DNA of 64,000 nucleotides from Tunturiibacter gelidiferens (GCF_013410115.1 NZ_JACCCV010000001.1:1364001-1428000); one strand, 5' to 3'; numbered from the stretch's first letter, positions 1 through 64,000 are shown. Program-made: numbers and translations. The notes: a model not told the origin generated them from the letters alone.

Positions 1-217
1 CCTTTTGTAGGGACCATCCTGAGCGATGTGCTCGACCGTCTGAGGCGTGAGGCGGCTACTCGTCGAATCCGAATCTGCACGTATGGCCCTTGTTCGTCTG
101 TCGTCGCTGACGAGCCGTGGCTTGAGGCAGCTGCCAAGCCAGAGACAGGTAGGATCGCACTCTTCCGTTCTCGCGATTGAGTGTTTGAGTCTGGATGTTG
201 GTCAGGGCTTATTGGCT
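1..217. other. Left-edge stretch, nothing recognised
   Basis: This stretch lies beyond the 3' end of the SpoIIE-type phosphatase gene. No coding signal, RNA gene or repeat was recognised. A 63-codon open frame on the plus strand (47-238) has no family resemblance or ribosome site and is taken as chance. Confidence 0.4.
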
Positions 218-1663
218 TCAGGCGGGAGTTGCGGTTAGGCCGGGAAGAGAAGCGCTTTGTGAGGGAGTGTTTGCGCAGAGATAGTCGCAGACGAGGAGGG
301 TGAGGTCGTCGTTCTGGGACCTGGACGACCACTGTTCGAGAGACGAGAGGATGCTGGCGGCTGCGTCTTCAGCGCGGAGGTTGGCGGCCTTCTTGAGGAG
401 AGTGTGGAGGCGGCTTGATCCGAACTCTTCTCCTTGTGCGTTGGTGGCTTCGAGAATGCCGTCGGTGTAGAGAAGGAGGCGATCGCCGGGTTCGAGGGGG
501 TGGATGGCGGTGGTGTAAGTCGCGAAGGAAAAGGCTGCGAGCATGAGGCCGTTTTCGGTGAGTTCGATTACGTTGCCGGAGCGAACCAGAAGCATGGGCG
601 GATGCGCGGCGGCGGAGTATCGGAGGGTGGAGGACTCGGCGTCGAGATAGACGTAGGCTGCGGTGACGAACTGTTCTTGCGTGTTGCCGCAGAGGACGGT
701 GTTCATTCCGGCGAGGAGAAGGGCGGGATCGGCTGCGTTGGCGCGCTGTGAGGTGGCGGCGAGTTTGACCATGGAGGCGATGAGTGCGGCGGGAACGCCG
801 TGACCGGAGACGTCGGCGATCAGGAGGCCTGCCTGGGTTTGATCGGCGACTAGGAAGTCATAGAAGTCTCCGGCTACGGCGGTCATGGGGACGTAGCGGG
901 CGGCTACGCGGAAGTGGGGGGATTGAGGATAGGCTGGCGGCAGAATCGAGGTTTGGATGCGGCGTGCGATCTCGAGTTCCTTTTGGAGGGCGTTGAACTG
1001 TTGATCGCGATGGAGGCCGCGCTTTGCGGCGACATAGCCGAGGGTTGCAAGGAAGAAGGTAAAGCCTAAGGGCTCTATGAACCAACGGTATCCGAGGGCT
1101 CCCCCGATGTTATCGAAGAGGGCGAAGATGACAAAGACGATGATGCCTCGGCGAGCGATGACGAAGTCTTTGTCTGCCTGCTTTCTTGTGAAGGATTGGA
1201 TGATGAGCGCGAACAGACTGACGATGACGACCAGGTTGTTTGTCAGCTGAAAGGCGTCCCTTTGACCGAACAACATCGTTGCGACGGCGAGACCCAGGAA
1301 CACGGAGGTGAGAACGATGGCGATCTTGCGGCCTGAGCGGCCCAGAAAGCCTGCCGCCTCAAAGTAGAAGAAGGCGGGAATTGGCACCAGGTAATTCCCT
1401 ATGGCGCGAAGGTCATCGAAGAAGTGCGAGGGTGGGATGATGAGGGTGAGAAGCCCCAAGTGGAGCCAAAGCCTTTGACCGTAGAAGATGGCGAAGAGAG
1501 CGAGCCAGAAGAGCATGGCGTCGAACTTGCGACCGAGGAAGGCGAATGCTATCGAGACGAGCCCGACGGCAGTGAATGCGGCTCCCAGGAAGAGGTAGAG
1601 CTCGTCGTGATGAAAGGTCCGCAGGACCTGACTGGCCGTCAGCTGAGGGTCGCCTACGTACAT
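218..1663 (-). CDS. Membrane-anchored SpoIIE/RsbU-type PP2C serine phosphatase
   Basis: Predicted 481-residue protein phosphatase of the PP2C/SpoIIE family, which usually dephosphorylates anti-sigma-factor antagonists in partner-switching pathways. Residues about 20-215 hold roughly six hydrophobic segments. A short linker (about 220-240) with the typical ARRIQTSILPP stretch leads into the phosphatase domain. Metal-binding motifs are visible: AGDFYDF (264-270), ADVSGHGVPAA (283-293), a later YTDG, and the C-terminal NDDLTLLV. The membrane part is not a recognised sensor family, so the input signal is unknown. No anti-sigma factor or STAS partner lies next to it. A gap of about 240 bp separates it from the upstream ACP gene, so it probably has its own promoter. 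Family call is firm; target unknown. Confidence 0.9.
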   Translation of the reverse strand: MYVGDPQLTASQVLRTFHHDELYLFLGAAFTAVGLVSIAFAFLGRKFDAMLFWLALFAIFYGQRLWLHLGLLTLIIPPSHFFDDLRAIGNYLVPIPAFFYFEAAGFLGRSGRKIAIVLTSVFLGLAVATMLFGQRDAFQLTNNLVVIVSLFALIIQSFTRKQADKDFVIARRGIIVFVIFALFDNIGGALGYRWFIEPLGFTFFLATLGYVAAKRGLHRDQQFNALQKELEIARRIQTSILPPAYPQSPHFRVAARYVPMTAVAGDFYDFLVADQTQAGLLIADVSGHGVPAALIASMVKLAATSQRANAADPALLLAGMNTVLCGNTQEQFVTAAYVYLDAESSTLRYSAAAHPPMLLVRSGNVIELTENGLMLAAFSFATYTTAIHPLEPGDRLLLYTDGILEATNAQGEEFGSSRLHTLLKKAANLRAEDAAASILSSLEQWSSRSQNDDLTLLVCDYLCANTPSQSASLPGLTATPA

Positions 1664-1900
1664 ACGAGCGAATGATACACGGGAGCGGGAGGGAGACTGT
1701 GAACGCTGCGTCAGGGGGAGATTTTATCGCTGGGGCAAGGAAAGCGGTTCGCGCCTTTTGCGGCGAATGCCCACACATCAGATGAGACGGCATGAACGGG
1801 GTTCCCGCCACCCGTACCCGAGGTTTAGCGGATTCGAGCAGTGGGCCACTTTTTCGAGTTGCCAGTCGTGAGACGGGAGGTGTCCGGGGAGGCTGGATGG

Positions 1901-2158
1901 TCAGCGGGTGGTGATGGGGGAAGGGGCGGCGGTCAGCTTTGCGACGCCTTCTACCATGTCGCCAACGGTGCGGAGGGTGCTGAGGGCTTCGTCGGGAATC
2001 TCGATGTTGAAGGCCTCTTCGACCTCGAAGGAGATGTTGATCTTGTCGAGGGAGTCGATGTTGAGCTCGTCGAAGGTGTTGGCGAGAGAGATGGAGTCCG
2101 CGGGGATGCTTTTAGATTTAGCGATGATGTCAATGCAGCGTGTGGCGATATCGTTCAT
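1901..2158 (-). CDS. Acyl carrier protein
   Basis: An 85-residue stand-alone acyl carrier protein. The phosphopantetheine attachment serine is Ser36 within IDSLDKINI, and the helix after it is rich in Glu/Asp as in typical ACPs. It is the last gene of a minus-strand run that begins with the type III polyketide synthase (2519-3595) and contains the remnant of an FAD oxidoreductase in between. The context suggests it carries an acyl starter or product for the polyketide synthase rather than serving general fatty-acid synthesis; this is inference. A second, unrelated ACP lies at 27682-27939. Confidence 0.88.
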   Translation of the reverse strand: MNDIATRCIDIIAKSKSIPADSISLANTFDELNIDSLDKINISFEVEEAFNIEIPDEALSTLRTVGDMVEGVAKLTAAPSPITTR

Positions 2159-2254
2159 GGAACTCCGGCGTCCTCGGGGATAGCCTCAACTTACAGGGAG
2201 GCGAGTGCCGCTGTAAAGTTCGTTGAGGCCGCCGTCCTGATCTAGTTTAGCTTG

Positions 2255-2473
2255 TCAGCATGTGTAATCCGGTAGCAAGTAGTTCGTCAATACCCGGGAA
2301 GATGCAGGGCGGTGGTCGATGTGTACCTCGAGGAGACGCTGGAAGAGGATCGAGGGAAGGCTGCATGGCGTCGTGATTTTCGACGTGGAGACCTTGATTG
2401 CGGCGGCGAGGCCGGCGGGACCTGCGCTAACGATCAAAACCTCCGCGGCAGGCTGGCTGCTGCGGAGGTTCAT
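2255..2473 (-). pseudogene. Remnant of an FAD-dependent oxidoreductase (N-terminal Rossmann piece)
   Basis: A 72-codon frame starts 45 bp after the polyketide synthase stop. Residues 10-26 read like the dinucleotide-binding start of geranylgeranyl-reductase-type or monooxygenase flavoproteins (AEVLIVSAGPAGLAAAI), but the first glycine of the GxGxxG fingerprint is Ser. Homology ends right after this beta-alpha unit and the frame closes within 45 residues, where such enzymes run to about 380-420. No continuation was found in the other frames before the ACP gene. I read it as the deletion remnant of an oxidoreductase that once sat between the polyketide synthase and the ACP. Confidence 0.6.
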
Positions 2474-2518
2474 CGGGTGCTGCTTTTGTCTTGGGTCACG
2501 GCGCTGCAGAGGAGGCTG

Positions 2519-3595
2519 TTACCACTGGAGGAGAACAAGCTCCGAACAGAAGGCTGGGCCCATGGCAGCGAGGATGCTGTAGGTGCCGGGTTTGCCGGGG
2601 GCGTTGACGAGAACGTCTTCGAGGACGGCGAGGACCGACGCTGCGGAGAGATTGCCGACCTCACGCAGGCTGCGCCATGAAGGTTCGAGGGCGTTGTCGG
2701 GGAGGTTGAGGGTGGTTTCCATTGCTTCGAGAACTTTGGGGCCGCCGGAGTGGAAGATGTAGCTCGAAATGTCATCGAGGGTTAGACCGTTGTCGGTCAA
2801 AAACGATTCAACGTTCCCGCGAAGATGCTCGTTGACGACCTTGGGGACGTCGGGGGAGAGGACGATTTTGAAGCCCATGTCGCCGATGTCCCAGCCCATG
2901 ATGTGCTCGGTGTGGCGATAGAAGGTAGAGCGCGTGTCGAGGATTTTGGGGCCTGAGATGCAGGTGACGCAGGTGCGCTTGGCGAGCGCGGTCTCGGAGC
3001 CTGCGATGATGACGGCGGCGGCGCCGTCGCCGAAGAGACCGCAGGAGATGAGGTTGGCGATGGACTGGTCGTTGTCCTGCCAGGTGAGGGAGCAGAGTTC
3101 GACGGAGAGAAGGAGAGCGTACTGGTCGGGAAAGGCGCGGACGTAGTCAGAGGCGCGGGAGATGCCTGCGGCACCGGCGACACAGCCGAGGCCGAAGATT
3201 GGCGTGCGCTTGATGCTGGTGGGGAAGGGCATGCGGTTGATGAGGCGGGCGTCGATGGTGGGGCTGGCGATGCCGGTGACGGAGGCGAAGAAGATAGCGG
3301 AGATGTCGGCGGGGGTGAGGCCTACGCGGGCAAGCGCGGTGTCGATCGCTTTCTCGCCGAGTTCGACGGCGGCGACGATCCAGGCGTCGTTGGTGGGGCC
3401 GAAGCCGGAGAGATTCTCATAGACGTCCAAAGGGAATACGAGGTTGCGGAAGTCGACACCGCAGTTGACGAAGAGCCGGTTGATGAGCCGGGGCTCTTCC
3501 ATGCGGTCCTGCCAGCGCGCCGTAAGTGCTTCTGAGATTTGTGCCTGTGAGTAGCGATGAGGTGGATAGGCGGTGCCGACAGATGCAATGCGCAT
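2519..3595 (-). CDS. Type III polyketide synthase (chalcone/stilbene synthase family)
   Basis: A 358-residue ketosynthase of the chalcone/stilbene synthase superfamily, close to the usual bacterial length. The catalytic triad is visible: Cys138 in FGLGCVAGAAG, His282 in IFHSGGP and Asn315 in EVGNLSAAS. The GDGAAAVI motif (about 189-196) is also present. Bacterial members condense a fatty acyl starter with malonyl-CoA units into alkylresorcinols or alkylpyrones. The ACP downstream (1901-2158) hints at ACP-delivered starters. The normal flavoprotein partner appears to have been lost (2255-2473), so the final product may be the unmodified resorcinol or pyrone. Exact product cannot be read from sequence. 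Confidence 0.93.
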   Translation of the reverse strand: MRIASVGTAYPPHRYSQAQISEALTARWQDRMEEPRLINRLFVNCGVDFRNLVFPLDVYENLSGFGPTNDAWIVAAVELGEKAIDTALARVGLTPADISAIFFASVTGIASPTIDARLINRMPFPTSIKRTPIFGLGCVAGAAGISRASDYVRAFPDQYALLLSVELCSLTWQDNDQSIANLISCGLFGDGAAAVIIAGSETALAKRTCVTCISGPKILDTRSTFYRHTEHIMGWDIGDMGFKIVLSPDVPKVVNEHLRGNVESFLTDNGLTLDDISSYIFHSGGPKVLEAMETTLNLPDNALEPSWRSLREVGNLSAASVLAVLEDVLVNAPGKPGTYSILAAMGPAFCSELVLLQW

Positions 3596-3757
3596 GCTTA
3601 TGAGAACCCTTTGTGATGACGTAAATTGACTGCGTTTGGTTGACGTTGCGTAGTAATCGAGAGTTGCACGCCTGCAATCGTCTCTGGAGGCGTGGGATGG
3701 AGCGATCGTTTAAAGGTACACGTTGAGAGAGATTCAGTGTTGAATTTCGGCAGGGGG

Positions 3758-4639
3758 CTAATGAAGGCGGGCGATCTGACGCTGGTAGAGGTCGTTCTTG
3801 GGAAACTCCTGGGAGAGGCCGATCAAGATTTGTTTGCCTGATTGGGTGCGGCCGTCGCGAAGCTCTCCGACGGCGAGCATGAGGCGGGCGAAGGGGGCGA
3901 GATAGTGACCCTGTTCTGCGGTGAGTTTGAGGAGGCGGACGCCTTCGGCCTTGTTGGTGCCGGCGCCAGCCATGCCAAGGAACCAGCGGATGGGCGCGGC
4001 CTTGAGGCTTAGCATGTAGTTTTCAATGCCTACGGCGAGGTTGGCGTCGTAGAGGGTGGGGTTGATGGCGAGTGCTTGTTTGGCGTACTTGCTGGCGAGC
4101 TCGCTGTATTTGAAGGCGCCGTACTCGTGGCGGTCGATGAGGGAGGCCCAATCGGCCTGCATGCCGGAGGTGACGGCTTTGCAGTAGAGGGCGTTGGAGT
4201 CATTGGGGTTGTGCTGGAGGGCGGCGTCGGCGAGGCGGTTGGACTGGTCGATGCGATTGTTGAAGCCCTGTTTGAGCGCGGGATCGACGGGAGGACGGGT
4301 ACGGGACTGGAAGCGATTGTCATCGGCGAAGAGCTCGATGTCGAGGACGCCGAGGAGGTTGAACTCATTGAAGATATAAGCGGCCGCGTCAGACGCTGAG
4401 CCAAGGCAGTCGTCTGGGTGGGCGGCCATCCATTGACCGAAGTGGGCGTGAGCGGCGTTGAAGTCCAGATTGTAGAGGGCGTAGTAGCCGTCATTGAGGG
4501 GGGTGCCGGTAAGCGGCGCGCTGAAGGCGAGGACAGGAGCTGCCAGGAGAAGCAGCAAGAGAGATCCGGAGAGCGCGATGCGCTGGGTGATTCTGGCCGA
4601 GGATGGGGCGGTCCGGGCTGCCGGAGACATAACATGCAT
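3758..4639 (-). CDS. Secreted TPR-like protein of unknown function
   Basis: A 293-residue protein with an N-terminal signal peptide (hydrophobic core about residues 22-38, Ala-rich end before the SAP region). The rest is alpha-helical and resembles degenerate tetratricopeptide repeats: pairs of helices with conserved Ala/Gly/Tyr such as the segments around 50-75, 145-165, 185-205 and 235-290. It is probably periplasmic. It lies 160 bp upstream of the polyketide synthase on the same strand and divergent from the PEP-CTERM gene. The role is unknown; TPR proteins normally act as binding scaffolds. Start chosen as the first Met; Met4 is an equally possible start. Confidence 0.75.
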   Translation of the reverse strand: MHVMSPAARTAPSSARITQRIALSGSLLLLLLAAPVLAFSAPLTGTPLNDGYYALYNLDFNAAHAHFGQWMAAHPDDCLGSASDAAAYIFNEFNLLGVLDIELFADDNRFQSRTRPPVDPALKQGFNNRIDQSNRLADAALQHNPNDSNALYCKAVTSGMQADWASLIDRHEYGAFKYSELASKYAKQALAINPTLYDANLAVGIENYMLSLKAAPIRWFLGMAGAGTNKAEGVRLLKLTAEQGHYLAPFARLMLAVGELRDGRTQSGKQILIGLSQEFPKNDLYQRQIARLH

Positions 4640-5119
4640 TATCTTCTTTTACCTCATTGGCTTGAAAACGCGGGTTCGGATTTAGAGCTTTGCGAAAGGA
4701 ATTTTCGCTCAAGTAATAGTGTCCGCGGCGGTTCTTTTTACTGAGATGCGAATTGGGAGGGGCAGTTGGCGGACGCGATCGCCGGGATCTATTTCGCTAT
4801 TTCGGCAAGTTCGGTGGGAGAACTCTTGGGATGTTTAGCGTGGATGCGCAAGATTTGGCAGGAAAGTGGCAAAGATTGTCACATTCGCGGCAGAACTATG
4901 CAAAATCTTGCCGTCTGTTTTCACTCTTGAGCTCTAAATAATTGATTCAAAATGGTTTTCGTTTGGGTACCAAGCTGCATTAAGGGTTGCGTGATCGCCT
5001 TTCAGAGCCGCCGCTAAATCGGCTGGCCTATTGAGGGCAGTGACAGGCGCGCATGTACGAGACCGTGGCAAACCATGGTTCAGAATGAACCGCTCAAGCG
5101 GAATTCAGGAGGCCCTTTC
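4640..5119. other. Divergent regulatory region between the TPR and PEP-CTERM genes
   Basis: A 480-bp non-coding stretch, more AT-rich than its flanks. It separates two divergent genes. It contains the sigma-54-like element at 4856-4871 and two weaker GG-N10-GC matches (4964-4979, 5024-5039). No small gene is evident. Confidence 0.6.
4856..4871 (+). promoter_or_regulatory. Candidate sigma-54 (-24/-12) promoter for the PEP-CTERM gene
   Basis: TGGCAGGAAAGTGGCA matches the sigma-54 consensus TGGCACG-N4-TTGCA at 10 of 12 informative positions, with the obligatory GG and GC at the correct 10-base spacing. It would start a transcript near 4883, leaving a leader of about 235 bases before the PEP-CTERM start. 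PEP-CTERM genes in other bacteria are known sigma-54/PrsR targets, and two sigma-54 activators are encoded in this window. The long leader lowers confidence. Confidence 0.45.
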
Positions 5120-5836
5120 ATGCAATTATTTTCGAAACTCTCTGCCTTGGGAGTGGTGTTCGTGGTTGCAACTACGTTCGCCTCTGCCGATACTCTCTCT
5201 TTGGGAAGCTACGCTCAGGATGCCGGTAGTGGCGGCAACAATAACTCTGCTTTAGCGGTGATAGCGCCGCCGAGCTATGCGTATAACGATGGACTACCTG
5301 ACTTCACAGCACCTGTAGATCCGTTGATTGGTACACAATATCTTCAGATTACCAATAGCTCGGTGTGGAGTCTGCCGATCGGTGATTCGAGCTGGGTGTC
5401 GTACGCGCAGACCAGTCCGGAGTCGAGTCCTTTCGTCAACACACCGAATGGCAATTATTTCTTTACCAGCACGTTCGATATCGAGACCAAAGATCCATCC
5501 GATTACAGTGGTGCGATCTCCGTCCTGGCGGATGACACGGCGATTGTGTTTTTGAACGGGCAGATATTGAACGTGCCAACGGGGTCATCTTATCCGCATT
5601 GCTCAAACGGAACGCCGACCTGCACAGGCTCTGGCACGTTGATCTACCTTCCTTCGAGTGATTTTGTGAGTGGGGTCAATACGCTGACGTTCCAGGTCGT
5701 TCAGGCTGGAGGAGCGGACTTTGGAGTCGACTTCGACGGGACAGTCTCGTCTGTTCCTGAGCCCAGTTCGCTCTTGCTTCTTGGGACGGGCTTGATTGGC
5801 TCTGCAGGTGCGCTGATGAGACGGATGCGCGCGTAG
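5120..5836 (+). CDS. PEP-CTERM sorting-signal protein
   Basis: A 238-residue exported protein and candidate exosortase substrate. It has an N-terminal signal peptide (about 1-24), a Thr/Ser/Gly/Asn-rich beta-type middle, and a textbook C-terminal tail: VPEPSS (about residue 213), a hydrophobic helix LLLLGTGLIGSAGAL and a basic end RRMRA. Exosortases cleave at the PEP motif during transit to the surface, often together with exopolysaccharide production. The start at 5120 is chosen because AGGAGG (5107-5112) lies 7 bases before it; an in-frame start 45 bases earlier lacks both this and a clean signal peptide. The exosortase is 37 kb away. A terminator follows. Confidence 0.9.
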   Translation: MQLFSKLSALGVVFVVATTFASADTLSLGSYAQDAGSGGNNNSALAVIAPPSYAYNDGLPDFTAPVDPLIGTQYLQITNSSVWSLPIGDSSWVSYAQTSPESSPFVNTPNGNYFFTSTFDIETKDPSDYSGAISVLADDTAIVFLNGQILNVPTGSSYPHCSNGTPTCTGSGTLIYLPSSDFVSGVNTLTFQVVQAGGADFGVDFDGTVSSVPEPSSLLLLGTGLIGSAGALMRRMRA

Positions 5837-5901
5837 ATTTCGGAATGACGTCCCTGCGAGGGATCGGTCTTGAGGGAAGTCGTACCGACGTGTTGCTTCG
5901 A

Positions 5902-5932
5902 GGGCTGCCAAGACATTTTGGCAGCCCTTTTT
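5902..5932 (+). terminator. Intrinsic terminator after the PEP-CTERM gene
   Basis: A perfect 10-bp stem, GGGCTGCCAA (5902-5911) with TTGGCAGCCC (5918-5927), encloses a 6-base loop and is followed by a run of five T. It ends transcription of the PEP-CTERM gene just before the convergent epimerase gene. Confidence 0.9.
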
Positions 5933-5933
5933 G

Positions 5934-6908
5934 TCAGACTTTGAGAGCCGTGACTTCTTTTTTCTGCTTCTCGTCGAGGTACCAGGCGACGGTCTTCTTC
6001 AGGCCTTCGTGGAAATGAGCTTTCGGCTGGTATCCGAGCTCCTGGGTGGCTCGAGTGATGTCGGCCAGGGAGTGCTGGATGTCGCCCGCTCTGGGGGGAC
6101 CGTAGATTGGCTGGGCGGTGAAGCCGAGATGTTCGGCGATGGTGGCGTAGACCTCGTTGAGCGTGTGGCTTCTGCCGGTGCCGATGTTGAAGACGCGGCC
6201 TGTGGCGACTTCGCTGGGCGCGAGGCATGCGAGGAGGTTGGCGCTGACGGCGTTGTCGACGTAGTTGAAGTCGCGGCTGGTGAGGCCGTCGCCGAAGATG
6301 GTGGGGGTGATGCCCTCCATCATCTTGAAGGTGAACTGGGCGATGACGCCGGAGTAGGGCGAGTCGGCTGCCTGGCGCGGGCCGAAGATGTTGAAGTAGC
6401 GCAGGCAGACGCCTTCGAGGCCGTAGGCTCGGTAAAAGGATTGGATGTAGTACTCGCAGGTGAGCTTCTGGACGGCGTAGGGCGAGAGCGGCCGGGGGAG
6501 CATGTCTTCCTGCTTGGGCTGGGTGGGCTGGTCGCCATAGGCTGAGGAAGAGGCCGCGTAGACGATGCGGCGAACCTTGGCGTCGCGCGCGGCGATGAGG
6601 AGATTCAGGGTCCCGTTGATGTTGGACTCGTGCGAGGTGAGGGGATCTTTGACGGAGCGTGGGACCGAGGCGAGGGCTCCCTGATGGAGGATGAAGTCAA
6701 CGCCTTCGCAGGCGGATCTCATGCAGGCGGCGTCCTGGAGGTCCATCTCCTGGAAGTCGATGGAGTGGCGGATGTCGGCGAGGTTGTCGAGGTCTCCTGT
6801 GGAGAGATTGTCGATGCCGCGTACGTCGTGTCCCTGCTCGACGAGAGCGTGGGCCAGAGATGAGCCGATGAAGCCTGCGATTCCGGTGATGAGATAACGG
6901 GCCATCAT
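5934..6908 (-). CDS. NAD-dependent nucleotide-sugar 4-epimerase (extended SDR, WbpP/GalE type)
   Basis: A 324-residue extended short-chain dehydrogenase. The NAD-binding motif TGIAGFIGS lies at 8-16 and the catalytic Tyr144-x3-Lys148 (SPYAVQK) is preceded by the AASSSAYG serine region (118-125). The sequence style, including NPYRPDY-like RYFNIFGPRQ and the TIFGDGLTSRDFNYVDN stretch, fits UDP-GlcNAc or UDP-glucose 4-epimerases of the WbpP type. It is divergent from the UDP-sugar 6-dehydrogenase at 7245, and together they could make a UDP-hexosaminuronic acid or galacturonate precursor for the exopolysaccharide. The exact substrate is not resolved. Confidence 0.88.
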   Translation of the reverse strand: MMARYLITGIAGFIGSSLAHALVEQGHDVRGIDNLSTGDLDNLADIRHSIDFQEMDLQDAACMRSACEGVDFILHQGALASVPRSVKDPLTSHESNINGTLNLLIAARDAKVRRIVYAASSSAYGDQPTQPKQEDMLPRPLSPYAVQKLTCEYYIQSFYRAYGLEGVCLRYFNIFGPRQAADSPYSGVIAQFTFKMMEGITPTIFGDGLTSRDFNYVDNAVSANLLACLAPSEVATGRVFNIGTGRSHTLNEVYATIAEHLGFTAQPIYGPPRAGDIQHSLADITRATQELGYQPKAHFHEGLKKTVAWYLDEKQKKEVTALKV

Positions 6909-7244
6909 TCCTCCACCCAGACGTACCGTGCTGGGGTGTTCAAAAGATGTTTCGTGACGTTATGCCTCCCTTATTATCAGGGTTTGCAGGACGAAAGCTA
7001 GTGCCGAGGGCAGATGGACGACATGAATTAAATTTTGATGAGCGAGAAGATGCAAGTCAATGCGACTTTCGTGCGACCTGGACGACGGAAGAGGACTGAA
7101 CGATTGGTGCGGTGATGAATTAGAAACTAAGGATAGTACTTTTTGAGTTTTCTGGTGAAATCGCCCGTATTGTTGCATGCAATTTGAGTGCGGAGTGTGA
7201 AGCCAGTTTGCGAAGGCGAATAATTTACGAGGAATTCGATTGTT
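6909..7244. other. Divergent intergenic region, no gene seen
   Basis: A 336-bp AT-rich gap between the divergent epimerase and dehydrogenase genes. It presumably holds both promoters. No sigma-54-type GG-N10-GC element with good flanks was found on either strand, and no hairpin or small gene stands out. Confidence 0.5.
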
Positions 7245-8666
7245 TTGATCGAGTTTCAGGAGATGGAAGTGCCGAAGGTGGATGCGATAATCGAGACTAT
7301 GTCGACACAGAGCCAGGTTGTTTTACCAAAGATTGCACAAGTGCGCATGGCGCGTCTGGAGAACCGTACCGCGAAGATCGGAGTGATCGGGCTCGGGTAT
7401 GTAGGGTTGCCGCTGTCCCTGCTTCTGTCAGAGGCGGGTTTCAAGGTGACGGGATTTGATATTGATACAAAAAAAGTTACAGATCTCGAGGCGGGCCGGT
7501 CTTACATCTTTCGGATTCCCGCAGAAGAGATTCAGAGCGCACGGAAACAGGGTTTCAAGGCTACGGCGGACTTCGCTGGCCTCTCTGATCAGGACGCCAT
7601 CATCATGTGCGTGCCGACGCCGCTGACCGAACATCGCGAGCCGGACCTGAGTTACGTGGAGAATACGGCGAAGGCGGCCGCTCCGTGGTTGCAGGAAGGG
7701 CAGCTGGTGGTGCTGGAGAGTACGACGTACCCGGGGACCACGGAGGATCTGATGATTCCGATCCTCGAGGCGGAGAACCGCAGCGGGCTGAAGGTGCAGA
7801 GCCAGGGAGCGGTGGCCGAGCATGGAGTGTTTTATGTTGCGTTCTCGCCCGAGCGCGAGGATCCGGGCAATACCACCGTGGCGCGGCACAATATTCCGAA
7901 GGTTGTGGGCGGCCATGAGGAGATTGCCACGGAGCTGGCGGCGGTGATGTATGAGGGCATTTTTACGCGGTCGGTGAGGGTGTCGTCGACGCGCGCGGCC
8001 GAGATGACCAAGCTGCTGGAGAATATCTATCGCTGCGTGAATATCGCGTTGGTGAATGAGTTGAAGGTGCTGGCGCTGAAGATGGGGATGGATATCTGGG
8101 AGGTGATCGATGCTGCGGCGACGAAGCCCTTCGGCTTTCATCCGTTTTATCCGGGACCGGGGCTGGGTGGACACTGCATCCCGATCGATCCGTTTTATTT
8201 GAGCTGGAAGGCGAAGGAGTACGACTTCAACACGCGCTTCATTGAACTGGCCGGAGAGGTGAATGAAGCGATGCCTGCGCATGTGGTGCAGTATGTTGCG
8301 AAGGGGCTGAACCAGAATAAGAAGGCTCTGAACGGGTCACGCATTCTGATGCTGGGGATGGCTTATAAAAAGGACATTGATGACTTGCGCGAGTCGCCAT
8401 CGCTGACCGTGATCGAGTTGCTGCGGGAGCAGGGCGCTGAGGTGCAGTACAACGATCCTTACTTCCCGACGGTGGGCAGAGGGCGGCACTACAACCTGAA
8501 TATGACCTGCACGCCGCTCGATGATCTGGGCCAGTACGACTGCGTTCTGATCATGACGGACCACACGGACTACGACTACAAGGATATTGTGAGCAAGTCG
8601 AAGCTGGTGGTGGATTCGCGGAATGCGACGAAGGGGATCAAGTCGGATAAGATCGTTCGTTGCTAG
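7245..8666 (+). CDS. UDP-sugar 6-dehydrogenase (WbpA/TviB type nucleotide-sugar dehydrogenase)
   Basis: Oxidises C6 of a UDP-hexose or UDP-N-acetylhexosamine to the uronic acid with two NAD. Visible: Rossmann motif IGVIGLGYVGLPL (45-57), the central dimer domain around STRAAEMTKLLENIYR, the catalytic Cys311 in GGHCIPIDPFYL, and the C-terminal UDP-binding domain with the KKDIDDLRESPS motif. Length (473) is normal. The HCIPIDP signature and overall style favour the UDP-HexNAc branch (WbpA/TviB) over plain UDP-glucose dehydrogenase. The start is uncertain: TTG 7245 has GAGGAA upstream; ATG at 7263, 7299 or 7347 are alternatives. A structured repeat follows the stop. Confidence 0.92.
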   Translation: MIEFQEMEVPKVDAIIETMSTQSQVVLPKIAQVRMARLENRTAKIGVIGLGYVGLPLSLLLSEAGFKVTGFDIDTKKVTDLEAGRSYIFRIPAEEIQSARKQGFKATADFAGLSDQDAIIMCVPTPLTEHREPDLSYVENTAKAAAPWLQEGQLVVLESTTYPGTTEDLMIPILEAENRSGLKVQSQGAVAEHGVFYVAFSPEREDPGNTTVARHNIPKVVGGHEEIATELAAVMYEGIFTRSVRVSSTRAAEMTKLLENIYRCVNIALVNELKVLALKMGMDIWEVIDAAATKPFGFHPFYPGPGLGGHCIPIDPFYLSWKAKEYDFNTRFIELAGEVNEAMPAHVVQYVAKGLNQNKKALNGSRILMLGMAYKKDIDDLRESPSLTVIELLREQGAEVQYNDPYFPTVGRGRHYNLNMTCTPLDDLGQYDCVLIMTDHTDYDYKDIVSKSKLVVDSRNATKGIKSDKIVRC

Positions 8667-8685
8667 ATGGGGCTAACGTAGTCGT

Positions 8686-8786
8686 GTCCTGCCGGACGGG
8701 CCCACTACGCGTGGGGCGGTCACTTCGTGACTTGTATACCGTTCTTTGATTGGTGAAAACTGAATCGGCCCTCCCGTTGGTCGGAA
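8686..8786 (+). repeat. Structured ~100-bp intergenic repeat, copy 1
   Basis: This copy fills the gap between two convergent stop codons (8666 and 8787). It shares its outer parts almost exactly with the reverse complement of 50146-50245: the block from GTCCTGCCGG to GTATACC (8686-8740) and the end block CCTCCCGTTGGTCGGAA. About 35 central bases differ. The shared block can fold into three small hairpins: GTCC/GGAC, CCCAC/GTGGG and GTCAC/GTGAC. It carries no coding frame. It resembles REP/MITE-like dispersed elements and could act as a bidirectional terminator here. Confidence 0.85.
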
Positions 8787-9716
8787 TCAGGCGGGAGCTA
8801 GAGACGCGATTGCTTTCTTTGCTTTCCTCAGGTAGAGGCCCTTGGAGAAGCGATAGGGTCCGATGAAGTGGATGAATGCTGAGTCTTCGTAGGGAACGTC
8901 GGGGTGGGCCCAGTAGGAGAGGTACTTCGGGGCTGGCAGAGGTGTGGCGCCGTCTGAGTTTGCTATGAGGAGATTCGAGGTGAGCTGCTCGCTACCCCAC
9001 TCGTTCCACTGCTCCTTGGCAAGACGGCGCATGAGCTCGGAGAACCACTCCACTTTTTCACGGTCGATCGATCCTCTGGCGAAGCCGTTGAAGCCGGCGT
9101 TGCCGCGTACGTAGTGGAGGGAGGCGGCTTCGGGAAGCTGGTCGAAGTTTCGTTCGCAGACTGCCTGCACCATGGGATGGAGATTGGTCTTCGAGCGCAG
9201 GCAGGCATCGGTCATGGATTCAACCTCGGGGAAGGAACGGTCGCCGAGGAGAGTGAAACTGCGGTTTGCGTCGATGCACTGCTGGACCTCGGCGATGGAA
9301 CCTGTTGTGAGGGTATCGGAGTCGAGCTGGACGACGAAGGTGTTGGCTACAAGATCGCTGATGAGAAGAAGGCGCTCCCAGCAGCTTCCTTTCGGTGTAT
9401 TGGCCGGGGCTACTTCAGAGATGGAGACGATCTTTGCTGCAGGAATGTGTTTGCGAATCATTGTGCAGTCGGATTCGGTAAACGATCCGTCATTAAGGAC
9501 GACGACCTGCGGATTTCGGCCCAGTTGATTGCAAAAGGACTTTGCGGCGAGGAGATACATGAGGACCTCGCCGTGACAGACCATCGAGACAAGGGTCAGA
9601 GAGGTATCACTGGAGGCGATGGGAGATGTTTTGAGGAGAGACCGACAGTTGAGATCAAACCAGGCCCTTTGAAGCGCCCGCCGTGCGCGAAAAAACATGC
9701 TGAACCTCTCTCCCAT
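8787..9716 (-). CDS. GT-A-fold glycosyltransferase-like protein
   Basis: A 309-residue protein that looks like a nucleotide-diphospho-sugar transferase. The N-terminal half has alternating beta strands ending in FVVQLDSDT (about 129-137), a DxD-type metal/nucleotide-sugar motif. A later VRGNAGFNGFARG segment and a WGSEQLTSN segment resemble acceptor-side motifs of GT-A enzymes. There is no signal peptide or membrane helix, so a cytoplasmic or membrane-associated role in building the polysaccharide is likely. It is not a clear member of the common GT2 family. Its stop directly abuts repeat copy 1. Sugar and acceptor are unknown. Confidence 0.65.
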   Translation of the reverse strand: MGERFSMFFRARRALQRAWFDLNCRSLLKTSPIASSDTSLTLVSMVCHGEVLMYLLAAKSFCNQLGRNPQVVVLNDGSFTESDCTMIRKHIPAAKIVSISEVAPANTPKGSCWERLLLISDLVANTFVVQLDSDTLTTGSIAEVQQCIDANRSFTLLGDRSFPEVESMTDACLRSKTNLHPMVQAVCERNFDQLPEAASLHYVRGNAGFNGFARGSIDREKVEWFSELMRRLAKEQWNEWGSEQLTSNLLIANSDGATPLPAPKYLSYWAHPDVPYEDSAFIHFIGPYRFSKGLYLRKAKKAIASLAPA

Positions 9717-10063
9717 CCGTGTTACTGGAGTTCATTGTTTCGTGGTTCCGATTGTTGGGCAAGTATCTTTTGGGTAGTAGCTATTCGGGGTCAGATCCTA
9801 TGAGATGAATGGTGACTTAGGTTACGTCGGCCCACATGGGATTTCGACGAAGTATTCCGTGACTTGGTTTCTCGTTATCCAAATTGGGAGATAGTTCTTT
9901 GGATCGAGGCGAAAAGAGAGCAAACGTGTGTCAATCATCTGTAATACTGCGGTTATTAGGCTTTCAAGTCATTGTGAGATTTGCCGTGTCAGAATAGATC
10001 CTGACTTTGCCGATGCAATTCGGGTTGTACTAGGCGGGGCGTTTAGGAAGAGAGATTGTGGTA
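9717..10063. other. Divergent intergenic region, no gene seen
   Basis: A 347-bp AT-rich gap between two divergent glycosyltransferase genes. No convincing promoter consensus, hairpin or small gene was identified. Confidence 0.5.
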
Positions 10064-10960
10064 ATGGCGACAGTTGACATTATTGTACCGACGTACAACA
10101 CCGCAAAATATCTGCCGATTGCTCTTGATAGCGTCCTGGCGCAGACCTTCGAAGACTGGAGGATTCTGCTGATCGATGACGGCAGCACGGACAACACTGC
10201 CGATATTGTCGCTTCTTACCAGGAGCGATTGGGCCCTAAACTTGTGTACATCAAACAGGCGAATGGCGGGGTGTCTGCGGCGCGGAACAACGGAATACGC
10301 CACGCGACTGCGGAGTTTCTGGCGTTGCTGGATGCGGATGATGTGTGGCTGCCCTGGCGTCTGGAAGAGTCGCTGCGATGCTTTGAGGATCGACCGGAGG
10401 TTGGACTCGCGTATGGATTGATTTCGCGCATCGATTCAGAAGGCACGGTCATCGATACGTTCAAAGGCAATCGGCGCAATGCCCAGGGAAAGATTGCCCC
10501 TTACATCTACATGAGGAGCGTGCAGCTTCCTACTTCGTCGATGATGTTTCGCAAAGCCTGTACGGATAAGGTTGGGGTGTTCGATGAGACCTTGAAGCAG
10601 ACAGAGGATCGCGATCTCTGGCTCCGGATGGCGTTTCACTATGAGGTTGGATTTGCTCCGAGAGTGATCTCTCTCTACAGAACCTCAGATGACTCGCTGA
10701 CCACTGATTCCGACGGAATGCTTAAGGCTCAACTGCAATTCATTGAAAAGCACTATGGGTCTCCAGGATGCGGCATGACAGCTCGCAGGATTGCTTTGAG
10801 CCATATCTATCGTCAGCGAGCCGAGGCGTTCGGGCTTAGGCAACAGATGCAGGGAGCGGTACAGAGTTCGCTGCGTGCGTTGGCCTTGTATCCGCTTGAC
10901 CTGAGCAACGTGCGGACTGCAGGGTCGTTTCTACTGCGGTATGCGGGGCTTTACCGATGA
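10064..10960 (+). CDS. Family 2 glycosyltransferase
   Basis: A cytoplasmic GT2 enzyme of 298 residues. Motifs in order: VDIIVPTYNTAKYL at the N-terminus, LLIDDGSTDNT, NGGVSAARNNGI and the DxD-type ALLDADDVWLPWRLE; the QTEDRDLWLRMA segment is the expected acceptor-binding ED motif. GT2 enzymes of this kind add single sugars to lipid-linked intermediates. ATG 10064 is preferred over GTG 10058 because the AGGAAGAGAG ribosome site lies 8 bases before it. It is convergent with the FkbM methyltransferase, with only 10 bases between stops. Sugar specificity unknown. Confidence 0.92.
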   Translation: MATVDIIVPTYNTAKYLPIALDSVLAQTFEDWRILLIDDGSTDNTADIVASYQERLGPKLVYIKQANGGVSAARNNGIRHATAEFLALLDADDVWLPWRLEESLRCFEDRPEVGLAYGLISRIDSEGTVIDTFKGNRRNAQGKIAPYIYMRSVQLPTSSMMFRKACTDKVGVFDETLKQTEDRDLWLRMAFHYEVGFAPRVISLYRTSDDSLTTDSDGMLKAQLQFIEKHYGSPGCGMTARRIALSHIYRQRAEAFGLRQQMQGAVQSSLRALALYPLDLSNVRTAGSFLLRYAGLYR

Positions 10961-10970
10961 TCTGTGGGTC

Positions 10971-11846
10971 TCAGGATTTGGAAACCAGGACTTCTTCGCG
11001 AAGGTGCCGGGCTGTTGTTGTGTCCTGACCTGGAACCTGGAAGAGGAGCAGATTCTCGCCTCGAAGAACGACATCGAAGTTATTTTCGCCGAGCCGCTTG
11101 AAGAAGTTTCTGCTGGTGCCTTGTGCCGGCATGAGCCAGTCGTGCAGTTCGATGATCAGCACCGCGGTGAGTTTCAGCCACTCCGCGGAGTCCTGAAAGA
11201 CCTGTGCTTCGCCTCCCTCGATATCCATTTTTACCAGGAAGAGGCGGTTCTTCTCGGCGCGTTGAAGGACTTCGAGAACGGTGTAGGCGCGCAGCACGCT
11301 GGAGGATGAGGAGTCTGAAGGGGCCGATGTCTCCTGCAGACGAAACGAGGCGCTTCCTGAGAGCGGATTCTGAATCTCCAGATGGCACGACTTGTTCCAT
11401 ACGCCGCCATTCAGGCAGGTTACGTTTGGATATGTCGCGGTGTTTTGCTGGAGGAGGGCGAAGTTATTTTTGTCGGGTTCAATGCAGTAGAGCGCAGCCT
11501 CCGGATAACGAGAGGCAAACCATACGGAGGAGAGCCCGATGTGACCCCCGCAGTCAACGATGACGGGCTGGTTGCCTTCGGACAGAATCTTCTTGTAAGC
11601 GTCCCTCACTCGCTGGGCCTGAGGTAACGACTCGAAGTCGTTCTCTTTCATGACCAGGATCTGCCAAAAGATCGGCAGGTCCTGTTGGCGCAGGTGGATT
11701 GGCGCTGGAAGGTTTGGAAGATGAAGTTGAATTAAGGCAGACTTGCGATTCGTTTGACGGAGTAGAGAAAACCAGAGACGGATGCCCGCTGCGATGCCAA
11801 ATACTCGAATGAATTTCAGGAGTTGGCGCAGACGAGATTCAGGCAT
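10971..11846 (-). CDS. FkbM-family SAM-dependent methyltransferase
   Basis: A 291-residue methyltransferase of the FkbM family. The SAM-binding motif I is VDCGGHIGLSS (about 95-105), followed by the acidic ALYCIEPDKNN (motif II), and the family-typical KMDIEGGEAQVF stretch (about 206-217) is intact. FkbM proteins O-methylate sugars or polyketide hydroxyls. In this setting methylation of a polysaccharide residue is the natural guess. It lies 84 bp downstream of the 574-residue beta-helix gene on the same strand and may be the last gene of that transcript. Confidence 0.9.
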   Translation of the reverse strand: MPESRLRQLLKFIRVFGIAAGIRLWFSLLRQTNRKSALIQLHLPNLPAPIHLRQQDLPIFWQILVMKENDFESLPQAQRVRDAYKKILSEGNQPVIVDCGGHIGLSSVWFASRYPEAALYCIEPDKNNFALLQQNTATYPNVTCLNGGVWNKSCHLEIQNPLSGSASFRLQETSAPSDSSSSSVLRAYTVLEVLQRAEKNRLFLVKMDIEGGEAQVFQDSAEWLKLTAVLIIELHDWLMPAQGTSRNFFKRLGENNFDVVLRGENLLLFQVPGQDTTTARHLREEVLVSKS

Positions 11847-11930
11847 GACCTAGTATGCCTGACCGCAGAAATGCTCCGCAACTACGCAATTGGGTCATTG
11901 AAAATCCTCGTACTAACGTTTCGGCGATGG

Positions 11931-13655
11931 TCAGTGTTGACTGGCGCCTATGTCGTAGTTGCCAGTGGAGGGCCGGGGCTTTCCTTCGTAGTCGGATTGG
12001 ACCTCGGGGATGCGTGCTCCGTTACCGCGGGCTGGGCTTGAGGGTGAGAGGTGAAAGTTGAAGTCGTCGAGATCTTTTTCAGAGGAGAAGTGAGGCTGAG
12101 AGACGAACTGCGGATTTTCACACTTCTCGCCAGTGTGCCCAGTCGGGCAGCGAAGCCCTCTTAGTCCATAGAAGATATTGTTGCTGCGAACGATGTGACC
12201 GATGGGTTTTTGGAAGTAGAAGCCGCCTGGGCCCTCGGGTTTTCCGCCGAGGCTGTAGGTCTTGGGATTGTCGTATCCGAGAACGATGTTGTTCTTGAAG
12301 GTGAGAGTGCTGTCGGAGCAGCTCGGGTCCCAGCAGTCGATGTCGAAGGTGGTGGGGGCGTAGGAGACGATGGTGTTGTTAGCGAAGAGGACGGTACCGC
12401 CCTGACGAAAGTCGAATGGGAGGGCATCCTCCGCGCGACAGAAGTCTGCCAGGTGAGCGTTGAAGGTGCTTGGCTGGCCGGGGATTGGTTCAGACATCCG
12501 GACGCAGTTTCCGATCGCGATGTTGTTGGTGAAGACGGCGGGATTCTCGTTGCCGCCCCACTTGAACGAACCTCCTCCGTTACCGTAGGCGATGGAGTTG
12601 GTGATGGTGAGCGGGCAATCGGTTCCTTTATCGCCGTGTCCCAGATCGAGCCCGTCCTGCGTGTTGTAGATGAACTTTGAGTGATCGATATTTGTGGCGA
12701 GGCACATGCCCATCGGGGTTCCCACGCCGTCTCCATATCCTCCGTTGCTCTGTCCGTAGCAGGAGACGGCGCCAGGGCCAGGATAGGCCTGGTTGCATCC
12801 GTTCCACTCGATGGTGGAGTAGTTTAAGTTCCAGGTGGCGTGAACGCTAGGGGTGCCGTTACCGTCGTCGAAGTCCCAGCCGGCGCCGCCGTTGTAGGCG
12901 ATATCGCAGCGGGTGCAGGTGACGAGTCCTCCGATGGGCCCTTTGACGCCGCGTCCGACGTGTCCGTGAATCCACATGTCCTGAAGGAGGAGATCGTGGG
13001 TATGGACGTCGGTGACGACGCCGTCAGAGTCGTAGTCGTCTTTGGGGCCGCCTCGATTACAGGGAGCGGGAACGGGTGGATCGCCGAAGAAGACGCATTG
13101 CGAGTGCCGGGCGACTTCAATGCATTCGATGTCTACGTACTGAGCGCCCTGAAGGTTGAGAGGGGTCCAGACTCCGAACCCGCCAAAGATCTGGGTGAGC
13201 TTTGATCTGTCGGTGGCTTCCGGGGTTCCACAGCTTGCGTAGTTTTCGCCGAGGATGCGGGTGTGATGAGCTGCTGATCCGGAGGGGATGGGAGGATTGC
13301 TGCAGCCGGAGGTTCCGCCGCCCAGGCACCAGGTGTATCCGGCACCCTTGCCGGTTGCGGCGTCCCAACCTACGCGCCACGGGCCGTCGTGGATGATGAC
13401 GGTGTCGCCGCCAGCGATGACCCAGGCGTCGTTGTTGTAGGTTTGATCGTCCCAGAGATAGCGGTAGTCGCTGAAGGCGCAATGCTGGCCCGATCCCTTG
13501 CGATAGGGTGCGTCTGTTTTGCCGTCGCACTGCCCTGAGTGTTCTTTTGAGGAGCGTGTGCCTCCATCGTGGCGGATGTACCAGGTTTCTCCTGACAGCG
13601 GCAGCGAAGCTAGTAGAGCAAAGAACAAAAACAGGGCGGTGCGGTGAAAGATCAT
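11931..13655 (-). CDS. Secreted cysteine-rich parallel beta-helix protein (no Ig domains)
   Basis: A 574-residue protein with an N-terminal signal peptide (about 1-22), then a right-handed beta-helix-like domain. Recurring short Asn/Asp/Gly-rich turns support this, such as ITNSIAYGNGG, FTNNIAIGN, FANNTIVSY and FKNNIVLGYDNP. It starts with a WYIRHDGGTR motif and has about 20 cysteines, many shared in position with its two paralogs, which suggests disulfide bonding. An acidic DDYDSDG stretch and GWDFDDGNGTP may bind calcium. It is the paralog of the C-terminal modules of the two upstream genes but lacks He_PIG domains. It overlaps the stop of the 2261-residue gene by 4 bases (ATGA), so translation is likely coupled. 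Beta-helix folds are typical of polysaccharide-acting or binding proteins; catalytic residues are not identifiable. Confidence 0.75.
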   Translation of the reverse strand: MIFHRTALFLFFALLASLPLSGETWYIRHDGGTRSSKEHSGQCDGKTDAPYRKGSGQHCAFSDYRYLWDDQTYNNDAWVIAGGDTVIIHDGPWRVGWDAATGKGAGYTWCLGGGTSGCSNPPIPSGSAAHHTRILGENYASCGTPEATDRSKLTQIFGGFGVWTPLNLQGAQYVDIECIEVARHSQCVFFGDPPVPAPCNRGGPKDDYDSDGVVTDVHTHDLLLQDMWIHGHVGRGVKGPIGGLVTCTRCDIAYNGGAGWDFDDGNGTPSVHATWNLNYSTIEWNGCNQAYPGPGAVSCYGQSNGGYGDGVGTPMGMCLATNIDHSKFIYNTQDGLDLGHGDKGTDCPLTITNSIAYGNGGGSFKWGGNENPAVFTNNIAIGNCVRMSEPIPGQPSTFNAHLADFCRAEDALPFDFRQGGTVLFANNTIVSYAPTTFDIDCWDPSCSDSTLTFKNNIVLGYDNPKTYSLGGKPEGPGGFYFQKPIGHIVRSNNIFYGLRGLRCPTGHTGEKCENPQFVSQPHFSSEKDLDDFNFHLSPSSPARGNGARIPEVQSDYEGKPRPSTGNYDIGASQH

Positions 13656-15413
13656 GGTTCAACGGCTCCCATGGAAGGCGGATTCGGACGGCTGACACCG
13701 TTGTAATCGGTGGCCGGAACGCCAGTATAGGTTATTCCGGTTCCCACCGCCGCGCTTCCAGAGGAGATGTTGAAGTTGAAGTTATCGAGTTCGGTAGCAG
13801 TGAAGGTGCTGCCAGTTCCCACGGGCTGACTGATGAAGTCCGGGGTGACGCACTTCTCGTTCGCGTAGCCGGTAGGGCAGGTGAAGCCGTGTCCTATGCC
13901 GTAGTAGAGGTTGTTGCTGCGATTGATGGTGCCTATGACGTAGCCGGAGGTACTGCCGTTGGGAGGGGGTTCCTGGAAGTACCAGGCTCCGGGTCCGCCC
14001 TGTTGTCCGCCGAGATTGTAGGTTGCGGGGTTGTCGTAGCCGACGATGATGTTGTCGTGGAAGTTGAGGGTGGCTCCGCCGCATCCATTACCGTTTGCTC
14101 CCTGGACGCCTGGAGCATCCCAGCAGGAGATATCGAAGATGGTGGGTGAGTAGGTCACGATGGTGTTGTTGGCGATGGTGATGGTGCTGTTCTGCCGGAA
14201 GTCGAAGGGTAAGGTATCTTCAGAACGGCAGAAGTCGGCGAGGTTGGCGTTGTAAGTGCTTGGCGTACCGGTGATGGGATAGGCCATGCGTATGCAATCG
14301 CCGATGGCGACGTTGTTGGTGAGCACTGTGGTGCCGAAGTTGCCTCCGATTTTGAAGGTTCCTCCGTTGTTGGAGTAGGCGATGGAGTTGGTGATGCTGA
14401 GCGTGTAGGGGCCGCCGGTGTCGATGTGGCCGAGGTCAAGTCCGTCCTGGGTGTTGTAGATGAACTGCGAGTGATCGATAGTGGCGGAGAGACCGGTGCC
14501 GTGCGGGGTTCCAACACCGTCGCCGTAGCCGCCGGTGCTCTGGCTATAGCAGGAGGCGACCGGGATGGTGTGGACAGCAGGGTACTCCTGGTTGCATCCA
14601 CTCCACTCGATGGTGGAGTAGAGGAAGTGCCAGTCGCCGTTGACCATGGGAGTGGCGTTGCCGTCGTCGAAGTCCCAGCCTGCGCCGCCGTTGAAGGCTA
14701 TGTCGCATCGCAAGCAGGTGACCAGACCGCCGATGGGCCCTTTAATGCCGCGGCCGATATGGCCGTGGATCCACATATCCTGCATGAGCAGATCGTGGGT
14801 GGTGTTGTCGGTGTGAATGCCGTCAGAGTCGTAGTCATCCGCGGAGCCACTGGTGCAGGAGGCTGGAATTGCAGGGCTTCCGAAGGCTATGCACTGCGAG
14901 TGGCGTGTCACTTCGAGGCACTCTACGTCTACGTACTTGGCGCCGGTGAGGTTTAGAGCTTCGGTGACACCGAATCCGCCGAAGATCTGCGTGAGTTGCG
15001 AGCGATTGGTAACGCCGCCGCTGTTGCAGGAGGCGTAGTTCTCACCCAGGATGCGGGTGTGCTGGCTGGCTGTTCCTGCGGGGATCGGGGGGTTGTAGCA
15101 GCCGTAGTTGCCGCCGCCGCCGAAGCACCAGGTGTAGCCGGCGCCGCAGCCTGCACCGCTGCAGCTTCCGGGAGCCTTATCGTAGCCGATGCGCCACGGT
15201 CCGCCGCGGAGGATGACGGTGTCGCCGCCCGCGATGACCCAGGCGTCGTTGCCGTAGCTCTGGTCATCCCAGAGGTAGCGCGGATCTTTGAAGGCGCAGT
15301 GCTGGTTGGTGCCGGTGCCGGAGTAAGCCACGTCGGCCTTGCCGTCGCACTGGCCAGTCGTGACATGCGCGGAGTAGCGGGTGCCGCCGTCGGGACGGAT
15401 GTACCAGGTCGTG
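13652..15413 (-). repeat. Long direct repeat A1 (beta-helix module)
   Basis: This 1.76-kb segment encodes the beta-helix end of the 2261-residue protein. It aligns without any gap to 21032-22793, with mostly scattered single-base changes. The similarity continues into the last He_PIG domain of each gene. It marks a relatively recent duplication or gene conversion. Confidence 0.85.
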
Positions 15414-18400
15414 CCTGGGTTCGGCGGTGCGGCAGCTGCGATGGTGATTGCGGCTGAAGCGGATTGGGTCTGGGCGGGGCTGCTGTTGTCGGTGACGGTT
15501 GCGGTGAAGCTGGAGGTGCCGGTGGCGGTGGGCGTGCCGGAGATGATGCCGGTGGTCGCAGCCAGGGTGAGGCCTGCGGGCAGACTGCCGGAGGTGATCG
15601 ACCAGGTGTAGGCCGGAGTGCCGCCAGTTGCTGTCATCGGGGCAGAGTAGGCAGTGCCGTCGGTGCCGGAGGTTAGTGTCCCGGTGGTGATGGTGAGCGC
15701 CGGAGTCGTGATGGTGAACGAGACGGATGCAGACTTCGTCTGTACGGGGCTGGAGGAGTCGGTGACTGTGACGGTGAGACTGACAGTTGTGGCTGCGGTT
15801 GGTGTGCCGGAGAGGATGCCGGTGCTGGCTGCGAGGCTGAGGCCGGTGGGCAAGCTTCCCGTCGTGATGGACCAACTATAGGGAGTCGTGCCGCCGGTTG
15901 CGGTGAGGGTCGCGCTGTATGCCTTGTTCGTCGTGCCTGAGGCGAGAGTGGAGGAAGAGGTGATCGCGAGTGCAGGTGTGCCCGCCGCGATGGTGAGTGA
16001 GAGGGTAGCGGTTGCAGTCTGCTGGGTGGAGCTCGAGTCTTTGACCGCTACGGTGATGGAGAAGCTGCCATTGGCTGTGGGCGTGCCGGAGATGATGCCG
16101 GTGCTGGCCGAGAGGCTGAGTCCTGCCGGAAGGCTTCCTGAGGCGATTGACCAAGCGTAGGGGGCTGTGCCGCCGGTTGCGGTGAGGGTTGAGCTGTAGG
16201 CCTTGTTCGCCGTGCCGGAGACAAGCGTGGAAGAAGAGGTGATCGCGAGTGCCGGTGGAGCGACTGCGAGTGAGAGAGTAGCGGTTGCAGTCTGCTGGGC
16301 GGAGCTCGAGTCCTTGACCGCTACGGTGATGGAGAAGCTGCCGCTGGCTGTGGGCGTGCCGGAGATGACGCCGGTGCTGGCGGAGAGGCTGAGTCCGGCA
16401 GGGAGGCTTCCCGAGGAGATCGACCAGTTATAGGGAGCTGTTCCGCCGGACGCGGTAAGGGTGGCGCTGTAGGACTTATTCGCCGTACCTGAGGCGAGAG
16501 TGGACGACGAGGTGATGATGAGTGCAGGCGGAGCGATGGTGAATGTAAAGGCGCCGTTTGCAGTCTGTTGGGTGGAGCTTGAATCTTTGACCGCTACGGT
16601 AATCGAGAAGCTGCCGCTGGCAGTGGGCGTGCCGGAGATGATGCCTGTGCTGGCGGAGAGGCTGAGTCCGGCAGGGAGGCTTCCAGAGACGATTGACCAG
16701 CTATAGGGAGCTGTGCCGCCGGTCGCGGTGAGCGTCTTCGAGTAGCTCGTGTTTTGGGTTCCGGCGGGTAAGGATGTGGTGGTGAGCAGCAACGCTGGAG
16801 GTGCGATGACGAGTGAGACTGCGACGGACTTTGATTGAGCAGGGTTCGATGCGTCGGTGACGGTTGCGGTGATGTTGGAGGTTCCGTTTGCCGTGGGAGT
16901 ACCGGAGATGACGCCTGTGCCGGCGGAGAGGCTAAGTCCGGCGGGTAAGCTGCCGGAGGTGATCGACCAGCTGTAGGGTGTGGTGCCGCCGGTTGCCAGC
17001 AGAGCGGTTGAGTAGGTTGTGCCCTGGGTTCCCGCGGGCACCGACGTGGTGGTGATGGCGAGGGCAGGAGGAGCGATGACGAGTGAGAGTGCAGCAGACT
17101 TCGTCTGGGCGGGATTTGAGGCGTCCGCAACGGTGACGGTGATGTTGAAGGTTCCGTTTGCTGTGGGAGTACCGGAGATGAGGCCTGTGCTGGAGGAGAG
17201 GCTCAGTCCGGCGGGTAAGCTGCCGGCGGTGATCGACCAACTGTAGGGTGTCGTTCCGCCGGTTGCTGCAAGGGCGTTTGAATAGGCTACCCCCTGAGTT
17301 CCGGTGGGAAGGGCTGAGGTGTTGATGACCAGCGCCGGTGCCGCAATGACGAGCGACGCGGATGCAGACCTGGTCTGGGCAGGGTTCTCTGCGTCGGTGA
17401 CCGTCGCGGTGAAGTTGAAGGTTCCGCTGGCCGTTGGGGTGCCGGAGATCAGGCCCGTGCTGGAGGAGAGGCTGAGACCGGCAGGAAGGCTGCCTGTGCT
17501 GATCGACCATGCATATGGGGTAGTGCCACCGGTTGCGAGCAGGGAGGCGGAGTAAGCGGTTCCTTGAGTGCCTGGCGCGAAGGCCGAGGTTGTGATTGCC
17601 AACGCCGGCGGTGTGATGAAGATTGAGAGAGCGACCGACTTGGTCTGCGCCGGGCTTTCAGCGTCAGTGACGGTAGCGGTGATATTGAATGTTCCGTTCG
17701 CTGTTGGGGTGCCAGCGACGATGCCGGTGGTTGTACCCAGGCTGAGTCCGGCTGGCAGAGCGCCAGAGGTGATCGACCAGCTGTAGGGTGCCGTTCCTCC
17801 AGTTGCCTGGACGCCGGTTGAATAGGCAGAGCCCTGGGTTCCAGAGGGCAGGGACGAGGTGATGATGGCCAGAGCCGGAGGTGCGATGACAAACGAGATT
17901 GGGGCGGATTGTGTCTGCGCAGGACTTGAGGAGTCAGAGACGGTGGCGGTGAAGCTGACGGTTCCGCTGGTTGCCGGTGTGCCGGAGACAGTGCCGTTAG
18001 ATGCGAGGGTGAATCCGCTGGGGAGGCTGCCGCCGGTGATGGACCAGCTGTAAGGAGCGGTGCCCCCGGTGGCGTTGAGAGTGGCGGTGTAGGGGATGTT
18101 CGTTGTACCGGAGTGCAGGGTGCTGGAGGTGATCGCGAGCGGCGAGCCGGCAGCCACCACAGAGAGAGGCAAGGTTACCGTTGCTGTCTGCGCGGTTGTG
18201 GCTGAGTCTTTGACCATCACGGTGACGCTGAAGCTGCCGCTTGCGGTGGGTGTCCCGGAGACGATGCCGGTGGCCGTGCCGAGAGTAAGTCCGGCAGGCA
18301 GGCTGCCTCCGGTGATCGACCAGGTGAAGGGCGCGGTGCCTCCGCTCGTGCGCAGTGTGCTCGAGTAGCTCGATCCTTGAGTGGCGGAGGGGAGCGTCGA

Positions 18401-20437
18401 TGTGAGGATGTTGAGGGTTGCGGGAGCGATGGAAAGAGAGACTATCGCGGACTTGCTCTGCGCTGGGCTGGCTGCGTCAGAGACGGTGGCGGTGAAGGTG
18501 AAGCTTCCGCTGGCGGTGGGTGTGCCGGAGACTACGCCAGTGGTTGAGCCGAGGGTGAGACCGGCCGGCAGAGCGCCTGCGGTGACCGACCAAGTGTAGG
18601 GGGCGGTGCCTCCAGACGCCTCAAGCGCGTTGGAGTAGCCTGAACCGTTCGTTCCGGAGGGGAGGGTGGAAGAGGTAATGGCCAGTGTCGCCGGTGCGAT
18701 GGTGAGGGAGACTGCGACGGACTTGCTCTGAGCGGGGCTGGCTGCGTCGGTGACGGTTGCGGTGAAGTTGAAGGTGCCGCTTGCAGTTGGCGTTCCGGAG
18801 ACGATGCCGGTGGAAGAGACAAAGATAAGCCCTGAAGGTAGGCTGCCTGAGGTGATCGACCAGGTGTAGGGACTCGCGCCTCCCTGCGCCTGGATGGGGA
18901 CCGAATAGCCAGCGCCGACTGTTCCGGAGGGAAGGTTTGAAGAGGTGATGACCAGTGTTGCGGAGGCGATGGTGAGCGAAACTGGAACAGACTTGCTCTG
19001 TGCGGGACTGCTCGCGTCGGTGACGGTGGCGGTGAAGTTGAAGGTTCCAGTGGCGGTGGGTGTGCCCAGGACTGAGCCGCTGGTTGCGAGGCTGAGTCCT
19101 GCGGGGAGACTGCCTGAGGAGACCGACCAGGCATAAGGGGCGCTGCCTCCGGCCGCCTGGAGGGATTGAGAGTAACTTGAACCGATCGTTCCGGGCGCCA
19201 AGGTTGAGGACGTGATGGTCAGCTGCGTGGGTGCGATGGAGAGCGTGACCGCGGCATGTGCCGTCTGGGTGGGGCTCGACGAGTCAGTTACGGTGACGTT
19301 GAAGGGGAAGGTTCCGCTGGTTGTCGGCGTGCCTGAGATCGAGCCGTTGGAGGCGAGGCTGAGTCCTGCGGGTAGAGAGCTGCTGGGCGACCAGGTGTAA
19401 GGTGCGGTGCCTCCCGCTGCGTTGAGGGTGGCGCTGTAGGGCTGGGTTGCTGCGGCTGCAGGCAGCGTGCTTGAGGTGATTGAGAGCGGTGATCCTGCGG
19501 CCACGATCGAGAGGGACAACGAGAGGGCCGTGGTCTGCGGAGTGGAGGAGGAGTCCTGAACGGTTACGGTGATGGGGAAGTTGCCGCTCGTCGTGGGTGT
19601 GCCGGAGATCAGGCCGCTGCCTCCGAGGGTGAGGCCGGTGGGCAAGCTGCCTCCGGTGATCGACCAGAGGTAAGGTGCGGCGCCTCCATTAGCCTGCAGA
19701 ACACCTGAATAAGACGAACCGCTGGTGCCGGTGGGAAGAGCGGACGAGGTAATGGTCAGGGGAGCCGTTGGCGGAACGATCGGCGCAGCTGGGGCCACCG
19801 ACAAGGAGATTGTGGCGGTTGTCGACAGTGTGGGCGAGCTGGAATCGGTCACCGACAGGACAAAGGAGTAGCTGCCGCTGGTCGTGGGGGTACCGGAGAG
19901 AATGCCGGTGCTTGCGGAGAGGTTGAGACCTGCGGGTATGTTTCCCGAAACGAAACTCCAATTGTAGGGAGAGGTTCCTCCCGTCGCCGAAAGAGTTGCA
20001 GAGTACGCGGTGCCGGAAGTAGCTTGAGGTAAGGAGGTCGCCGTGATTGCGAGCGGCGTGAGGGACTTACCGGTTGCAGTTGCCGAGACAACTACGGGAA
20101 TGGTCTGCGACTCAGCCCTCGTATCCTGATTCTGCACCTGCAGCTTGGCCGTGGAGGGCGTGGCGAGATTGTTGCTACCGATGGTCCCGGTCAGAGCTGT
20201 GGAACTGACCAGGGAGGTAGAGATTGGCGAGCCGTTCCAGAGAATGACGGCGGCGCTGGTGAAGTTCGTGCCCGTGACCTTGAGGGTCTGAGTTTGAGAA
20301 CCCGCGGGGATCGTCTGCGGAGTGACCTGACTGATGCTTGGAGCTGCCGGTCCGGTGATGCCCGATCCGCAACCGAGACCAAAGATGATGAGGGTGATGC
20401 TCAGACTCGCAGCGATCGTCTTGATTACTTTTCCCAA
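13652..20437 (-). CDS. Giant surface lipoprotein: TIG + 17 He_PIG Ig domains + beta-helix module
   Basis: A 2261-residue protein. Residues 1-23 form a lipoprotein signal with a Cys23 lipobox (FGLGC). Residues about 34-118 look like an IPT/TIG domain. Residues about 132-1672 are 17 consecutive putative-Ig (He_PIG) repeats of about 90 residues, each with the pattern GGTAPYSWSI, GSLPAGLSL, TGxISGTPTA, and TVTDxSxPAQ. Residues about 1675-2261 form the cysteine-rich beta-helix module, almost identical to that of the gene at 21032. The start is TTG (20437); no ATG gives the lipobox at the right distance. Likely an outer-surface stalk with a polysaccharide- or ligand-binding tip. It is coupled to the 574-residue paralog downstream. 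Repeat number may vary between strains. Confidence 0.85.
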   Translation of the reverse strand: MGKVIKTIAASLSITLIIFGLGCGSGITGPAAPSISQVTPQTIPAGSQTQTLKVTGTNFTSAAVILWNGSPISTSLVSSTALTGTIGSNNLATPSTAKLQVQNQDTRAESQTIPVVVSATATGKSLTPLAITATSLPQATSGTAYSATLSATGGTSPYNWSFVSGNIPAGLNLSASTGILSGTPTTSGSYSFVLSVTDSSSPTLSTTATISLSVAPAAPIVPPTAPLTITSSALPTGTSGSSYSGVLQANGGAAPYLWSITGGSLPTGLTLGGSGLISGTPTTSGNFPITVTVQDSSSTPQTTALSLSLSIVAAGSPLSITSSTLPAAAATQPYSATLNAAGGTAPYTWSPSSSLPAGLSLASNGSISGTPTTSGTFPFNVTVTDSSSPTQTAHAAVTLSIAPTQLTITSSTLAPGTIGSSYSQSLQAAGGSAPYAWSVSSGSLPAGLSLATSGSVLGTPTATGTFNFTATVTDASSPAQSKSVPVSLTIASATLVITSSNLPSGTVGAGYSVPIQAQGGASPYTWSITSGSLPSGLIFVSSTGIVSGTPTASGTFNFTATVTDAASPAQSKSVAVSLTIAPATLAITSSTLPSGTNGSGYSNALEASGGTAPYTWSVTAGALPAGLTLGSTTGVVSGTPTASGSFTFTATVSDAASPAQSKSAIVSLSIAPATLNILTSTLPSATQGSSYSSTLRTSGGTAPFTWSITGGSLPAGLTLGTATGIVSGTPTASGSFSVTVMVKDSATTAQTATVTLPLSVVAAGSPLAITSSTLHSGTTNIPYTATLNATGGTAPYSWSITGGSLPSGFTLASNGTVSGTPATSGTVSFTATVSDSSSPAQTQSAPISFVIAPPALAIITSSLPSGTQGSAYSTGVQATGGTAPYSWSITSGALPAGLSLGTTTGIVAGTPTANGTFNITATVTDAESPAQTKSVALSIFITPPALAITTSAFAPGTQGTAYSASLLATGGTTPYAWSISTGSLPAGLSLSSSTGLISGTPTASGTFNFTATVTDAENPAQTRSASASLVIAAPALVINTSALPTGTQGVAYSNALAATGGTTPYSWSITAGSLPAGLSLSSSTGLISGTPTANGTFNITVTVADASNPAQTKSAALSLVIAPPALAITTTSVPAGTQGTTYSTALLATGGTTPYSWSITSGSLPAGLSLSAGTGVISGTPTANGTSNITATVTDASNPAQSKSVAVSLVIAPPALLLTTTSLPAGTQNTSYSKTLTATGGTAPYSWSIVSGSLPAGLSLSASTGIISGTPTASGSFSITVAVKDSSSTQQTANGAFTFTIAPPALIITSSSTLASGTANKSYSATLTASGGTAPYNWSISSGSLPAGLSLSASTGVISGTPTASGSFSITVAVKDSSSAQQTATATLSLAVAPPALAITSSSTLVSGTANKAYSSTLTATGGTAPYAWSIASGSLPAGLSLSASTGIISGTPTANGSFSITVAVKDSSSTQQTATATLSLTIAAGTPALAITSSSTLASGTTNKAYSATLTATGGTTPYSWSITTGSLPTGLSLAASTGILSGTPTAATTVSLTVTVTDSSSPVQTKSASVSFTITTPALTITTGTLTSGTDGTAYSAPMTATGGTPAYTWSITSGSLPAGLTLAATTGIISGTPTATGTSSFTATVTDNSSPAQTQSASAAITIAAAAPPNPGTTWYIRPDGGTRYSAHVTTGQCDGKADVAYSGTGTNQHCAFKDPRYLWDDQSYGNDAWVIAGGDTVILRGGPWRIGYDKAPGSCSGAGCGAGYTWCFGGGGNYGCYNPPIPAGTASQHTRILGENYASCNSGGVTNRSQLTQIFGGFGVTEALNLTGAKYVDVECLEVTRHSQCIAFGSPAIPASCTSGSADDYDSDGIHTDNTTHDLLMQDMWIHGHIGRGIKGPIGGLVTCLRCDIAFNGGAGWDFDDGNATPMVNGDWHFLYSTIEWSGCNQEYPAVHTIPVASCYSQSTGGYGDGVGTPHGTGLSATIDHSQFIYNTQDGLDLGHIDTGGPYTLSITNSIAYSNNGGTFKIGGNFGTTVLTNNVAIGDCIRMAYPITGTPSTYNANLADFCRSEDTLPFDFRQNSTITIANNTIVTYSPTIFDISCWDAPGVQGANGNGCGGATLNFHDNIIVGYDNPATYNLGGQQGGPGAWYFQEPPPNGSTSGYVIGTINRSNNLYYGIGHGFTCPTGYANEKCVTPDFISQPVGTGSTFTATELDNFNFNISSGSAAVGTGITYTGVPATDYNGVSRPNPPSMGAVEP
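15420..20044 (-). repeat. Tandem array of 17 He_PIG-coding repeats (~270 bp each)
   Basis: Coding repeats of about 264-280 bp are arranged head to tail within one gene. Neighbouring units in the middle and downstream part (domains 9-15) are the most alike, for example those around 16000-17800. This suggests expansion by unequal crossing-over. It is a coding array, not a CRISPR array. Confidence 0.9.
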
Positions 20438-20532
20438 ATTGCACCCCGAAAAAAATCAAACTTGTTATCCGTATAACGGCATCTTTGGCAGCCAGGTTGA
20501 GGCTCTCGGGATGAACGTTACAGGTTAAAAGT

Positions 20533-20549
20533 GGTGACTACAGTTACCC
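20533..20549 (-). promoter_or_regulatory. Conserved upstream 17-mer, copy 1
   Basis: GGTGACTACAGTTACCC (plus-strand reading) lies about 96 bases before the TTG start of the 2261-residue gene. The same 17-mer with one change lies about 103 bases before the TTG start of its paralog (23576-23592). It contains two GTKAC half-sites in direct orientation, 9 bp apart. It may be an operator or leader element. Confidence 0.5.
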
Positions 20550-20609
20550 GATGGGGGATCTGAGCTGCCACTTCCGTGTGAGTGGGCGGAATTGCTAACC
20601 GACTCATTC

Positions 20610-20650
20610 AGGCTTGCTTGCAGAAGAGTTGCAAAGTGAGACAGACAATC
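20610..20650 (-). promoter_or_regulatory. Conserved upstream block, copy 1
   Basis: About 40 bases (plus strand, beginning AGGCTTGCTTGCAGAAGAG) align well with 23658-23698. They lie at a similar distance (173 vs 185 bases) before the start of each paralog. No sigma-54 GG-N10-GC element is present, so a sigma-70-type or other promoter is likely. Confidence 0.45.
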
Positions 20651-20779
20651 AAGGGCGGGTCAAAGTCGTAAATTGCACACAACAGTAACCACTTTGAAAA
20701 GTATGGGACTCTGTGCCAAAAAGGGAACATCCCACTTCCGTGGTATGTGGACCGGAGTTTGTCCGGAATTTAAAAGGAA

Positions 20780-20810
20780 ATGGCGTGTCTCCTTTCGAGA
20801 GACACGCCAT
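20780..20810 (-). terminator. Probable terminator of the 813-residue surface-protein gene
   Basis: A perfect 12-bp stem (ATGGCGTGTCTC 20780-20791 with GAGACACGCCAT 20799-20810) has a 7-base loop. Read on the minus strand it is followed by the T-rich TTTCCTTTTAAATT. It lies about 220 bases past the stop of the minus-strand gene. Confidence 0.7.
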
Positions 20811-20897
20811 AGTTAGTTTCAGAATTTGTTCTGTTGGTGTTGCTTTTACACCAGGTCGAGGGGTTGGTAGAGACGCGGACCCGACGGCTGGTGATCT

Positions 20898-20933
20898 GGA
20901 ACGAGTGGTTGAATTGCTCCAACCACTCGTTCC
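20898..20933. repeat. Perfect 14-bp inverted repeat
   Basis: GGAACGAGTGGTTG (20898-20911) and its exact complement CAACCACTCGTTCC (20920-20933) enclose an 8-base loop. There is no T-run on either side, so it is a strong hairpin or operator rather than a clear terminator. Confidence 0.75.
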
Positions 20934-21031
20934 GCCATCGGTGCATAATTTGTAACTTGCTCGTGTTGTCGACCGGTCGCCCGACACAACAGAGATCGTT
21001 GTGAGGGGCGACAGTCACGCAGACTTGCGGC

Positions 21032-22793
21032 TTATGGTTCGACAGCTCCCATGGAGGGCGGGTTCGGACGACTGACTCCGTTGTAGTCGGTGGCCGGAAC
21101 GCCGGAGTAGGTGACTCCTGTTCCTGCTGCCGCGCTTCCTGAAGAGATGTTGAAGTTGAAGTTATCGAGTTCGGTAGGGGTGAAGCTCGTACCGTTTCCA
21201 GTGGGCTGCTTGTCGAAGTCCGGGGTGACGCACTTCTCGCTGGAGTAGCCGGTGGGGCAGGTGAAGCCGTGGCCGATGCCGTAGTAGAGGTTGTTGCTGC
21301 GATTGATCGTGCCGATGACGGTGCCAGACTTGCTCCCACTGGGGGCTGCTTCCTGGAAGTACCAGGCTCCGGGTCCGCCTACCTGACTGCCCAGGGGGTA
21401 GGTAGCGGGATTGTCATAGCCGACGACGATGTTGTCGTGGAAGTTCAACGTGGCTCCGCCGCATCCCTTACCGTTTGCTCCCTGGACGCCTGGAGCGTCC
21501 CAGCAGGAGATATCGAAGATGGTGGGTGCGTAGGTCACGATGGTGTTGTTGGCGATGGTGAAGGTGCTGTTCTGGCGGAAGTCGAAGGGGAAGGCATCGC
21601 TTGCCCGGCAGAAGTCTCCGAGATGGGCGTTGTAAGTGCTCGGCGCTCCGCTGATCGGGTAAGCCATTCTGTCGCAGTCTCCGATGGCCACATTGTTGGT
21701 GATCATCGCGGTGCCGAAGTTGCCTCCGATCTTGAAGGTTCCTCCGCTGTTGGAGTAGGCGATGGAGTTGGTGATGCTGAGGGTGTAGGGTCCGCCGGTG
21801 TCGATGTGGCCGAGGTCAAGTCCATCCTGAGTGTTGTAGATGAACTTCGAGTGGTCGATGGTGGCGGAGAGACCGGTGCCGTGCGGGGTGCCGACGCCGT
21901 CACCGTATCCGCCATCGCTCTGGCCGTAGCAGGAGGCGACAGGGATGGTGTGGACTGCCGGGTACTCCTGGTTGCATCCGCTCCACTCGATGGTGGAGTA
22001 GAGGAAGTGCCAGTCGCCGTTGACCATGGGAGTGGCGCTGCCGTCGTCGAAGTCCCAGCCTGCGCCGCCGTTAAAGGCTATATCGCATCTGAGGCAGGTA
22101 ACCAGGCCGCCGATGGGTCCCTTGATGCCGCGGCCGATGTGGCCGTGGATCCACATATCCTGCATGAGCAGATCGTGGGTGGTGTTGTCGGTGTGGATGC
22201 CGTCGGAGTCGTAGTCGTCTGCCGAACCGCTGACGCAGCTTGCGGGAACTGCAGGACTGCCAAATGCGATGCACTGTGAGTGGCGTGTCACTTCGAGGCA
22301 CTCTACGTCTACGTACTTCGCTCCGGTGAGGTTGAGCGCTTCGGTGACGCCGAATCCACCGAAGATCTGCGTGAGCTGCGAGCGGGTAGTAACGCCGCCG
22401 CTGTTGCAGGAGGCGTAGTTTTCACCTAGGATGCGGGTGTGCTGGCTGGCCGTTCCTGCGGGGATTGGGGGGTTGTAGCAGCCGTAGTTTCCGCCGCCGC
22501 CGAAGCACCAGGTGTAGCCGGCGCCGCAGCCTGCACCGCTGCAGCTGCCGGGAGCCTTATCGAAGCCGATGCGCCACGGTCCGCCGCGGAGGATGACCGT
22601 ATCGCCGCCGGAGATGACCCAGGCGTGGTTGCCGTAGCTCTGGTCATCCCAGAGATAGCGGGGATCCTTGAAGGCGCAGTGCTGGTTGGTGCCGGTGCCG
22701 GAGTAAGCTACGTCGGCCTTGCCGTCGCACTGGCCGGTCGTGGCGTTCGCGGAGTAACGCGTTCCGCCGTCGGGACGGATGTACCAGGTCGTG
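21032..22793 (-). repeat. Long direct repeat A2 (beta-helix module)
   Basis: This is the second copy of the 1.76-kb beta-helix segment, co-linear and gap-free with 13652-15413. The two copies are 7.38 kb apart in the same orientation, so recombination between them would delete one gene and fuse the other. Confidence 0.85.
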
Positions 22794-23473
22794 CCAGAGC
22801 CGCTCTGCTGCGATCCTTCCGCGGCAACGGCGATGGAGGTCGCAGCGGATTTGGTCTGGTCTGGGTTGCTGTTGTCGGTGACGGTTGCAGTGAAGCTGGA
22901 GGTGCCGGCGGCGGTGGGTGTGCCGGAGATCATGCCGGTGGTCGCAGCCAGGGTGAGCCCTGCGGGCAGTTTGCCGGAGGTGATCGACCAGGTGTAGGCC
23001 GGAGTGCCGCCACTGGCCTTCAACTGCGAAGAATAGTTTGTGCCGTCGGTACCTGCGGCTAGCGTCGCCGAGGTGATCGAGAGTGGCGAGGGTGAGGCGT
23101 TAGCAGTTGCAACAGCAACGGTGAGGCTGACGGTCTTGGTCTGGGCCGGCTTTGAGGAGTCCGTCACAGAGAAGGTAAGCGGGAACGATCCGTCCCTCGT
23201 CGGTGTGCCGTAGAGCAGGCCTGTGCCACCGTTGAGAGCGAACCCTGGGGGATGAGTGCCAGAAACAACCTTCCAGTGGTAAGGCACGGTGCCGCCGGTC
23301 GCTTTGAGAGAGGCGCTATAGGCCTTCTCAAGGGTAGCTTGGGGTATCGAGGTGGTGCTGATGGCAAGCGCTGTGGCGGCGTTCGCTGTCTGTGACGGGG
23401 AGGTCGAATCCAGACAGAAGAAGATAAGTGCGAGGGTGATGCTGGTTACGAGGGTTCTGAATACTTTTCGCAA
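21032..23473 (-). CDS. Secreted protein: two He_PIG domains + beta-helix module
   Basis: An 813-residue paralog of the 2261-residue protein. After a signal segment (about 1-34, hydrophobic core SITLALIFF) come two He_PIG domains (about 36-222) and a cysteine-rich beta-helix module (about 228-813) starting TTWYIRPDGG and ending GAVEP. I place the start at TTG 23473: it has GGAG 6 bases upstream and gives a proper signal peptide, while the GTG at 23689 would put the conserved promoter block inside the gene. Cys20 is not in a clean lipobox, so it may be secreted rather than lipid-anchored. The function is probably surface binding; no catalytic site is visible. Confidence 0.82.
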   Translation of the reverse strand: MRKVFRTLVTSITLALIFFCLDSTSPSQTANAATALAISTTSIPQATLEKAYSASLKATGGTVPYHWKVVSGTHPPGFALNGGTGLLYGTPTRDGSFPLTFSVTDSSKPAQTKTVSLTVAVATANASPSPLSITSATLAAGTDGTNYSSQLKASGGTPAYTWSITSGKLPAGLTLAATTGMISGTPTAAGTSSFTATVTDNSNPDQTKSAATSIAVAAEGSQQSGSGTTWYIRPDGGTRYSANATTGQCDGKADVAYSGTGTNQHCAFKDPRYLWDDQSYGNHAWVISGGDTVILRGGPWRIGFDKAPGSCSGAGCGAGYTWCFGGGGNYGCYNPPIPAGTASQHTRILGENYASCNSGGVTTRSQLTQIFGGFGVTEALNLTGAKYVDVECLEVTRHSQCIAFGSPAVPASCVSGSADDYDSDGIHTDNTTHDLLMQDMWIHGHIGRGIKGPIGGLVTCLRCDIAFNGGAGWDFDDGSATPMVNGDWHFLYSTIEWSGCNQEYPAVHTIPVASCYGQSDGGYGDGVGTPHGTGLSATIDHSKFIYNTQDGLDLGHIDTGGPYTLSITNSIAYSNSGGTFKIGGNFGTAMITNNVAIGDCDRMAYPISGAPSTYNAHLGDFCRASDAFPFDFRQNSTFTIANNTIVTYAPTIFDISCWDAPGVQGANGKGCGGATLNFHDNIVVGYDNPATYPLGSQVGGPGAWYFQEAAPSGSKSGTVIGTINRSNNLYYGIGHGFTCPTGYSSEKCVTPDFDKQPTGNGTSFTPTELDNFNFNISSGSAAAGTGVTYSGVPATDYNGVSRPNPPSMGAVEP

Positions 23474-23575
23474 AATATGCTCCGTACAAAGAGGAAATTG
23501 GTTAGTCAAATCACGCTGCCTGAGCCGAAAGTAAATCGGGGCCCGGACATCCGGATGAATATTTTGTTTTGAAAT

Positions 23576-23592
23576 GGTTACTACAGTTACCC
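23576..23592 (-). promoter_or_regulatory. Conserved upstream 17-mer, copy 2
   Basis: GGTTACTACAGTTACCC differs by one base from 20533-20549. It sits about 103 bases before the TTG start of the 813-residue gene. Confidence 0.5.
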
Positions 23593-23657
23593 TGCAACGG
23601 AAACCGGGGCCCACTTCGTCTATCGCGAGGCAAAGTCTCTCATCTGCATGTCCAGCT

Positions 23658-23698
23658 AGGTTTGCATGCAGTGAGTTCGCAAATGACACAAAGAAACA
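23658..23698 (-). promoter_or_regulatory. Conserved upstream block, copy 2
   Basis: This block is similar to 20610-20650 (AGGTTTGCATGCAGTGAGTT in plus-strand reading). Conservation outside coding sequence between diverged paralogs suggests a shared promoter. Confidence 0.45.
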
Positions 23699-24037
23699 GA
23701 GCTTGGAGAACCAAGGTTTAATTACTAAAGTAACTTATTGGTGCAGTACACCCTACTCAAGCCGATAGAACTATCCCACGTTCGTTGTATGCAGGATTTA
23801 GCGCTCGACGAGGCAGACGTCGTTATGTCCGCGGCAGGTGTTGAGGCCAACGAACCAAGTCCAGCGCAATGCATGGTGGTGGGGAACAGGGAGGATGCGA
23901 ATTTATAAGTTCTATATCGAATTGGTCTTGCCCGCCTGAGAAAGATAGCTCTTGAGAGAGCGATCTCCTAACGCATCAGAACCGGCAGATAGAAAGAGCG
24001 ACGACTTACAACGACGAACGCTTCAAAAAGGGATTAC

Positions 24038-25243
24038 TTAATTTTTATACCATAGCCGGAGAGGCTGAACGAATTTGTAACACTCAATTGTTTTATCCGC
24101 AATTGACAACCAGGATTCCTCTCCAAAGTTCATCTTCCGCACATTTTCTGCAAGTCGTTCTCTTAAAAGAGCATCTTCCAGGAGCTGAACGAGCGCATCG
24201 GCAAGTTCGACTGGTCTTTGGGGGTCGAAGAAAAATACATTTTCGCGGTCGGTGAGCAGCTCACGAAAGACGGGCAGATCGCTGGCGACGATGGTTTTGC
24301 CTAAGGCTAGCCCGGTTGCAAGCGCTCCGCTGGTCGTAATCGCGCCATACGGATAGACGACGATGTCTGCGGCTCGATAGAGGGCTACGAGCTCTTCCGT
24401 GGAGATGAAGCGTGGGTGAAGCCGGACGCGCCGGAGTTTCAGGCTGCGAATTTGTTCGCGAATTTGATCGAGTAGTTCTGTTGGTCCTGTACCAACGATC
24501 AGCAGGTCGACGTTCTCGACGGTTGCTTCAACGTTCCGCCAGGCCTCGAGGAGGAGATCGATTCCCTTGTAGGGAGAGATGATGCCTTGCCATAGCACGA
24601 GCATCTTTCGTGGATCCAGCTCGAAGCTCTGCAATGTTTGTTCGGCAGTGGCAGGCAGATCGTAGAAGAACGGACCATGAGGGATGACCGCGACCTTTTC
24701 TCCTTTCACAGAGAACTCAACCGCGAGCCCCTCTCGAATACTCTCCGAGTGACAGATGATCCGGTCGACCATTTGATAGAGGTCGTGGAAGATCTGCTTG
24801 TGACTCTCGCCGGTGTTATGGGGGAGAAGATCGTGGACCGTCAGCACGATCTTAGAGCCGCGTCGGCGGCAGAACTGAACGAACCAGAGATCGAGCGGTA
24901 GGCGCGAGGTCAGCATGGGAAGAAACTGCACATGGACAACATCGGGCGAAGAGATGAGGAAGCGCACCGCCAGCGCAGCGAGATTGAGAAGTGATTCAAG
25001 GAGCTTCAGAACTCTGCGTGGGAGTCGCGGCAATCGGAACTTGCCGACTACGTCCATCAATCCTGGGTCGAGCATGATGCCGCGATTTGAAAAGCAACCG
25101 GGGTCGAGATAGTAAGAGATGGAACCGACCATGAGATTGACGTGTTTCTTCAGGAGCGCCTTCGACAGATACGCCGTGTAGTAGGGCACAGTGGCCCAGA
25201 GATCCATCATGAAGACGGTTGGTCGCCGGGTATTTTCCGTCAC
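24038..25243 (-). CDS. GT4-type glycosyltransferase
   Basis: A 401-residue GT-B glycosyltransferase. The C-terminal Rossmann half carries LWQGIISPYKGIDLLLEAW, DLLIVGTGPTELL, ADIVVYPYGAITTSGAL and a weak version of the E-x7-E region (SGALATGLALGKTIVASDLP). The N-terminal half is the acceptor side with VVHVQFLPML and LTVHDLLPHNTG. It overlaps the upstream GT4 gene by 4 bases (ATGA) and is the last gene of the operon that starts at 30416. It likely adds one sugar to the repeat unit on the cytoplasmic face. Confidence 0.9.
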   Translation of the reverse strand: MTENTRRPTVFMMDLWATVPYYTAYLSKALLKKHVNLMVGSISYYLDPGCFSNRGIMLDPGLMDVVGKFRLPRLPRRVLKLLESLLNLAALAVRFLISSPDVVHVQFLPMLTSRLPLDLWFVQFCRRRGSKIVLTVHDLLPHNTGESHKQIFHDLYQMVDRIICHSESIREGLAVEFSVKGEKVAVIPHGPFFYDLPATAEQTLQSFELDPRKMLVLWQGIISPYKGIDLLLEAWRNVEATVENVDLLIVGTGPTELLDQIREQIRSLKLRRVRLHPRFISTEELVALYRAADIVVYPYGAITTSGALATGLALGKTIVASDLPVFRELLTDRENVFFFDPQRPVELADALVQLLEDALLRERLAENVRKMNFGEESWLSIADKTIECYKFVQPLRLWYKN

Positions 25244-26406
25244 TTGGTCTTTCCTTGCGGGACTGCGGAGGAACTTGAGGGAGTGGCTGCGGTTTGCCTC
25301 TTGGTTGCGATCGCCTGTTCGTAGATGCGGAGGTAGTCTGCTGTCATCCGCTGGGCGGAAAACTCTTCTTCAACGAGTTTTTTCGCGGCGCTCCCGAGAT
25401 TCTGTCGCCGCGCCTGGTTGGGCAGGAGTTTTATGATCTCCGACGCCAGAGTTTCGACGTTTTCCGCAGGGATGAGCACACCCGTGCGACCATCGAGAAC
25501 CACGGTTGGCACCGCGCCTACTGCGGTTGCAATAATTGGCAGGCTGCTTGCCATGCCCTCGAGAATGGCAATCGGCAAGCCCTCGCGGCGAGACGCGGAG
25601 ACCATGATGTCGAACGAGGCGTAGACAGAAGACATGTCGTCTCGACGTCCGAGCATGGAGACATTTCTCCGAATCTGCAACTCGTCGATGAGCAACTCAA
25701 GTTGTTCGCGATCCGGTCCCTCGCCGACTACGACGAACTTTGTAGACGGAAGCTCAACCAGGACGCGCGCGGCCGCTCGAAGAAAGATGTCTACGCCCTT
25801 CTCCGTGGCGAGCCTCCCAACCAGTCCTACGATTGGAGGTTGATCCTGGGAAGAGACACTTCGCAGCAACGGAGACGCGTTATCGAAGGGGCGGAGGTCG
25901 ATGCCGTTTCGAACGATATGAACCCTGTCCTTGCGAACGCCAGCCTTCAACAGGCGCTGGCTCACCTCTTCGGACACTGCAACTACTGCCGCGTAACTCC
26001 GGAGCACGAAGCGGTCCGCCATCCCGTATAGGGAGACAGCCAGATCGTTGTCGTACCAAGTGTGGCAGGTGGAGATGAGCGGAACGGCCGATTGGCGCAG
26101 GGCGAAGTAGGAGTATATGTCTGCTTTGTAGCCGTGCGCGTGGACGATGTCCGCGTTGGTGCGAGCGATAAGCTCTCGGATGCTTGCAGGTACGGTCCGA
26201 TCAATCTGTCCCGCGCAGGAGATCAGATGCGAGTCGATCCCCTGCGCAATAGCAACTTCGTGAAGCTGCAGGTTCGGGTTCGCGGAGTTCGAAAAGACTC
26301 CGAGAACGCTCGAATGCGAGCTCTGGTTCAGAGTGCGCGACATGTTCAGGATCACCGCCTCTGCGCCGTACATGCCTCCGCTACTGATGATGTGCAGGAT
26401 CTTCAT
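25240..26406 (-). CDS. GT4-type glycosyltransferase
   Basis: A 388-residue retaining GT-B glycosyltransferase. N-terminal Gly-rich loop SSGGMYGAE (about 9-17); donor-site motifs VGLVGRLATEKGVDIFL, VVVGEGPDREQLE, and SASRREGLPIAILEGMASSLPII, with the conserved EGLPIAILE (E-x7-E). It overlaps the deacetylase gene by 26 bases and the next GT4 by 4 bases, so the three are translationally linked. Sugar specificity is not predictable. Confidence 0.92.
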   Translation of the reverse strand: MKILHIISSGGMYGAEAVILNMSRTLNQSSHSSVLGVFSNSANPNLQLHEVAIAQGIDSHLISCAGQIDRTVPASIRELIARTNADIVHAHGYKADIYSYFALRQSAVPLISTCHTWYDNDLAVSLYGMADRFVLRSYAAVVAVSEEVSQRLLKAGVRKDRVHIVRNGIDLRPFDNASPLLRSVSSQDQPPIVGLVGRLATEKGVDIFLRAAARVLVELPSTKFVVVGEGPDREQLELLIDELQIRRNVSMLGRRDDMSSVYASFDIMVSASRREGLPIAILEGMASSLPIIATAVGAVPTVVLDGRTGVLIPAENVETLASEIIKLLPNQARRQNLGSAAKKLVEEEFSAQRMTADYLRIYEQAIATKRQTAATPSSSSAVPQGKTK

Positions 26407-27172
26407 GAGTAGCAGCTCCTCCGTCGTTGGTGTCCGGCTCTTGTCGATTGAGGAGAGCCCAAAGCTTTTCGTAGAGCCGGTCGCCTAGCAGAGTCTTGGC
26501 GGTGGCCTTTATGTGGTGCTGTCGTTTGAGGCTGGATAAGATGCCGCTCTCCGGTTCGAAGAGTTGTGCGATCCAATCCAGCGGCATGTCGCCGCGAATG
26601 TTCAGACGACCTACGGTTGTTCCGGTTGGTTGCGGTTCTAGTTTTGGGACCGAGGTAAAAACCTTGGTGTACCCAGCCTCGCGACAGGCATCGAGAACGC
26701 GTTGATTCGATCGTCCGCCGGGCAGCGACATCCCTGTGACTGGTACTCCGAGCTTGTCTTCGAGCGTGAGTCGCGCTTCGACTAACTCTTTATGTAACTG
26801 CGCCGGGTCGCAATGGGTGAGGAGTGCGTGGGACCATCCGTGTGCGCCGATCTGTTGGCCGGCTTGCTGCAGTTCGCGCAGCTCCTGCCATCCCATGTAG
26901 CCCGGCCTCTGGCCCGTCCAGCCTGTTGTGATGAAGAACCATGCTTTGATGGCGCGCGATTGCAGGATAGGCAAAGCGAACTCGAAGTTCGAGACATGCC
27001 CGTCGTCGAAGGTGATCTCGGGAAAAAGGCCTGGCGGGTGTCTTTTTCTTAGTTCGAGAAAAAGGTCGACCTGTTTTTCAAACTGGTCTGTCTCGACGAC
27101 GTAGGAGTACTCGCTTCGGCTGGGCCGCAGTTCGTGATAGAGAAGATAGAGTCTGTCTGGCGGCCTGGTCAC
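26381..27172 (-). CDS. Polysaccharide deacetylase (NodB-homology, CE4)
   Basis: A 263-residue CE4-type deacetylase. Visible active-site motifs: TFDDG (54-58) with the catalytic and metal-binding Asp pair, and HGWSH (111-115) supplying the two metal-binding His. There is no signal peptide or membrane helix, so it probably acts in the cytoplasm on a lipid-linked or nucleotide-bound N-acetyl sugar, as in other EPS loci. It lies between the VOC gene (85-bp gap) and the GT4 pair (26-bp overlap) in the operon. Confidence 0.9.
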   Translation of the reverse strand: MTRPPDRLYLLYHELRPSRSEYSYVVETDQFEKQVDLFLELRKRHPPGLFPEITFDDGHVSNFEFALPILQSRAIKAWFFITTGWTGQRPGYMGWQELRELQQAGQQIGAHGWSHALLTHCDPAQLHKELVEARLTLEDKLGVPVTGMSLPGGRSNQRVLDACREAGYTKVFTSVPKLEPQPTGTTVGRLNIRGDMPLDWIAQLFEPESGILSSLKRQHHIKATAKTLLGDRLYEKLWALLNRQEPDTNDGGAATHEDPAHHQ

Positions 27173-27256
27173 CGGATTTGTCCCGATTCAACGAGCGATG
27201 ATTTTCTCTCAAACAGATTGGGAAGCATTGGCTGAATCATACATAGATTGCATCGG

Positions 27257-27685
27257 CTAAATCGCAGCTTCGACGAGTTCGAAGAGTTGGTGGGAGCGGG
27301 TGTAGATCCAAGCGATTCTGCGGCCGTTGAAGGCGACTGCGGGAACCGGCGGGCTGACGATGATGCAGCCGCTATTTTTTGCGTGAGCCACGGCTTGCTC
27401 GATGTCACTGGTCTCGAAGCAGAGGTGGTAGGCCGCACCTCCGCCCTTCGCAAGCATCGCAGTGATGGGAGAGTCTTCGCTGAGAGGCGCGATGAGCTCG
27501 ATCTCAGCTACGTCGTTGTCTGACTTTGCGAGGAAGTTTACGCTGACTTTTTGGATCGGGTCGTCGAATGGGCCGGAGACGACCTTGTAGCCGAACAGCG
27601 CTTCGAGCGCGTCCGTCGTAGGCCCGAGTTTGGGAACCGCTACTCCTACATGACGAAGTTTGAAGCCGAGATCCTCAGCGTTCAA
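27257..27685 (-). CDS. VOC-family metalloprotein (methylmalonyl-CoA epimerase-like)
   Basis: A 142-residue glyoxalase/VOC protein with two beta-alpha-beta-beta-beta modules. Four plausible metal ligands stand at the places expected for methylmalonyl-CoA epimerase: His12, Glu63, His87 and Glu136. It overlaps the ACP gene by 4 bases and follows FkbH. An enzyme acting on an ACP-bound short acyl group (epimerase or isomerase) fits the neighbourhood better than a glyoxalase. That role is inference from order and coupling only. Confidence 0.82.
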   Translation of the reverse strand: MNAEDLGFKLRHVGVAVPKLGPTTDALEALFGYKVVSGPFDDPIQKVSVNFLAKSDNDVAEIELIAPLSEDSPITAMLAKGGGAAYHLCFETSDIEQAVAHAKNSGCIIVSPPVPAVAFNGRRIAWIYTRSHQLFELVEAAI

Positions 27686-27939
27686 AGTGTCGCTCCCTTG
27701 GCGACCAGCTCGGCCTGGATCAGCGAGACGGTGGTCAGCTCCGCGATGCGGGATGGATCGAACTGAACGCCGTACTCGCCTTCGATGGCGAGGATCGCCT
27801 GCAGATGTCGGAAGGAGTCCCAGTTGTCGATGGTGCCGACACCAAGCTCAGGGGTGACCTCTTCGGGCGAGATTTCCAGGATGTCTGCGAGAATGTCACG
27901 AAGCGACGACGGCACTTGCTGAGAACTCATTCGATTCAT
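27682..27939 (-). CDS. Acyl carrier protein of the FkbH operon
   Basis: An 85-residue carrier protein. The phosphopantetheine site is Ser42 in NWDSFRHLQ, the variant seen in stand-alone ACPs that pair with FkbH-like enzymes rather than the DSL of fatty-acid ACPs. Its start lies inside the end of fkbH (44-base overlap; Met4 would give 35) and its end overlaps the VOC gene by 4 bases. It probably receives a glyceryl-type unit from FkbH. Confidence 0.85.
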   Translation of the reverse strand: MNRMSSQQVPSSLRDILADILEISPEEVTPELGVGTIDNWDSFRHLQAILAIEGEYGVQFDPSRIAELTTVSLIQAELVAKGATL

Positions 27940-29845
27940 TTCCTTCCAGGGTTAGCCACTTGGGGCTCTCAGGAGCCGCGGTGGTCAGATCAAGTTGATA
28001 AAAGATGGAGTCAGGGGAGGCACCGCTCGATGAGGCATCTTTGACAAAGCCGTGATCGAGATAAAAGTCTGCGCAAGGAGAGTTTTTCTTCGTCGGAATA
28101 AACTCGCCTACCAGACGCGTGGCGCCCGCTCTGACGGCATTCGCTCCAAGGTGCGCCAACAGCGCGGTTTCGATGCCACGCCCAATCACTCGACACGATA
28201 ACAACAAGGAATCGATGGAACACGTACCCCCTATTGTTCGCGCGAGAGCGAGCCCGACAACTCCAGCATCGCCGAATCGGTCGCGTACGCGAACGGCGAT
28301 TGCCTGGCCTCCTGCGGCGGAAGCGAACTCCTCTACCTCAGCTGTGGAATGCCGGCGTGTGGTGAGATTGAACTGATTTGTCTTGGCGAGAAGTTGAACT
28401 GAACGTGCGAGGGGGGCGTCCAAAGCACTGAGGAAGGTGCAGACGATCTCGAGCGAGGCGAGAAACTCATCGCGATCTCCTGCTGTGTTGGCGAGCTCTG
28501 CTCGTTGAGCCTGCGCTTTGTATTCGTTCAGACGATTGAGGTCGTCGTCGGTGACGACAGCGGCGTCGAAGAACGGTTGAGACGAAAGGAGCTCAACCAG
28601 CTTCCATGGTTCCTCGACCGGAGCTGCGATCACGGCCACCTCGGGCAGTTGTTGACGGATTGCTTCACACTCTACCGGGTTGTCATCGACAAAGACGAAG
28701 GAGTCGAGGCCGAGAGAAAGCTCTTCTGCAAGCTCACGAATAGAGGTTGCCTTTTCGTTCCAGCTGATCTTCGTCGCGACGAAATGATTCAGGGTGAGTC
28801 CCAGGTCGGCGGCGCGGATTTGAAAGGCCTCGCGAACGTCTGCGTCGTTGTTCTTTGAGACGATGGCGAGAAGGATACCGCGAGACGATAGTTGCTTGAG
28901 ATACCTCTGATATTCGAGGTAGCAGTTGCCCGGGAAGGCGCTGCCGGTAGCGATGCCCTCCGGCCCTTCCTCTCCCAGAACTCCGCCCCATAAGGTGTTG
29001 TCGAGGTCCGTACACAGAACTTTGCGGGGAGCACGAAAGAGCGGGGAGAACGAGCGAACCAGGCCGCGCGAGTAAGCTCCGAAGCAGGCAGAGGCTACGG
29101 GAAGGCGGGATGCCAAAAACATTCGCGCGTCGCGCCAGCTTGCGCGGCCGTGACGGGCTGCAAGATGATCCACATCGAAGAAGACACAGTCTGAGACGGA
29201 ACGGCATAAGGCCGCGAGCTTTTGGTTCAGCTGGTAGACCGCGTTGGTTAGACTGTGGGGGAGGTTCGCCTCTCCGACGTCTCCAAGCGAGGTTTGGTCG
29301 GGAACAACGCAGCCTTGAAAGAGAATGCGCGCAGAGCTGCCGGAGCGAAAGTTTCCCAGCAGCTGAGCGATGCGCGTGACGGATTCTTCGATCTCTACCT
29401 CAACAGCGTCGCCTATACCGTCCGCACAGAGATCTGGCAGACGGCCTGCGATGTCTTCGAGATCCAACAGGATGAAGACGAGGTCAGGCTTGAACTTGGC
29501 GAGGGCGCTTAGGGGATTGAGCAGCTCATCGACGTAAGAGCCGTAGCCACCGATGTTCAGATCGAGGACATAGTTTGACAGCACCGCTTCGGTGGTCAGA
29601 GAGGGTAGGATCGGCTCAATCGTTACTGACCGGACGATGTGAGTTTTGAGTCGTCTGGCTTGCAGTTGGCTCACGAGAGCGTCGCCCAGGGCTGTAAACG
29701 ACGAGGCGCAGAACATAACGTCGGCGGGTTTGCTGGAGGTGGCGAGGAGCTTTCGCGCAACACCTACCGCAGTTGCTGCATCCTGCGACGTCGCGGCCTC
29801 CTTGATAGCGCGGCGCAGTTCCTGTCGCTCTGTATCACTTTGCAT
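27896..29845 (-). CDS. FkbH-like HAD-IIIC phosphatase/glyceryl transferase
   Basis: A 649-residue protein of the FkbH family. Layout: N-terminal SGNH-like region (about 40-270), HAD domain with the catalytic DLDNTLWGG (Asp280, Asp282), VSKNN and FVDDNPVE motifs, and a C-terminal GNAT-like domain (about 480-630). Characterised relatives take 1,3-bisphosphoglycerate and load a glyceryl unit onto an ACP as the start of methoxymalonyl-type extender units. Here the ACP gene follows directly with overlap, but no polyketide synthase module or FkbG/I dehydrogenases are present. A glyceryl-ACP used for polysaccharide decoration is therefore likely (inference). It overlaps the upstream acyltransferase by 11 bases. 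Confidence 0.9.
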   Translation of the reverse strand: MQSDTERQELRRAIKEAATSQDAATAVGVARKLLATSSKPADVMFCASSFTALGDALVSQLQARRLKTHIVRSVTIEPILPSLTTEAVLSNYVLDLNIGGYGSYVDELLNPLSALAKFKPDLVFILLDLEDIAGRLPDLCADGIGDAVEVEIEESVTRIAQLLGNFRSGSSARILFQGCVVPDQTSLGDVGEANLPHSLTNAVYQLNQKLAALCRSVSDCVFFDVDHLAARHGRASWRDARMFLASRLPVASACFGAYSRGLVRSFSPLFRAPRKVLCTDLDNTLWGGVLGEEGPEGIATGSAFPGNCYLEYQRYLKQLSSRGILLAIVSKNNDADVREAFQIRAADLGLTLNHFVATKISWNEKATSIRELAEELSLGLDSFVFVDDNPVECEAIRQQLPEVAVIAAPVEEPWKLVELLSSQPFFDAAVVTDDDLNRLNEYKAQAQRAELANTAGDRDEFLASLEIVCTFLSALDAPLARSVQLLAKTNQFNLTTRRHSTAEVEEFASAAGGQAIAVRVRDRFGDAGVVGLALARTIGGTCSIDSLLLSCRVIGRGIETALLAHLGANAVRAGATRLVGEFIPTKKNSPCADFYLDHGFVKDASSSGASPDSIFYQLDLTTAAPESPKWLTLEGNESNEFSASAVVAS

Positions 29846-30416
29846 CTGTGGTCTCCGCTACCGCGGGGGCGGGGGATTCGACCGCCTTCGGTGCTCTCAT
29901 GATGATGCGGCCGGGTACTCCCATGACCGTCGCGCCGTCTGGAATATTGCTCATGACGAGGGTATTGGCTGCAATCTTTGCGCCACTGCCTACTTTGATC
30001 TTGCCGACCAGCGTCGCGCCTGTGCCGATGTAGACCCGGTCGCCAAGGACCGGCGCGCCTTTGCGGCCCATTGCAGAGGCTCCGATGGTTACGCGATGGG
30101 CGATATCGCAGTTGCTTCCGATGATCGCCTGCGGGTTGATGTGAACGCCGCCGATGTGCGCGATGTAGAGGCCGCCGCCGATCGTAGCCTGGGGATCGAG
30201 ACACATCTCCATGACGACCTCAGAGAACATGTAGGCGAAGAAGTACAAGATCTTTAAAGGAATCCGAATCAGGACAAAAGGGTTTGCAGAGTAGAGCCAA
30301 TTACCAAATCGATAGATCGTGATCGCCCATATCGCGGGGTTCAGCCAAAGCTGTCTCCCGCTATGGCCCATGGATCGGTAACGTGCTATATCTTCGGAGA
30401 ATTTATTCATCTTCAA
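29835..30416 (-). CDS. Hexapeptide-repeat acyltransferase (serine acetyltransferase-like)
   Basis: A 193-residue left-handed beta-helix acyltransferase. An N-terminal helical part includes a hydrophobic stretch about 45-70. It is followed by [LIV]GxxxX hexapeptide turns (about 75-170: PQATIGGG, NPQAIIGSN, HRVTIGAS, DRVYIGTGATLVG, SGAKIAANTLV, PDGATVMGVPG). The likely catalytic His is in DIAHRVTIG. It is the first gene of the overlapping operon with FkbH and ACP. It could transfer the ACP-bound acyl or an acetyl group to a sugar hydroxyl. CysE-like sequence alone does not prove a serine substrate. Confidence 0.85.
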   Translation of the reverse strand: MKMNKFSEDIARYRSMGHSGRQLWLNPAIWAITIYRFGNWLYSANPFVLIRIPLKILYFFAYMFSEVVMEMCLDPQATIGGGLYIAHIGGVHINPQAIIGSNCDIAHRVTIGASAMGRKGAPVLGDRVYIGTGATLVGKIKVGSGAKIAANTLVMSNIPDGATVMGVPGRIIMRAPKAVESPAPAVAETTDAK

Positions 30417-30751
30417 TGCCCGGAAAAAATGGGCTCAGCAGCCAATTTGCCTTACGGTACAGCGATCTTATCAGTCCTCTATCCTCGCGAGGCAAACGAT
30501 CTTGCGCGTTATTAATACGGGATTGATCTTCTGCGAGATTGCGGAAAGATGATCCGATTTGTGACAGTTCTGCTGCAGGACCGACGGGGCCCCGAGTATT
30601 TATGGAGTCGGGCAACAATTGCAATTGTCTTGACTGTATCAACGGCCCCAGCGCCGCCGCACTCCCCAAAAGTACCAGCGATTGATACGACATTGCTGAG
30701 ATATCGATATATCTTTTGTGTCCATCCTCGTAGGATTGGAGATGAGGATAC
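30417..30751. other. Divergent intergenic region between the FkbH operon and a GT4 gene
   Basis: A 335-bp gap, clearly more AT-rich than its flanks, which must hold the promoters of both divergent units. A 122-codon minus-strand frame (30403-30771) spans it but shows no family likeness and runs into both flanking genes, so it is not called. No strong promoter consensus was seen. Confidence 0.5.
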
Positions 30752-31909
30752 ATGCGAAGCGCAGATTCCAATGTGGTTGAGGCTGAAAAGCCGACAATCG
30801 CTCATTTTCTCCCATGGGACGGCATCGGAGGCGTCGAGATTGCGACTCTCCGAATCATTGAGGCAACGCGGGATCAGTTTCGCCACGTGGCGTTTTGTAA
30901 GCCAACCGCACTGGAGTTGAAGGACGCCTGCGAAAAAGCAGGAGTGGTCGTGGTGTCGTATGTTCCGCCAGAGCCAAGCGTTCGGCATGCGCTGCGTTAC
31001 TTCAAGCAGTCCCTGACTGTGGCACGAGAGATGAGGCGGCTTGGCGTAAATCTGGCCCATTGTTCCGAGACGAAGGCGACCTATCACAACAGCCTCGCGG
31101 CGTTTCTGGCTCGAGTGCCGATGATTACCCATGTGCGATCGAGATATCCCGAGATTGGTCTGCGCGATCGACTTGGCTTTCTCGGGGTGGCGGGATATGT
31201 TTTTGTTTCACAGGACTCAAGACGACAGTTCGCGCTGAGGATTCCCGATGCGAAGGCGCGGGTCCTTTATGACGCAGTGGATATTACCGAACCACAAGAG
31301 GCTTCCGTCAGCAAAGCGCTTCGCAAGGAATTAGGCGTGGCAGAAGGCGCGACTCTTATTGGAATGATTGCCAGAGTGAATCCACAGAAGGACTATGCCA
31401 CGTTGGCCAATGCGGCCGCGTTGGTTCTGACTCACCGAACTGATGTACAGTTCCTGGTGGTCGGGGACAACTCTGTAGTGGAGATGAATCGAGAGCACTA
31501 CCGGCATGTGCACCAGCGTCTGGTTGACCTTGGTATCGGCGACCGGTTTATCTTCACAGGCTTTCGATCGGATGTGCCGCGTATCGTTTCGGCGCTGGAT
31601 CTCTTCGTGCTTTGCACTCACAGGGAGGGTCTGCCGCTCTCGATCCTCGAGGCGATGGCGCTAGGCAAGACTGTCATTGCAACCAGCGTCGATGGAATTC
31701 CTGAGGTGATTACCGATGGTGTAACCGGATATCTCCACGGTCACGAGAAGAGCGATGAGTTGGCCAATGCGATCCTCAAATGTATCGACCATCCGGAGTT
31801 GGCTAAGCAAATTGGAGATGCGGCACGCGAACATTGCAGACGCACCTACAACTCTCAGGTGTTTACAGCCAATGTGGCCAAAATCTATCGTGAATTTCTA
31901 CCGAGCTGA
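30752..31909 (+). CDS. GT4-type glycosyltransferase
   Basis: A 385-residue GT-B glycosyltransferase. N-terminal acceptor loop DGIGGVEIATLR; donor-site motifs IGMIARVNPQKDYATLANAA, FLVVGDNS, and CTHREGLPLSILEAMALGKTVIAT with the E-x7-E pair. C-terminal helix ends YREFLPS. It is the first plus-strand gene after the FkbH operon and is followed 62 bases later by a GT2, with which it likely forms a unit. Confidence 0.92.
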   Translation: MRSADSNVVEAEKPTIAHFLPWDGIGGVEIATLRIIEATRDQFRHVAFCKPTALELKDACEKAGVVVVSYVPPEPSVRHALRYFKQSLTVAREMRRLGVNLAHCSETKATYHNSLAAFLARVPMITHVRSRYPEIGLRDRLGFLGVAGYVFVSQDSRRQFALRIPDAKARVLYDAVDITEPQEASVSKALRKELGVAEGATLIGMIARVNPQKDYATLANAAALVLTHRTDVQFLVVGDNSVVEMNREHYRHVHQRLVDLGIGDRFIFTGFRSDVPRIVSALDLFVLCTHREGLPLSILEAMALGKTVIATSVDGIPEVITDGVTGYLHGHEKSDELANAILKCIDHPELAKQIGDAAREHCRRTYNSQVFTANVAKIYREFLPS

Positions 31910-31971
31910 CTGATGACAGAAAGAATTACATCGTTGCCGCATGGCTGCATTTGTTTGAGATCGGAAATTTC

Positions 31972-32940
31972 ATGAGCGAAGCCTCTCTCACTCTGCTGAT
32001 GCCTGTGCTGAACGGCATGCCTTTCCTGCCGGAGACCTTGGAATCGATCGAGCGTCAGGATTACAAAAACTGGGAGATTCTGGTATGGGACAACGGTTCG
32101 ACCGATGGAACGCTCGAGGAGCTGCATCGCTGGATTCCTTCGCGGCTTCCCGGACGAGTCATCTCGGGGGAACCTCTGAAGCTTGGGCCTTCTCTGGCGA
32201 AATTGGTTCTCGAGGCCAAGACGGAGTTGTGTGCCAGGATCGACGCGGACGACGTCATGTATCCGCATCGCCTAGGGATGCAAGTTGCCTTCATGCAACA
32301 ACATCCTGAAGCCGGAGTTTTGGGTACAGAGGTCGAATTTATCGATTCGAAGGGTGCGATACGCCCTCATATCACACCTTATTCGACACAGGACGCGGAT
32401 CTTCGCTGGCTGGTGCGATGGCTTAATCCTATCTGCCATCCCACCGTGATGTTTCGGCGCAGCATCATCTTGGAAGCTGGAAACTACCGAGATCTGAAGC
32501 CTTTTGAGGATCACGATCTATGGTTTCGTGTGAGTTTAATCTCTGAACTGGCGAATTTGCCGGAGGTGCTTCTTAAATACAGGCAACACTCCGCAAGTAC
32601 GATGGGTCAGGCCAATTCGAAGTACCACACCTACTTCGATGCCATGGCGGAGCTGAATGCGGATCTCCTCTTCACCGGCTTCTCTCCGCAGGATGCGATG
32701 GATCTGAGGGGGAAAGCTATTCGCGACGCGGAGGTGAGAGTGGCTTTGGCCGATTTTGCCTCCTATCGAAGAGCTGCCGTCACTACCGCGGTTGCTGTAG
32801 GCAAGCCGAAGACCTACTTTCGCTCAACGAAGGCGTACGGAATGTTTCACAAAGAGATGATACGGAATTACCTGCTGCAATATGGTCTCGTAAAGACGAT
32901 CATGACCGCGCGGCATCGGATGCTGTCTAAGTCCGAATGA
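31972..32940 (+). CDS. Family 2 glycosyltransferase
   Basis: A 322-residue GT2 enzyme: LTLLMPVLNGMPFLPETLES, ILVWDNGSTDGT, and the metal-binding CARIDADDVMYPHRL. The FEDHDLWFRVS segment is the acceptor ED motif. ATG 31972 is taken as start; an in-frame TTG 21 bases upstream has no better ribosome site. It is convergent with the flippase gene (65 bases between stops). Confidence 0.9.
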   Translation: MSEASLTLLMPVLNGMPFLPETLESIERQDYKNWEILVWDNGSTDGTLEELHRWIPSRLPGRVISGEPLKLGPSLAKLVLEAKTELCARIDADDVMYPHRLGMQVAFMQQHPEAGVLGTEVEFIDSKGAIRPHITPYSTQDADLRWLVRWLNPICHPTVMFRRSIILEAGNYRDLKPFEDHDLWFRVSLISELANLPEVLLKYRQHSASTMGQANSKYHTYFDAMAELNADLLFTGFSPQDAMDLRGKAIRDAEVRVALADFASYRRAAVTTAVAVGKPKTYFRSTKAYGMFHKEMIRNYLLQYGLVKTIMTARHRMLSKSE

Positions 32941-33005
32941 CGGGTGTTGGTGCGCCTATCGCCTGCGGTGACGAGCTGACGTATCTCCAGCCAGTGACAA
33001 GAGCT

Positions 33006-34532
33006 TCAGTGCGCGCTGGTAAACAACAAAGAACGTATTCGCGGGACGACCTGCTGTCGAACATAGCCTCGGAAGATAAAGGCAACCGCGAGAAAGTAAA
33101 CCGGCAACGTAGCTAGAACCTGGATGAAAAATATCGTCAAGTTATGGACCGGGAAGGCTGCCATGGCGTAAGAAGCTATGACGAAGGGTACCCCAGCAAG
33201 AAACATGGGAGCCCAGACATTCCATATGACCTCAAAGGCACTGAGTCCGACCAGCTTTGAGATGTAGCGCGGCCAGAAGACCACATGGACGATCAAACTC
33301 GGGATCATGGTTCCGAGCGCAACGCCATAGATGCCGTACCAGCGAACCAGGACGACGCTCAGTATCAGATTTGTGACTCCCTCTGAGATCGCCCAGAGAG
33401 CGGAGGCCTTATGTTTTTCTACTCCGTAGGCAATTGATGCGGCGGTTCTGTTTGCGAACGAGAAGAAAAGCGCCGTGCAGAGAATGATCAGAACTGTTCC
33501 CGAGCTCTGCGCATACTGCGGTCCCATCCAAAGTGAAATGAAGGTGCGACCGCGAACGACCAGGGTGATGAGTATCGGCAGGGAGACCATGATCGTCGCT
33601 CGCGTCCCGTTTCTGAAGAGCGCAAGAAGTCCAGCCGTGTCGCCAGCCGCCTCATAAGTGCTTGCGGCTGGAACGAAGGATCCTCCGATCGAGCCAACGA
33701 TCTGACTGGCGTATCGACAGAGGGAGTTGCCGATGGCATAGTAAGTGACTGCAGTCGCGGAGACGAAGGCGCCGACAACCAGATTGTCCGCCTGATAGAC
33801 CAACTGGACTGCGATGGTCGTCAGAAAGGCATACGAGCTGTAGACCCAGAGTTTTCGCAGGGTCTCCCTCTTCGGTTTTTGCAGCTTCACTCTCAGTTCA
33901 GGATAAAGACGATGCGCGGTATACAAGAGAAGGGCACTGCTGACGATGATCGCGATGAGCTCGCAGAAAGCAATGGAGATAATCCCGTGCCCGGTGCGTA
34001 GTGCGTAGACAACTCCCATGACTCGGATCGCAGTCTGCGTGAGACCGACATAATTTTGCAGATCGTAACGATTGAGCGCAGAAAGAACAGCCGAAGCGAC
34101 ACCGAAGGTCATTCCAATGACTGTGGTTAGCCCGATCAAAAGAATGGCCTTGCGAGCGTCGCTCGCCAGCGCGGGTGGGACTTTGAACCACAATGGGAAG
34201 ATGGCAGCCAGGCCGACACTCAGCACCAGGCAGACTGCGCCGATCTGTAAGCGTACCCAGAGCGCGGCGGAGATTGCCTCCGAGGATCCTTCATGATCTC
34301 CGGTGGTATGGCCCTTCGAGACAAACCTCAGGACAGAACTTTGCAGGCCCAGGTCCATCAGGCCCAGATAGCCTACGACCGAGATGGCCAGCACCCATAC
34401 TCCGTAGGCGGCGTCTCCGAGGCGATGCAGAATGAATGGCGCAAAAAAGAATCCGACTGCCATATTGGCGAGTGTTCCCAGCCAATTGAACAGTACGTTC
34501 CGAGCAATGTGTCGTACACGCAACTGCGGCAA
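33006..34532 (-). CDS. Wzx-type polysaccharide flippase (MOP superfamily)
   Basis: A 508-residue integral membrane protein with about 12-14 hydrophobic helices spread over the whole length and few long loops. The start (NVLFNWLGTLANMAVGFFFAPFILHRLGDAAYGVW) and the GLMDLGLQSSVLRFVSK segment are characteristic of oligosaccharide flippases of the MOP/MATE superfamily. It would move the lipid-linked repeat unit across the inner membrane for the polymerase at 36194. It is transcribed alone on the minus strand, divergent from the GT2 gene at 35014. Confidence 0.9.
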   Translation of the reverse strand: MPQLRVRHIARNVLFNWLGTLANMAVGFFFAPFILHRLGDAAYGVWVLAISVVGYLGLMDLGLQSSVLRFVSKGHTTGDHEGSSEAISAALWVRLQIGAVCLVLSVGLAAIFPLWFKVPPALASDARKAILLIGLTTVIGMTFGVASAVLSALNRYDLQNYVGLTQTAIRVMGVVYALRTGHGIISIAFCELIAIIVSSALLLYTAHRLYPELRVKLQKPKRETLRKLWVYSSYAFLTTIAVQLVYQADNLVVGAFVSATAVTYYAIGNSLCRYASQIVGSIGGSFVPAASTYEAAGDTAGLLALFRNGTRATIMVSLPILITLVVRGRTFISLWMGPQYAQSSGTVLIILCTALFFSFANRTAASIAYGVEKHKASALWAISEGVTNLILSVVLVRWYGIYGVALGTMIPSLIVHVVFWPRYISKLVGLSAFEVIWNVWAPMFLAGVPFVIASYAMAAFPVHNLTIFFIQVLATLPVYFLAVAFIFRGYVRQQVVPRIRSLLFTSAH

Positions 34533-35013
34533 GTTGAGGCTCCAGAATGGACGTTTGGCTTAGAAGCGGAGGAACTTCGTGATGCTGCTTCACTCAGGGT
34601 CCCGAAAGTCGTTGCCTCACTGAGTATCGGCTACGTTGAGGCCGTCGATGACTTTCGACGACCAGTTTATATCAGCAAGATGTGTTCCTCTCGGGAGTTC
34701 GGCCATCCGGGTCGGGTCGAACGTGACTATCGTTTAAACAGAGCCCAATTTGAAATTTGCGGGCGACCCTGGAGACTTTTTACGCGGTTCCACCGACGCC
34801 GCCAATACCACTTCGGTGTAAATCATATTGTTGTCTGGTATGGAGATAGCAGCGTATCGTAGACCTGTGGGTCATCGCCGACTTCGGCTCGCAATGCAAA
34901 TAGCTGTTGAAGTCCCCGGATCAGCCAATGAAACGTCTCAAGTCCGAATCTGCGTCGTTTCTTAGCCTTAGCGTACGACCGAGACCGCTCCACGCTCTCC
35001 GGAAGCATACAGT
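34533..35013. other. Divergent intergenic region, no gene seen
   Basis: A 481-bp gap between the flippase and a membrane GT2 gene. Several short open frames cross it, but all are continuations of shadow frames. No promoter consensus, hairpin or homology was recognised. Confidence 0.5.
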
Positions 35014-36129
35014 ATGACAAAGTTGATCTTCTGGTACTGCTTTGCGCTGACAGTCTACGCGTATCTCGGCTACGCGATCTGGCTTTGGTTCTGTGTTCGC
35101 TTCCGCAAACGTCGTCTTCCCGGAACTCGCTCCGCAACTCCAAACGTCTCGATCATTATGGCGGCGCGTAACGAAGAGGCGAATTTGCCAGCCAAGCTGG
35201 AGAATCTTCGTCGTTTGACCTTCCCGAGAGACCGGCTTCAGATCGTCATCGTCTCCGACGGATCGACGGACCGCACAGCCGAAATTCTACGGGAGCAAGC
35301 TCCCGGCATCGTCCCGGTAATTCTCGAGAGGTCCAATGGTAAAGCTGCCGCCTTGAACGAAGCCGTGAGGCTGGCGCAGGGCGAAATCCTCGTATTTCTT
35401 GACGCGCGGCAGACCGTCGACGAGGACGCTGTCTCGGAGCTGGTCGCATGCTTTGATGATCCGACGATTGGCGCGGTCAGTGGTGAGCTTTTGCTCGAAA
35501 CGCCCTCTGGCGCTGCCAGTGAAGAGGGCCTCGGAATCTACTGGAAGATCGAGAAAACGGTGCGCAAGCTCGAGTCTGCGTCAGGCTCGGTCGTGGGGGT
35601 GACGGGAGCGATCTACGCAATCCGGCGCGAACTGTATACGGAGATTCCCCCTGGGACGATTCTTGATGACGTCTTTGTACCTATGAATGTAGCGCGGAAG
35701 GGAAAGCGGATTGTGTTTCAGCCTTCTGCAATTGCGAGAGACCGGATCTTCAGCAAGAAAGGAAAGGAGTTCTCGCGCAAGGTTCGTACGCTGACCGGGA
35801 ACTACCAGTTGCTTCGGCTGGCTCCGTGGCTGCTTTCGCCGTCGAATCCTCTACTCTTCCGCTTCGTGAGCCACAAGCTTCTCCGGCTGCTCGTTCCATT
35901 TCTGATGATTTTGATGCTCGTGTCCTCTGCGTTGGCCAAAGGACCGCTTTATGCGACGATCTTCTGGATTCAGATCGTGTTCTATATCTCAGCCGCGTTT
36001 GGAACGTTGATTCCATCTGCTAAAAAATTTAGACCAATCGCAATCGCCAGTACGTTCGTAATGCTTAATATGGCAGCCGCACTCGCGTTCTACAATTTCA
36101 TCGTAGGACGAAAAGAAGTCTGGAATTAG
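35014..36129 (+). CDS. Membrane-bound processive-type GT2 glycosyltransferase
   Basis: A 371-residue GT2 enzyme with membrane segments: one helix at the N-terminus (about 4-28) and two or three at the C-terminus (about 295-365). Between them lie NVSIIMAARNEEANL, IVIVSDGSTDRT, NGKAAALNEAVRLAQGEILVFLDAR (DxD region), GVTGAIYAIRREL and the LDDVFVPMNVARKGKRI motif (ED position). This layout resembles NodC/cellulose-synthase-like enzymes, although the QxxRW motif is replaced by a RTLTGNYQLL segment. It may extend the chain or act on a lipid-linked sugar at the membrane. Confidence 0.88.
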   Translation: MTKLIFWYCFALTVYAYLGYAIWLWFCVRFRKRRLPGTRSATPNVSIIMAARNEEANLPAKLENLRRLTFPRDRLQIVIVSDGSTDRTAEILREQAPGIVPVILERSNGKAAALNEAVRLAQGEILVFLDARQTVDEDAVSELVACFDDPTIGAVSGELLLETPSGAASEEGLGIYWKIEKTVRKLESASGSVVGVTGAIYAIRRELYTEIPPGTILDDVFVPMNVARKGKRIVFQPSAIARDRIFSKKGKEFSRKVRTLTGNYQLLRLAPWLLSPSNPLLFRFVSHKLLRLLVPFLMILMLVSSALAKGPLYATIFWIQIVFYISAAFGTLIPSAKKFRPIAIASTFVMLNMAAALAFYNFIVGRKEVWN

Positions 36130-36140
36130 GAGATAGGAAG

Positions 36141-36179
36141 TCGATCTATCAGTTGCGGGGTTAGTCCTTCATAGATCGA
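36141..36179 (+). repeat. Inverted repeat between GT2 and polymerase genes
   Basis: TCGATCTAT (36141-36149) and ATAGATCGA (36171-36179) are exact complements separated by 21 bases. They lie in the 64-base gap just before the polymerase start. This could form a leader hairpin or be an operator; there is no T-run to make it a terminator. Confidence 0.45.
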
Positions 36180-36193
36180 TGAAATGAGACTGC

Positions 36194-37537
36194 ATGTTAG
36201 GAACAGGAATCGGACATTACATTCCGTTGGTTGCTTATCTGGGCTTCTGCGTCATGATCATCGTGTCGCTGGTCAAAAGGCCTCTCTACGGGCTTTATTA
36301 CATGATTCCGTTCCTGCCCTATCGCACGATGCGCGATCACTTCCTGGACTATCCGCTGGGTGGCAATATGCTCACCATCCTGGTGCTCGCTGTGATTGTG
36401 GGAGCCTTGATCAAAGGTAAGCGTCTGCCCAAGGGAAAGGGAAAACTCTACCTGATCTGGCTGATCTTCGCGATCTATCTTTATATCTCCATGTGGCTCG
36501 GCGTAGCGATGGGAAATGCGCCCCCACCGATCTGGCTGCAGGACATTAACTTTGTGACGTGGAAAGACTACATGCTGATTCCTCTGGTCTTTCTCGCGGC
36601 AGGTCTCGTTGTTGAAGACAGAAAGTCGGTGAAGATAATAATTTTTCTCACTGCATTTTCAGTAGTCGCCATCGACCGAAGTTGTCTGATGGACAGCATG
36701 TCCAGAAGCTGGTCCAACTTCGACGAAAACAAGCGCGGAGGCGGTCCTCTGGGCTTCGGATCGAATCAGACTGCAGCCTACCTCGCTCAATTTTCGATGT
36801 TCTTCTGGGGCTTTGCACAGTTTCTAAAAAGGAAGAAACTGCGGCTGATCTCTTACGGAATCGTCGCGCTGACCATCTTCACGGACATGTACACTTTTTC
36901 GCGCGGCTCGTATCTTGCGATCATCCTTTCGGTAGTTGTTCTTGGGTTCTTGAAGGACAGGAAACTTCTTATCGTCGCCGCCCTCTTCTTAGTGACTTGG
37001 CAGGCTATCGTTCCGACCGCCGTCCGTGAAAGAGTCAACATGACGGAGAACTCGAATGGTCAGCTTGAGTCCTCGGCCAACGAGCGGGTACGATTGTGGC
37101 AGGATGCTGAGGATGCCATCGCAGCCGACCCGATCTTCGGGGCAGGCTTCGCCACCTATCAACTGACAGCCCACGTCGACAACCTGAGGGACACGCATAA
37201 CTGGTACATCAAGGTATTGGTGGAGACTGGCATCGTCGGAATGCTGATTGTGCTTGCCATGCTCCAGCAGATGCTTGCGGCGGCCTATCGCCTCTTCAAG
37301 ATTGCGGAAGACCCACTCTATCGCGGTCTTGGCCTTGGCCTCTTCCTGGCGATCTGCGCCTGTCTCGTAGCGAACTGCTTTGGCGATCGATGGACGTATA
37401 TCGAAATTACCTCGCCGCTGTGGCTGCTGGTCGGAACCACTCTTCGCGCCACTGAATTCTCCGAGGCGGCACCGGTGACGGAGGCGACCGCTTCGAATGC
37501 AACGATCAGTACGAATCCATTTCTCGCGTATCGGTAA
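36194..37537 (+). CDS. O-antigen ligase/polymerase-like membrane protein (Wzy_C)
   Basis: A 447-residue protein with about 10-12 membrane helices. The larger periplasmic loop carries SANERVRLWQDAEDAI, PIFGAGFATYQ and DTHNWYIKVLVETGIVG; the DTHNWY stretch matches the conserved His-containing region of the Wzy_C/O-antigen ligase family. It would polymerise undecaprenyl-linked repeat units in the periplasm. It follows the membrane GT2 by 64 bases and is followed 58 bases later by a GT4. Confidence 0.88.
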   Translation: MLGTGIGHYIPLVAYLGFCVMIIVSLVKRPLYGLYYMIPFLPYRTMRDHFLDYPLGGNMLTILVLAVIVGALIKGKRLPKGKGKLYLIWLIFAIYLYISMWLGVAMGNAPPPIWLQDINFVTWKDYMLIPLVFLAAGLVVEDRKSVKIIIFLTAFSVVAIDRSCLMDSMSRSWSNFDENKRGGGPLGFGSNQTAAYLAQFSMFFWGFAQFLKRKKLRLISYGIVALTIFTDMYTFSRGSYLAIILSVVVLGFLKDRKLLIVAALFLVTWQAIVPTAVRERVNMTENSNGQLESSANERVRLWQDAEDAIAADPIFGAGFATYQLTAHVDNLRDTHNWYIKVLVETGIVGMLIVLAMLQQMLAAAYRLFKIAEDPLYRGLGLGLFLAICACLVANCFGDRWTYIEITSPLWLLVGTTLRATEFSEAAPVTEATASNATISTNPFLAYR

Positions 37538-37595
37538 TGTGCGAGTGCGTTGTCTGTGCTGTTCTTCACTTTGCGTGCGGCTGGAAGATTTCTAA

Positions 37596-38768
37596 ATGAG
37601 TATGATTCGGGCGCTCCACCTTGAGGAATCGACTGGCAGGAACGCGGCGTATGCTGAATTGCCTCACGTGCTGCTGGTGCTCGATCAGTTCCCCAAAACA
37701 CTTGGCGGCGGAGAACGGATCGTACTCAAGCTCGCAGCTCTCCTTCCCCAGTATGGATACCGCGTCTCGATCCTGACCTTTTCAGCCGACCCGGCAAGCG
37801 CTGGTCTTCAGTCGCCGCCATGCTCGGTGTACGTGTTGCCTTTGCAGCGAACCTACGATCTGACGGCAATCCGAGGCAGTCTCGAGTTGAGGAAGTTTCT
37901 CAAGGAGCAGCAGGTCCGGATCGTTCAGACGTTCTTTGAGAGCTCGGACATCTGGGCAGGATTTGTAACTAAAGTGATGTCCAGTGCAAAGCTCATCTGG
38001 AGTCGAAGAGATATGGGTATCCTTCGGACCGGCAAGCATCATGCAGCCTATCGCCTTATGGCAGGAGTTCCGGACAAGGTGTTTGCCGTCTCCGAACAGG
38101 TGCGTCGGCATTGCATTGAGGTGGACGGCATCGATCCGTCGCGAGTGCAGACGGTCTACAACGGGCTCGATCTAGCAGACTGGAATGCGGACTCCAGATC
38201 GGCAGAACGCGCTGGAGAATCTATCGTGGCGACGGTTGGTAATATTCGCCGGGTAAAAGGGCACGATATTTTTATCCGGGCCGCCGCCTCCATCGCAGAA
38301 AAGTTTTCCAATACGTCGTTCCGTATCGCCGGCGATGTTCTGGAGCCGGAGTATTTTGCGGAGTTGCAGGCACTGGTCAGCGAACTGAAACTGTCCGGCC
38401 GCTTTCACTTCGTTGGAGGCGTGACCGATCTCAGAGGCTACCTCTCTGCAGCCGAGGTCTTCGTGTTGCCATCACGGAGCGAAGGTTTTTCCAATGCGAT
38501 CGTCGAGGCAATGGCTGCGGCCCTTCCCGTAGTCGCCACTGACGTAGGTGGCAACGCAGAGGCCGTTCAGGATGGTGTGAGCGGCATCATCGTTCCGCCG
38601 GAGGACTCTGATGCTCTGGCGTCCGCGATCATCAGTCTGCTCTCCGACATCGCTAAGGCGAAGAAGATGGGAGCAGAGGGAAAGAGGCTGGCCGCCGAGA
38701 AGTTCACGACCGAGGCCATGATGGGCCAGATCACCAGTGTTTACGCAACTCTGCTCAGGGGAGAATAG
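37596..38768 (+). CDS. GT4-type glycosyltransferase
   Basis: A 390-residue GT-B glycosyltransferase: acceptor loop KTLGGGERIVLKLA, donor-site segments VATVGNIRRVKGHDIFIRAA, FRIAGDVLEPEYF, and LPSRSEGFSNAIVEAMAAALPVVATDVGGNAE with the E-x7-E pair. It is the last plus-strand gene of the assembly block and is convergent with the PrsT-like gene (52 bases between stops). Sugar unknown. Confidence 0.92.
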   Translation: MSMIRALHLEESTGRNAAYAELPHVLLVLDQFPKTLGGGERIVLKLAALLPQYGYRVSILTFSADPASAGLQSPPCSVYVLPLQRTYDLTAIRGSLELRKFLKEQQVRIVQTFFESSDIWAGFVTKVMSSAKLIWSRRDMGILRTGKHHAAYRLMAGVPDKVFAVSEQVRRHCIEVDGIDPSRVQTVYNGLDLADWNADSRSAERAGESIVATVGNIRRVKGHDIFIRAAASIAEKFSNTSFRIAGDVLEPEYFAELQALVSELKLSGRFHFVGGVTDLRGYLSAAEVFVLPSRSEGFSNAIVEAMAAALPVVATDVGGNAEAVQDGVSGIIVPPEDSDALASAIISLLSDIAKAKKMGAEGKRLAAEKFTTEAMMGQITSVYATLLRGE

Positions 38769-38820
38769 TCCCTCATGAGCCGTTCGGAGCCGATACAGCA
38801 TTGATGCCTCGGAGGGGGAT

Positions 38821-41118
38821 TCAGCTCAACAGAGCGAGTTCCTTGTCGGCGTCCTTCGCGGTCTGTGTGTTCGGCGCCAAGGCTACCGCTTTCTTCAGGT
38901 GAGTCATTGCATCGGCGGTGTTGGAGAGCTTGGTGTAGGTCATACCCAGGTGATAGTGAATGGACGCACTGTTGGGAGCTGCTTTGACGGCATCCTCAAG
39001 AAGATCGCGGGCCGAAGCAAAGTTGCCCTTCTGATAGTAGATCCAGGCCAGGGTATCCGCGGTGTTTGGCGAAGAGGGCATGGCGCGTCGCGCTACCTGA
39101 GCCAGAGAGAGGGCAACATCAAGGTTTTGTCCAGTCTCCACCATAAGGTACGCGAGATTGTTGGCTGCAATCGGTTGTTCGGGCTGCACGGCCAGAGCCT
39201 TCTTGTAGCTGGCCACAGCCCCGTTGCGGTCGCCCTGCGACTCCTGCATGGTACCCAGCATGGTGAACCCCTGAGCGTCTGTGGGATGATCCGTGGTCCA
39301 CTGTTGCCATTTGGCCACGGCCTTGGCGGGATCGCCAGCTGTAACTTCGGCTCGAGTGTAGTTGATGACTGCTGAATTGTCGTTCGGATTCAGCTGCATC
39401 GCTTTCTCGGATGAGGTCAGCGCATCTTTGGGGTCGCCAGTGCTCAACTGCAACTCAGCCAGCAGGTTGTACATGTCGGCGTTTTGCGGAGACTTCGCGA
39501 TCTGGTCCTGAACTCGGCTGATCGCCTTAGCCGGCTGCTTTTGATACAGCAGAGCGGAGGCCAGCAGACGCAGAGCGCGTGAGGAGTTGGGGTTCAGCTC
39601 GAGCGACTGTTCGAGCAGGGTCTGGGCTTCGGGAGTCTTCTGCTGGAAGAGGCGAAGCTGCGCAAGTTCCAGATAGCCGGTGGGGCCCTTCGGGTCCAGC
39701 TTGATGGCCTGACGGAAGTCCGCGTCTGCCTTGTCGAACTCTTTCTGGCTGCCTTCGGCCATTCCGCGCCAGATGTAGGGTCCCGCAATCTGTGGGTTGA
39801 TAGAAATGGCCGTATCGGCTACTTGATGAAGCGTGCTGAAGTCGTGGGTATCAATTGAGACCTCCGCGAGGCCGGCCTGCGCCTCCAAACTATTGGGGCT
39901 GAGTTTAGCGGCATCGCGGAAGCTCTGCTGAGCAACTGCCATATCGCCTTTAGCGCGGGCTGCCCGGCCGAGCCAGAGCTTGACGACCAGATTGTCGGGA
40001 TTGGCCTTGGCCGCCTTTTGCAGCATGGTGAAGGCATCGCCGGTCTTGCCATCGTTGAGCAGCAGCATGCCATTGAGAACGGCAACCTCTGGAATATTGC
40101 TGTCGGCTTTGGCCAGCTCCGCGCCGACGGTCCTCGCCTTGGGCAGATCTTTGTTCAGAATCAGGAGCCGCAGATAAGCGATCTTGAGCGGCGCACTCTT
40201 TGGGTGTTTGGAGACAAGATCCGCGTAGGCGGTCTCGCCTTGGGGGAGCTGGTTGGTGCGGATGTAGTAGGTAGCCAACATGCCTGCGCCACTCTCGGAG
40301 TCCGAGAGATCTTCCGACGCCTGGCGAAGAGTCTGCTCAGCTTTGGCAGTGTCCTTTTGCCGCATGTAGAGATCCGCGAGGCTGGCCCGCGCCAACACGC
40401 TCTTGGGGTCGGCCGCAATGGCAGCCTTCATCTGATCCTCGGCACCCTGAAGGTCACCCTTCTTCTGCAGAAGCGAGGCCAGGACAACACGCGCTGTTAC
40501 ATTCTTCCCATCCAGCGAAACAGCCTTACGGAGTTGATCTTCCCCAGCGGCGGCGGTGGCTGGATCGTTGCTCTGTAACAGACCCAGGGAGGCATGGAAT
40601 GCGGCGCGATTCGGGTCGGCCGCTAGAGCCTGTTTAATCTGCGCCAGTGCCTCGATGCGATCCCCCTTGGCTGCGGCGATGCTGGAGAGGAGAGCATGAG
40701 CGTCAGCGTTATTGTTGTCGATGGCGAGGACCGCGGTGGCCTGGGCGGTGGCGCGATCGATCTGTTTGCCGGCCAGCAGGATGTTGCCGAGATCGATCCG
40801 CGCCTGGAGGTTGCCAGGCTGCAGATCGACCGTGCGCATCAACTCACCGTACGCGGGCATGACCGATCCTTGTTTCAGGAAAACCTTAGAGAGCTGGTAG
40901 TGAGCATCGGCGTAGTTGCGGTCCACTTTGAGGGCGTTGGCGAACTGAATCGTCGCTTCCTTCAGCTTGCCCTGGTCGGCATAGCGCTTGCCGCTTTCGA
41001 GATAGCGCAACTTCTGTTTGTTGGGATCGCGATGACAGCCCGCGGTGAGTCCAAGGGCAAGCGAGACTGCCAGCACTGTTGCGATTTGACGGGCTGCCTG
41101 GGGGAGGGTAGTTCGCAT
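38821..41118 (-). CDS. prsT: PrsT-like TPR lipoprotein of the PEP-CTERM/EPS system
   Basis: A 765-residue protein with a lipoprotein signal (LGLTAGC, Cys28) followed by about 20 tetratricopeptide repeats over nearly the whole length, typical of the PEP-CTERM-system protein PrsT. It probably anchors in the outer membrane facing the periplasm and scaffolds the export or sorting machinery. Start ATG 41118 is preferred over 41157 because GAGGAA lies 7 bases before it and the signal peptide begins there. It lies downstream of epsI and exosortase on the same strand (120-base gap), so it may share their sigma-54 promoter. Confidence 0.88.
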   Translation of the reverse strand: MRTTLPQAARQIATVLAVSLALGLTAGCHRDPNKQKLRYLESGKRYADQGKLKEATIQFANALKVDRNYADAHYQLSKVFLKQGSVMPAYGELMRTVDLQPGNLQARIDLGNILLAGKQIDRATAQATAVLAIDNNNADAHALLSSIAAAKGDRIEALAQIKQALAADPNRAAFHASLGLLQSNDPATAAAGEDQLRKAVSLDGKNVTARVVLASLLQKKGDLQGAEDQMKAAIAADPKSVLARASLADLYMRQKDTAKAEQTLRQASEDLSDSESGAGMLATYYIRTNQLPQGETAYADLVSKHPKSAPLKIAYLRLLILNKDLPKARTVGAELAKADSNIPEVAVLNGMLLLNDGKTGDAFTMLQKAAKANPDNLVVKLWLGRAARAKGDMAVAQQSFRDAAKLSPNSLEAQAGLAEVSIDTHDFSTLHQVADTAISINPQIAGPYIWRGMAEGSQKEFDKADADFRQAIKLDPKGPTGYLELAQLRLFQQKTPEAQTLLEQSLELNPNSSRALRLLASALLYQKQPAKAISRVQDQIAKSPQNADMYNLLAELQLSTGDPKDALTSSEKAMQLNPNDNSAVINYTRAEVTAGDPAKAVAKWQQWTTDHPTDAQGFTMLGTMQESQGDRNGAVASYKKALAVQPEQPIAANNLAYLMVETGQNLDVALSLAQVARRAMPSSPNTADTLAWIYYQKGNFASARDLLEDAVKAAPNSASIHYHLGMTYTKLSNTADAMTHLKKAVALAPNTQTAKDADKELALLS

Positions 41119-41238
41119 CGCGCATTTCCTCAACTGTTCTTCAAACGATCTTGTCATTCTCGCACTGTAATTGATACTGTCGGGGCCCGACGTGGCTCTC
41201 CGATATACAACTTAGGTGAAAGTTCGGTCTGCCGGTTC

Positions 41239-41904
41239 TCAGTCGGGAATAAACCGGGGCAGATTTGGCGCCATCAGCTGGGTGAATTGGGTAGCCCGTT
41301 CCCTGGCGCTGTCTAACGACTCCGACGGCAGAACCTGAGTGATGACCCGAACCAGGGCTCCATCGGTGCGGTTCATGCGAATGGCATCGGCGACCATGTA
41401 GAGCTTGGCCCTGTACTCGTTGGGGATGCTGCGGCCATGCGCCTGATACCAGTAGATGACAAACTGTTTGATGTCTCCGTTGCTAATAACGTATTCGCCA
41501 ACCTTATACTGCTTGCCGTTAATATCCTGCAGGCCAGTGTATCTCTGCGAGTCGAAGGTCCAACCCGCGCCCGGCAGGCAGTTTTGCGGAGAGTGCATGG
41601 TCTGGCCTGTGCGTTGGCTGGCAAAGTAGCCGATAAAGAGGCTGACGGGGGCGAGTCTGGTCGTCGAGCTTGTGGTTACTGCTGGCTGGCCTGTGTAGAT
41701 CCGATTCAGAAAGTCGCCTTTACCCAGAACGGCGAGGGTATCGTCGGTAAGCGGAACATCCTGTGCGGTCCAGCCACCGAAGTGTTCCGGCATCTCGCTG
41801 AGCGGCTGGCTGATGGGTATGCGGTCCGCGTCGCCTCTGCTTTGCAGAATAAAGGCCGTCGAGGCGAGCAGAACGATCACAAGCCAGAAGCGTGGGGATC
41901 TCAT
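41239..41904 (-). CDS. epsI: EpsI-family exosortase-associated protein
   Basis: A 221-residue EpsI protein: one N-terminal membrane anchor (about 6-20) and a periplasmic domain with the family motif MHSPQNCLPGAGW and the SLFIGYFASQRTGQ strand. It sits at ATGA overlap with the exosortase stop, so ATG 41904 is the true start rather than upstream codons. In many proteobacterial XrtA systems EpsI is fused to the C-terminus of the exosortase; here the two are separate genes. Confidence 0.92.
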   Translation of the reverse strand: MRSPRFWLVIVLLASTAFILQSRGDADRIPISQPLSEMPEHFGGWTAQDVPLTDDTLAVLGKGDFLNRIYTGQPAVTTSSTTRLAPVSLFIGYFASQRTGQTMHSPQNCLPGAGWTFDSQRYTGLQDINGKQYKVGEYVISNGDIKQFVIYWYQAHGRSIPNEYRAKLYMVADAIRMNRTDGALVRVITQVLPSESLDSARERATQFTQLMAPNLPRFIPD

Positions 41905-42857
41905 GTGGTTTGTGCCCTTACGGGGGAGATCAGCTGCATGGCCCGGTGAACCAGGTAGAGGCAGGCGAGAGAGATCACGAACATGACCCAACCGGAGAAC
42001 TCGTGGAAGAATCCCAACGCCTTCTCCGGGTCCCAATACTGGACGCACAGGCCGGTGCCTACGATGCGCGCAACGTTGGCCGCGACGGCGATGGGAATGC
42101 TCGCCAGAGCAAGAAGGACGCGACGCCTGTTGGTCCGCTCCAGAAAATAGCCGTAGAAGACCGCAAGCGTGAACAGGCTCATCAGCGAGCGGATGCCGCT
42201 GCAGGCCTCGGCGACTTCCAGCTTCATGACCGGCAGTTCGATCACGTTGCCCTCGTGGAGCGTCGGCACCCCCAGCAGCGGAAGAATGTCACTGGCGATC
42301 CGCGACGCCAGCAACTGCAGCGGGAAGGTGATCTGGTTGAAGAGGATGGCGGGAAAGGGAATCGCGAGAACCAGAACGAGGAGGGGAAAACGGAGCGCAC
42401 GCACCATCGCCGAGCCGAAGAAGGTCCAGATCAGGCCGGTCATCAGGAATAAGAAGGACATGCGCGACGTGAATAGTTCGACGCCATAGACGCCAAGGAT
42501 CAGAACCGCGATCGAGAAGACGATCAGAGGAACTCCAAACCAGCTCTGCCGGATCGGGGTGGTCTGGAGCACCTTCCTCTTGTCCCAGACTAAAAAAGCC
42601 GCGAAAAGGGGGACCAGAAAGCCATGAGAGTAATCCGGAAGAGTGGCCCAGTCGTATACCAGTTTGATAGCCACGCGGTAGTACAGAACGACGACCAGGA
42701 GGGCAATGGAAGCGTAGGGAAGCCAGCCAAGCCCGGCGGGAGCGCCGGAAGGAGAGGTGAGCGGCAGCTCGGTATTGGCCTCCTTTGCGTCTACATCCAC
42801 TGCATAGGGCATGATGTGAGTTGTCCCCGGTGTTGCTCGTATGACGTTATACTTCAC
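41901..42857 (-). CDS. Exosortase (PEP-CTERM transpeptidase/protease)
   Basis: A 318-residue membrane enzyme with about eight helices. The catalytic residues are in place: Cys219 (VAEACSGIRSL), Arg264 (ANVARIVGTG) and His285 (GFFHEFSGW). Exosortases recognise the PEP motif and transmembrane tail of their substrates and cleave or transfer them during surface export. A substrate is at 5120-5836. Translation may begin at GTG 42857, or at ATG 42812 (residue 16), which would leave a normal leader after the sigma-54-type element at 42870-42885. EpsI overlaps the 3' end by 4 bases. Confidence 0.95.
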   Translation of the reverse strand: MKYNVIRATPGTTHIMPYAVDVDAKEANTELPLTSPSGAPAGLGWLPYASIALLVVVLYYRVAIKLVYDWATLPDYSHGFLVPLFAAFLVWDKRKVLQTTPIRQSWFGVPLIVFSIAVLILGVYGVELFTSRMSFLFLMTGLIWTFFGSAMVRALRFPLLVLVLAIPFPAILFNQITFPLQLLASRIASDILPLLGVPTLHEGNVIELPVMKLEVAEACSGIRSLMSLFTLAVFYGYFLERTNRRRVLLALASIPIAVAANVARIVGTGLCVQYWDPEKALGFFHEFSGWVMFVISLACLYLVHRAMQLISPVRAQTT

Positions 42858-42869
42858 CTGATCCCTGTA

Positions 42870-42885
42870 AGCAATTCACCTGCCT
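42870..42885 (-). promoter_or_regulatory. Sigma-54 promoter candidate for exosortase-epsI
   Basis: On the minus strand the sequence AGGCAGGTGAATTGCT matches TGGCACG-N4-TTGCW at 10 of 12 positions, with GG and GC at the exact 10-base spacing. The expected start point is near 42860. That is only a few bases before GTG 42857 but gives a normal 48-base leader to ATG 42812. Confidence 0.6.
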
Positions 42886-43090
42886 CTTTCTGGAACTTCG
42901 ATTTCTTCACCGATTTGGAGTCTATCGACACAAAAGTGGTAGCAAGGATACGTCCTATGGGAAAAAGTTTTCACACTGGCACTGATAATCTGCATACCAC
43001 AGGGAACCCAAGGAGGGCAGCGCGGCAATTTTCCAAAGAATACCTATATTTTTCGGTTTTCTCGGGGGAAAAAGGACAAATGGTGAGTTT

Positions 43091-43106
43091 TGGCCCTCGC
43101 GTTGCA
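43091..43106 (+). promoter_or_regulatory. Sigma-54 promoter candidate for the EPS export operon
   Basis: TGGCCCTCGCGTTGCA matches the sigma-54 consensus at 10 of 12 positions, including both invariant dinucleotides and the full TTGCA. Transcription would start near 43118, about 180 bases before the Wza-like gene. It would drive the seven-gene operon to 50135. Confidence 0.65.
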
Positions 43107-43299
43107 GGAAGCATCATATTTCGCCGATAGAAGATTAGGGATCTTCACTCCGATCCTGAGGCGATGGGGTGACAGAGTGTATCCCGGGTGTGATCTTCTA
43201 AATGGATTCGAGGCGAAGTACTCTCACGCGTAAGGGGATGCGTCAGAATAGATGAGTCAATCCAAGCGAATGAGCAAAGTGAAGGTTGAGGGCAATTTG

Positions 43300-43980
43300 A
43301 TGAAGCGGTTTCGTTCCATGGGCGCCATGCTGCTCCTGCTACCAGTTGCGGCCGGGCCACTCGCAGCACAAGTCACATCGAACCCTGCGGCCACGACAGG
43401 TGCAGCACCGAACGCGACGCCAGCAAATCAACAGACGTCCGCTCCCGACACGTCGAAGTCTCCCGCAACGGCAAGTGCGAGCTATGCAGGTCCGATGGAT
43501 GCAGCGCGTTACATTATCGGCCCCGAGGACTCCTTGCAGATAACCGTCTGGAAGGAGCCTACGCTCTCCGGTACGATCCCGGTGCGGCCGGACGGAATGA
43601 TCTCCATGGTGTTGGTGGGAGATATCCCAGCGGCCGGAATGACGCCGACTGCACTGTCGACCGATATCAGCCAGCGACTCAAGAAGTACATCCAGGATCC
43701 CGTGGTCACGGTAGTGGTTCTTGGAGTCAACAGCCAGCGAATTTTTCTGGTAGGCGAGGTGGGTAAGGTCGGTCCCGTCGCCATGAGTCCGGGAATGACC
43801 CCGCTTCAGGCGATTGTCACCGGCGGCGGTCTGACGCAGTTTGCGAACTCGAAGCGCATCTACATCCTTCGAACGATCGCCGGCAAACAGCAGAAGATCC
43901 CGTTCAACTACAAGCAAGCGCTCAAGGGCGAAAATGCGGGGGTCTCGCTTCTTCCCGGAGACACGATCGTCGTCCCATGA
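43300..43980 (+). CDS. Wza/GumB-type polysaccharide export protein
   Basis: A 226-residue exported protein: signal peptide (about 1-24), a Pro/Ser/Thr/Ala-rich spacer (about 25-65), a Poly_export domain starting YIIGPEDSLQITVWKEP, and one SLBB domain (RIFLVGEVGKVGPVAMSPGMT onward) ending GDTIVVP. It is shorter than E. coli Wza and lacks its C-terminal outer-membrane helix, like other XrtA-type export proteins. Start ATG 43300 has GAGGG 7 bases upstream; the earlier in-frame ATG would place extra charged residues before the signal peptide. It overlaps the barrel gene by 4 bases. Confidence 0.9.
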   Translation: MKRFRSMGAMLLLLPVAAGPLAAQVTSNPAATTGAAPNATPANQQTSAPDTSKSPATASASYAGPMDAARYIIGPEDSLQITVWKEPTLSGTIPVRPDGMISMVLVGDIPAAGMTPTALSTDISQRLKKYIQDPVVTVVVLGVNSQRIFLVGEVGKVGPVAMSPGMTPLQAIVTGGGLTQFANSKRIYILRTIAGKQQKIPFNYKQALKGENAGVSLLPGDTIVVP

Positions 43981-45317
43981 AGGATGGTATGAAGATTCAA
44001 ACACTGATTCTGGCCTTGTTGCTGTCGATGGCCACCTCCATCGCCCAGGGCCAGGCCTTGCCGACCGCAGAGTCGTCGATGGCCTCCACCTTAGGTCCGA
44101 ACCTGCCCGACCTCGATGGGGTCTTTCATTACGCTCTCAGCGCATCGGAGGTTATTCAGTACGGATACTACAAGTCCGGCGAAACGACTTATGCGACCGA
44201 TCTTTCCGGCAACGCAGCCTATACCTCGCGCAGCACAGCGCGACCGTTCAGCGTGCTCTTCGCGGGGGGAGTCATTCTGGGCAACCAGACCGGCAACGGA
44301 ACCTCAACCTTCTGGAACATCTCTGCCTCGCAGGGGTACGTGACTCGTCACTGGATATTCAATATCTCCGACTCTTTTAGCTTTCTTCCGCAGTCTCCCA
44401 CGACAGGGCTATCGGGAATCGCCGGCGTGGGAGATCTCGGAGCACTTCCGATCCAAGGCCCATCGGCGGGACCGATCGGGGATATCCTGACAACGAATGG
44501 CGATCGCATCGGCAACGGCCTGAGCGGTAGTGTTGAACGGGAAATCAGTCGCAATACCTCCATCAGCGGTTCGGGCAATTGGGGGGTGCTTCATTATCTC
44601 GACAGCAACGCGGGGCTCGATAGCAGCCAGGTATCGGGAGTCGTCGCTCTAAACCGTCGAATCGACGCTCGGAGTTCAGTCAGCGTGTCTGGTGTCTACT
44701 CGACTTATTCTTACAGCGGCTCTGGAGCAGGCCTGACTACGCCTGACTTTCAAACTCGCGGAATAAATCTCTCTTATCAGCGGGTGTTGTCCCGCACGCT
44801 CAGCTTTAGCGCCTCAGTCGGTCCACAGTGGGTATCAAGTTCCAACAGCGCCGCCATTCCCAACTCGACCGACATCGCCGTGAGCGCGGGAATCTCCTAT
44901 GGAAATAGGAATGTGCACGCTGGCCTGAACTACACGCGTGGAGTAAACAATGGATCTGGGGTGCTGCCCGGTGCCCTCTCCGACTCCTTTGTGGCCTCCG
45001 CGAGCCGCACCTATGGCAGGGACTGGGTTGTCTCGCTTAGCGGCGCCTACACTCGCAGCTCCGGTCTCAACCAATTTCTACTGGGCTCTTCGATCATCGT
45101 AAGCAACGATACCTATGACACCGTCTATGGCGGCTTTCAGGTTACGCGCCGATTCAGCCCTCACTTCTCCGGGTATGCGAGCTATACCGCCGCGAGTCAG
45201 TCAAACAACAACAACCTGATTGTGCCGGTCACACAAAACGTATTGGATGGGACCTACCAGACGTTTGGGTTTGGAGTTACGTTCACTCCCCGTTCCACAA
45301 ATCTGGGGCAATTTTAA
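43977..45317 (+). CDS. Outer-membrane beta-barrel protein of the EPS operon
   Basis: A 446-residue protein with a signal peptide (about 5-26) and then many alternating-polarity strands of about 10 residues joined by Ser/Asn/Gly-rich turns (for example SVSVSGVYSTYSYSG, LSFSASVGPQWVSS, VVSLSGAYTRSSG). It ends in Phe, as outer-membrane barrels do. By position it resembles the poorly named XrtA-associated barrel in similar loci and may form or support the export channel together with the short Wza-like protein. It overlaps that gene (ATGA). No specific family was recognised. Confidence 0.75.
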   Translation: MKDGMKIQTLILALLLSMATSIAQGQALPTAESSMASTLGPNLPDLDGVFHYALSASEVIQYGYYKSGETTYATDLSGNAAYTSRSTARPFSVLFAGGVILGNQTGNGTSTFWNISASQGYVTRHWIFNISDSFSFLPQSPTTGLSGIAGVGDLGALPIQGPSAGPIGDILTTNGDRIGNGLSGSVEREISRNTSISGSGNWGVLHYLDSNAGLDSSQVSGVVALNRRIDARSSVSVSGVYSTYSYSGSGAGLTTPDFQTRGINLSYQRVLSRTLSFSASVGPQWVSSSNSAAIPNSTDIAVSAGISYGNRNVHAGLNYTRGVNNGSGVLPGALSDSFVASASRTYGRDWVVSLSGAYTRSSGLNQFLLGSSIIVSNDTYDTVYGGFQVTRRFSPHFSGYASYTAASQSNNNNLIVPVTQNVLDGTYQTFGFGVTFTPRSTNLGQF

Positions 45318-45326
45318 GGAGACAAC

Positions 45327-46865
45327 ATGCTTGGCCATCGCGCATTGACGGTGCAGGATTACATCACCATTTTGAAACGAAGATGGTGGATGATTGCAAT
45401 TCCGGCGGCGATCTTTCCCATCGTCGGATACGCTCTCACCTTCCTGGTGCAGCCGCAGTATATCTCCCAGACGCTGGTTTTGGTGGAACAGCAGAAGGTC
45501 CCGGAGTCCTATGTCAAGGCGGTCGTGACCGAGGACCTGAGCGGAAGGCTCGCCTCGATGAAGGAGCAGATTTTGAGCCGGTCGCGGCTCCAACCGATCA
45601 TCGAACGCTTCAATCTCTTCGCGAATGGAAAGTTGTCGATGGACGAGCGTATTGATCTGACGCGTAGAAACATCGGGATCACGCCGATTCAGTCGGAGAT
45701 TGCGCGAACCAACGGGTTACCGGGATTCTTTATCTCCTTCAAGGCGAACGACGCGCGCACGGCTCAGCTGGTCTGCGGCGAGATTCAGTCGCTCTTCGTG
45801 AGTGAAAACCTTAGCGATCGGGCGGCTTCGGCTGCAGGAACGACCGAGTTTCTGAAGAGTCAGCTGGCCGATGCCAAAGCCAAGCTGGACGAGCAGGACG
45901 CAAGACTCGCCAAGTTCCAGCAGACCTACATGGGTAAGCTGCCGGCTGCGGAGGCGTCCAACATGAACATGTTGACCAGCCTGAACACGCAGCTGGACGC
46001 CGCGACTCAGGCGCTTGCTCGCATGGAGCAGGACAAGAGTTATGCGGAATCGATCCTGTCGATGCAACAGGCGCAGCAGCCGCAGACCACAGAGCGAGGC
46101 GGGGGAGCGGTGGCACCCCAGGCCCAGCAGCTTGAACTGCAGCAGCTTCAGTCTCAACTGGCGGACTTGAAGGCGCGTTACACCGACGACTATCCAGACG
46201 TGGTCAGTACGCAGAGAAAGATCAATGAGCTGGAACGCAAACTAGCTCAGGCGCCCCCACCGTCGGTTGCGTCGGCGTCTTCCGCTCCGAAACCGACCGA
46301 CTCCCTCAGCGTGCAACAGACGCGTGCTCAGCTGCGTGCGATGGAGCAGGGGATCGCTCAGAAGAAGCGCGACCAGGCAGCGATTCAGGCCGAGCTTCGC
46401 ACCTATCAGGATCGCGTCGCCGCCAGCCCCGCCGTGGAGGAGGAGTACAAGAGCATCACACGCGACACCAGTACAGCGCAGGCTTTCTACGACGATCTGC
46501 TCAACAAGCTGAATCAGTCCAAGATGGCAACCGACCTGGAACGGCGGCAGCAGGGGGAGCAGTTCCGGGTTATGGATGAGCCCAACCTTCCCGAGTCGCC
46601 CTCCTCTCCCAAGCGCTCGGTCTTCGTCATCGGAGGCTTTGCCGCAGGGCTGGGACTGGGCTTGTTCATCGTAGCGTTGCTCGAATATCTGGACACGGCC
46701 GTTCGTAGCGAGCGCGATATCTGGGCATTTACCAAGCTGCCTACCCTTGGCGTCATCGGTTTTACCGGCGATCCGGAGCCGGTGGCCACCAAGCGGAACC
46801 TATTTGGCCGTCGTAGCCCTGACATAACCGCGGGCGGTAAGCCACTGATGAATGCGGGGGGCTGA
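45327..46865 (+). CDS. GumC/Wzz-type chain-length regulator
   Basis: A 512-residue inner-membrane co-polymerase. Wzz domain with first membrane helix about 20-37 (KRRWWMIAIPAAIF start), a long periplasmic coiled-coil with Gln/Ala/Leu heptads (about 170-380), a GNVR-like stretch before the second helix (SPKRSVFVIGGFAAGLGLG, about 427-455) and a short cytoplasmic tail with no kinase domain. The separate CpsD-like kinase (47790) fills that role. AAGGAG stands at the usual distance before ATG. It controls polymer length with the ATPase and kinase that follow. Confidence 0.92.
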   Translation: MLGHRALTVQDYITILKRRWWMIAIPAAIFPIVGYALTFLVQPQYISQTLVLVEQQKVPESYVKAVVTEDLSGRLASMKEQILSRSRLQPIIERFNLFANGKLSMDERIDLTRRNIGITPIQSEIARTNGLPGFFISFKANDARTAQLVCGEIQSLFVSENLSDRAASAAGTTEFLKSQLADAKAKLDEQDARLAKFQQTYMGKLPAAEASNMNMLTSLNTQLDAATQALARMEQDKSYAESILSMQQAQQPQTTERGGGAVAPQAQQLELQQLQSQLADLKARYTDDYPDVVSTQRKINELERKLAQAPPPSVASASSAPKPTDSLSVQQTRAQLRAMEQGIAQKKRDQAAIQAELRTYQDRVAASPAVEEEYKSITRDTSTAQAFYDDLLNKLNQSKMATDLERRQQGEQFRVMDEPNLPESPSSPKRSVFVIGGFAAGLGLGLFIVALLEYLDTAVRSERDIWAFTKLPTLGVIGFTGDPEPVATKRNLFGRRSPDITAGGKPLMNAGG

Positions 46866-46866
46866 G

Positions 46867-47793
46867 ATGTATAAAACCTTCTTCAAGCTACAGAGCAGTC
46901 CGTTCGGAACCAGTCCCGACCCCCGGTTCCTCTACATGATGCCCCACACGCGCGAGGCCCTTGCGTGTCTGGAGTACGGAATCTCCGCACGAAAGGGGTT
47001 TACGGTTCTGACAGGCGAGGTGGGCACCGGAAAGACGACACTGCTCCGCCGGGCGTTGAGCTCCTTCAGCGGCCGCAAGGTCTCCACGTCGTTCGTCTTC
47101 AATCCACGCCTCGATGTGCTGGACTTCCTGGAGTTTGTGTTGACCGACTTCGGCATTGTGCCGGCGACGCGAACCAAGTCGGGCATGCTGCTGCAGTTGA
47201 ATCGCTGGCTGATCGAACGCTTCCGTATGGAAGAGACCTGCGTGGTGGTTGTCGATGAGGCTCAGAATCTCTCCTGGGAGCTGTTGGAGGAGATTCGGTT
47301 GCTGACCAACCTTGAGACCTCGTCGGAGAAGCTGTTGCAGATTGTGTTATCCGGACAGCCCGAGCTCGAAGAGAAGCTGCGCCATCCGAGCGTAAGGCAA
47401 CTCCGGCAGCGCGTCTCTCTCTGGTGCCGCACTCAGGCTTTGACCGAGAGCCAGACCCACGCTTACGTCGCCGAGCGCCTGAGAATCGCAGGTGCAAGCT
47501 GGCCGCTCTTCTCGCCTGAGGCGCTGGATCTGGTTCATCGTGCCAGCCGGGGAATTCCGCGCATCATCAACCTGCTGTGCGAGCACTCACTCATTGTGGC
47601 CTATGTCGAACAGGTGCAGCAGGTGACTGCGACGATCGTCGAGGGTGTCGCGGCGGAGCTTGAGCTGGAGGTGCTGCCGTTCATGCTCTCGTCGGCGGTG
47701 ATTGGTAACGGCGACAAGCAGCCCGCTTTTAACTCGAAAGAAGACAATTTTATGGCAGCTTTCAATAGAGAGCCGGGAAGGCACGACCGATGA
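46867..47793 (+). CDS. XrtA-system-type AAA ATPase (ExeA-like)
   Basis: A 308-residue AAA ATPase of the ExeA/XrtA-associated type: N-terminal FFKLQSSPFGTSPDPRFLY, Walker A GEVGTGKT (50-57), Walker B VVVVDEA (126-132), sensor region QIVLSGQPELEEKL and RQLRQRVSLWCRTQALT. ATG 46867 begins directly after the GumC stop (one base between) and is preferred over 46852, which would overlap GumC. It likely energises or organises EPS assembly at the inner membrane. It overlaps the kinase gene by 4 bases. Confidence 0.92.
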   Translation: MYKTFFKLQSSPFGTSPDPRFLYMMPHTREALACLEYGISARKGFTVLTGEVGTGKTTLLRRALSSFSGRKVSTSFVFNPRLDVLDFLEFVLTDFGIVPATRTKSGMLLQLNRWLIERFRMEETCVVVVDEAQNLSWELLEEIRLLTNLETSSEKLLQIVLSGQPELEEKLRHPSVRQLRQRVSLWCRTQALTESQTHAYVAERLRIAGASWPLFSPEALDLVHRASRGIPRIINLLCEHSLIVAYVEQVQQVTATIVEGVAAELELEVLPFMLSSAVIGNGDKQPAFNSKEDNFMAAFNREPGRHDR

Positions 47794-48740
47794 GCCGCAT
47801 TTACGAAGCACTCCAGAAGGCAGAGTCCGAGCGGAGGTTGGAGCGGCGCGAGCCGGAGCCGCGAACTCCGGAGGAGCCATTCAACTCAACGATCTATGCG
47901 ACGGCCGTCGCCACAGCTGAGGAAGAGCGCACAGACGTTGCTACGGTCACTGAACCTTATGTCGAGCCGTCTGTCGTTCGAGTGGACCCAAACGCGCTCG
48001 ATGTCAGCAAGATTCCCGTCCGCCCCTGGGCGTTGTCGCTCGAGCACCTGCCGTCACTGCTCGAACGAGGACCCGCGGTCGAACAGTTTCGAAGCCTCCG
48101 TTCCCGAATCTTCGAGCTCCGCGACATCAGCCCGCTCAAAAGCATCATGGTCACCAGTGGCCTGCCACAGGAGGGTAAGAGCTTCATCTCAACCAATCTG
48201 GCCATGAGCCTCGCCCGCCACAAAAACAGCAAGGTGCTTTTGATTGACGGCGACATGCGGCGCTACACCCTCCATCAACTTCTTGGCTGCGAGTCGCATC
48301 CTGGCCTCGCGGACTATCTCGCCGGCAAGGCGGGCCTGGTCGAGGTGATGCAGCGGTCCGAGACATTTGAGGGAATGACCGCGGGAACTGCCGCGGTTGC
48401 GCACAACCTGACCTTTATCGCAGGCGGCAACGGAGGCGATAAGGCAGCCGATCTCTCCGGCAGCCCGCGCTTTGGCGAACTGATTCGGCTGGCTGCGCCA
48501 CACTTCGACTGGATCATCATCGACTCTTCGCCCGTCCTGCCTGTCTCCGATGCCGTTAACCTTGCCCGATCCTGTGACGGCGTCCTTCTGGTGGCACGCA
48601 GCGGACAGACTAAATTCCCCACTGCGCAGCGTGCACAAAGTGAGCTCAAAGCCTCGAACATTCTGGGGTTTGTCTTGAACGCCGTGCAGGAAGCGCCCCA
48701 GGTCGGCAGCTACTATGGGTACGACGCCGCCAAATCGTAA
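47790..48740 (+). CDS. CpsD/CapB-type tyrosine autokinase
   Basis: A 316-residue bacterial tyrosine kinase of the P-loop MinD-like family. Basic N-terminal region (about 1-60), EQFRSLRSRI interaction motif (98-107), Walker A SGLPQEGKS (123-131), Walker A' LLIDGDMRR (150-158) and Walker B WIIIDSSP. The C-terminus has only a short tyrosine cluster (YYGY), the probable autophosphorylation site. It partners GumC (45327) to cycle polymer length. ATGA overlap with the ATPase. Confidence 0.92.
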   Translation: MSRIYEALQKAESERRLERREPEPRTPEEPFNSTIYATAVATAEEERTDVATVTEPYVEPSVVRVDPNALDVSKIPVRPWALSLEHLPSLLERGPAVEQFRSLRSRIFELRDISPLKSIMVTSGLPQEGKSFISTNLAMSLARHKNSKVLLIDGDMRRYTLHQLLGCESHPGLADYLAGKAGLVEVMQRSETFEGMTAGTAAVAHNLTFIAGGNGGDKAADLSGSPRFGELIRLAAPHFDWIIIDSSPVLPVSDAVNLARSCDGVLLVARSGQTKFPTAQRAQSELKASNILGFVLNAVQEAPQVGSYYGYDAAKS

Positions 48741-48758
48741 GAGGGAGCGATTGACCAG

Positions 48759-50135
48759 ATGATCCGGCTTTTCAATGTGTACTATCCCACGCGTACCATC
48801 GTTCTCCTGTTGTGCGAAGCGCTGATTGTGAGTGGTTGCTTCCTGCTGGCGACGGTGCTGCTGCTGGGGCCGGATACCTATCTCGTTTTGAACTATGAGA
48901 ATGGTGGGCTGAAGATTCTTGGCCTTACGATCCTGACGCTGCTCTGCTCGTACTACTTCGATCTCTACGAGCCACAGCGCATCTCCGCTAGCTGGGAGAT
49001 CTACTTTCGCCTCCTGCTGGTTCTCGGCTTTTTGTCGTTTCTGCTCTCGGCCATCATCTATCTCTTTCCCGCCGCCGACATCGCTCACTATGTTCTGCTG
49101 CTCGGTCTCATCTTCCTCACTTTGGCGCTGGTTGCATGGCGCAGCGCGTACGAATGGATCATCGGCCGCGAGATGTTCCGCGAGCGGGTCTATGTCCTCG
49201 GCGCAGGCGACCGTGCGCAGACGATCGTCAACCTGCTCGAAGCACGCAAGGATGCGGGCATGGAGGTCCTGGGATGGGATGGCGTGGTTGCCGACCGGGA
49301 CCAGCGTAAGGAGGCGATCCATGCTGCGTTGGAAAGATTCTCCGTGCCGAAGCCGCCTGTCGACCGCGTCATCGTCGCGATCGAGGACCGTCGTGGCGAA
49401 TTTCCGGTGCGAGAGCTGCTCAAGCTGCGGTTCAACGGAGTTGTCATCGAAGATGCCGGCAGCCTGCTGGAGCGGCTTACTGGCAAGCTGCATCTCGATG
49501 GCCTTCATCCCAGCAGCTTTATCTACAGCGAAGGCTTTCGCGTGAAGCCGTCCCAGCAGATCGCACGGCGGATCGTCTCGACCTTGACGGCCGCGTTCGG
49601 TTTGCTTCTGTTCCTGCCATTCTTCCCTATCGTTGTGCTGATGGTTCGGCTGTCCTCCCCGGGGCCGATCTTCTTCCGGCAGACCAGGGTAGGTCTTGGC
49701 GGCAAGAACTTTACGGTCTACAAATTCCGTACGATGCGAACCGACGCAGAGGTAGCTGGAGCAAAGTGGGCGACTAAGAACGATCCGCGCGTAACCCGTG
49801 TCGGCATGTTTATGCGCAAGACCAGGCTCGATGAGGTGCCTCAGCTTTGGAATGTGTTGCGCGGCGATATGGGCTTCGTCGGTCCGCGTCCGGAGCGGCC
49901 TGAGTTTGTGCCGTGGCTTACCGAGCAGATCCCCTACTTCAACCTTCGTCACATGATTCGCCCAGGCCTCACAGGTTGGGCGCAGGTGCGTTACGGCTAC
50001 GGAGCGACGTTGGCGGAGAGCCGCGAAAAACTGGAGTTCGATCTCTACTACATCAAGCACATGACGCTTGGGCTCGATCTGTTAATCATGTTCGAAACGA
50101 TCAAGACGATCATCCGGCGGCAGGGCGCGCAGTAG
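48759..50135 (+). CDS. Priming undecaprenyl-phosphate sugar phosphotransferase
   Basis: A 458-residue polyprenyl-phosphate hexose-1-phosphate transferase of the WbaP/EpsB type. Four to five N-terminal membrane helices (about 15-140), a central Rossmann-like domain (about 145-255, VYVLGAGDRAQTIV), a further membrane helix (about 277-297), then the catalytic sugar-transferase domain: PGPIFFRQTRVGLGGK, YKFRTMRTDAE, TRLDEVPQLWNVLRGDMGFVGPRPERPEF and the C-terminal PGLTGWAQVRYGYGA. It starts EPS repeat-unit synthesis on undecaprenyl phosphate. Last gene of the operon; repeat copy 2 follows the stop. Confidence 0.95.
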   Translation: MIRLFNVYYPTRTIVLLLCEALIVSGCFLLATVLLLGPDTYLVLNYENGGLKILGLTILTLLCSYYFDLYEPQRISASWEIYFRLLLVLGFLSFLLSAIIYLFPAADIAHYVLLLGLIFLTLALVAWRSAYEWIIGREMFRERVYVLGAGDRAQTIVNLLEARKDAGMEVLGWDGVVADRDQRKEAIHAALERFSVPKPPVDRVIVAIEDRRGEFPVRELLKLRFNGVVIEDAGSLLERLTGKLHLDGLHPSSFIYSEGFRVKPSQQIARRIVSTLTAAFGLLLFLPFFPIVVLMVRLSSPGPIFFRQTRVGLGGKNFTVYKFRTMRTDAEVAGAKWATKNDPRVTRVGMFMRKTRLDEVPQLWNVLRGDMGFVGPRPERPEFVPWLTEQIPYFNLRHMIRPGLTGWAQVRYGYGATLAESREKLEFDLYYIKHMTLGLDLLIMFETIKTIIRRQGAQ

Positions 50136-50145
50136 CTCATTCTCC

Positions 50146-50245
50146 TTCCGACCAACGGGAGGACGAGCGATGCCTATCCTGTCAAGACAGGGTATACAAG
50201 TCACGAAGTGACCGCACCACGCGCAGTGGGCCCGTCCGGCAGGAC
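50146..50245 (-). repeat. Structured ~100-bp intergenic repeat, copy 2 (inverted)
   Basis: This is the reverse complement of the element at 8686-8786, sharing both ends (TTCCGACCAACGGGAGG and GTATACAAG to the GGACGGGCCC-type end). The central part differs and forms its own hairpin (CCTGTC/GACAGG). Like copy 1 it sits between two convergent stop codons (50135 and 50271), which supports a terminator-like role. Confidence 0.85.
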
Positions 50246-50270
50246 ATCTCTTCAGAATCAGAAGAGGCAG

Positions 50271-51365
50271 TTAGTAGATGCGCGTCCGTGAGGACAGTGC
50301 AGGCTTCAACGTCCGCTCTTCCTTCTTCACCAAATGAGGTATCCGCAGAGGCCGGGGCGGAACCTCAGGCATGCCGACTTCGCTCAGCTTATAAAGCAGG
50401 GACCGATAACTGATCTGAAGCCATTTCGCCGTCTTTTGACGATTCCAGCTATTCTCCTGCAGGACTTTCAGAATGATCTGTCGTTCAAGATCCTGAGTCG
50501 CTTTTTTGGTGATGTGCTTCAGGGAGACAGGTTCGCTGAGGTCGATATCTGTAGTAATACCGCCGCGCGGAGTCTCGGGCATAAGCTCAGCGACGAGCGC
50601 CTCCTCGCTACCGATCAACACGTAGCTGCGGATCAGGTTCTCCAGCTGACGGATGTTTCCCGGCCAATGATAGTTCTGCATCAGGCGAACCGCGCTCTTG
50701 GAGAGTAATTCCGGTGCATTGTGGAAGATCTTTGCATAGTGGTCGATGAAGTAATCGATCAGGATGGGAAGATCGGCGATCCGTTGACGCAACGGCGGCA
50801 GGTTAATAGTGACTGCATTGATGCGGAAGAGGAAGTCCAGGCGGAAGGACCCATCCTCGACCTGGCTGCGAAGATCTGTATTAGAAGCCGAGACCAACCG
50901 GGTGACGATGCTCCTGGGTTCGTGGCCGCCCACGCGGACAAAGGTTCCGTCCTGCAGCACTTGAAGGAGCTTGGATTGAACTCCCAGGTCTAGGCTGCCT
51001 ACCTCATCCAGAAACAGCGTGCCGTTGTGCGATTGTTCTACGCGTCCCAGTTTCGTGGACATGGCGCCTGTAAAAGCGCCCTTTTCATAGCCAAACAGCT
51101 CTGTTTCGAGTAGCGAATGTGGTATCGCCGGACAACTTACTTTGACCAGAGAACCCCTGGCCCGCAGGGAGAAGGCGTGCAGCAGGCGCACGCATATCTC
51201 CTTGCCGGTACCGCTTTCGCCCTGAATCAGAACAGGGACGTCGGTCTCGGCAACGCGCTCCAACTTGTTTCGCACCGCCTGCATAACGGCTGTCTTGCCA
51301 AAGAAGATCTCGAGGGGCGGCAGATTGAGAGAGGAGGCGGATTCGGCGTGGTGATCCAAGGTCAT
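50271..51365 (-). CDS. Sigma-54-dependent transcriptional activator without receiver domain
   Basis: A 364-residue bacterial enhancer-binding protein. AAA+ domain with Walker A GESGTGKE (49-56), the sigma-54-contacting GAFTGA (96-101), FLDEVGSL Walker B, the R-finger region and NIRQLENLIRSYV. It ends in a Fis-type helix-turn-helix (about 305-340, ENSWNRQKTAKWLQISYRSLLYKL). There is no receiver, GAF or PAS domain (only about 20 residues before the AAA+ core), so activity is probably set by protein contacts or level. It sits next to the EPS operon and opposite a second activator. Confidence 0.93.
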   Translation of the reverse strand: MTLDHHAESASSLNLPPLEIFFGKTAVMQAVRNKLERVAETDVPVLIQGESGTGKEICVRLLHAFSLRARGSLVKVSCPAIPHSLLETELFGYEKGAFTGAMSTKLGRVEQSHNGTLFLDEVGSLDLGVQSKLLQVLQDGTFVRVGGHEPRSIVTRLVSASNTDLRSQVEDGSFRLDFLFRINAVTINLPPLRQRIADLPILIDYFIDHYAKIFHNAPELLSKSAVRLMQNYHWPGNIRQLENLIRSYVLIGSEEALVAELMPETPRGGITTDIDLSEPVSLKHITKKATQDLERQIILKVLQENSWNRQKTAKWLQISYRSLLYKLSEVGMPEVPPRPLRIPHLVKKEERTLKPALSSRTRIY

Positions 51366-51867
51366 TTTTTCCTATCGGCGTTGGGCAGAAACCGCAAGTT
51401 TGCAATACCCTTCACACTGCACGTCAAGCGCCATTTCCGCGATACCAGGAGAAAAGGTTGAGGATTTCATGGCCTAAATTATCAATCGAGATATACGAAG
51501 AAGAGCCAAAATTGGATCGAAGTGTCGCTTTTACTTTGGATTTTGAGGTCACCAAGCTCTCTTTCACCAAAGTAACCCGCAAAAAAAAGTTCACATTTTT
51601 TTAGTTTCACTCGTGCCAGTACCATGTAAGCTAGGCCTACTCGATAGGAGAGTGGTAAACGTTTATCTCTTTTGTCGGCAAAGTTCGTAACATTTTTGTG
51701 TAAACGTTGTGTCGGACGAGCTAGAATTTGCTGGCGCAAGGGGCAGGATGCCTTCCGCCGCTCTTGCAACTGTCTGGATCGAGTACAGCCTGTCCCTGGG
51801 GGCCAACCAGGTTCAGGATCACCGCGGGTTTGGGAGACAGTCCAAACCGCAATTTGAGGTACTTTGT
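51366..51867. other. Divergent region between the two sigma-54 activator genes
   Basis: A 502-bp gap holding a weak sigma-54-like element for the minus-strand activator (51418-51433) and an AT-rich stretch around 51580-51690 that may carry sigma-70 promoters. An in-frame extension of the plus-strand activator to 51709 is possible but lacks a ribosome site. Confidence 0.55.
51418..51433 (-). promoter_or_regulatory. Weak sigma-54 promoter candidate (activator autoregulation)
   Basis: On the minus strand TGGCGCTTGACGTGCA keeps the GG-N10-GC core and matches 9 of 12 consensus positions, 53 bases before the ATG of the receiver-less activator. It could mean autoregulation. Chance occurrence is quite possible. 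Confidence 0.3.
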
Positions 51868-53313
51868 ATGTCAGCTGCGCTTTCGTATCCCGTTCCTGCC
51901 TTGAAGCCCAATACGCGTGCGCGCGCCCAGATTCTGATTCTGGAGCCGGATCTCGCCGTTCTGGATTATCTTCGATCGACTCTCGGCTCCCGGTACTCAC
52001 TCAGTCTCTTTTCAGACGAGCAGACCCTGCTCGAGCGTTTGGATAAGGCCGAGCAGCCGGATCTGCTTTTGCTTGCCCTGCACACCAACCGCGACCCATT
52101 GCCGCTCTTAACGCACATCCGGTGCACCAAGCCAAATCTCGCCGTGGTCGTCCTCTCCTGCTCCGCCGAACTTCGCGACCTGGAGATGGTGATCCGTCTG
52201 GGCGTCCGCGCCATCGTGATGAAGCCGTTTACTGGCAGCGACGTCGAGCAGGCCATCGAGGAGCACCTCGCCTCTGCTGAGAAAAAGATTCCCGTCGCCG
52301 ATGCACTGAAAGAGATTCCGCTCAACGAGACGCACTCCTTTGTGCGGTCCAGCAAGAGAATGCGCGAACTGGAAGCTCAGGCCGCCTTGGTAGCCCGCGC
52401 CGACATTCCACTCCTCATACTTGGAGAGAGCGGAACCGGCAAGGAGATCCTCGCCCTCTACACCCACAAGATGTCTGCCCGCAGCCAGAACATCTTTCTC
52501 AAGGTCAACTGCGCCGCAGTCCCGGCCGACCTGTTGGAGAGTGAACTCTTCGGCTACGAACAGGGAGCATTCACCGGAGCGGTGAAGACCAAGCCCGGCA
52601 AGTTCGAAGTCTGCACCGGTGGAACGATCTTTCTCGACGAAATCGGCGAGATGCCGGCCATCCTCCAGGCCAAGCTACTTCAGGTCTTGCAGGATGGAAC
52701 GTTCTCTCGCCTGGGCAGCCGTTCGCCGATGAAGGTGGACGTACGCGTGATCGCCGCCACTAACATCAATATGAAGGAGGCCATGGCCAACAAGACCTTC
52801 CGCGAGGATCTGTACTACCGCCTCAACGGGTTTACCCTCAGCATTCCGCCATTGCGGGAGCGCCGCGAGGAGATTCCCGTTCTGTCGGAGTACTTCATGC
52901 GCAAGGGGGCCAAGCGGTATGGTCGCGACCCGCTACCTTTCTCACAAAACCTGCTGAATGCGCTATCCGAGCACTCCTGGCCGGGCAACCTGCGCGAGTT
53001 GGAAAATGTAGTCAACCGCTATCTGGTGCTTGGCGAAGAAAGGTCCATCGTCGACGAACTCTCCCCCTCCACGGTCTATCAGGGAGGAGCGGCAACACCG
53101 ACAGCAGCCCAGGAGACGCCAAGTGGCGCTGGGCTTAAGGCGATGGTCCGCAACCTAAAGGGCGATGCGGAGTCGACGGCAATTGCACAGGTACTGGAGG
53201 GAACTGGATGGAACAGGAAGGCCGCGGCAAACGATCTACAAATCAGCTACAAGGCGCTCCTGTACAAGATCAAGCAGTACGACCTGTCACCGCGGAACAA
53301 CCACGCATCGTAA
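51868..53313 (+). CDS. PrsR-like sigma-54 activator with degenerate receiver
   Basis: A 481-residue response-regulator-type activator: receiver-like domain (about 20-135), AAA+ domain (Walker A GESGTGKE 186-193, GAFTGA 233-238, FLDEIGEM, NLRELENVVNRY) and a Fis-type helix-turn-helix at the end. In the receiver the acidic pair is E26-P-D28, Ser97 and Lys119 are kept, but the phospho-acceptor position is Ala70 (DLLLLAL instead of DLxLLDL). It therefore cannot be switched by ordinary Asp phosphorylation. Start ATG 51868 has GAGGT 7 bases upstream. No PrsK-like kinase is in the window. The likely targets are the sigma-54 promoters of the EPS region. Confidence 0.92.
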   Translation: MSAALSYPVPALKPNTRARAQILILEPDLAVLDYLRSTLGSRYSLSLFSDEQTLLERLDKAEQPDLLLLALHTNRDPLPLLTHIRCTKPNLAVVVLSCSAELRDLEMVIRLGVRAIVMKPFTGSDVEQAIEEHLASAEKKIPVADALKEIPLNETHSFVRSSKRMRELEAQAALVARADIPLLILGESGTGKEILALYTHKMSARSQNIFLKVNCAAVPADLLESELFGYEQGAFTGAVKTKPGKFEVCTGGTIFLDEIGEMPAILQAKLLQVLQDGTFSRLGSRSPMKVDVRVIAATNINMKEAMANKTFREDLYYRLNGFTLSIPPLRERREEIPVLSEYFMRKGAKRYGRDPLPFSQNLLNALSEHSWPGNLRELENVVNRYLVLGEERSIVDELSPSTVYQGGAATPTAAQETPSGAGLKAMVRNLKGDAESTAIAQVLEGTGWNRKAAANDLQISYKALLYKIKQYDLSPRNNHAS

Positions 53314-53819
53314 GGTCTCAGGCCAAATCCCAGGTCGCCGAAAAAGAGCTGTCCGAGGCGTATCGAATCGTAGTCCGTTACGAGAATCATGCCGTTCGCG
53401 GACTCGCTGAGCCACATGAGCTTGGTTCGATCGAACAGCTTCTGCGCAACGATCCCATCTATCCGCTTGACTCCATCCGGCTGAAGCTTCTGGGCTCGGA
53501 CACCATCGAGGACGTGCCCACCAGAGACGCCAAGGCAGTCTTCTTCGTCAAGACCTTCGATGGCGACCTTCGCCACAGGGCTCTTCACTTTCACGAGCAT
53601 GCGCCCATCGTGCCAGGCCTCTGGGTGCGCGTCTACTTCTACGACGGAGAGATGATCGAAGGCATCATCAGCAACACCCGGGACTTCGTGCTCGAATCAG
53701 GCTTCTTCCTGCGGCCGACCGATCCGAATGGAAATAACACCCTGGTCTACGTTCTCAAGGGCGGACTCAAGGACTTCCATGTCCTCGGAATGCGAAACGT
53801 TCCCAGAAGCTCCAACTAG
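53208..53819 (+). CDS. Small conserved-type protein overlapping the activator gene
   Basis: A 203-residue cytoplasmic protein without signal peptide. The C-terminal half (about 105-195) is a beta-rich domain, GLWVRVYFYDGEMIEGIISN then SGFFLRPTDPNGNNTLVYV, like small DUF6982-type domains that accompany regulatory proteins in acidobacteria and myxobacteria; the family assignment is from memory. The start is firm in spite of a 106-base overlap with the activator: GGAGGG (53196-53201) lies 6 bases before ATG 53208, and no ATG, GTG or TTG start occurs downstream before the conserved part. Coupling to the activator hints at a shared regulatory job. Confidence 0.75.
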   Translation: MEQEGRGKRSTNQLQGAPVQDQAVRPVTAEQPRIVRSQAKSQVAEKELSEAYRIVVRYENHAVRGLAEPHELGSIEQLLRNDPIYPLDSIRLKLLGSDTIEDVPTRDAKAVFFVKTFDGDLRHRALHFHEHAPIVPGLWVRVYFYDGEMIEGIISNTRDFVLESGFFLRPTDPNGNNTLVYVLKGGLKDFHVLGMRNVPRSSN

Positions 53820-53849
53820 TCCGCTAGAAGAGCGGCAACATCCATCGCG

Positions 53850-54206
53850 ATGACACAGATCGTCAGCCCGCAAACCGCCGAGCATTACAAATGGGGTGGT
53901 CCTCGAGGAGAGGACTGCGACGGCTGGCATCTCGTCAGGACTCCAGATCTCAGCGTCATCGAAGAGCTCATGCCGCCGGGCACGAGTGAGGTCCAACATC
54001 TCCACCTCCATTCGCGCCAGTTCTTCTACGTTCTCGCGGGAGAGTTGACCATTGACGTGGAGCAACACAGCTTCGTTCTTCACGCCGGCACTGGCCTCGA
54101 GGTTTCTCCCGGGCAGCGTCATCGGGTTTTCAATCGCGGTACGAACCCGACGCGCCTGCTTGTCACGAGTCAACCTCCGAGCCATGGCGACAGGGTCAAC
54201 ACCTGA
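53850..54206 (+). CDS. Single-domain cupin protein
   Basis: A 118-residue cupin. Motif 1 is LMPPGTSEVQHLHLHSRQFFYVLAGE, with the H-x-H pair and a Gln instead of the usual Glu; motif 2 is HAGTGLEVSPGQRHRVFN with the last His. Metal binding is likely, though the Glu-to-Gln change may alter it. It lies 30 bases after the previous gene and probably shares its transcript. Role unknown; small cupins can be sugar-nucleotide isomerases, dioxygenases or binding proteins. Confidence 0.85.
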   Translation: MTQIVSPQTAEHYKWGGPRGEDCDGWHLVRTPDLSVIEELMPPGTSEVQHLHLHSRQFFYVLAGELTIDVEQHSFVLHAGTGLEVSPGQRHRVFNRGTNPTRLLVTSQPPSHGDRVNT

Positions 54207-54407
54207 CGAGCGATAACGGAACCACAGGAGTCGCGGCACAAGGAAGGCCATTTCAAACCACTGATGCTTTTCGCCTTATCGTACGTCCTTCCTGTGTTGG
54301 TTTATTCCCACTGCCGCTACTGCCGATCTATTGATCGACGGACGTAAATTAAATTCAATACCTCTGATGGGGAAGGGGTTCTTCGCATATCAGATAGTGG
54401 GAGAATT

Positions 54408-55829
54408 GTGGTCTTTCAGTTGGCTGGAATTTCATTTGGTTCTTTTTCCACGCGATCCGCTCGACCCGTCTCGCAAAGGCTGGCGTTAACTCTGGGATTG
54501 TTCGCTGTTTTATCTCAAGGGTCACAGGCATTGGCGCAAGAGGCCGCCGCCCGCTACATCGAGTATCCGCAGCTTCAGGGCAAGGTACAGCCGTTGCAGT
54601 TGGAAGCCTTGCCGAAGTGGGCCACCATAGACTTTCAGCTTCGCGGACGTTTCGAGAATCAGTCTTCGGACGACTACATCTCCGGCAACGGGCAGTCCTA
54701 TCTTCTGACTCGGGTCTACGGCGGGTTGGAGATCCGTCCGACAAAGTGGCTCACGGGATATATCCAGTTCATAGACACCCACGCCCTGGGACTGCCGTTG
54801 AAGTATGTAACAGCGAATCAGCGGGACGTCTTCGATGACCGCCAGGCGTACCTCGAATTCCATTTCAAGCAAACGAAGATCTTCGCCGGACGGCAGGAGC
54901 TGAAGTATGGCGGCGAGCGGCTGGTCGGTATCAGCGACTGGACCAACAACAGCCGCACCTGGGACGGCTTCCTCGGACGATATGGAGATAACAACCGGAT
55001 CGAGCTCTTTAGCACCTCGGTCGTAACTGTCCATCCGTCATCGCTTGACAAGCATGGAGCGGGCCTGACCTTCCACGGCGCGGTCGGCACTATCGGAACC
55101 TGGGTGCCCCACGCCGTGATTCAGCCGTTTGTCTTTATCAAAGCCCTTCCGCGCGTACAGGGTGCAAATGGCGTCTTCGGCACCGAGACAACGGTGACGC
55201 CTGGTGCGGAATTTGCCGGCGACTTTGGCGGATTCGACTTCGACGTCCTCGGAGCGCTGCAGCGCGGCAGCTACTCGAACGAGTCGATCGAAGCCGCTGC
55301 CGGCTATGTCAACGCCGGTTATAGTGCGGCTCACCTCAAGTGGAAGCCGCGTCTGCGGGCAGAGTATGACTACGCCTCGGGAAACCCACATACGAATCCT
55401 CTCCGCATGGGCACCTTCGATCAGCAGTATCCCAGCAATCACAACGCGTTCGGCCTGACCGATCTGTTCGGATACCAGAACATCAAGCAGGAGCGGATCA
55501 ATCTGGATCTGACTCCGGTCAAACATCTCTCCCTGTTGATCCAGGAGGAGTCCCTGCAGGTCGCGTCCAGGTTTGACAACGTCTACAGCGGCAGCGCAGG
55601 GACGACCATCAAAGCGCCCACTGCTGGATTTCGCAGCGGAGATCTCGGACATGAGTTCGATGCCTCCGGCAAGTATGTCTTTCGTGACTACCTCGTGCTG
55701 AACGTCGGCGTCGGCCACCTGTCGTCAGGCACGCTGCTGCGGGAGAACTCGCATGGAGCTCCGTTAACGCTTGCCTACTTCGGATTGACCTACCGATTCA
55801 GGTTGGATCACAAGAGTGTCGCTCCGTAG
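54408..55829 (+). CDS. Alginate-export-family outer-membrane protein (AlgE-like porin)
   Basis: A 473-residue protein with signal peptide (about 20-43, ending ALAQE) and an alginate_exp-type barrel: repeated amphipathic strands, with typical segments such as FQLRGRFENQSSDDY, FAGRQELKYGGERLVG, DWTNNSRTWDG and RLRAEYDYASGNP. The last strand ends LAYFGLTYRFRL. Members transport anionic polysaccharide or small substrates across the outer membrane. It starts with GTG 54408. It is separated from the cupin by 200 bases and precedes the oxalate decarboxylase gene. No alginate genes are present, so the substrate is open. Confidence 0.85.
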   Translation: MVFQLAGISFGSFSTRSARPVSQRLALTLGLFAVLSQGSQALAQEAAARYIEYPQLQGKVQPLQLEALPKWATIDFQLRGRFENQSSDDYISGNGQSYLLTRVYGGLEIRPTKWLTGYIQFIDTHALGLPLKYVTANQRDVFDDRQAYLEFHFKQTKIFAGRQELKYGGERLVGISDWTNNSRTWDGFLGRYGDNNRIELFSTSVVTVHPSSLDKHGAGLTFHGAVGTIGTWVPHAVIQPFVFIKALPRVQGANGVFGTETTVTPGAEFAGDFGGFDFDVLGALQRGSYSNESIEAAAGYVNAGYSAAHLKWKPRLRAEYDYASGNPHTNPLRMGTFDQQYPSNHNAFGLTDLFGYQNIKQERINLDLTPVKHLSLLIQEESLQVASRFDNVYSGSAGTTIKAPTAGFRSGDLGHEFDASGKYVFRDYLVLNVGVGHLSSGTLLRENSHGAPLTLAYFGLTYRFRLDHKSVAP

Positions 55830-55966
55830 CGGGTCCCCTCTGGAGGAGAAAGTCGTCAGCGCGTCGGAAGGCAACAACTGTTTCATACTTCTAATGGTGG
55901 AGGTATCTGATATCTCCGGGTACGATCAAATCATAGAGGGTAGTTCATCAGGGAGGATGTTCCAAA

Positions 55967-57216
55967 ATGGATGAGGAAAAAGATCAGTCGAAGGTAAGTC
56001 GGCGCAGGTTTCTCGAAGCCAGCACGGCGATGTTGGTAGCGGCGGCAGGCATGCAGGTGGCCCAGGGTCAGGAGAAATCTGTAACAACCTCAAACCACAC
56101 CGGCGCTAACGAGAGCCAGCCACTCCCCATCAACAGGGCGCTCGATGATCAGAATCCGTCGTCGGTGTGGGCTCCGGAGACCGACTCCGGCGGTCAGCCT
56201 CCCTTCAAGTATCCGTTTTCATTTGCCCACAAGCGTATCGAAGAGGGCGGCTGGACCAGGCAGGTGACGGTTCGTGACCTGCCCATCTCGAAAAAGATGG
56301 CCGGCGTCCAAATGAGGCTCATCAAGGGCGGCATTCGCGAGCTCCATTGGCACGTCGGCTCAGAGTGGGCATTTATGATCTCCGGAACCGCGCGCATCAC
56401 CGCAGTCGACCAGCAGGGCCGGGCGTTCGTAGAGGATGTAAGCGCCGGCGACCTGTGGCTCTTTCCTGGTGGAATTCCTCACTCGATTCAAGGCGTCGGC
56501 GAAGATGGCGCGACCTTCCTGCTCGTCTTCGATGACGGAAACTTCAACGAGTTTCAGACGTTTCTGCTGACCGACTGGCTGACCCACACCCCAAAGGAGG
56601 TTCTGGCGAAGAACTTCGACGTGCCGGCATCCACCTTTGACAAGGTGCCGAAGAAAGAGCTGTTCATCTTCGAGCGCCCGTTGCCCCGTCCGCTCGAGGA
56701 AGAGAAGCGCGAAGCCTCTGCTGGAACCGGGATGGTGCCAAATACGTTCGCCTTCTTTACCGGGAAGATGCAGCCGACTAAGGTCTCAAAGGGCGGCGAG
56801 GTCAAGATCGTCGATCGGAAAAACTTCCCGGCAACAAACATCGCTGCTGCGATCGTTACGCTGAAGCCGGGCGGCCTGCGCGAACTCCACTGGCACCCCA
56901 ATGAAGACGAGTGGCAGTACTACGTCAACGGCAAAGGAAGAATGACGGTCTTCACCGCGGGAGGCCATGCCCGGACGATGGACTTCGAGGAGGGCGACGT
57001 TGGCTACATCGATCGGCTGCCCCACACTACATCGAGAACACCGGCGACTCGGATCTCGTCTTCCTGGAGGTCTTCCCGACCGCTCACTACGAAGACATCT
57101 CTCTGGCAGAGTGGTTGGCCCATACTCCCTCGCGTCTGGTGGACCAGCACATCGCCACTGGCGAAGACTTTCTTCGCCAGATTGCCAAGAAGGAGACGGT
57201 CATCACTCCCGAATAA
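55967..57216 (+). pseudogene. Frameshifted bicupin oxalate decarboxylase
   Basis: The sequence encodes an oxalate decarboxylase-type bicupin with a twin-arginine signal (SRRRFLEAS, about 11-19). Cupin 1 shows RELHWHVGSEWAFM and PGGIPHS; cupin 2 shows RELHWHPNEDEWQYY. Near 57010-57024 the frame breaks: reading on gives unrelated sequence to 57280, while the +2 frame continues correctly with PHYIENTGDSDLVFLEVF and ends KETVITPE at 57216. Removing two bases (CACAC) or adding one base restores the frame; family spacing between GY and HY favours a lost base. The second cupin thus loses its last metal His and C-terminus, unless this is a sequencing error. Confidence 0.8.
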
Positions 57217-57241
57217 ACGCCAGGAACTCGCACCCACAAGA

Positions 57242-57275
57242 AAGAGGCAGCCGCTATGGCTGCCTCTTCTCTATT
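57242..57275 (+). terminator. Bidirectional intrinsic terminator
   Basis: A perfect 11-bp stem AAGAGGCAGCC (57242-57252) with GGCTGCCTCTT (57258-57268) has a 5-base loop. It is followed by CTCTATTTTT on the plus strand and TTTCTTG on the minus strand. It lies between the convergent oxalate decarboxylase and ilvE genes and can serve both. Confidence 0.88.
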
Positions 57276-57292
57276 TTTGACCGTCCAGTTGC

Positions 57293-58234
57293 TTACACGC
57301 CGACTGGTTCGCCGACCTTCACATTCACTGGCGTCAGCCAGTTGTGGCGGTCAGGAAGTGTGCCATGGACGATGCCGAAGAACTCATCGTGCAGCGCTTT
57401 GGTAATCGGGCCCATCGTGCCGTCGCCAACCATAATCCGGTCGACCGAACGGAGATGGGTCACCTCTGCCGCTGTGCCGGTGAAGAAGGCTTCATCGCAG
57501 ATATAGAGCATCTCGCGGGGAAGCGCCTGCTCGACCACTTCGATGCCAAGCTGCTTCGCCAGCGTAAGAACGGAGCTGCGGGTGATGCCGTTCAGCACCG
57601 AGTTCGCCAGCGGTGTGGTGTAGAGTACGCCGCCGCGCACCAGAAACAGGTTCTCGCCCGATCCTTCGGAGAGGTAGCCATTCGTGTCGAGGCCAATGCC
57701 CTCGGAGTAGCCGTTGATCTCGGCCTCCATGCGAATCAGCTGAGAGTTCATGTAGTTCGCACCGGCCTTGGCCAGCGTCGGCATCGTGTTCGGGGCGAGC
57801 CGGCTCCAACTCGACACGCAGACATCGGCTCCGGAGGTGCCGGGAACATACTTGCCCCAGGGATAGTTCGCGATGTACACCTCAACGGGCGACTTCAGCG
57901 GATTGACGCCAAGCTCACCATACCCACGAAACGCGATCGGGCGAATGTAGCACGGAGCGACGCCGTTGGCTTCCACCACATCTATGACTGCAGTCGAGAG
58001 CTGTTCCACGGTGTAGGGAAGCGGCATCCGGTAGATCTTGGCCGAATCGACCAGCCGGGCCATGTGCTCCGGCAGGCGGAAGATGCTGGCAGCGTTGGGC
58101 TGGGCGTAACAGCGAATGCCCTCAAAGACGGATGAGCCGTAGTGGACGACGTGGGACATAACGTGAATCTGGGCTTTGTCCCAGGGGATGAGGCTACCGT
58201 TGTGCCAGATGTTCGTGGTGGTCTGTATGGGCAT
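57293..58234 (-). CDS. ilvE: Branched-chain amino acid aminotransferase
   Basis: A 313-residue fold-type IV PLP aminotransferase making valine, leucine and isoleucine from their keto acids. Visible: HVVHYGSSVFEGIRCY at the start, the PLP-lysine region TLAKAGANYMNSQ, EGSGENLFLV, and the FFTGTAAEVTHLRSVDR end motif. Start ATG 58234 gives the normal family N-terminus MPIQTTTNIWHNG; upstream in-frame sequence to 58657 is the antisense of the divergent MarC gene. A housekeeping gene at the edge of the EPS region. Confidence 0.95.
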   Translation of the reverse strand: MPIQTTTNIWHNGSLIPWDKAQIHVMSHVVHYGSSVFEGIRCYAQPNAASIFRLPEHMARLVDSAKIYRMPLPYTVEQLSTAVIDVVEANGVAPCYIRPIAFRGYGELGVNPLKSPVEVYIANYPWGKYVPGTSGADVCVSSWSRLAPNTMPTLAKAGANYMNSQLIRMEAEINGYSEGIGLDTNGYLSEGSGENLFLVRGGVLYTTPLANSVLNGITRSSVLTLAKQLGIEVVEQALPREMLYICDEAFFTGTAAEVTHLRSVDRIMVGDGTMGPITKALHDEFFGIVHGTLPDRHNWLTPVNVKVGEPVGV

Positions 58235-58298
58235 TCGTACGCTCCTAAGCGCTGAAGGATCATTATAACGGTTGCCCGTCATGGGAGAATAGGGAGTG

Positions 58299-58976
58299 AT
58301 GTTCAATCCCCATGCCGTCAGTCTCGCGGGGTTGGAGCACTCGGCGTACGTGCAGTTTTCTGTTCTCGCGCTCAGCTCCATCTTCTTTCTCGTCGACCCG
58401 TTCGCAGCTCTGCCCACCTTTCTCGCGGTGACGGCGGGTGCGGATGCGCCGCGTCGACGAAAGATGGCCTGGAAGGCGTCGGTCACGGCGCTGGTGGTGC
58501 TCAGCGCCTTCGCTGTCGCTGGGCAGTACATCTTCAAGATGTTCGGCATCACCCTTCCGGCATTCGAGATCGCCGGCGGCATCATCCTCCTGCTCATCGG
58601 TCTGGACATGCTCGAGGCGAAACGCTCGCCTACGCAGGAGTCAACCGAGGAGACCACAGAAGCCGCTCAGAAAGAAGATGCCGGCATCGTTCCTCTCGGA
58701 ATTCCGATGCTGGCTGGTCCTGGCTCCATCACCAGCGTGATGGTGCTGGTGGGCCAGGCGCAGACGCGCTGGCAGATGGTCGCGATTCTGGTGTCGATCT
58801 TCATCACGGCCGCCATCTGCTACCTCGTCCTCGGCAACTCCGACCGCGTCGCCCGCGGTCTGGGAGAGACCGGCGTCAGAATCCTCGTCCGCATCATGGG
58901 CCTGCTGCTGGTTGCCCTTGCGGTGCAATACTTTGTGAACGGCATGGTCGATCTGGGCGTTATCAACAAACCGTAA
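58299..58976 (+). CDS. MarC-family integral membrane protein
   Basis: A 225-residue membrane protein with six predicted helices. The MarC signature is clear: SIFFLVDPFAALPTFLAV near the N-terminus, FGITLPAFEIAGGIILLLIGLDML in the middle, VPLGIPMLAGPGSITSVMVL after a charged loop, and a final helix LVALAVQYFVNGM. Function of the family is unsettled; it is no longer linked to multidrug resistance. ATG 58299 is used; GTG 58296 is a possible alternative. Divergent from ilvE with 64 bases between starts. Confidence 0.92.
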   Translation: MFNPHAVSLAGLEHSAYVQFSVLALSSIFFLVDPFAALPTFLAVTAGADAPRRRKMAWKASVTALVVLSAFAVAGQYIFKMFGITLPAFEIAGGIILLLIGLDMLEAKRSPTQESTEETTEAAQKEDAGIVPLGIPMLAGPGSITSVMVLVGQAQTRWQMVAILVSIFITAAICYLVLGNSDRVARGLGETGVRILVRIMGLLLVALAVQYFVNGMVDLGVINKP

Positions 58977-59106
58977 GCGATTTTTGAGCTGTCTCTAAAG
59001 GCCGTTTGCGCATATGCTGACCATAACCGTCGGGTAACTTTTCGGCAACTTTGACCTCTAACCGGGCATCACATCTCCGTCCTCGATCTCATGAAGCGAG
59101 AAGAAT

Positions 59107-60507
59107 ATGTCCCAGACCGTAGAAGCAAACGCCGCAGCAACATCACTCCTCGCTCGATACAAAGCCGTTCGCCAGGCGAGCAAGAATCTTTGTCGTCCCT
59201 TATCCCCTGAGGACATGATGGTTCAGTCCTCTCCCGAAGCCAGTCCGGTCAAGTGGCATCTCGCCCACACCAGCTGGTTCTTCGAGACCTTCGTTCTACG
59301 CGAATTCGCCGCCGGCTACCAGCCTTATCATCCCGACTTCCACTGGCTCTTCAACAGCTACTACAACTCGCTCGGCGAGATGCCGGAGAAAAAACTCCGC
59401 GCCTCTTTCTCCCGCCCTCCCCTCGAATCGATCCTCGCCTACCGCACCCACGTCGACGCCGCAATGACTGCCCTCATGCAGCATCCGCTCGAAGACGAGG
59501 CCGCCCGCCGCATCGCCCTCGGCCTCGAGCACGAGCAACAGCATCAGGAGCTCATCGCCACCGACATCAAGCACGCTCTCTTCACCAACCCGCTGCATCC
59601 TCCCTACATCGACGGACCCGCCAAGCAGAAACTCGACACTATCGCACCGCCTCTCGATTGGATCGACTTCGCCGGCGGCATCACCGAGATCGGCTTTAAA
59701 CTCGACTCCGCCGATCCTATTCAATCGGTCTCCTTCTTCGCCTTCGACAACGAGACTCCGCGTCACCCCGTCTATCTCGCGCCCTACCGCCTCGCCACAC
59801 GGCTGGTCACCTGCGCTGAGTATCTCGCCTTCATCGACCAGAACGGCTACAACCGCCCCGAGCTCTGGCTCTCCGAGGGCTGGACCACCAACCGAGCCGA
59901 AGGCTGGCAGGCGCCCCTCTACTGGCGTCGCGACGAAGAGACGAACTCCGGCTGGTCCATCTACACGATGAACGGCTTTCGCTCGCTCGACGACCTCAGC
60001 GAGACCCCCGTCTGCCACCTCAGCTTCTTCGAGGCCGACGCCTACGCCCGCTGGGCCGGGCACCGTCTCCCCACCGAGTTCGAGTGGGAGCACGCCGCCA
60101 GCCAGCTCGGTCTTCTGCGCAAAGAGGTCAACTCACAACCCGCGCTCCTCACCTATCAGCCCGACCCCGCGCAGAAGCTCACCGCCATCCCAGCCATTCA
60201 AGCGAACCTCTTCGAGACCGGCAACCTCCACCCAACACCGGCTTCGGCAGTCTCCGGCCTCCAGCAGATCTTCGGCGACGTCTGGGAGTGGACTGCCAGC
60301 GGCTACACCGGCTATCCCGGATACAAGCCGCTGCCAGGCGCACTCGGCGAGTACAACGGCAAGTTCATGTCGTCTCAGGTCATTCTTCGCGGAGGCTCCT
60401 GCGTTACGCCGGCGACCCATATCCGCGCCACCTATAGAAACTTCTTCTCGCCCTCCACGCGCTGGCAGTTCTCCGGCCTCCGCCTCGCCCAGGACGTCTC
60501 GAAATAA
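59107..60507 (+). CDS. egtB: Ergothioneine sulfoxide synthase EgtB
   Basis: A 466-residue non-heme iron enzyme coupling oxygen, cysteine or gamma-glutamylcysteine and hercynine in ergothioneine synthesis. N-terminal DinB-like domain with the iron ligands: His51/His54 (KWHLAHTSW) and H-x3-H at 142/146 (HEQQHQE). The C-terminal formylglycine-generating-type domain shows HRLPTEFEWEHAA, FGDVWEWTASGY and LRGGSCVTPATHIRATYRNFF. No egtD methyltransferase is in the window. It has its own 130-base upstream gap. Confidence 0.93.
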   Translation: MSQTVEANAAATSLLARYKAVRQASKNLCRPLSPEDMMVQSSPEASPVKWHLAHTSWFFETFVLREFAAGYQPYHPDFHWLFNSYYNSLGEMPEKKLRASFSRPPLESILAYRTHVDAAMTALMQHPLEDEAARRIALGLEHEQQHQELIATDIKHALFTNPLHPPYIDGPAKQKLDTIAPPLDWIDFAGGITEIGFKLDSADPIQSVSFFAFDNETPRHPVYLAPYRLATRLVTCAEYLAFIDQNGYNRPELWLSEGWTTNRAEGWQAPLYWRRDEETNSGWSIYTMNGFRSLDDLSETPVCHLSFFEADAYARWAGHRLPTEFEWEHAASQLGLLRKEVNSQPALLTYQPDPAQKLTAIPAIQANLFETGNLHPTPASAVSGLQQIFGDVWEWTASGYTGYPGYKPLPGALGEYNGKFMSSQVILRGGSCVTPATHIRATYRNFFSPSTRWQFSGLRLAQDVSK

Positions 60508-60594
60508 CCTGAACACCCGCGCGCGAATAAGAGCCTCCCGCGAGCCACACCACGCGAGGCTTCTCCATTGAAAGCTCACCCACCGAGCTACTCC

Positions 60595-62136
<1,542 letters not shown>

Positions 62137-62221
62137 TCATTTGAAAATGAAGCCCCGCAGTCGCCCCACCCGCAGGTCTCAAACTGATCTAGGATTATGT
62201 CAGCAATACAGGACTCTATCA

Positions 62222-62404
62222 ATGCAGGATTCCATCAAGCCCGTCGTCATCCCACCCTCTGTTCCACCCTCTGAAGACGCGCCCCAGGAACTCCTGCCCG
62301 AAGACTTCTACTACGAAGGCCCATACCTCGTATTCACCGCCGCCTACCATCTCAAGCGCGGCTACTGTTGTAACTCAGATTGTCGTCACTGCCCTTACAA
62401 ATAG
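62222..62404 (+). CDS. DUF5522-type small Cys-rich protein
   Basis: A 60-residue protein. The whole C-terminal half fits the DUF5522 pattern: EDFYYEGPYLVFTAAYHLKRG, then a CCNSDCRHCPY cysteine cluster that could bind a metal. Start ATG 62222 leaves a Pro/Glu-rich lead; longer in-frame starts overlap the GH1 promoter region. Function of the family is unknown. The stop lies 12 bases from the convergent TPR gene. Confidence 0.82.
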   Translation: MQDSIKPVVIPPSVPPSEDAPQELLPEDFYYEGPYLVFTAAYHLKRGYCCNSDCRHCPYK

Positions 62405-62416
62405 GTCAATCCCGAT

Positions 62417-63328
62417 TTAGTTGGGGATCTGCGGCAGCAGCGGAGGAACACCACCATTGCGCGCATCGGCAACCGCGGTCTTCTGATTCCGCAGAGCATT
62501 CGCGTTCCGCACCAGGCTTATCACACGCGGATCTTTGCGATACTTCGCCAGCACCTCATCCGAATTCATCGATCCCAACACGTCGAATCCACCCTCACTG
62601 GAAAGCGTTAGGTAGCGAAGCATATTCTCTTCGTCGCCGCGATGAGCATAGAGCCTCGCTATCTCGAAGCAGTAGTGCGCATGATCTGCCGGCGAAAGCA
62701 TGTGAGCCTCTATTCCGCTCGCTCCGTGGTGTTGCATCATGTCCGGATCCAGTGTCAGCGCGATATCGAACTGTCGACGCGCCTTCTCGAAGTCCTTTTC
62801 TTCAAAGTAAGCTGTTCCAAGGTTGGAGTGATAGATCGCGGACTTCTTGTCCAGCTTGATCGCTTTGCTGTAGTCGGAGACAGCGTTCCCGTAGCGCCCT
62901 TCCACATATTCGGCCGCCCCAAGGTTGTTCCATCCCTGTGCGTTCTTCTTCTGCAGGTGAACCACTCGCAGAAAATAAGTCCGCGCAACCTCAATATGCC
63001 TCAGATCAAGCTCTGTGACCCCCATTCGAATCAACAGCTCCTGTTCCGGACCGCCGCGCTGCAGAGCATAGCCGTAATAAACCAGGGCATCTTCCGGAAA
63101 ACGCCGCGCGCGCAGAACGTCGCCAGCTATCTCCAGTTTTTGCGGGCTCGCAGTCGCCGGATCAGGGAGATGCGGCTCGATCGCGAACCAGTCTGCGCTT
63201 TGATGTCGTAAATCGCGAGCCGCGTCGGGGGTAGCGGATGTCGAAAGCTTCTGCGACGTCAGGGGAGAGTTGGAAAGCACCAAACCGAGAACAGGGAGGA
63301 GAAGAGTCAAGCGAAGTTGCGGTCTCAT
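62417..63328 (-). CDS. Secreted TPR-repeat protein
   Basis: A 303-residue exported protein: signal peptide (about 1-22), then four to five tetratricopeptide repeats (about 75-215), the clearest being AQGWNNLGAAEYVEGRYGNAVSDYSKAIKLD and the repeat after it. The C-terminal third has further helices. It follows the VWA-type gene on the same strand (65-base gap), so the two may be co-transcribed. Likely a periplasmic scaffold; partner unknown. Confidence 0.82.
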   Translation of the reverse strand: MRPQLRLTLLLPVLGLVLSNSPLTSQKLSTSATPDAARDLRHQSADWFAIEPHLPDPATASPQKLEIAGDVLRARRFPEDALVYYGYALQRGGPEQELLIRMGVTELDLRHIEVARTYFLRVVHLQKKNAQGWNNLGAAEYVEGRYGNAVSDYSKAIKLDKKSAIYHSNLGTAYFEEKDFEKARRQFDIALTLDPDMMQHHGASGIEAHMLSPADHAHYCFEIARLYAHRGDEENMLRYLTLSSEGGFDVLGSMNSDEVLAKYRKDPRVISLVRNANALRNQKTAVADARNGGVPPLLPQIPN

Positions 63329-63393
63329 ACGAGGACCTCACTAATTCGCCATCATCATCGGCCTCGCATTTATCACTGTCAATAGCCACTTCG

Positions 63394-64000
63394 CTAGGGT
63401 TTCATAGGACCACCAGAGGTAACCGGCGCGCCGGCAGCGCCTGCAGGAGCCACAACCGGCGCGGCTCCCGGCTCTACCCTCATCGCCATCCGGGGAAAAC
63501 TGAAGCTTCCACCGGCATCATCGATCACGTTCACCTGGCATACATAGGTCCCAGGTTTCAGTGGCGTTAGCGGCACATCGAACTGGAACGCCACGGCGCC
63601 CCGCTCGGGAATGTTGACCGCTTTGGCCTCAACTAGCGGCGTTTCATACACTTTCACGCCCCCAATCAGAAATTCGATGCTGGTCAGCACCCTTACCGGT
63701 CCGCCCTCCCTCCGCGTCAAACCCAGAGAACTCGCAGGTTCGGGCGAACCCTTCTCCTTCGCCGGGTCATACACCTCGTACAGAAAGTAGAGATGCTGAT
63801 CCTGCCGGAACACATGAGGCACATTCGGAATCCACTCCACTCCGTCCCGTACCAAAGGGCTCGCGGCTTTTTTGGCGGCGTTAGGCACCCGCTGGCTCGA
63901 CAGCACAATCGAGCTCAGCTTCAGCGGAATCTTCTTCAGATCCGGCACCTGCAGGTCGGTCTCGAAGCTTCCCATCGCTCCCGTCTGGTTCTCCCGCACC
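63394..64000 (-). CDS. C-terminal part of a VWFA-related acidobacterial-type protein (cut by window edge)
   Basis: The last 201 codons of a longer gene whose start lies beyond the right edge. The fragment starts RENQTGAMGSFETDLQVPDL and has beta-sandwich-like segments, then ends in a Pro/Ala/Gly-rich tail. This style matches the C-terminal region of large secreted VWFA-related proteins that are common in acidobacteria; the VWA domain itself is outside the window, so the call is tentative. Confidence 0.6.
   Translation of the reverse strand, partial: VRENQTGAMGSFETDLQVPDLKKIPLKLSSIVLSSQRVPNAAKKAASPLVRDGVEWIPNVPHVFRQDQHLYFLYEVYDPAKEKGSPEPASSLGLTRREGGPVRVLTSIEFLIGGVKVYETPLVEAKAVNIPERGAVAFQFDVPLTPLKPGTYVCQVNVIDDAGGSFSFPRMAMRVEPGAAPVVAPAGAAGAPVTSGGPMKP

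Follow-up and report, generated by a model that had tools for sequence, protein, structure and literature searches.

The operon described here raises the question of what an FkbH gene and a stand-alone ACP gene do in an exopolysaccharide (EPS) locus, and whether their products could bring an acyl group to a glycan. In the window (the whole 64,000-nucleotide stretch of DNA that was analysed), all seven minus-strand genes listed by an earlier, sequence-only reading were found as ORFs at 24038-30416, with families as named there. The first four in the direction of transcription encode a CysE/EpsC-like hexapeptide acyltransferase (Hexa, 29835..30416; NCBIfam and Pfam matches), FkbH (27896..29845), a stand-alone ACP (27682..27939), and a VOC metalloprotein of the glyoxalase I/methylmalonyl-CoA epimerase group with a TTG start (27257..27685). 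They are followed by a CE4 polysaccharide deacetylase (26381..27172; PF01522, 90 bits) and two GT4 glycosyltransferases accessory with CE4, GT4a (25240..26406; PF00534, 137 bits) and GT4b (24038..25243; PF13692, 80.6 bits). For Hexa, the ATG located two codons inside (30410) is a more likely start than 30416. Overlaps of 4-44 bases had been claimed for most junctions, and by coordinates five of the six do overlap: Hexa/FkbH by 11 bp, FkbH/ACP by 44 bp, ACP/VOC by 4 bp, CE4/GT4a by 26 bp, and GT4a/GT4b by 4 bp. The sole non-overlapping junction is that of VOC and CE4, with a gap of 84 bp.

The claimed EPS setting was confirmed by the presence of Wzx, Wzy, GT2/GT4, Wza, Wzz, and polyprenyl-phosphate sugar transferase genes at 30.7-50.1 kb. 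Between Wza and Wzz, the window contains a 446-aa ORF (43977-45317) with no Pfam match. In addition, two large Ig-repeat proteins encoded on the minus strand (13652-20437 and 21032-23689) have a C-terminal domain in common; the larger one carries a 499-aa tail without a Pfam match. In relatives (loci L034, L035, L039, L051, and L052), the same EPS operon is likewise flanked by homologs of the Ig-repeat proteins.

FkbH is best known from pathways that supply extender units, and the FkbH-ACP pair might work not for a glycan but for a synthase encoded at another place in the genome, to which it would provide an extender unit for a polyketide or peptide. One PKS-type ORF (2753 aa) is indeed present in the host genome, at 2.6 Mb, approximately 1.2 Mb from the operon. 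As had been read from the sequence, polyketide modules are absent among the genes scanned in the window region, and an operon composed of Hexa, FkbH, ACP, VOC, CE4, GT4, and GT4 does not include the usual FkbG/I/J set. A methoxymalonyl-ACP (FkbG-K) set was rejected, as the two dehydrogenases and the O-methyltransferase are missing from the operon with FkbH. The operon lacks an FkbI/J-kind dehydrogenase pair, and its genes overlap one another within an EPS locus, as they also do in relatives; the supply of an extender unit is therefore very improbable.

The individual proteins were therefore considered for what they could do within the locus. FkbH scored 265 bits with TIGR01686 (cut-off 146.65), and its predicted structure comprises an SGNH-like N-terminal domain, a HAD phosphatase domain, and a GNAT-like domain. 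The predicted fold matched BF1531 (Z 26.1), GDSL esterases (Z ~17), MDP-1 (Z 17.1), and GNATs (Z 14-16). Residues D280, D282, T284, K365, D387, D388, and C551 are invariant among 21 sequences; they represent the HAD catalytic residues (Asp pair, Thr, Lys, and acidic motif) and the SCR cysteine. The ACP exceeds the cut-off of the PP-binding family PF00550 (24.6 against 20.8 bits); its predicted phosphopantetheine site is Ser42 in the NWDSF sequence, and the WDS motif is retained in most relatives. The acyl group, the VOC reaction, the acceptor, and the type of bond given below are those that we infer. Judging by family chemistry, FkbH would take a glyceryl group from 1,3-bisphosphoglycerate, dephosphorylate it, and attach it to the ACP through a thioester bond.

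As for Hexa, both of its best NCBIfam matches are below their cut-offs (101.5 against 210.65 bits and 100.6 against 150 bits). Its H87 aligns with the catalytic His of serine acetyltransferases, and A86 and A121 occupy the columns of Asp157 and His193, the serine-binding residues of CysE. Based on the scores and the replaced serine-binding positions, Hexa was rejected as a serine O-acetyltransferase (CysE/EpsC). In its proposed role, it would hand the glyceryl group on to a sugar of the EPS repeat, at either a hydroxyl or an amine.

The VOC protein matches PF13669 with 71.5 bits; its score with the methylmalonyl-CoA epimerase model TIGR03081 (62.9 bits) is below the cut-off of 114.95. The best matches of its structural model (pLDDT 92.8) were 2QH0/3HDP, the Clostridium glyoxalase I (Z ~20; for 2QH0, Z 20.0, rmsd 1.5, 129 aligned), and methylmalonyl-CoA epimerases showed Z of 16.6-18.1. 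Epimerase-like metal ligands had been noticed earlier, and H12, E63, H87, and E136 proved to be invariant. By its predicted fold and these four metal-ligand positions, the protein is a metalloenzyme of the VOC superfamily. Both features are alike in methylmalonyl-CoA epimerase and in the Clostridium glyoxalase I, but the ligand set is H-E-H-E in the window protein and H-Q-H-E in the Streptomyces epimerase. The catalytic Glu of the latter (E43, S. coelicolor) is Ser in the window protein and often Thr in others, which means that an epimerase here would rely on the metal-site glutamates. Glyoxalase I employs metal-site glutamates. Orthology with methylmalonyl-CoA epimerase was rejected on the score below the TIGR03081 cut-off and the missing catalytic Glu. 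The human methylmalonyl-CoA epimerase appears to lack this Glu as well, and the VOC protein may still work like one. Since relatives of the VOC protein generate an enediolate adjacent to the carbon of a thioester or thiohemiacetal, this protein might invert C2 of glyceryl-ACP or perform a related tailoring of the ACP-bound group. This optional step is the least certain of those proposed, and its likelihood falls a little short of even.

A VOC profile built from 13 proteins, with seeds that were partly FkbH-linked VOCs, was used to search approximately 85,000 species genomes. As a result, 41 loci were detected, many of them close relatives, with an independent part of about 20 loci. According to the FkbH profile, 33 of the 41 VOC loci have an FkbH gene in the same orientation at a distance of no more than 6 kb. 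Eight of these 33 are outside Acidobacteria, in records of Limisphaerales, Phycisphaerae, Phycisphaerales, Bacteroidetes, Chlorobiota, Pseudolabrys, Gammaproteobacteria, and Thiohalocapsa. The ACP profile finds an ACP at 35/41 loci. Six of these belong to the eight loci that lack FkbH (with weak matches at L118 and L119), which indicates that VOC follows the carrier protein. Conservation of the gene order had been suggested as a check on the operon; the FkbH-ACP-VOC association does recur, but its order is shuffled, being either FkbH-ACP-VOC or VOC-FkbH-ACP.

A closer comparison covered 61 genomes of relatives; same-genus genomes numbered 36. Strong VOC matches in these genomes adjoin FkbH in 10 of 14 cases, against 2 of about 53 for weaker matches, and most FkbH genes of the relatives occur without VOC. 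The operon recurs in relatives, with Hexa-FkbH-ACP-VOC as the stable part of window-type loci and CE4-GT4-GT4 after VOC at most of them; the stable unit is acyltransferase-FkbH-ACP-VOC. Loci of this composition are mostly found in glycan loci. We conclude that Hexa-FkbH-ACP-VOC probably acts as a glycerylation module on a surface polysaccharide. Directly observed are the genes, the intact catalytic residues of their products, and the recurring company of FkbH, ACP, VOC, and an acyltransferase. In one same-order genome (L041), the genes read FkbH-ACP-truncated hexapeptide protein-VOC; the hexapeptide fragment (9841-10215, 124 aa, C-terminal half only) is retained in place.

Natural losses bear on the role of VOC in the module. 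In the sister genomes G024 and G031 (loci L051 and L052), VOC is reduced to a remnant of about 29 codons in an otherwise intact operon, and approximately 90-100 bases separate the ACP from the CE4 genes. In G018, FkbH and ACP are gone and Hexa and VOC are kept with a 4 bp overlap; this genome has a further FkbH-ACP elsewhere. In G067 and G068, ACP-GNAT-VOC is located on one contig and FkbH on another. The remnant and the other natural deletions show that VOC is dispensable and an optional step. Such a loss pattern would be expected of a stereochemical switch, but an unrelated gene would look identical. The protein could thus be a sugar-nucleotide enzyme or a by-product detoxifier that has nothing to do with the acyl group and is co-located since polysaccharide loci collect such genes. 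The independent loss of VOC and FkbH-ACP is in line with this, as are other VOC types in EPS loci, for example beside RmlA-/RmlD-type genes in L049, and the absence of a co-phylogeny signal. VOC and FkbH distances correlate with r 0.35 when near relatives are included and with r 0.05 after their removal, and co-phylogeny of the two proteins was rejected because the correlation vanishes. The missing strict co-inheritance fits a modular cassette without proving it. The presence of FkbH and ACP at 33/41 and 35/41 loci and the existence of VOC-ACP and PseH-FkbH fusions (see below) argue against an unrelated VOC, which appears quite improbable. VOC proteins of another subfamily were observed in the EPS loci L043, L046, L047, and L049, the last of them preceding a HAD-type hydrolase and following the RmlA-/RmlD-type genes.

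The identity of the acyl group can be approached through loci without FkbH. In L120 and L122, the ACP lies beside an AMP-ligase, which implies that VOC does not necessarily act on a glyceryl group. Another small 2-hydroxyacyl group (lactyl, or methylated or oxidised glyceryl) might then be loaded, altered by VOC, and moved to a sugar by the same module logic. The methyltransferases found beside the module at L097, L113, L114, and L117 would also suit such a group. The window operon, however, contains no ligase, reductase, or methyltransferase, and its FkbH has the residues of the FkbH family; another acyl group is accordingly rather improbable, and glyceryl is preferred. In L120 (3550-12378), the ACP, AMP-ligase, PglD-like protein, and VOC genes are followed by a gene for an NRPS-type protein (about 2000 aa); FkbH was not found in that genome.

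The class of acyltransferase beside FkbH, ACP, and VOC varies among loci. It is CysE-like in the window, PglD/hexapeptide in L107, L112, L120, and L122, GNAT in L045, L105, and L106, MBOAT in L033, L112, L114, and L115, and Antibiotic_NAT (AAC(3)-like) in L110. L045 has the gene order FdtA, DegT aminotransferase, FkbH, ACP, GNAT, VOC, the first two being typical genes of the amino-sugar nucleotide pathway kind. In L117, from a gammaproteobacterial MAG, the genes are PseC, PseF, PseG, a methyltransferase, a PseH-FkbH fusion, a VOC-ACP fusion, and PseI; PseC, PseF, PseG, and PseI each exceed their curated cut-offs. In the first fusion, an N-terminal PseH domain (109 bits, cut-off 93) is joined to FkbH. 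The second (247 aa) begins with VOC and ends with the match to the ACP profile (E 7e-23), of which this very sequence is one of the seeds; TSF replaces DSF in it. These fusions, both from one locus of one MAG, tie FkbH to a sugar-amine acylating enzyme and VOC to a carrier protein. A second FkbH-ACP-VOC set is encoded in the own genome of the host (L033, C1:1004001-1023000, positions 5540-10658), with a 314-aa ORF and a DltB-similar MBOAT gene upstream. It looks like a Dlt-type system in which FkbH substitutes for the alanine-activating enzyme. The MBOAT protein scored 162.5 bits with the DltB model, below the cut-off of 375, and a Dlt D-alanylation system proper was rejected for this paralog, the DltB equivalog cut-off being above its score. 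A broader and more tentative proposal, which we regard as possible and well short of probable, is that FkbH-ACP-VOC is an exchangeable bacterial "glyceryl cassette" that serves hexapeptide, GNAT/PseH, AAC(3)-like, and Dlt-type MBOAT acyltransferases. VOC would then be a new epimerase acting on carrier-bound glyceryl, and the choice of D- or L-glyceryl would be set by the presence or loss of one gene.

The fuller version of the sequence-only reading assumed that CE4 frees an amine that accepts the glyceryl group. The position of CE4-GT4-GT4 after VOC at most window-type loci and the intact CE4 motifs (TFDDG and HGWSH, conserved in type) speak for this acceptor. However, at four loci (L089, L090, L092, and L097) the Hexa-FkbH-ACP-VOC block occurs without CE4-GT4-GT4 after it, and at two more (L088 and L095) the CE4 set is further from VOC, with other gene(s) between. 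In addition, several CE4 enzymes act after export. The four loci where the block has no adjoining CE4-GT4-GT4 indicate that the deacetylase and the two GT4 enzymes are a separable module; CE4 was rejected as an obligate partner, and an amine freed by it is an unlikely acceptor. Of the earlier proposal of a glyceryl decoration module, the co-location of FkbH-ACP-VOC with a changing acyltransferase was upheld and the role of the deacetylase was not.

If the glycerylation module is real, it would make a sugar decoration with few known biosynthetic enzymes accessible to genetics, and its conserved, easily recognised gene set offers candidates for deletion and assay. The range of FkbH would widen beyond natural products to include surface glycans, and a role at the level of the carrier protein is proposed for a VOC protein. 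The gene set is found in a polysaccharide locus of a soil acidobacterium and also in several other bacterial phyla. In the literature searched, no description of an FkbH module with exopolysaccharide, O-antigen, or lipopolysaccharide was found; glyceryl-decorated glycans themselves are already known. PMC8949500 is among the literature points cited for the glycerylation-module reading.

Pseudaminic acid offers one comparison. Pse5Am7Gra of Tannerella forsythia carries an N-glyceroyl group on pseudaminic acid, its glyceroyl gene was reported as elusive (PMC6120980), and the PseH-FkbH fusion of L117 may be compared with it. Among 40 Bacteroidota genomes with a true PseI, FkbH exceeded the cut-off in two; a third, distant FkbH lies about 8 kb from PseI without a nearby ACP or VOC. 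With a clear FkbH in 2-3 of the 40, the idea that FkbH generally belongs to the pseudaminate clusters of Bacteroidota was rejected.

A dimethylglyceric-acid pseudaminate is known in Campylobacter (PMC3068675). According to the passages of PMC7099621 used here, which compare three Campylobacter strains, strains 12661 and 12664 are without it; cj1301, annotated as "epimerase", is absent from 12661, and the fkbH-domain gene cj1302 is a pseudogene in 12664. The link between these losses and the missing modification is drawn by us, not by those passages, and is a lead, not a proof: further genes also differ between the strains, and the state of cj1295 is not given there. In C. jejuni, an fkbH-domain gene is numbered beside an "epimerase" gene, and the glycan bears a glyceric-acid derivative (PMC7099621, PMC3068675). 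That system differs from ours in that it modifies a flagellin nonulosonate, not EPS, and cj1301 is likened to VOC by annotation only.

Other known systems share single elements with the module. The glyceramido sugar of Neisseria PglB2 (GATDH; PMC11130364) carries glyceryl as an amide on a sugar of a cell-surface glycan, but PglB2 is described as an ATP-grasp/phosphoglycosyltransferase, in a description without FkbH, ACP, or VOC (PMC11130364). D-alanylation (Dlt) uses a carrier protein and an MBOAT protein like the paralog L033; FkbH would replace the adenylating DltA, and the window operon has a hexapeptide enzyme, not an MBOAT. The operons for glycerate utilisation in tetronate and methoxymalonyl polyketide pathways (for example Mad7/Mad8, Mad14/Mad12; PMC7489565) have an FkbH homolog and a separate ACP in common with the window, whereas the window operon lacks a FabH-like ring former, dehydrogenases, and a PKS and has an acyltransferase, VOC, and an EPS setting instead. 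The module is therefore not a methoxymalonyl set but a credible addition to the known glyceryl chemistry.
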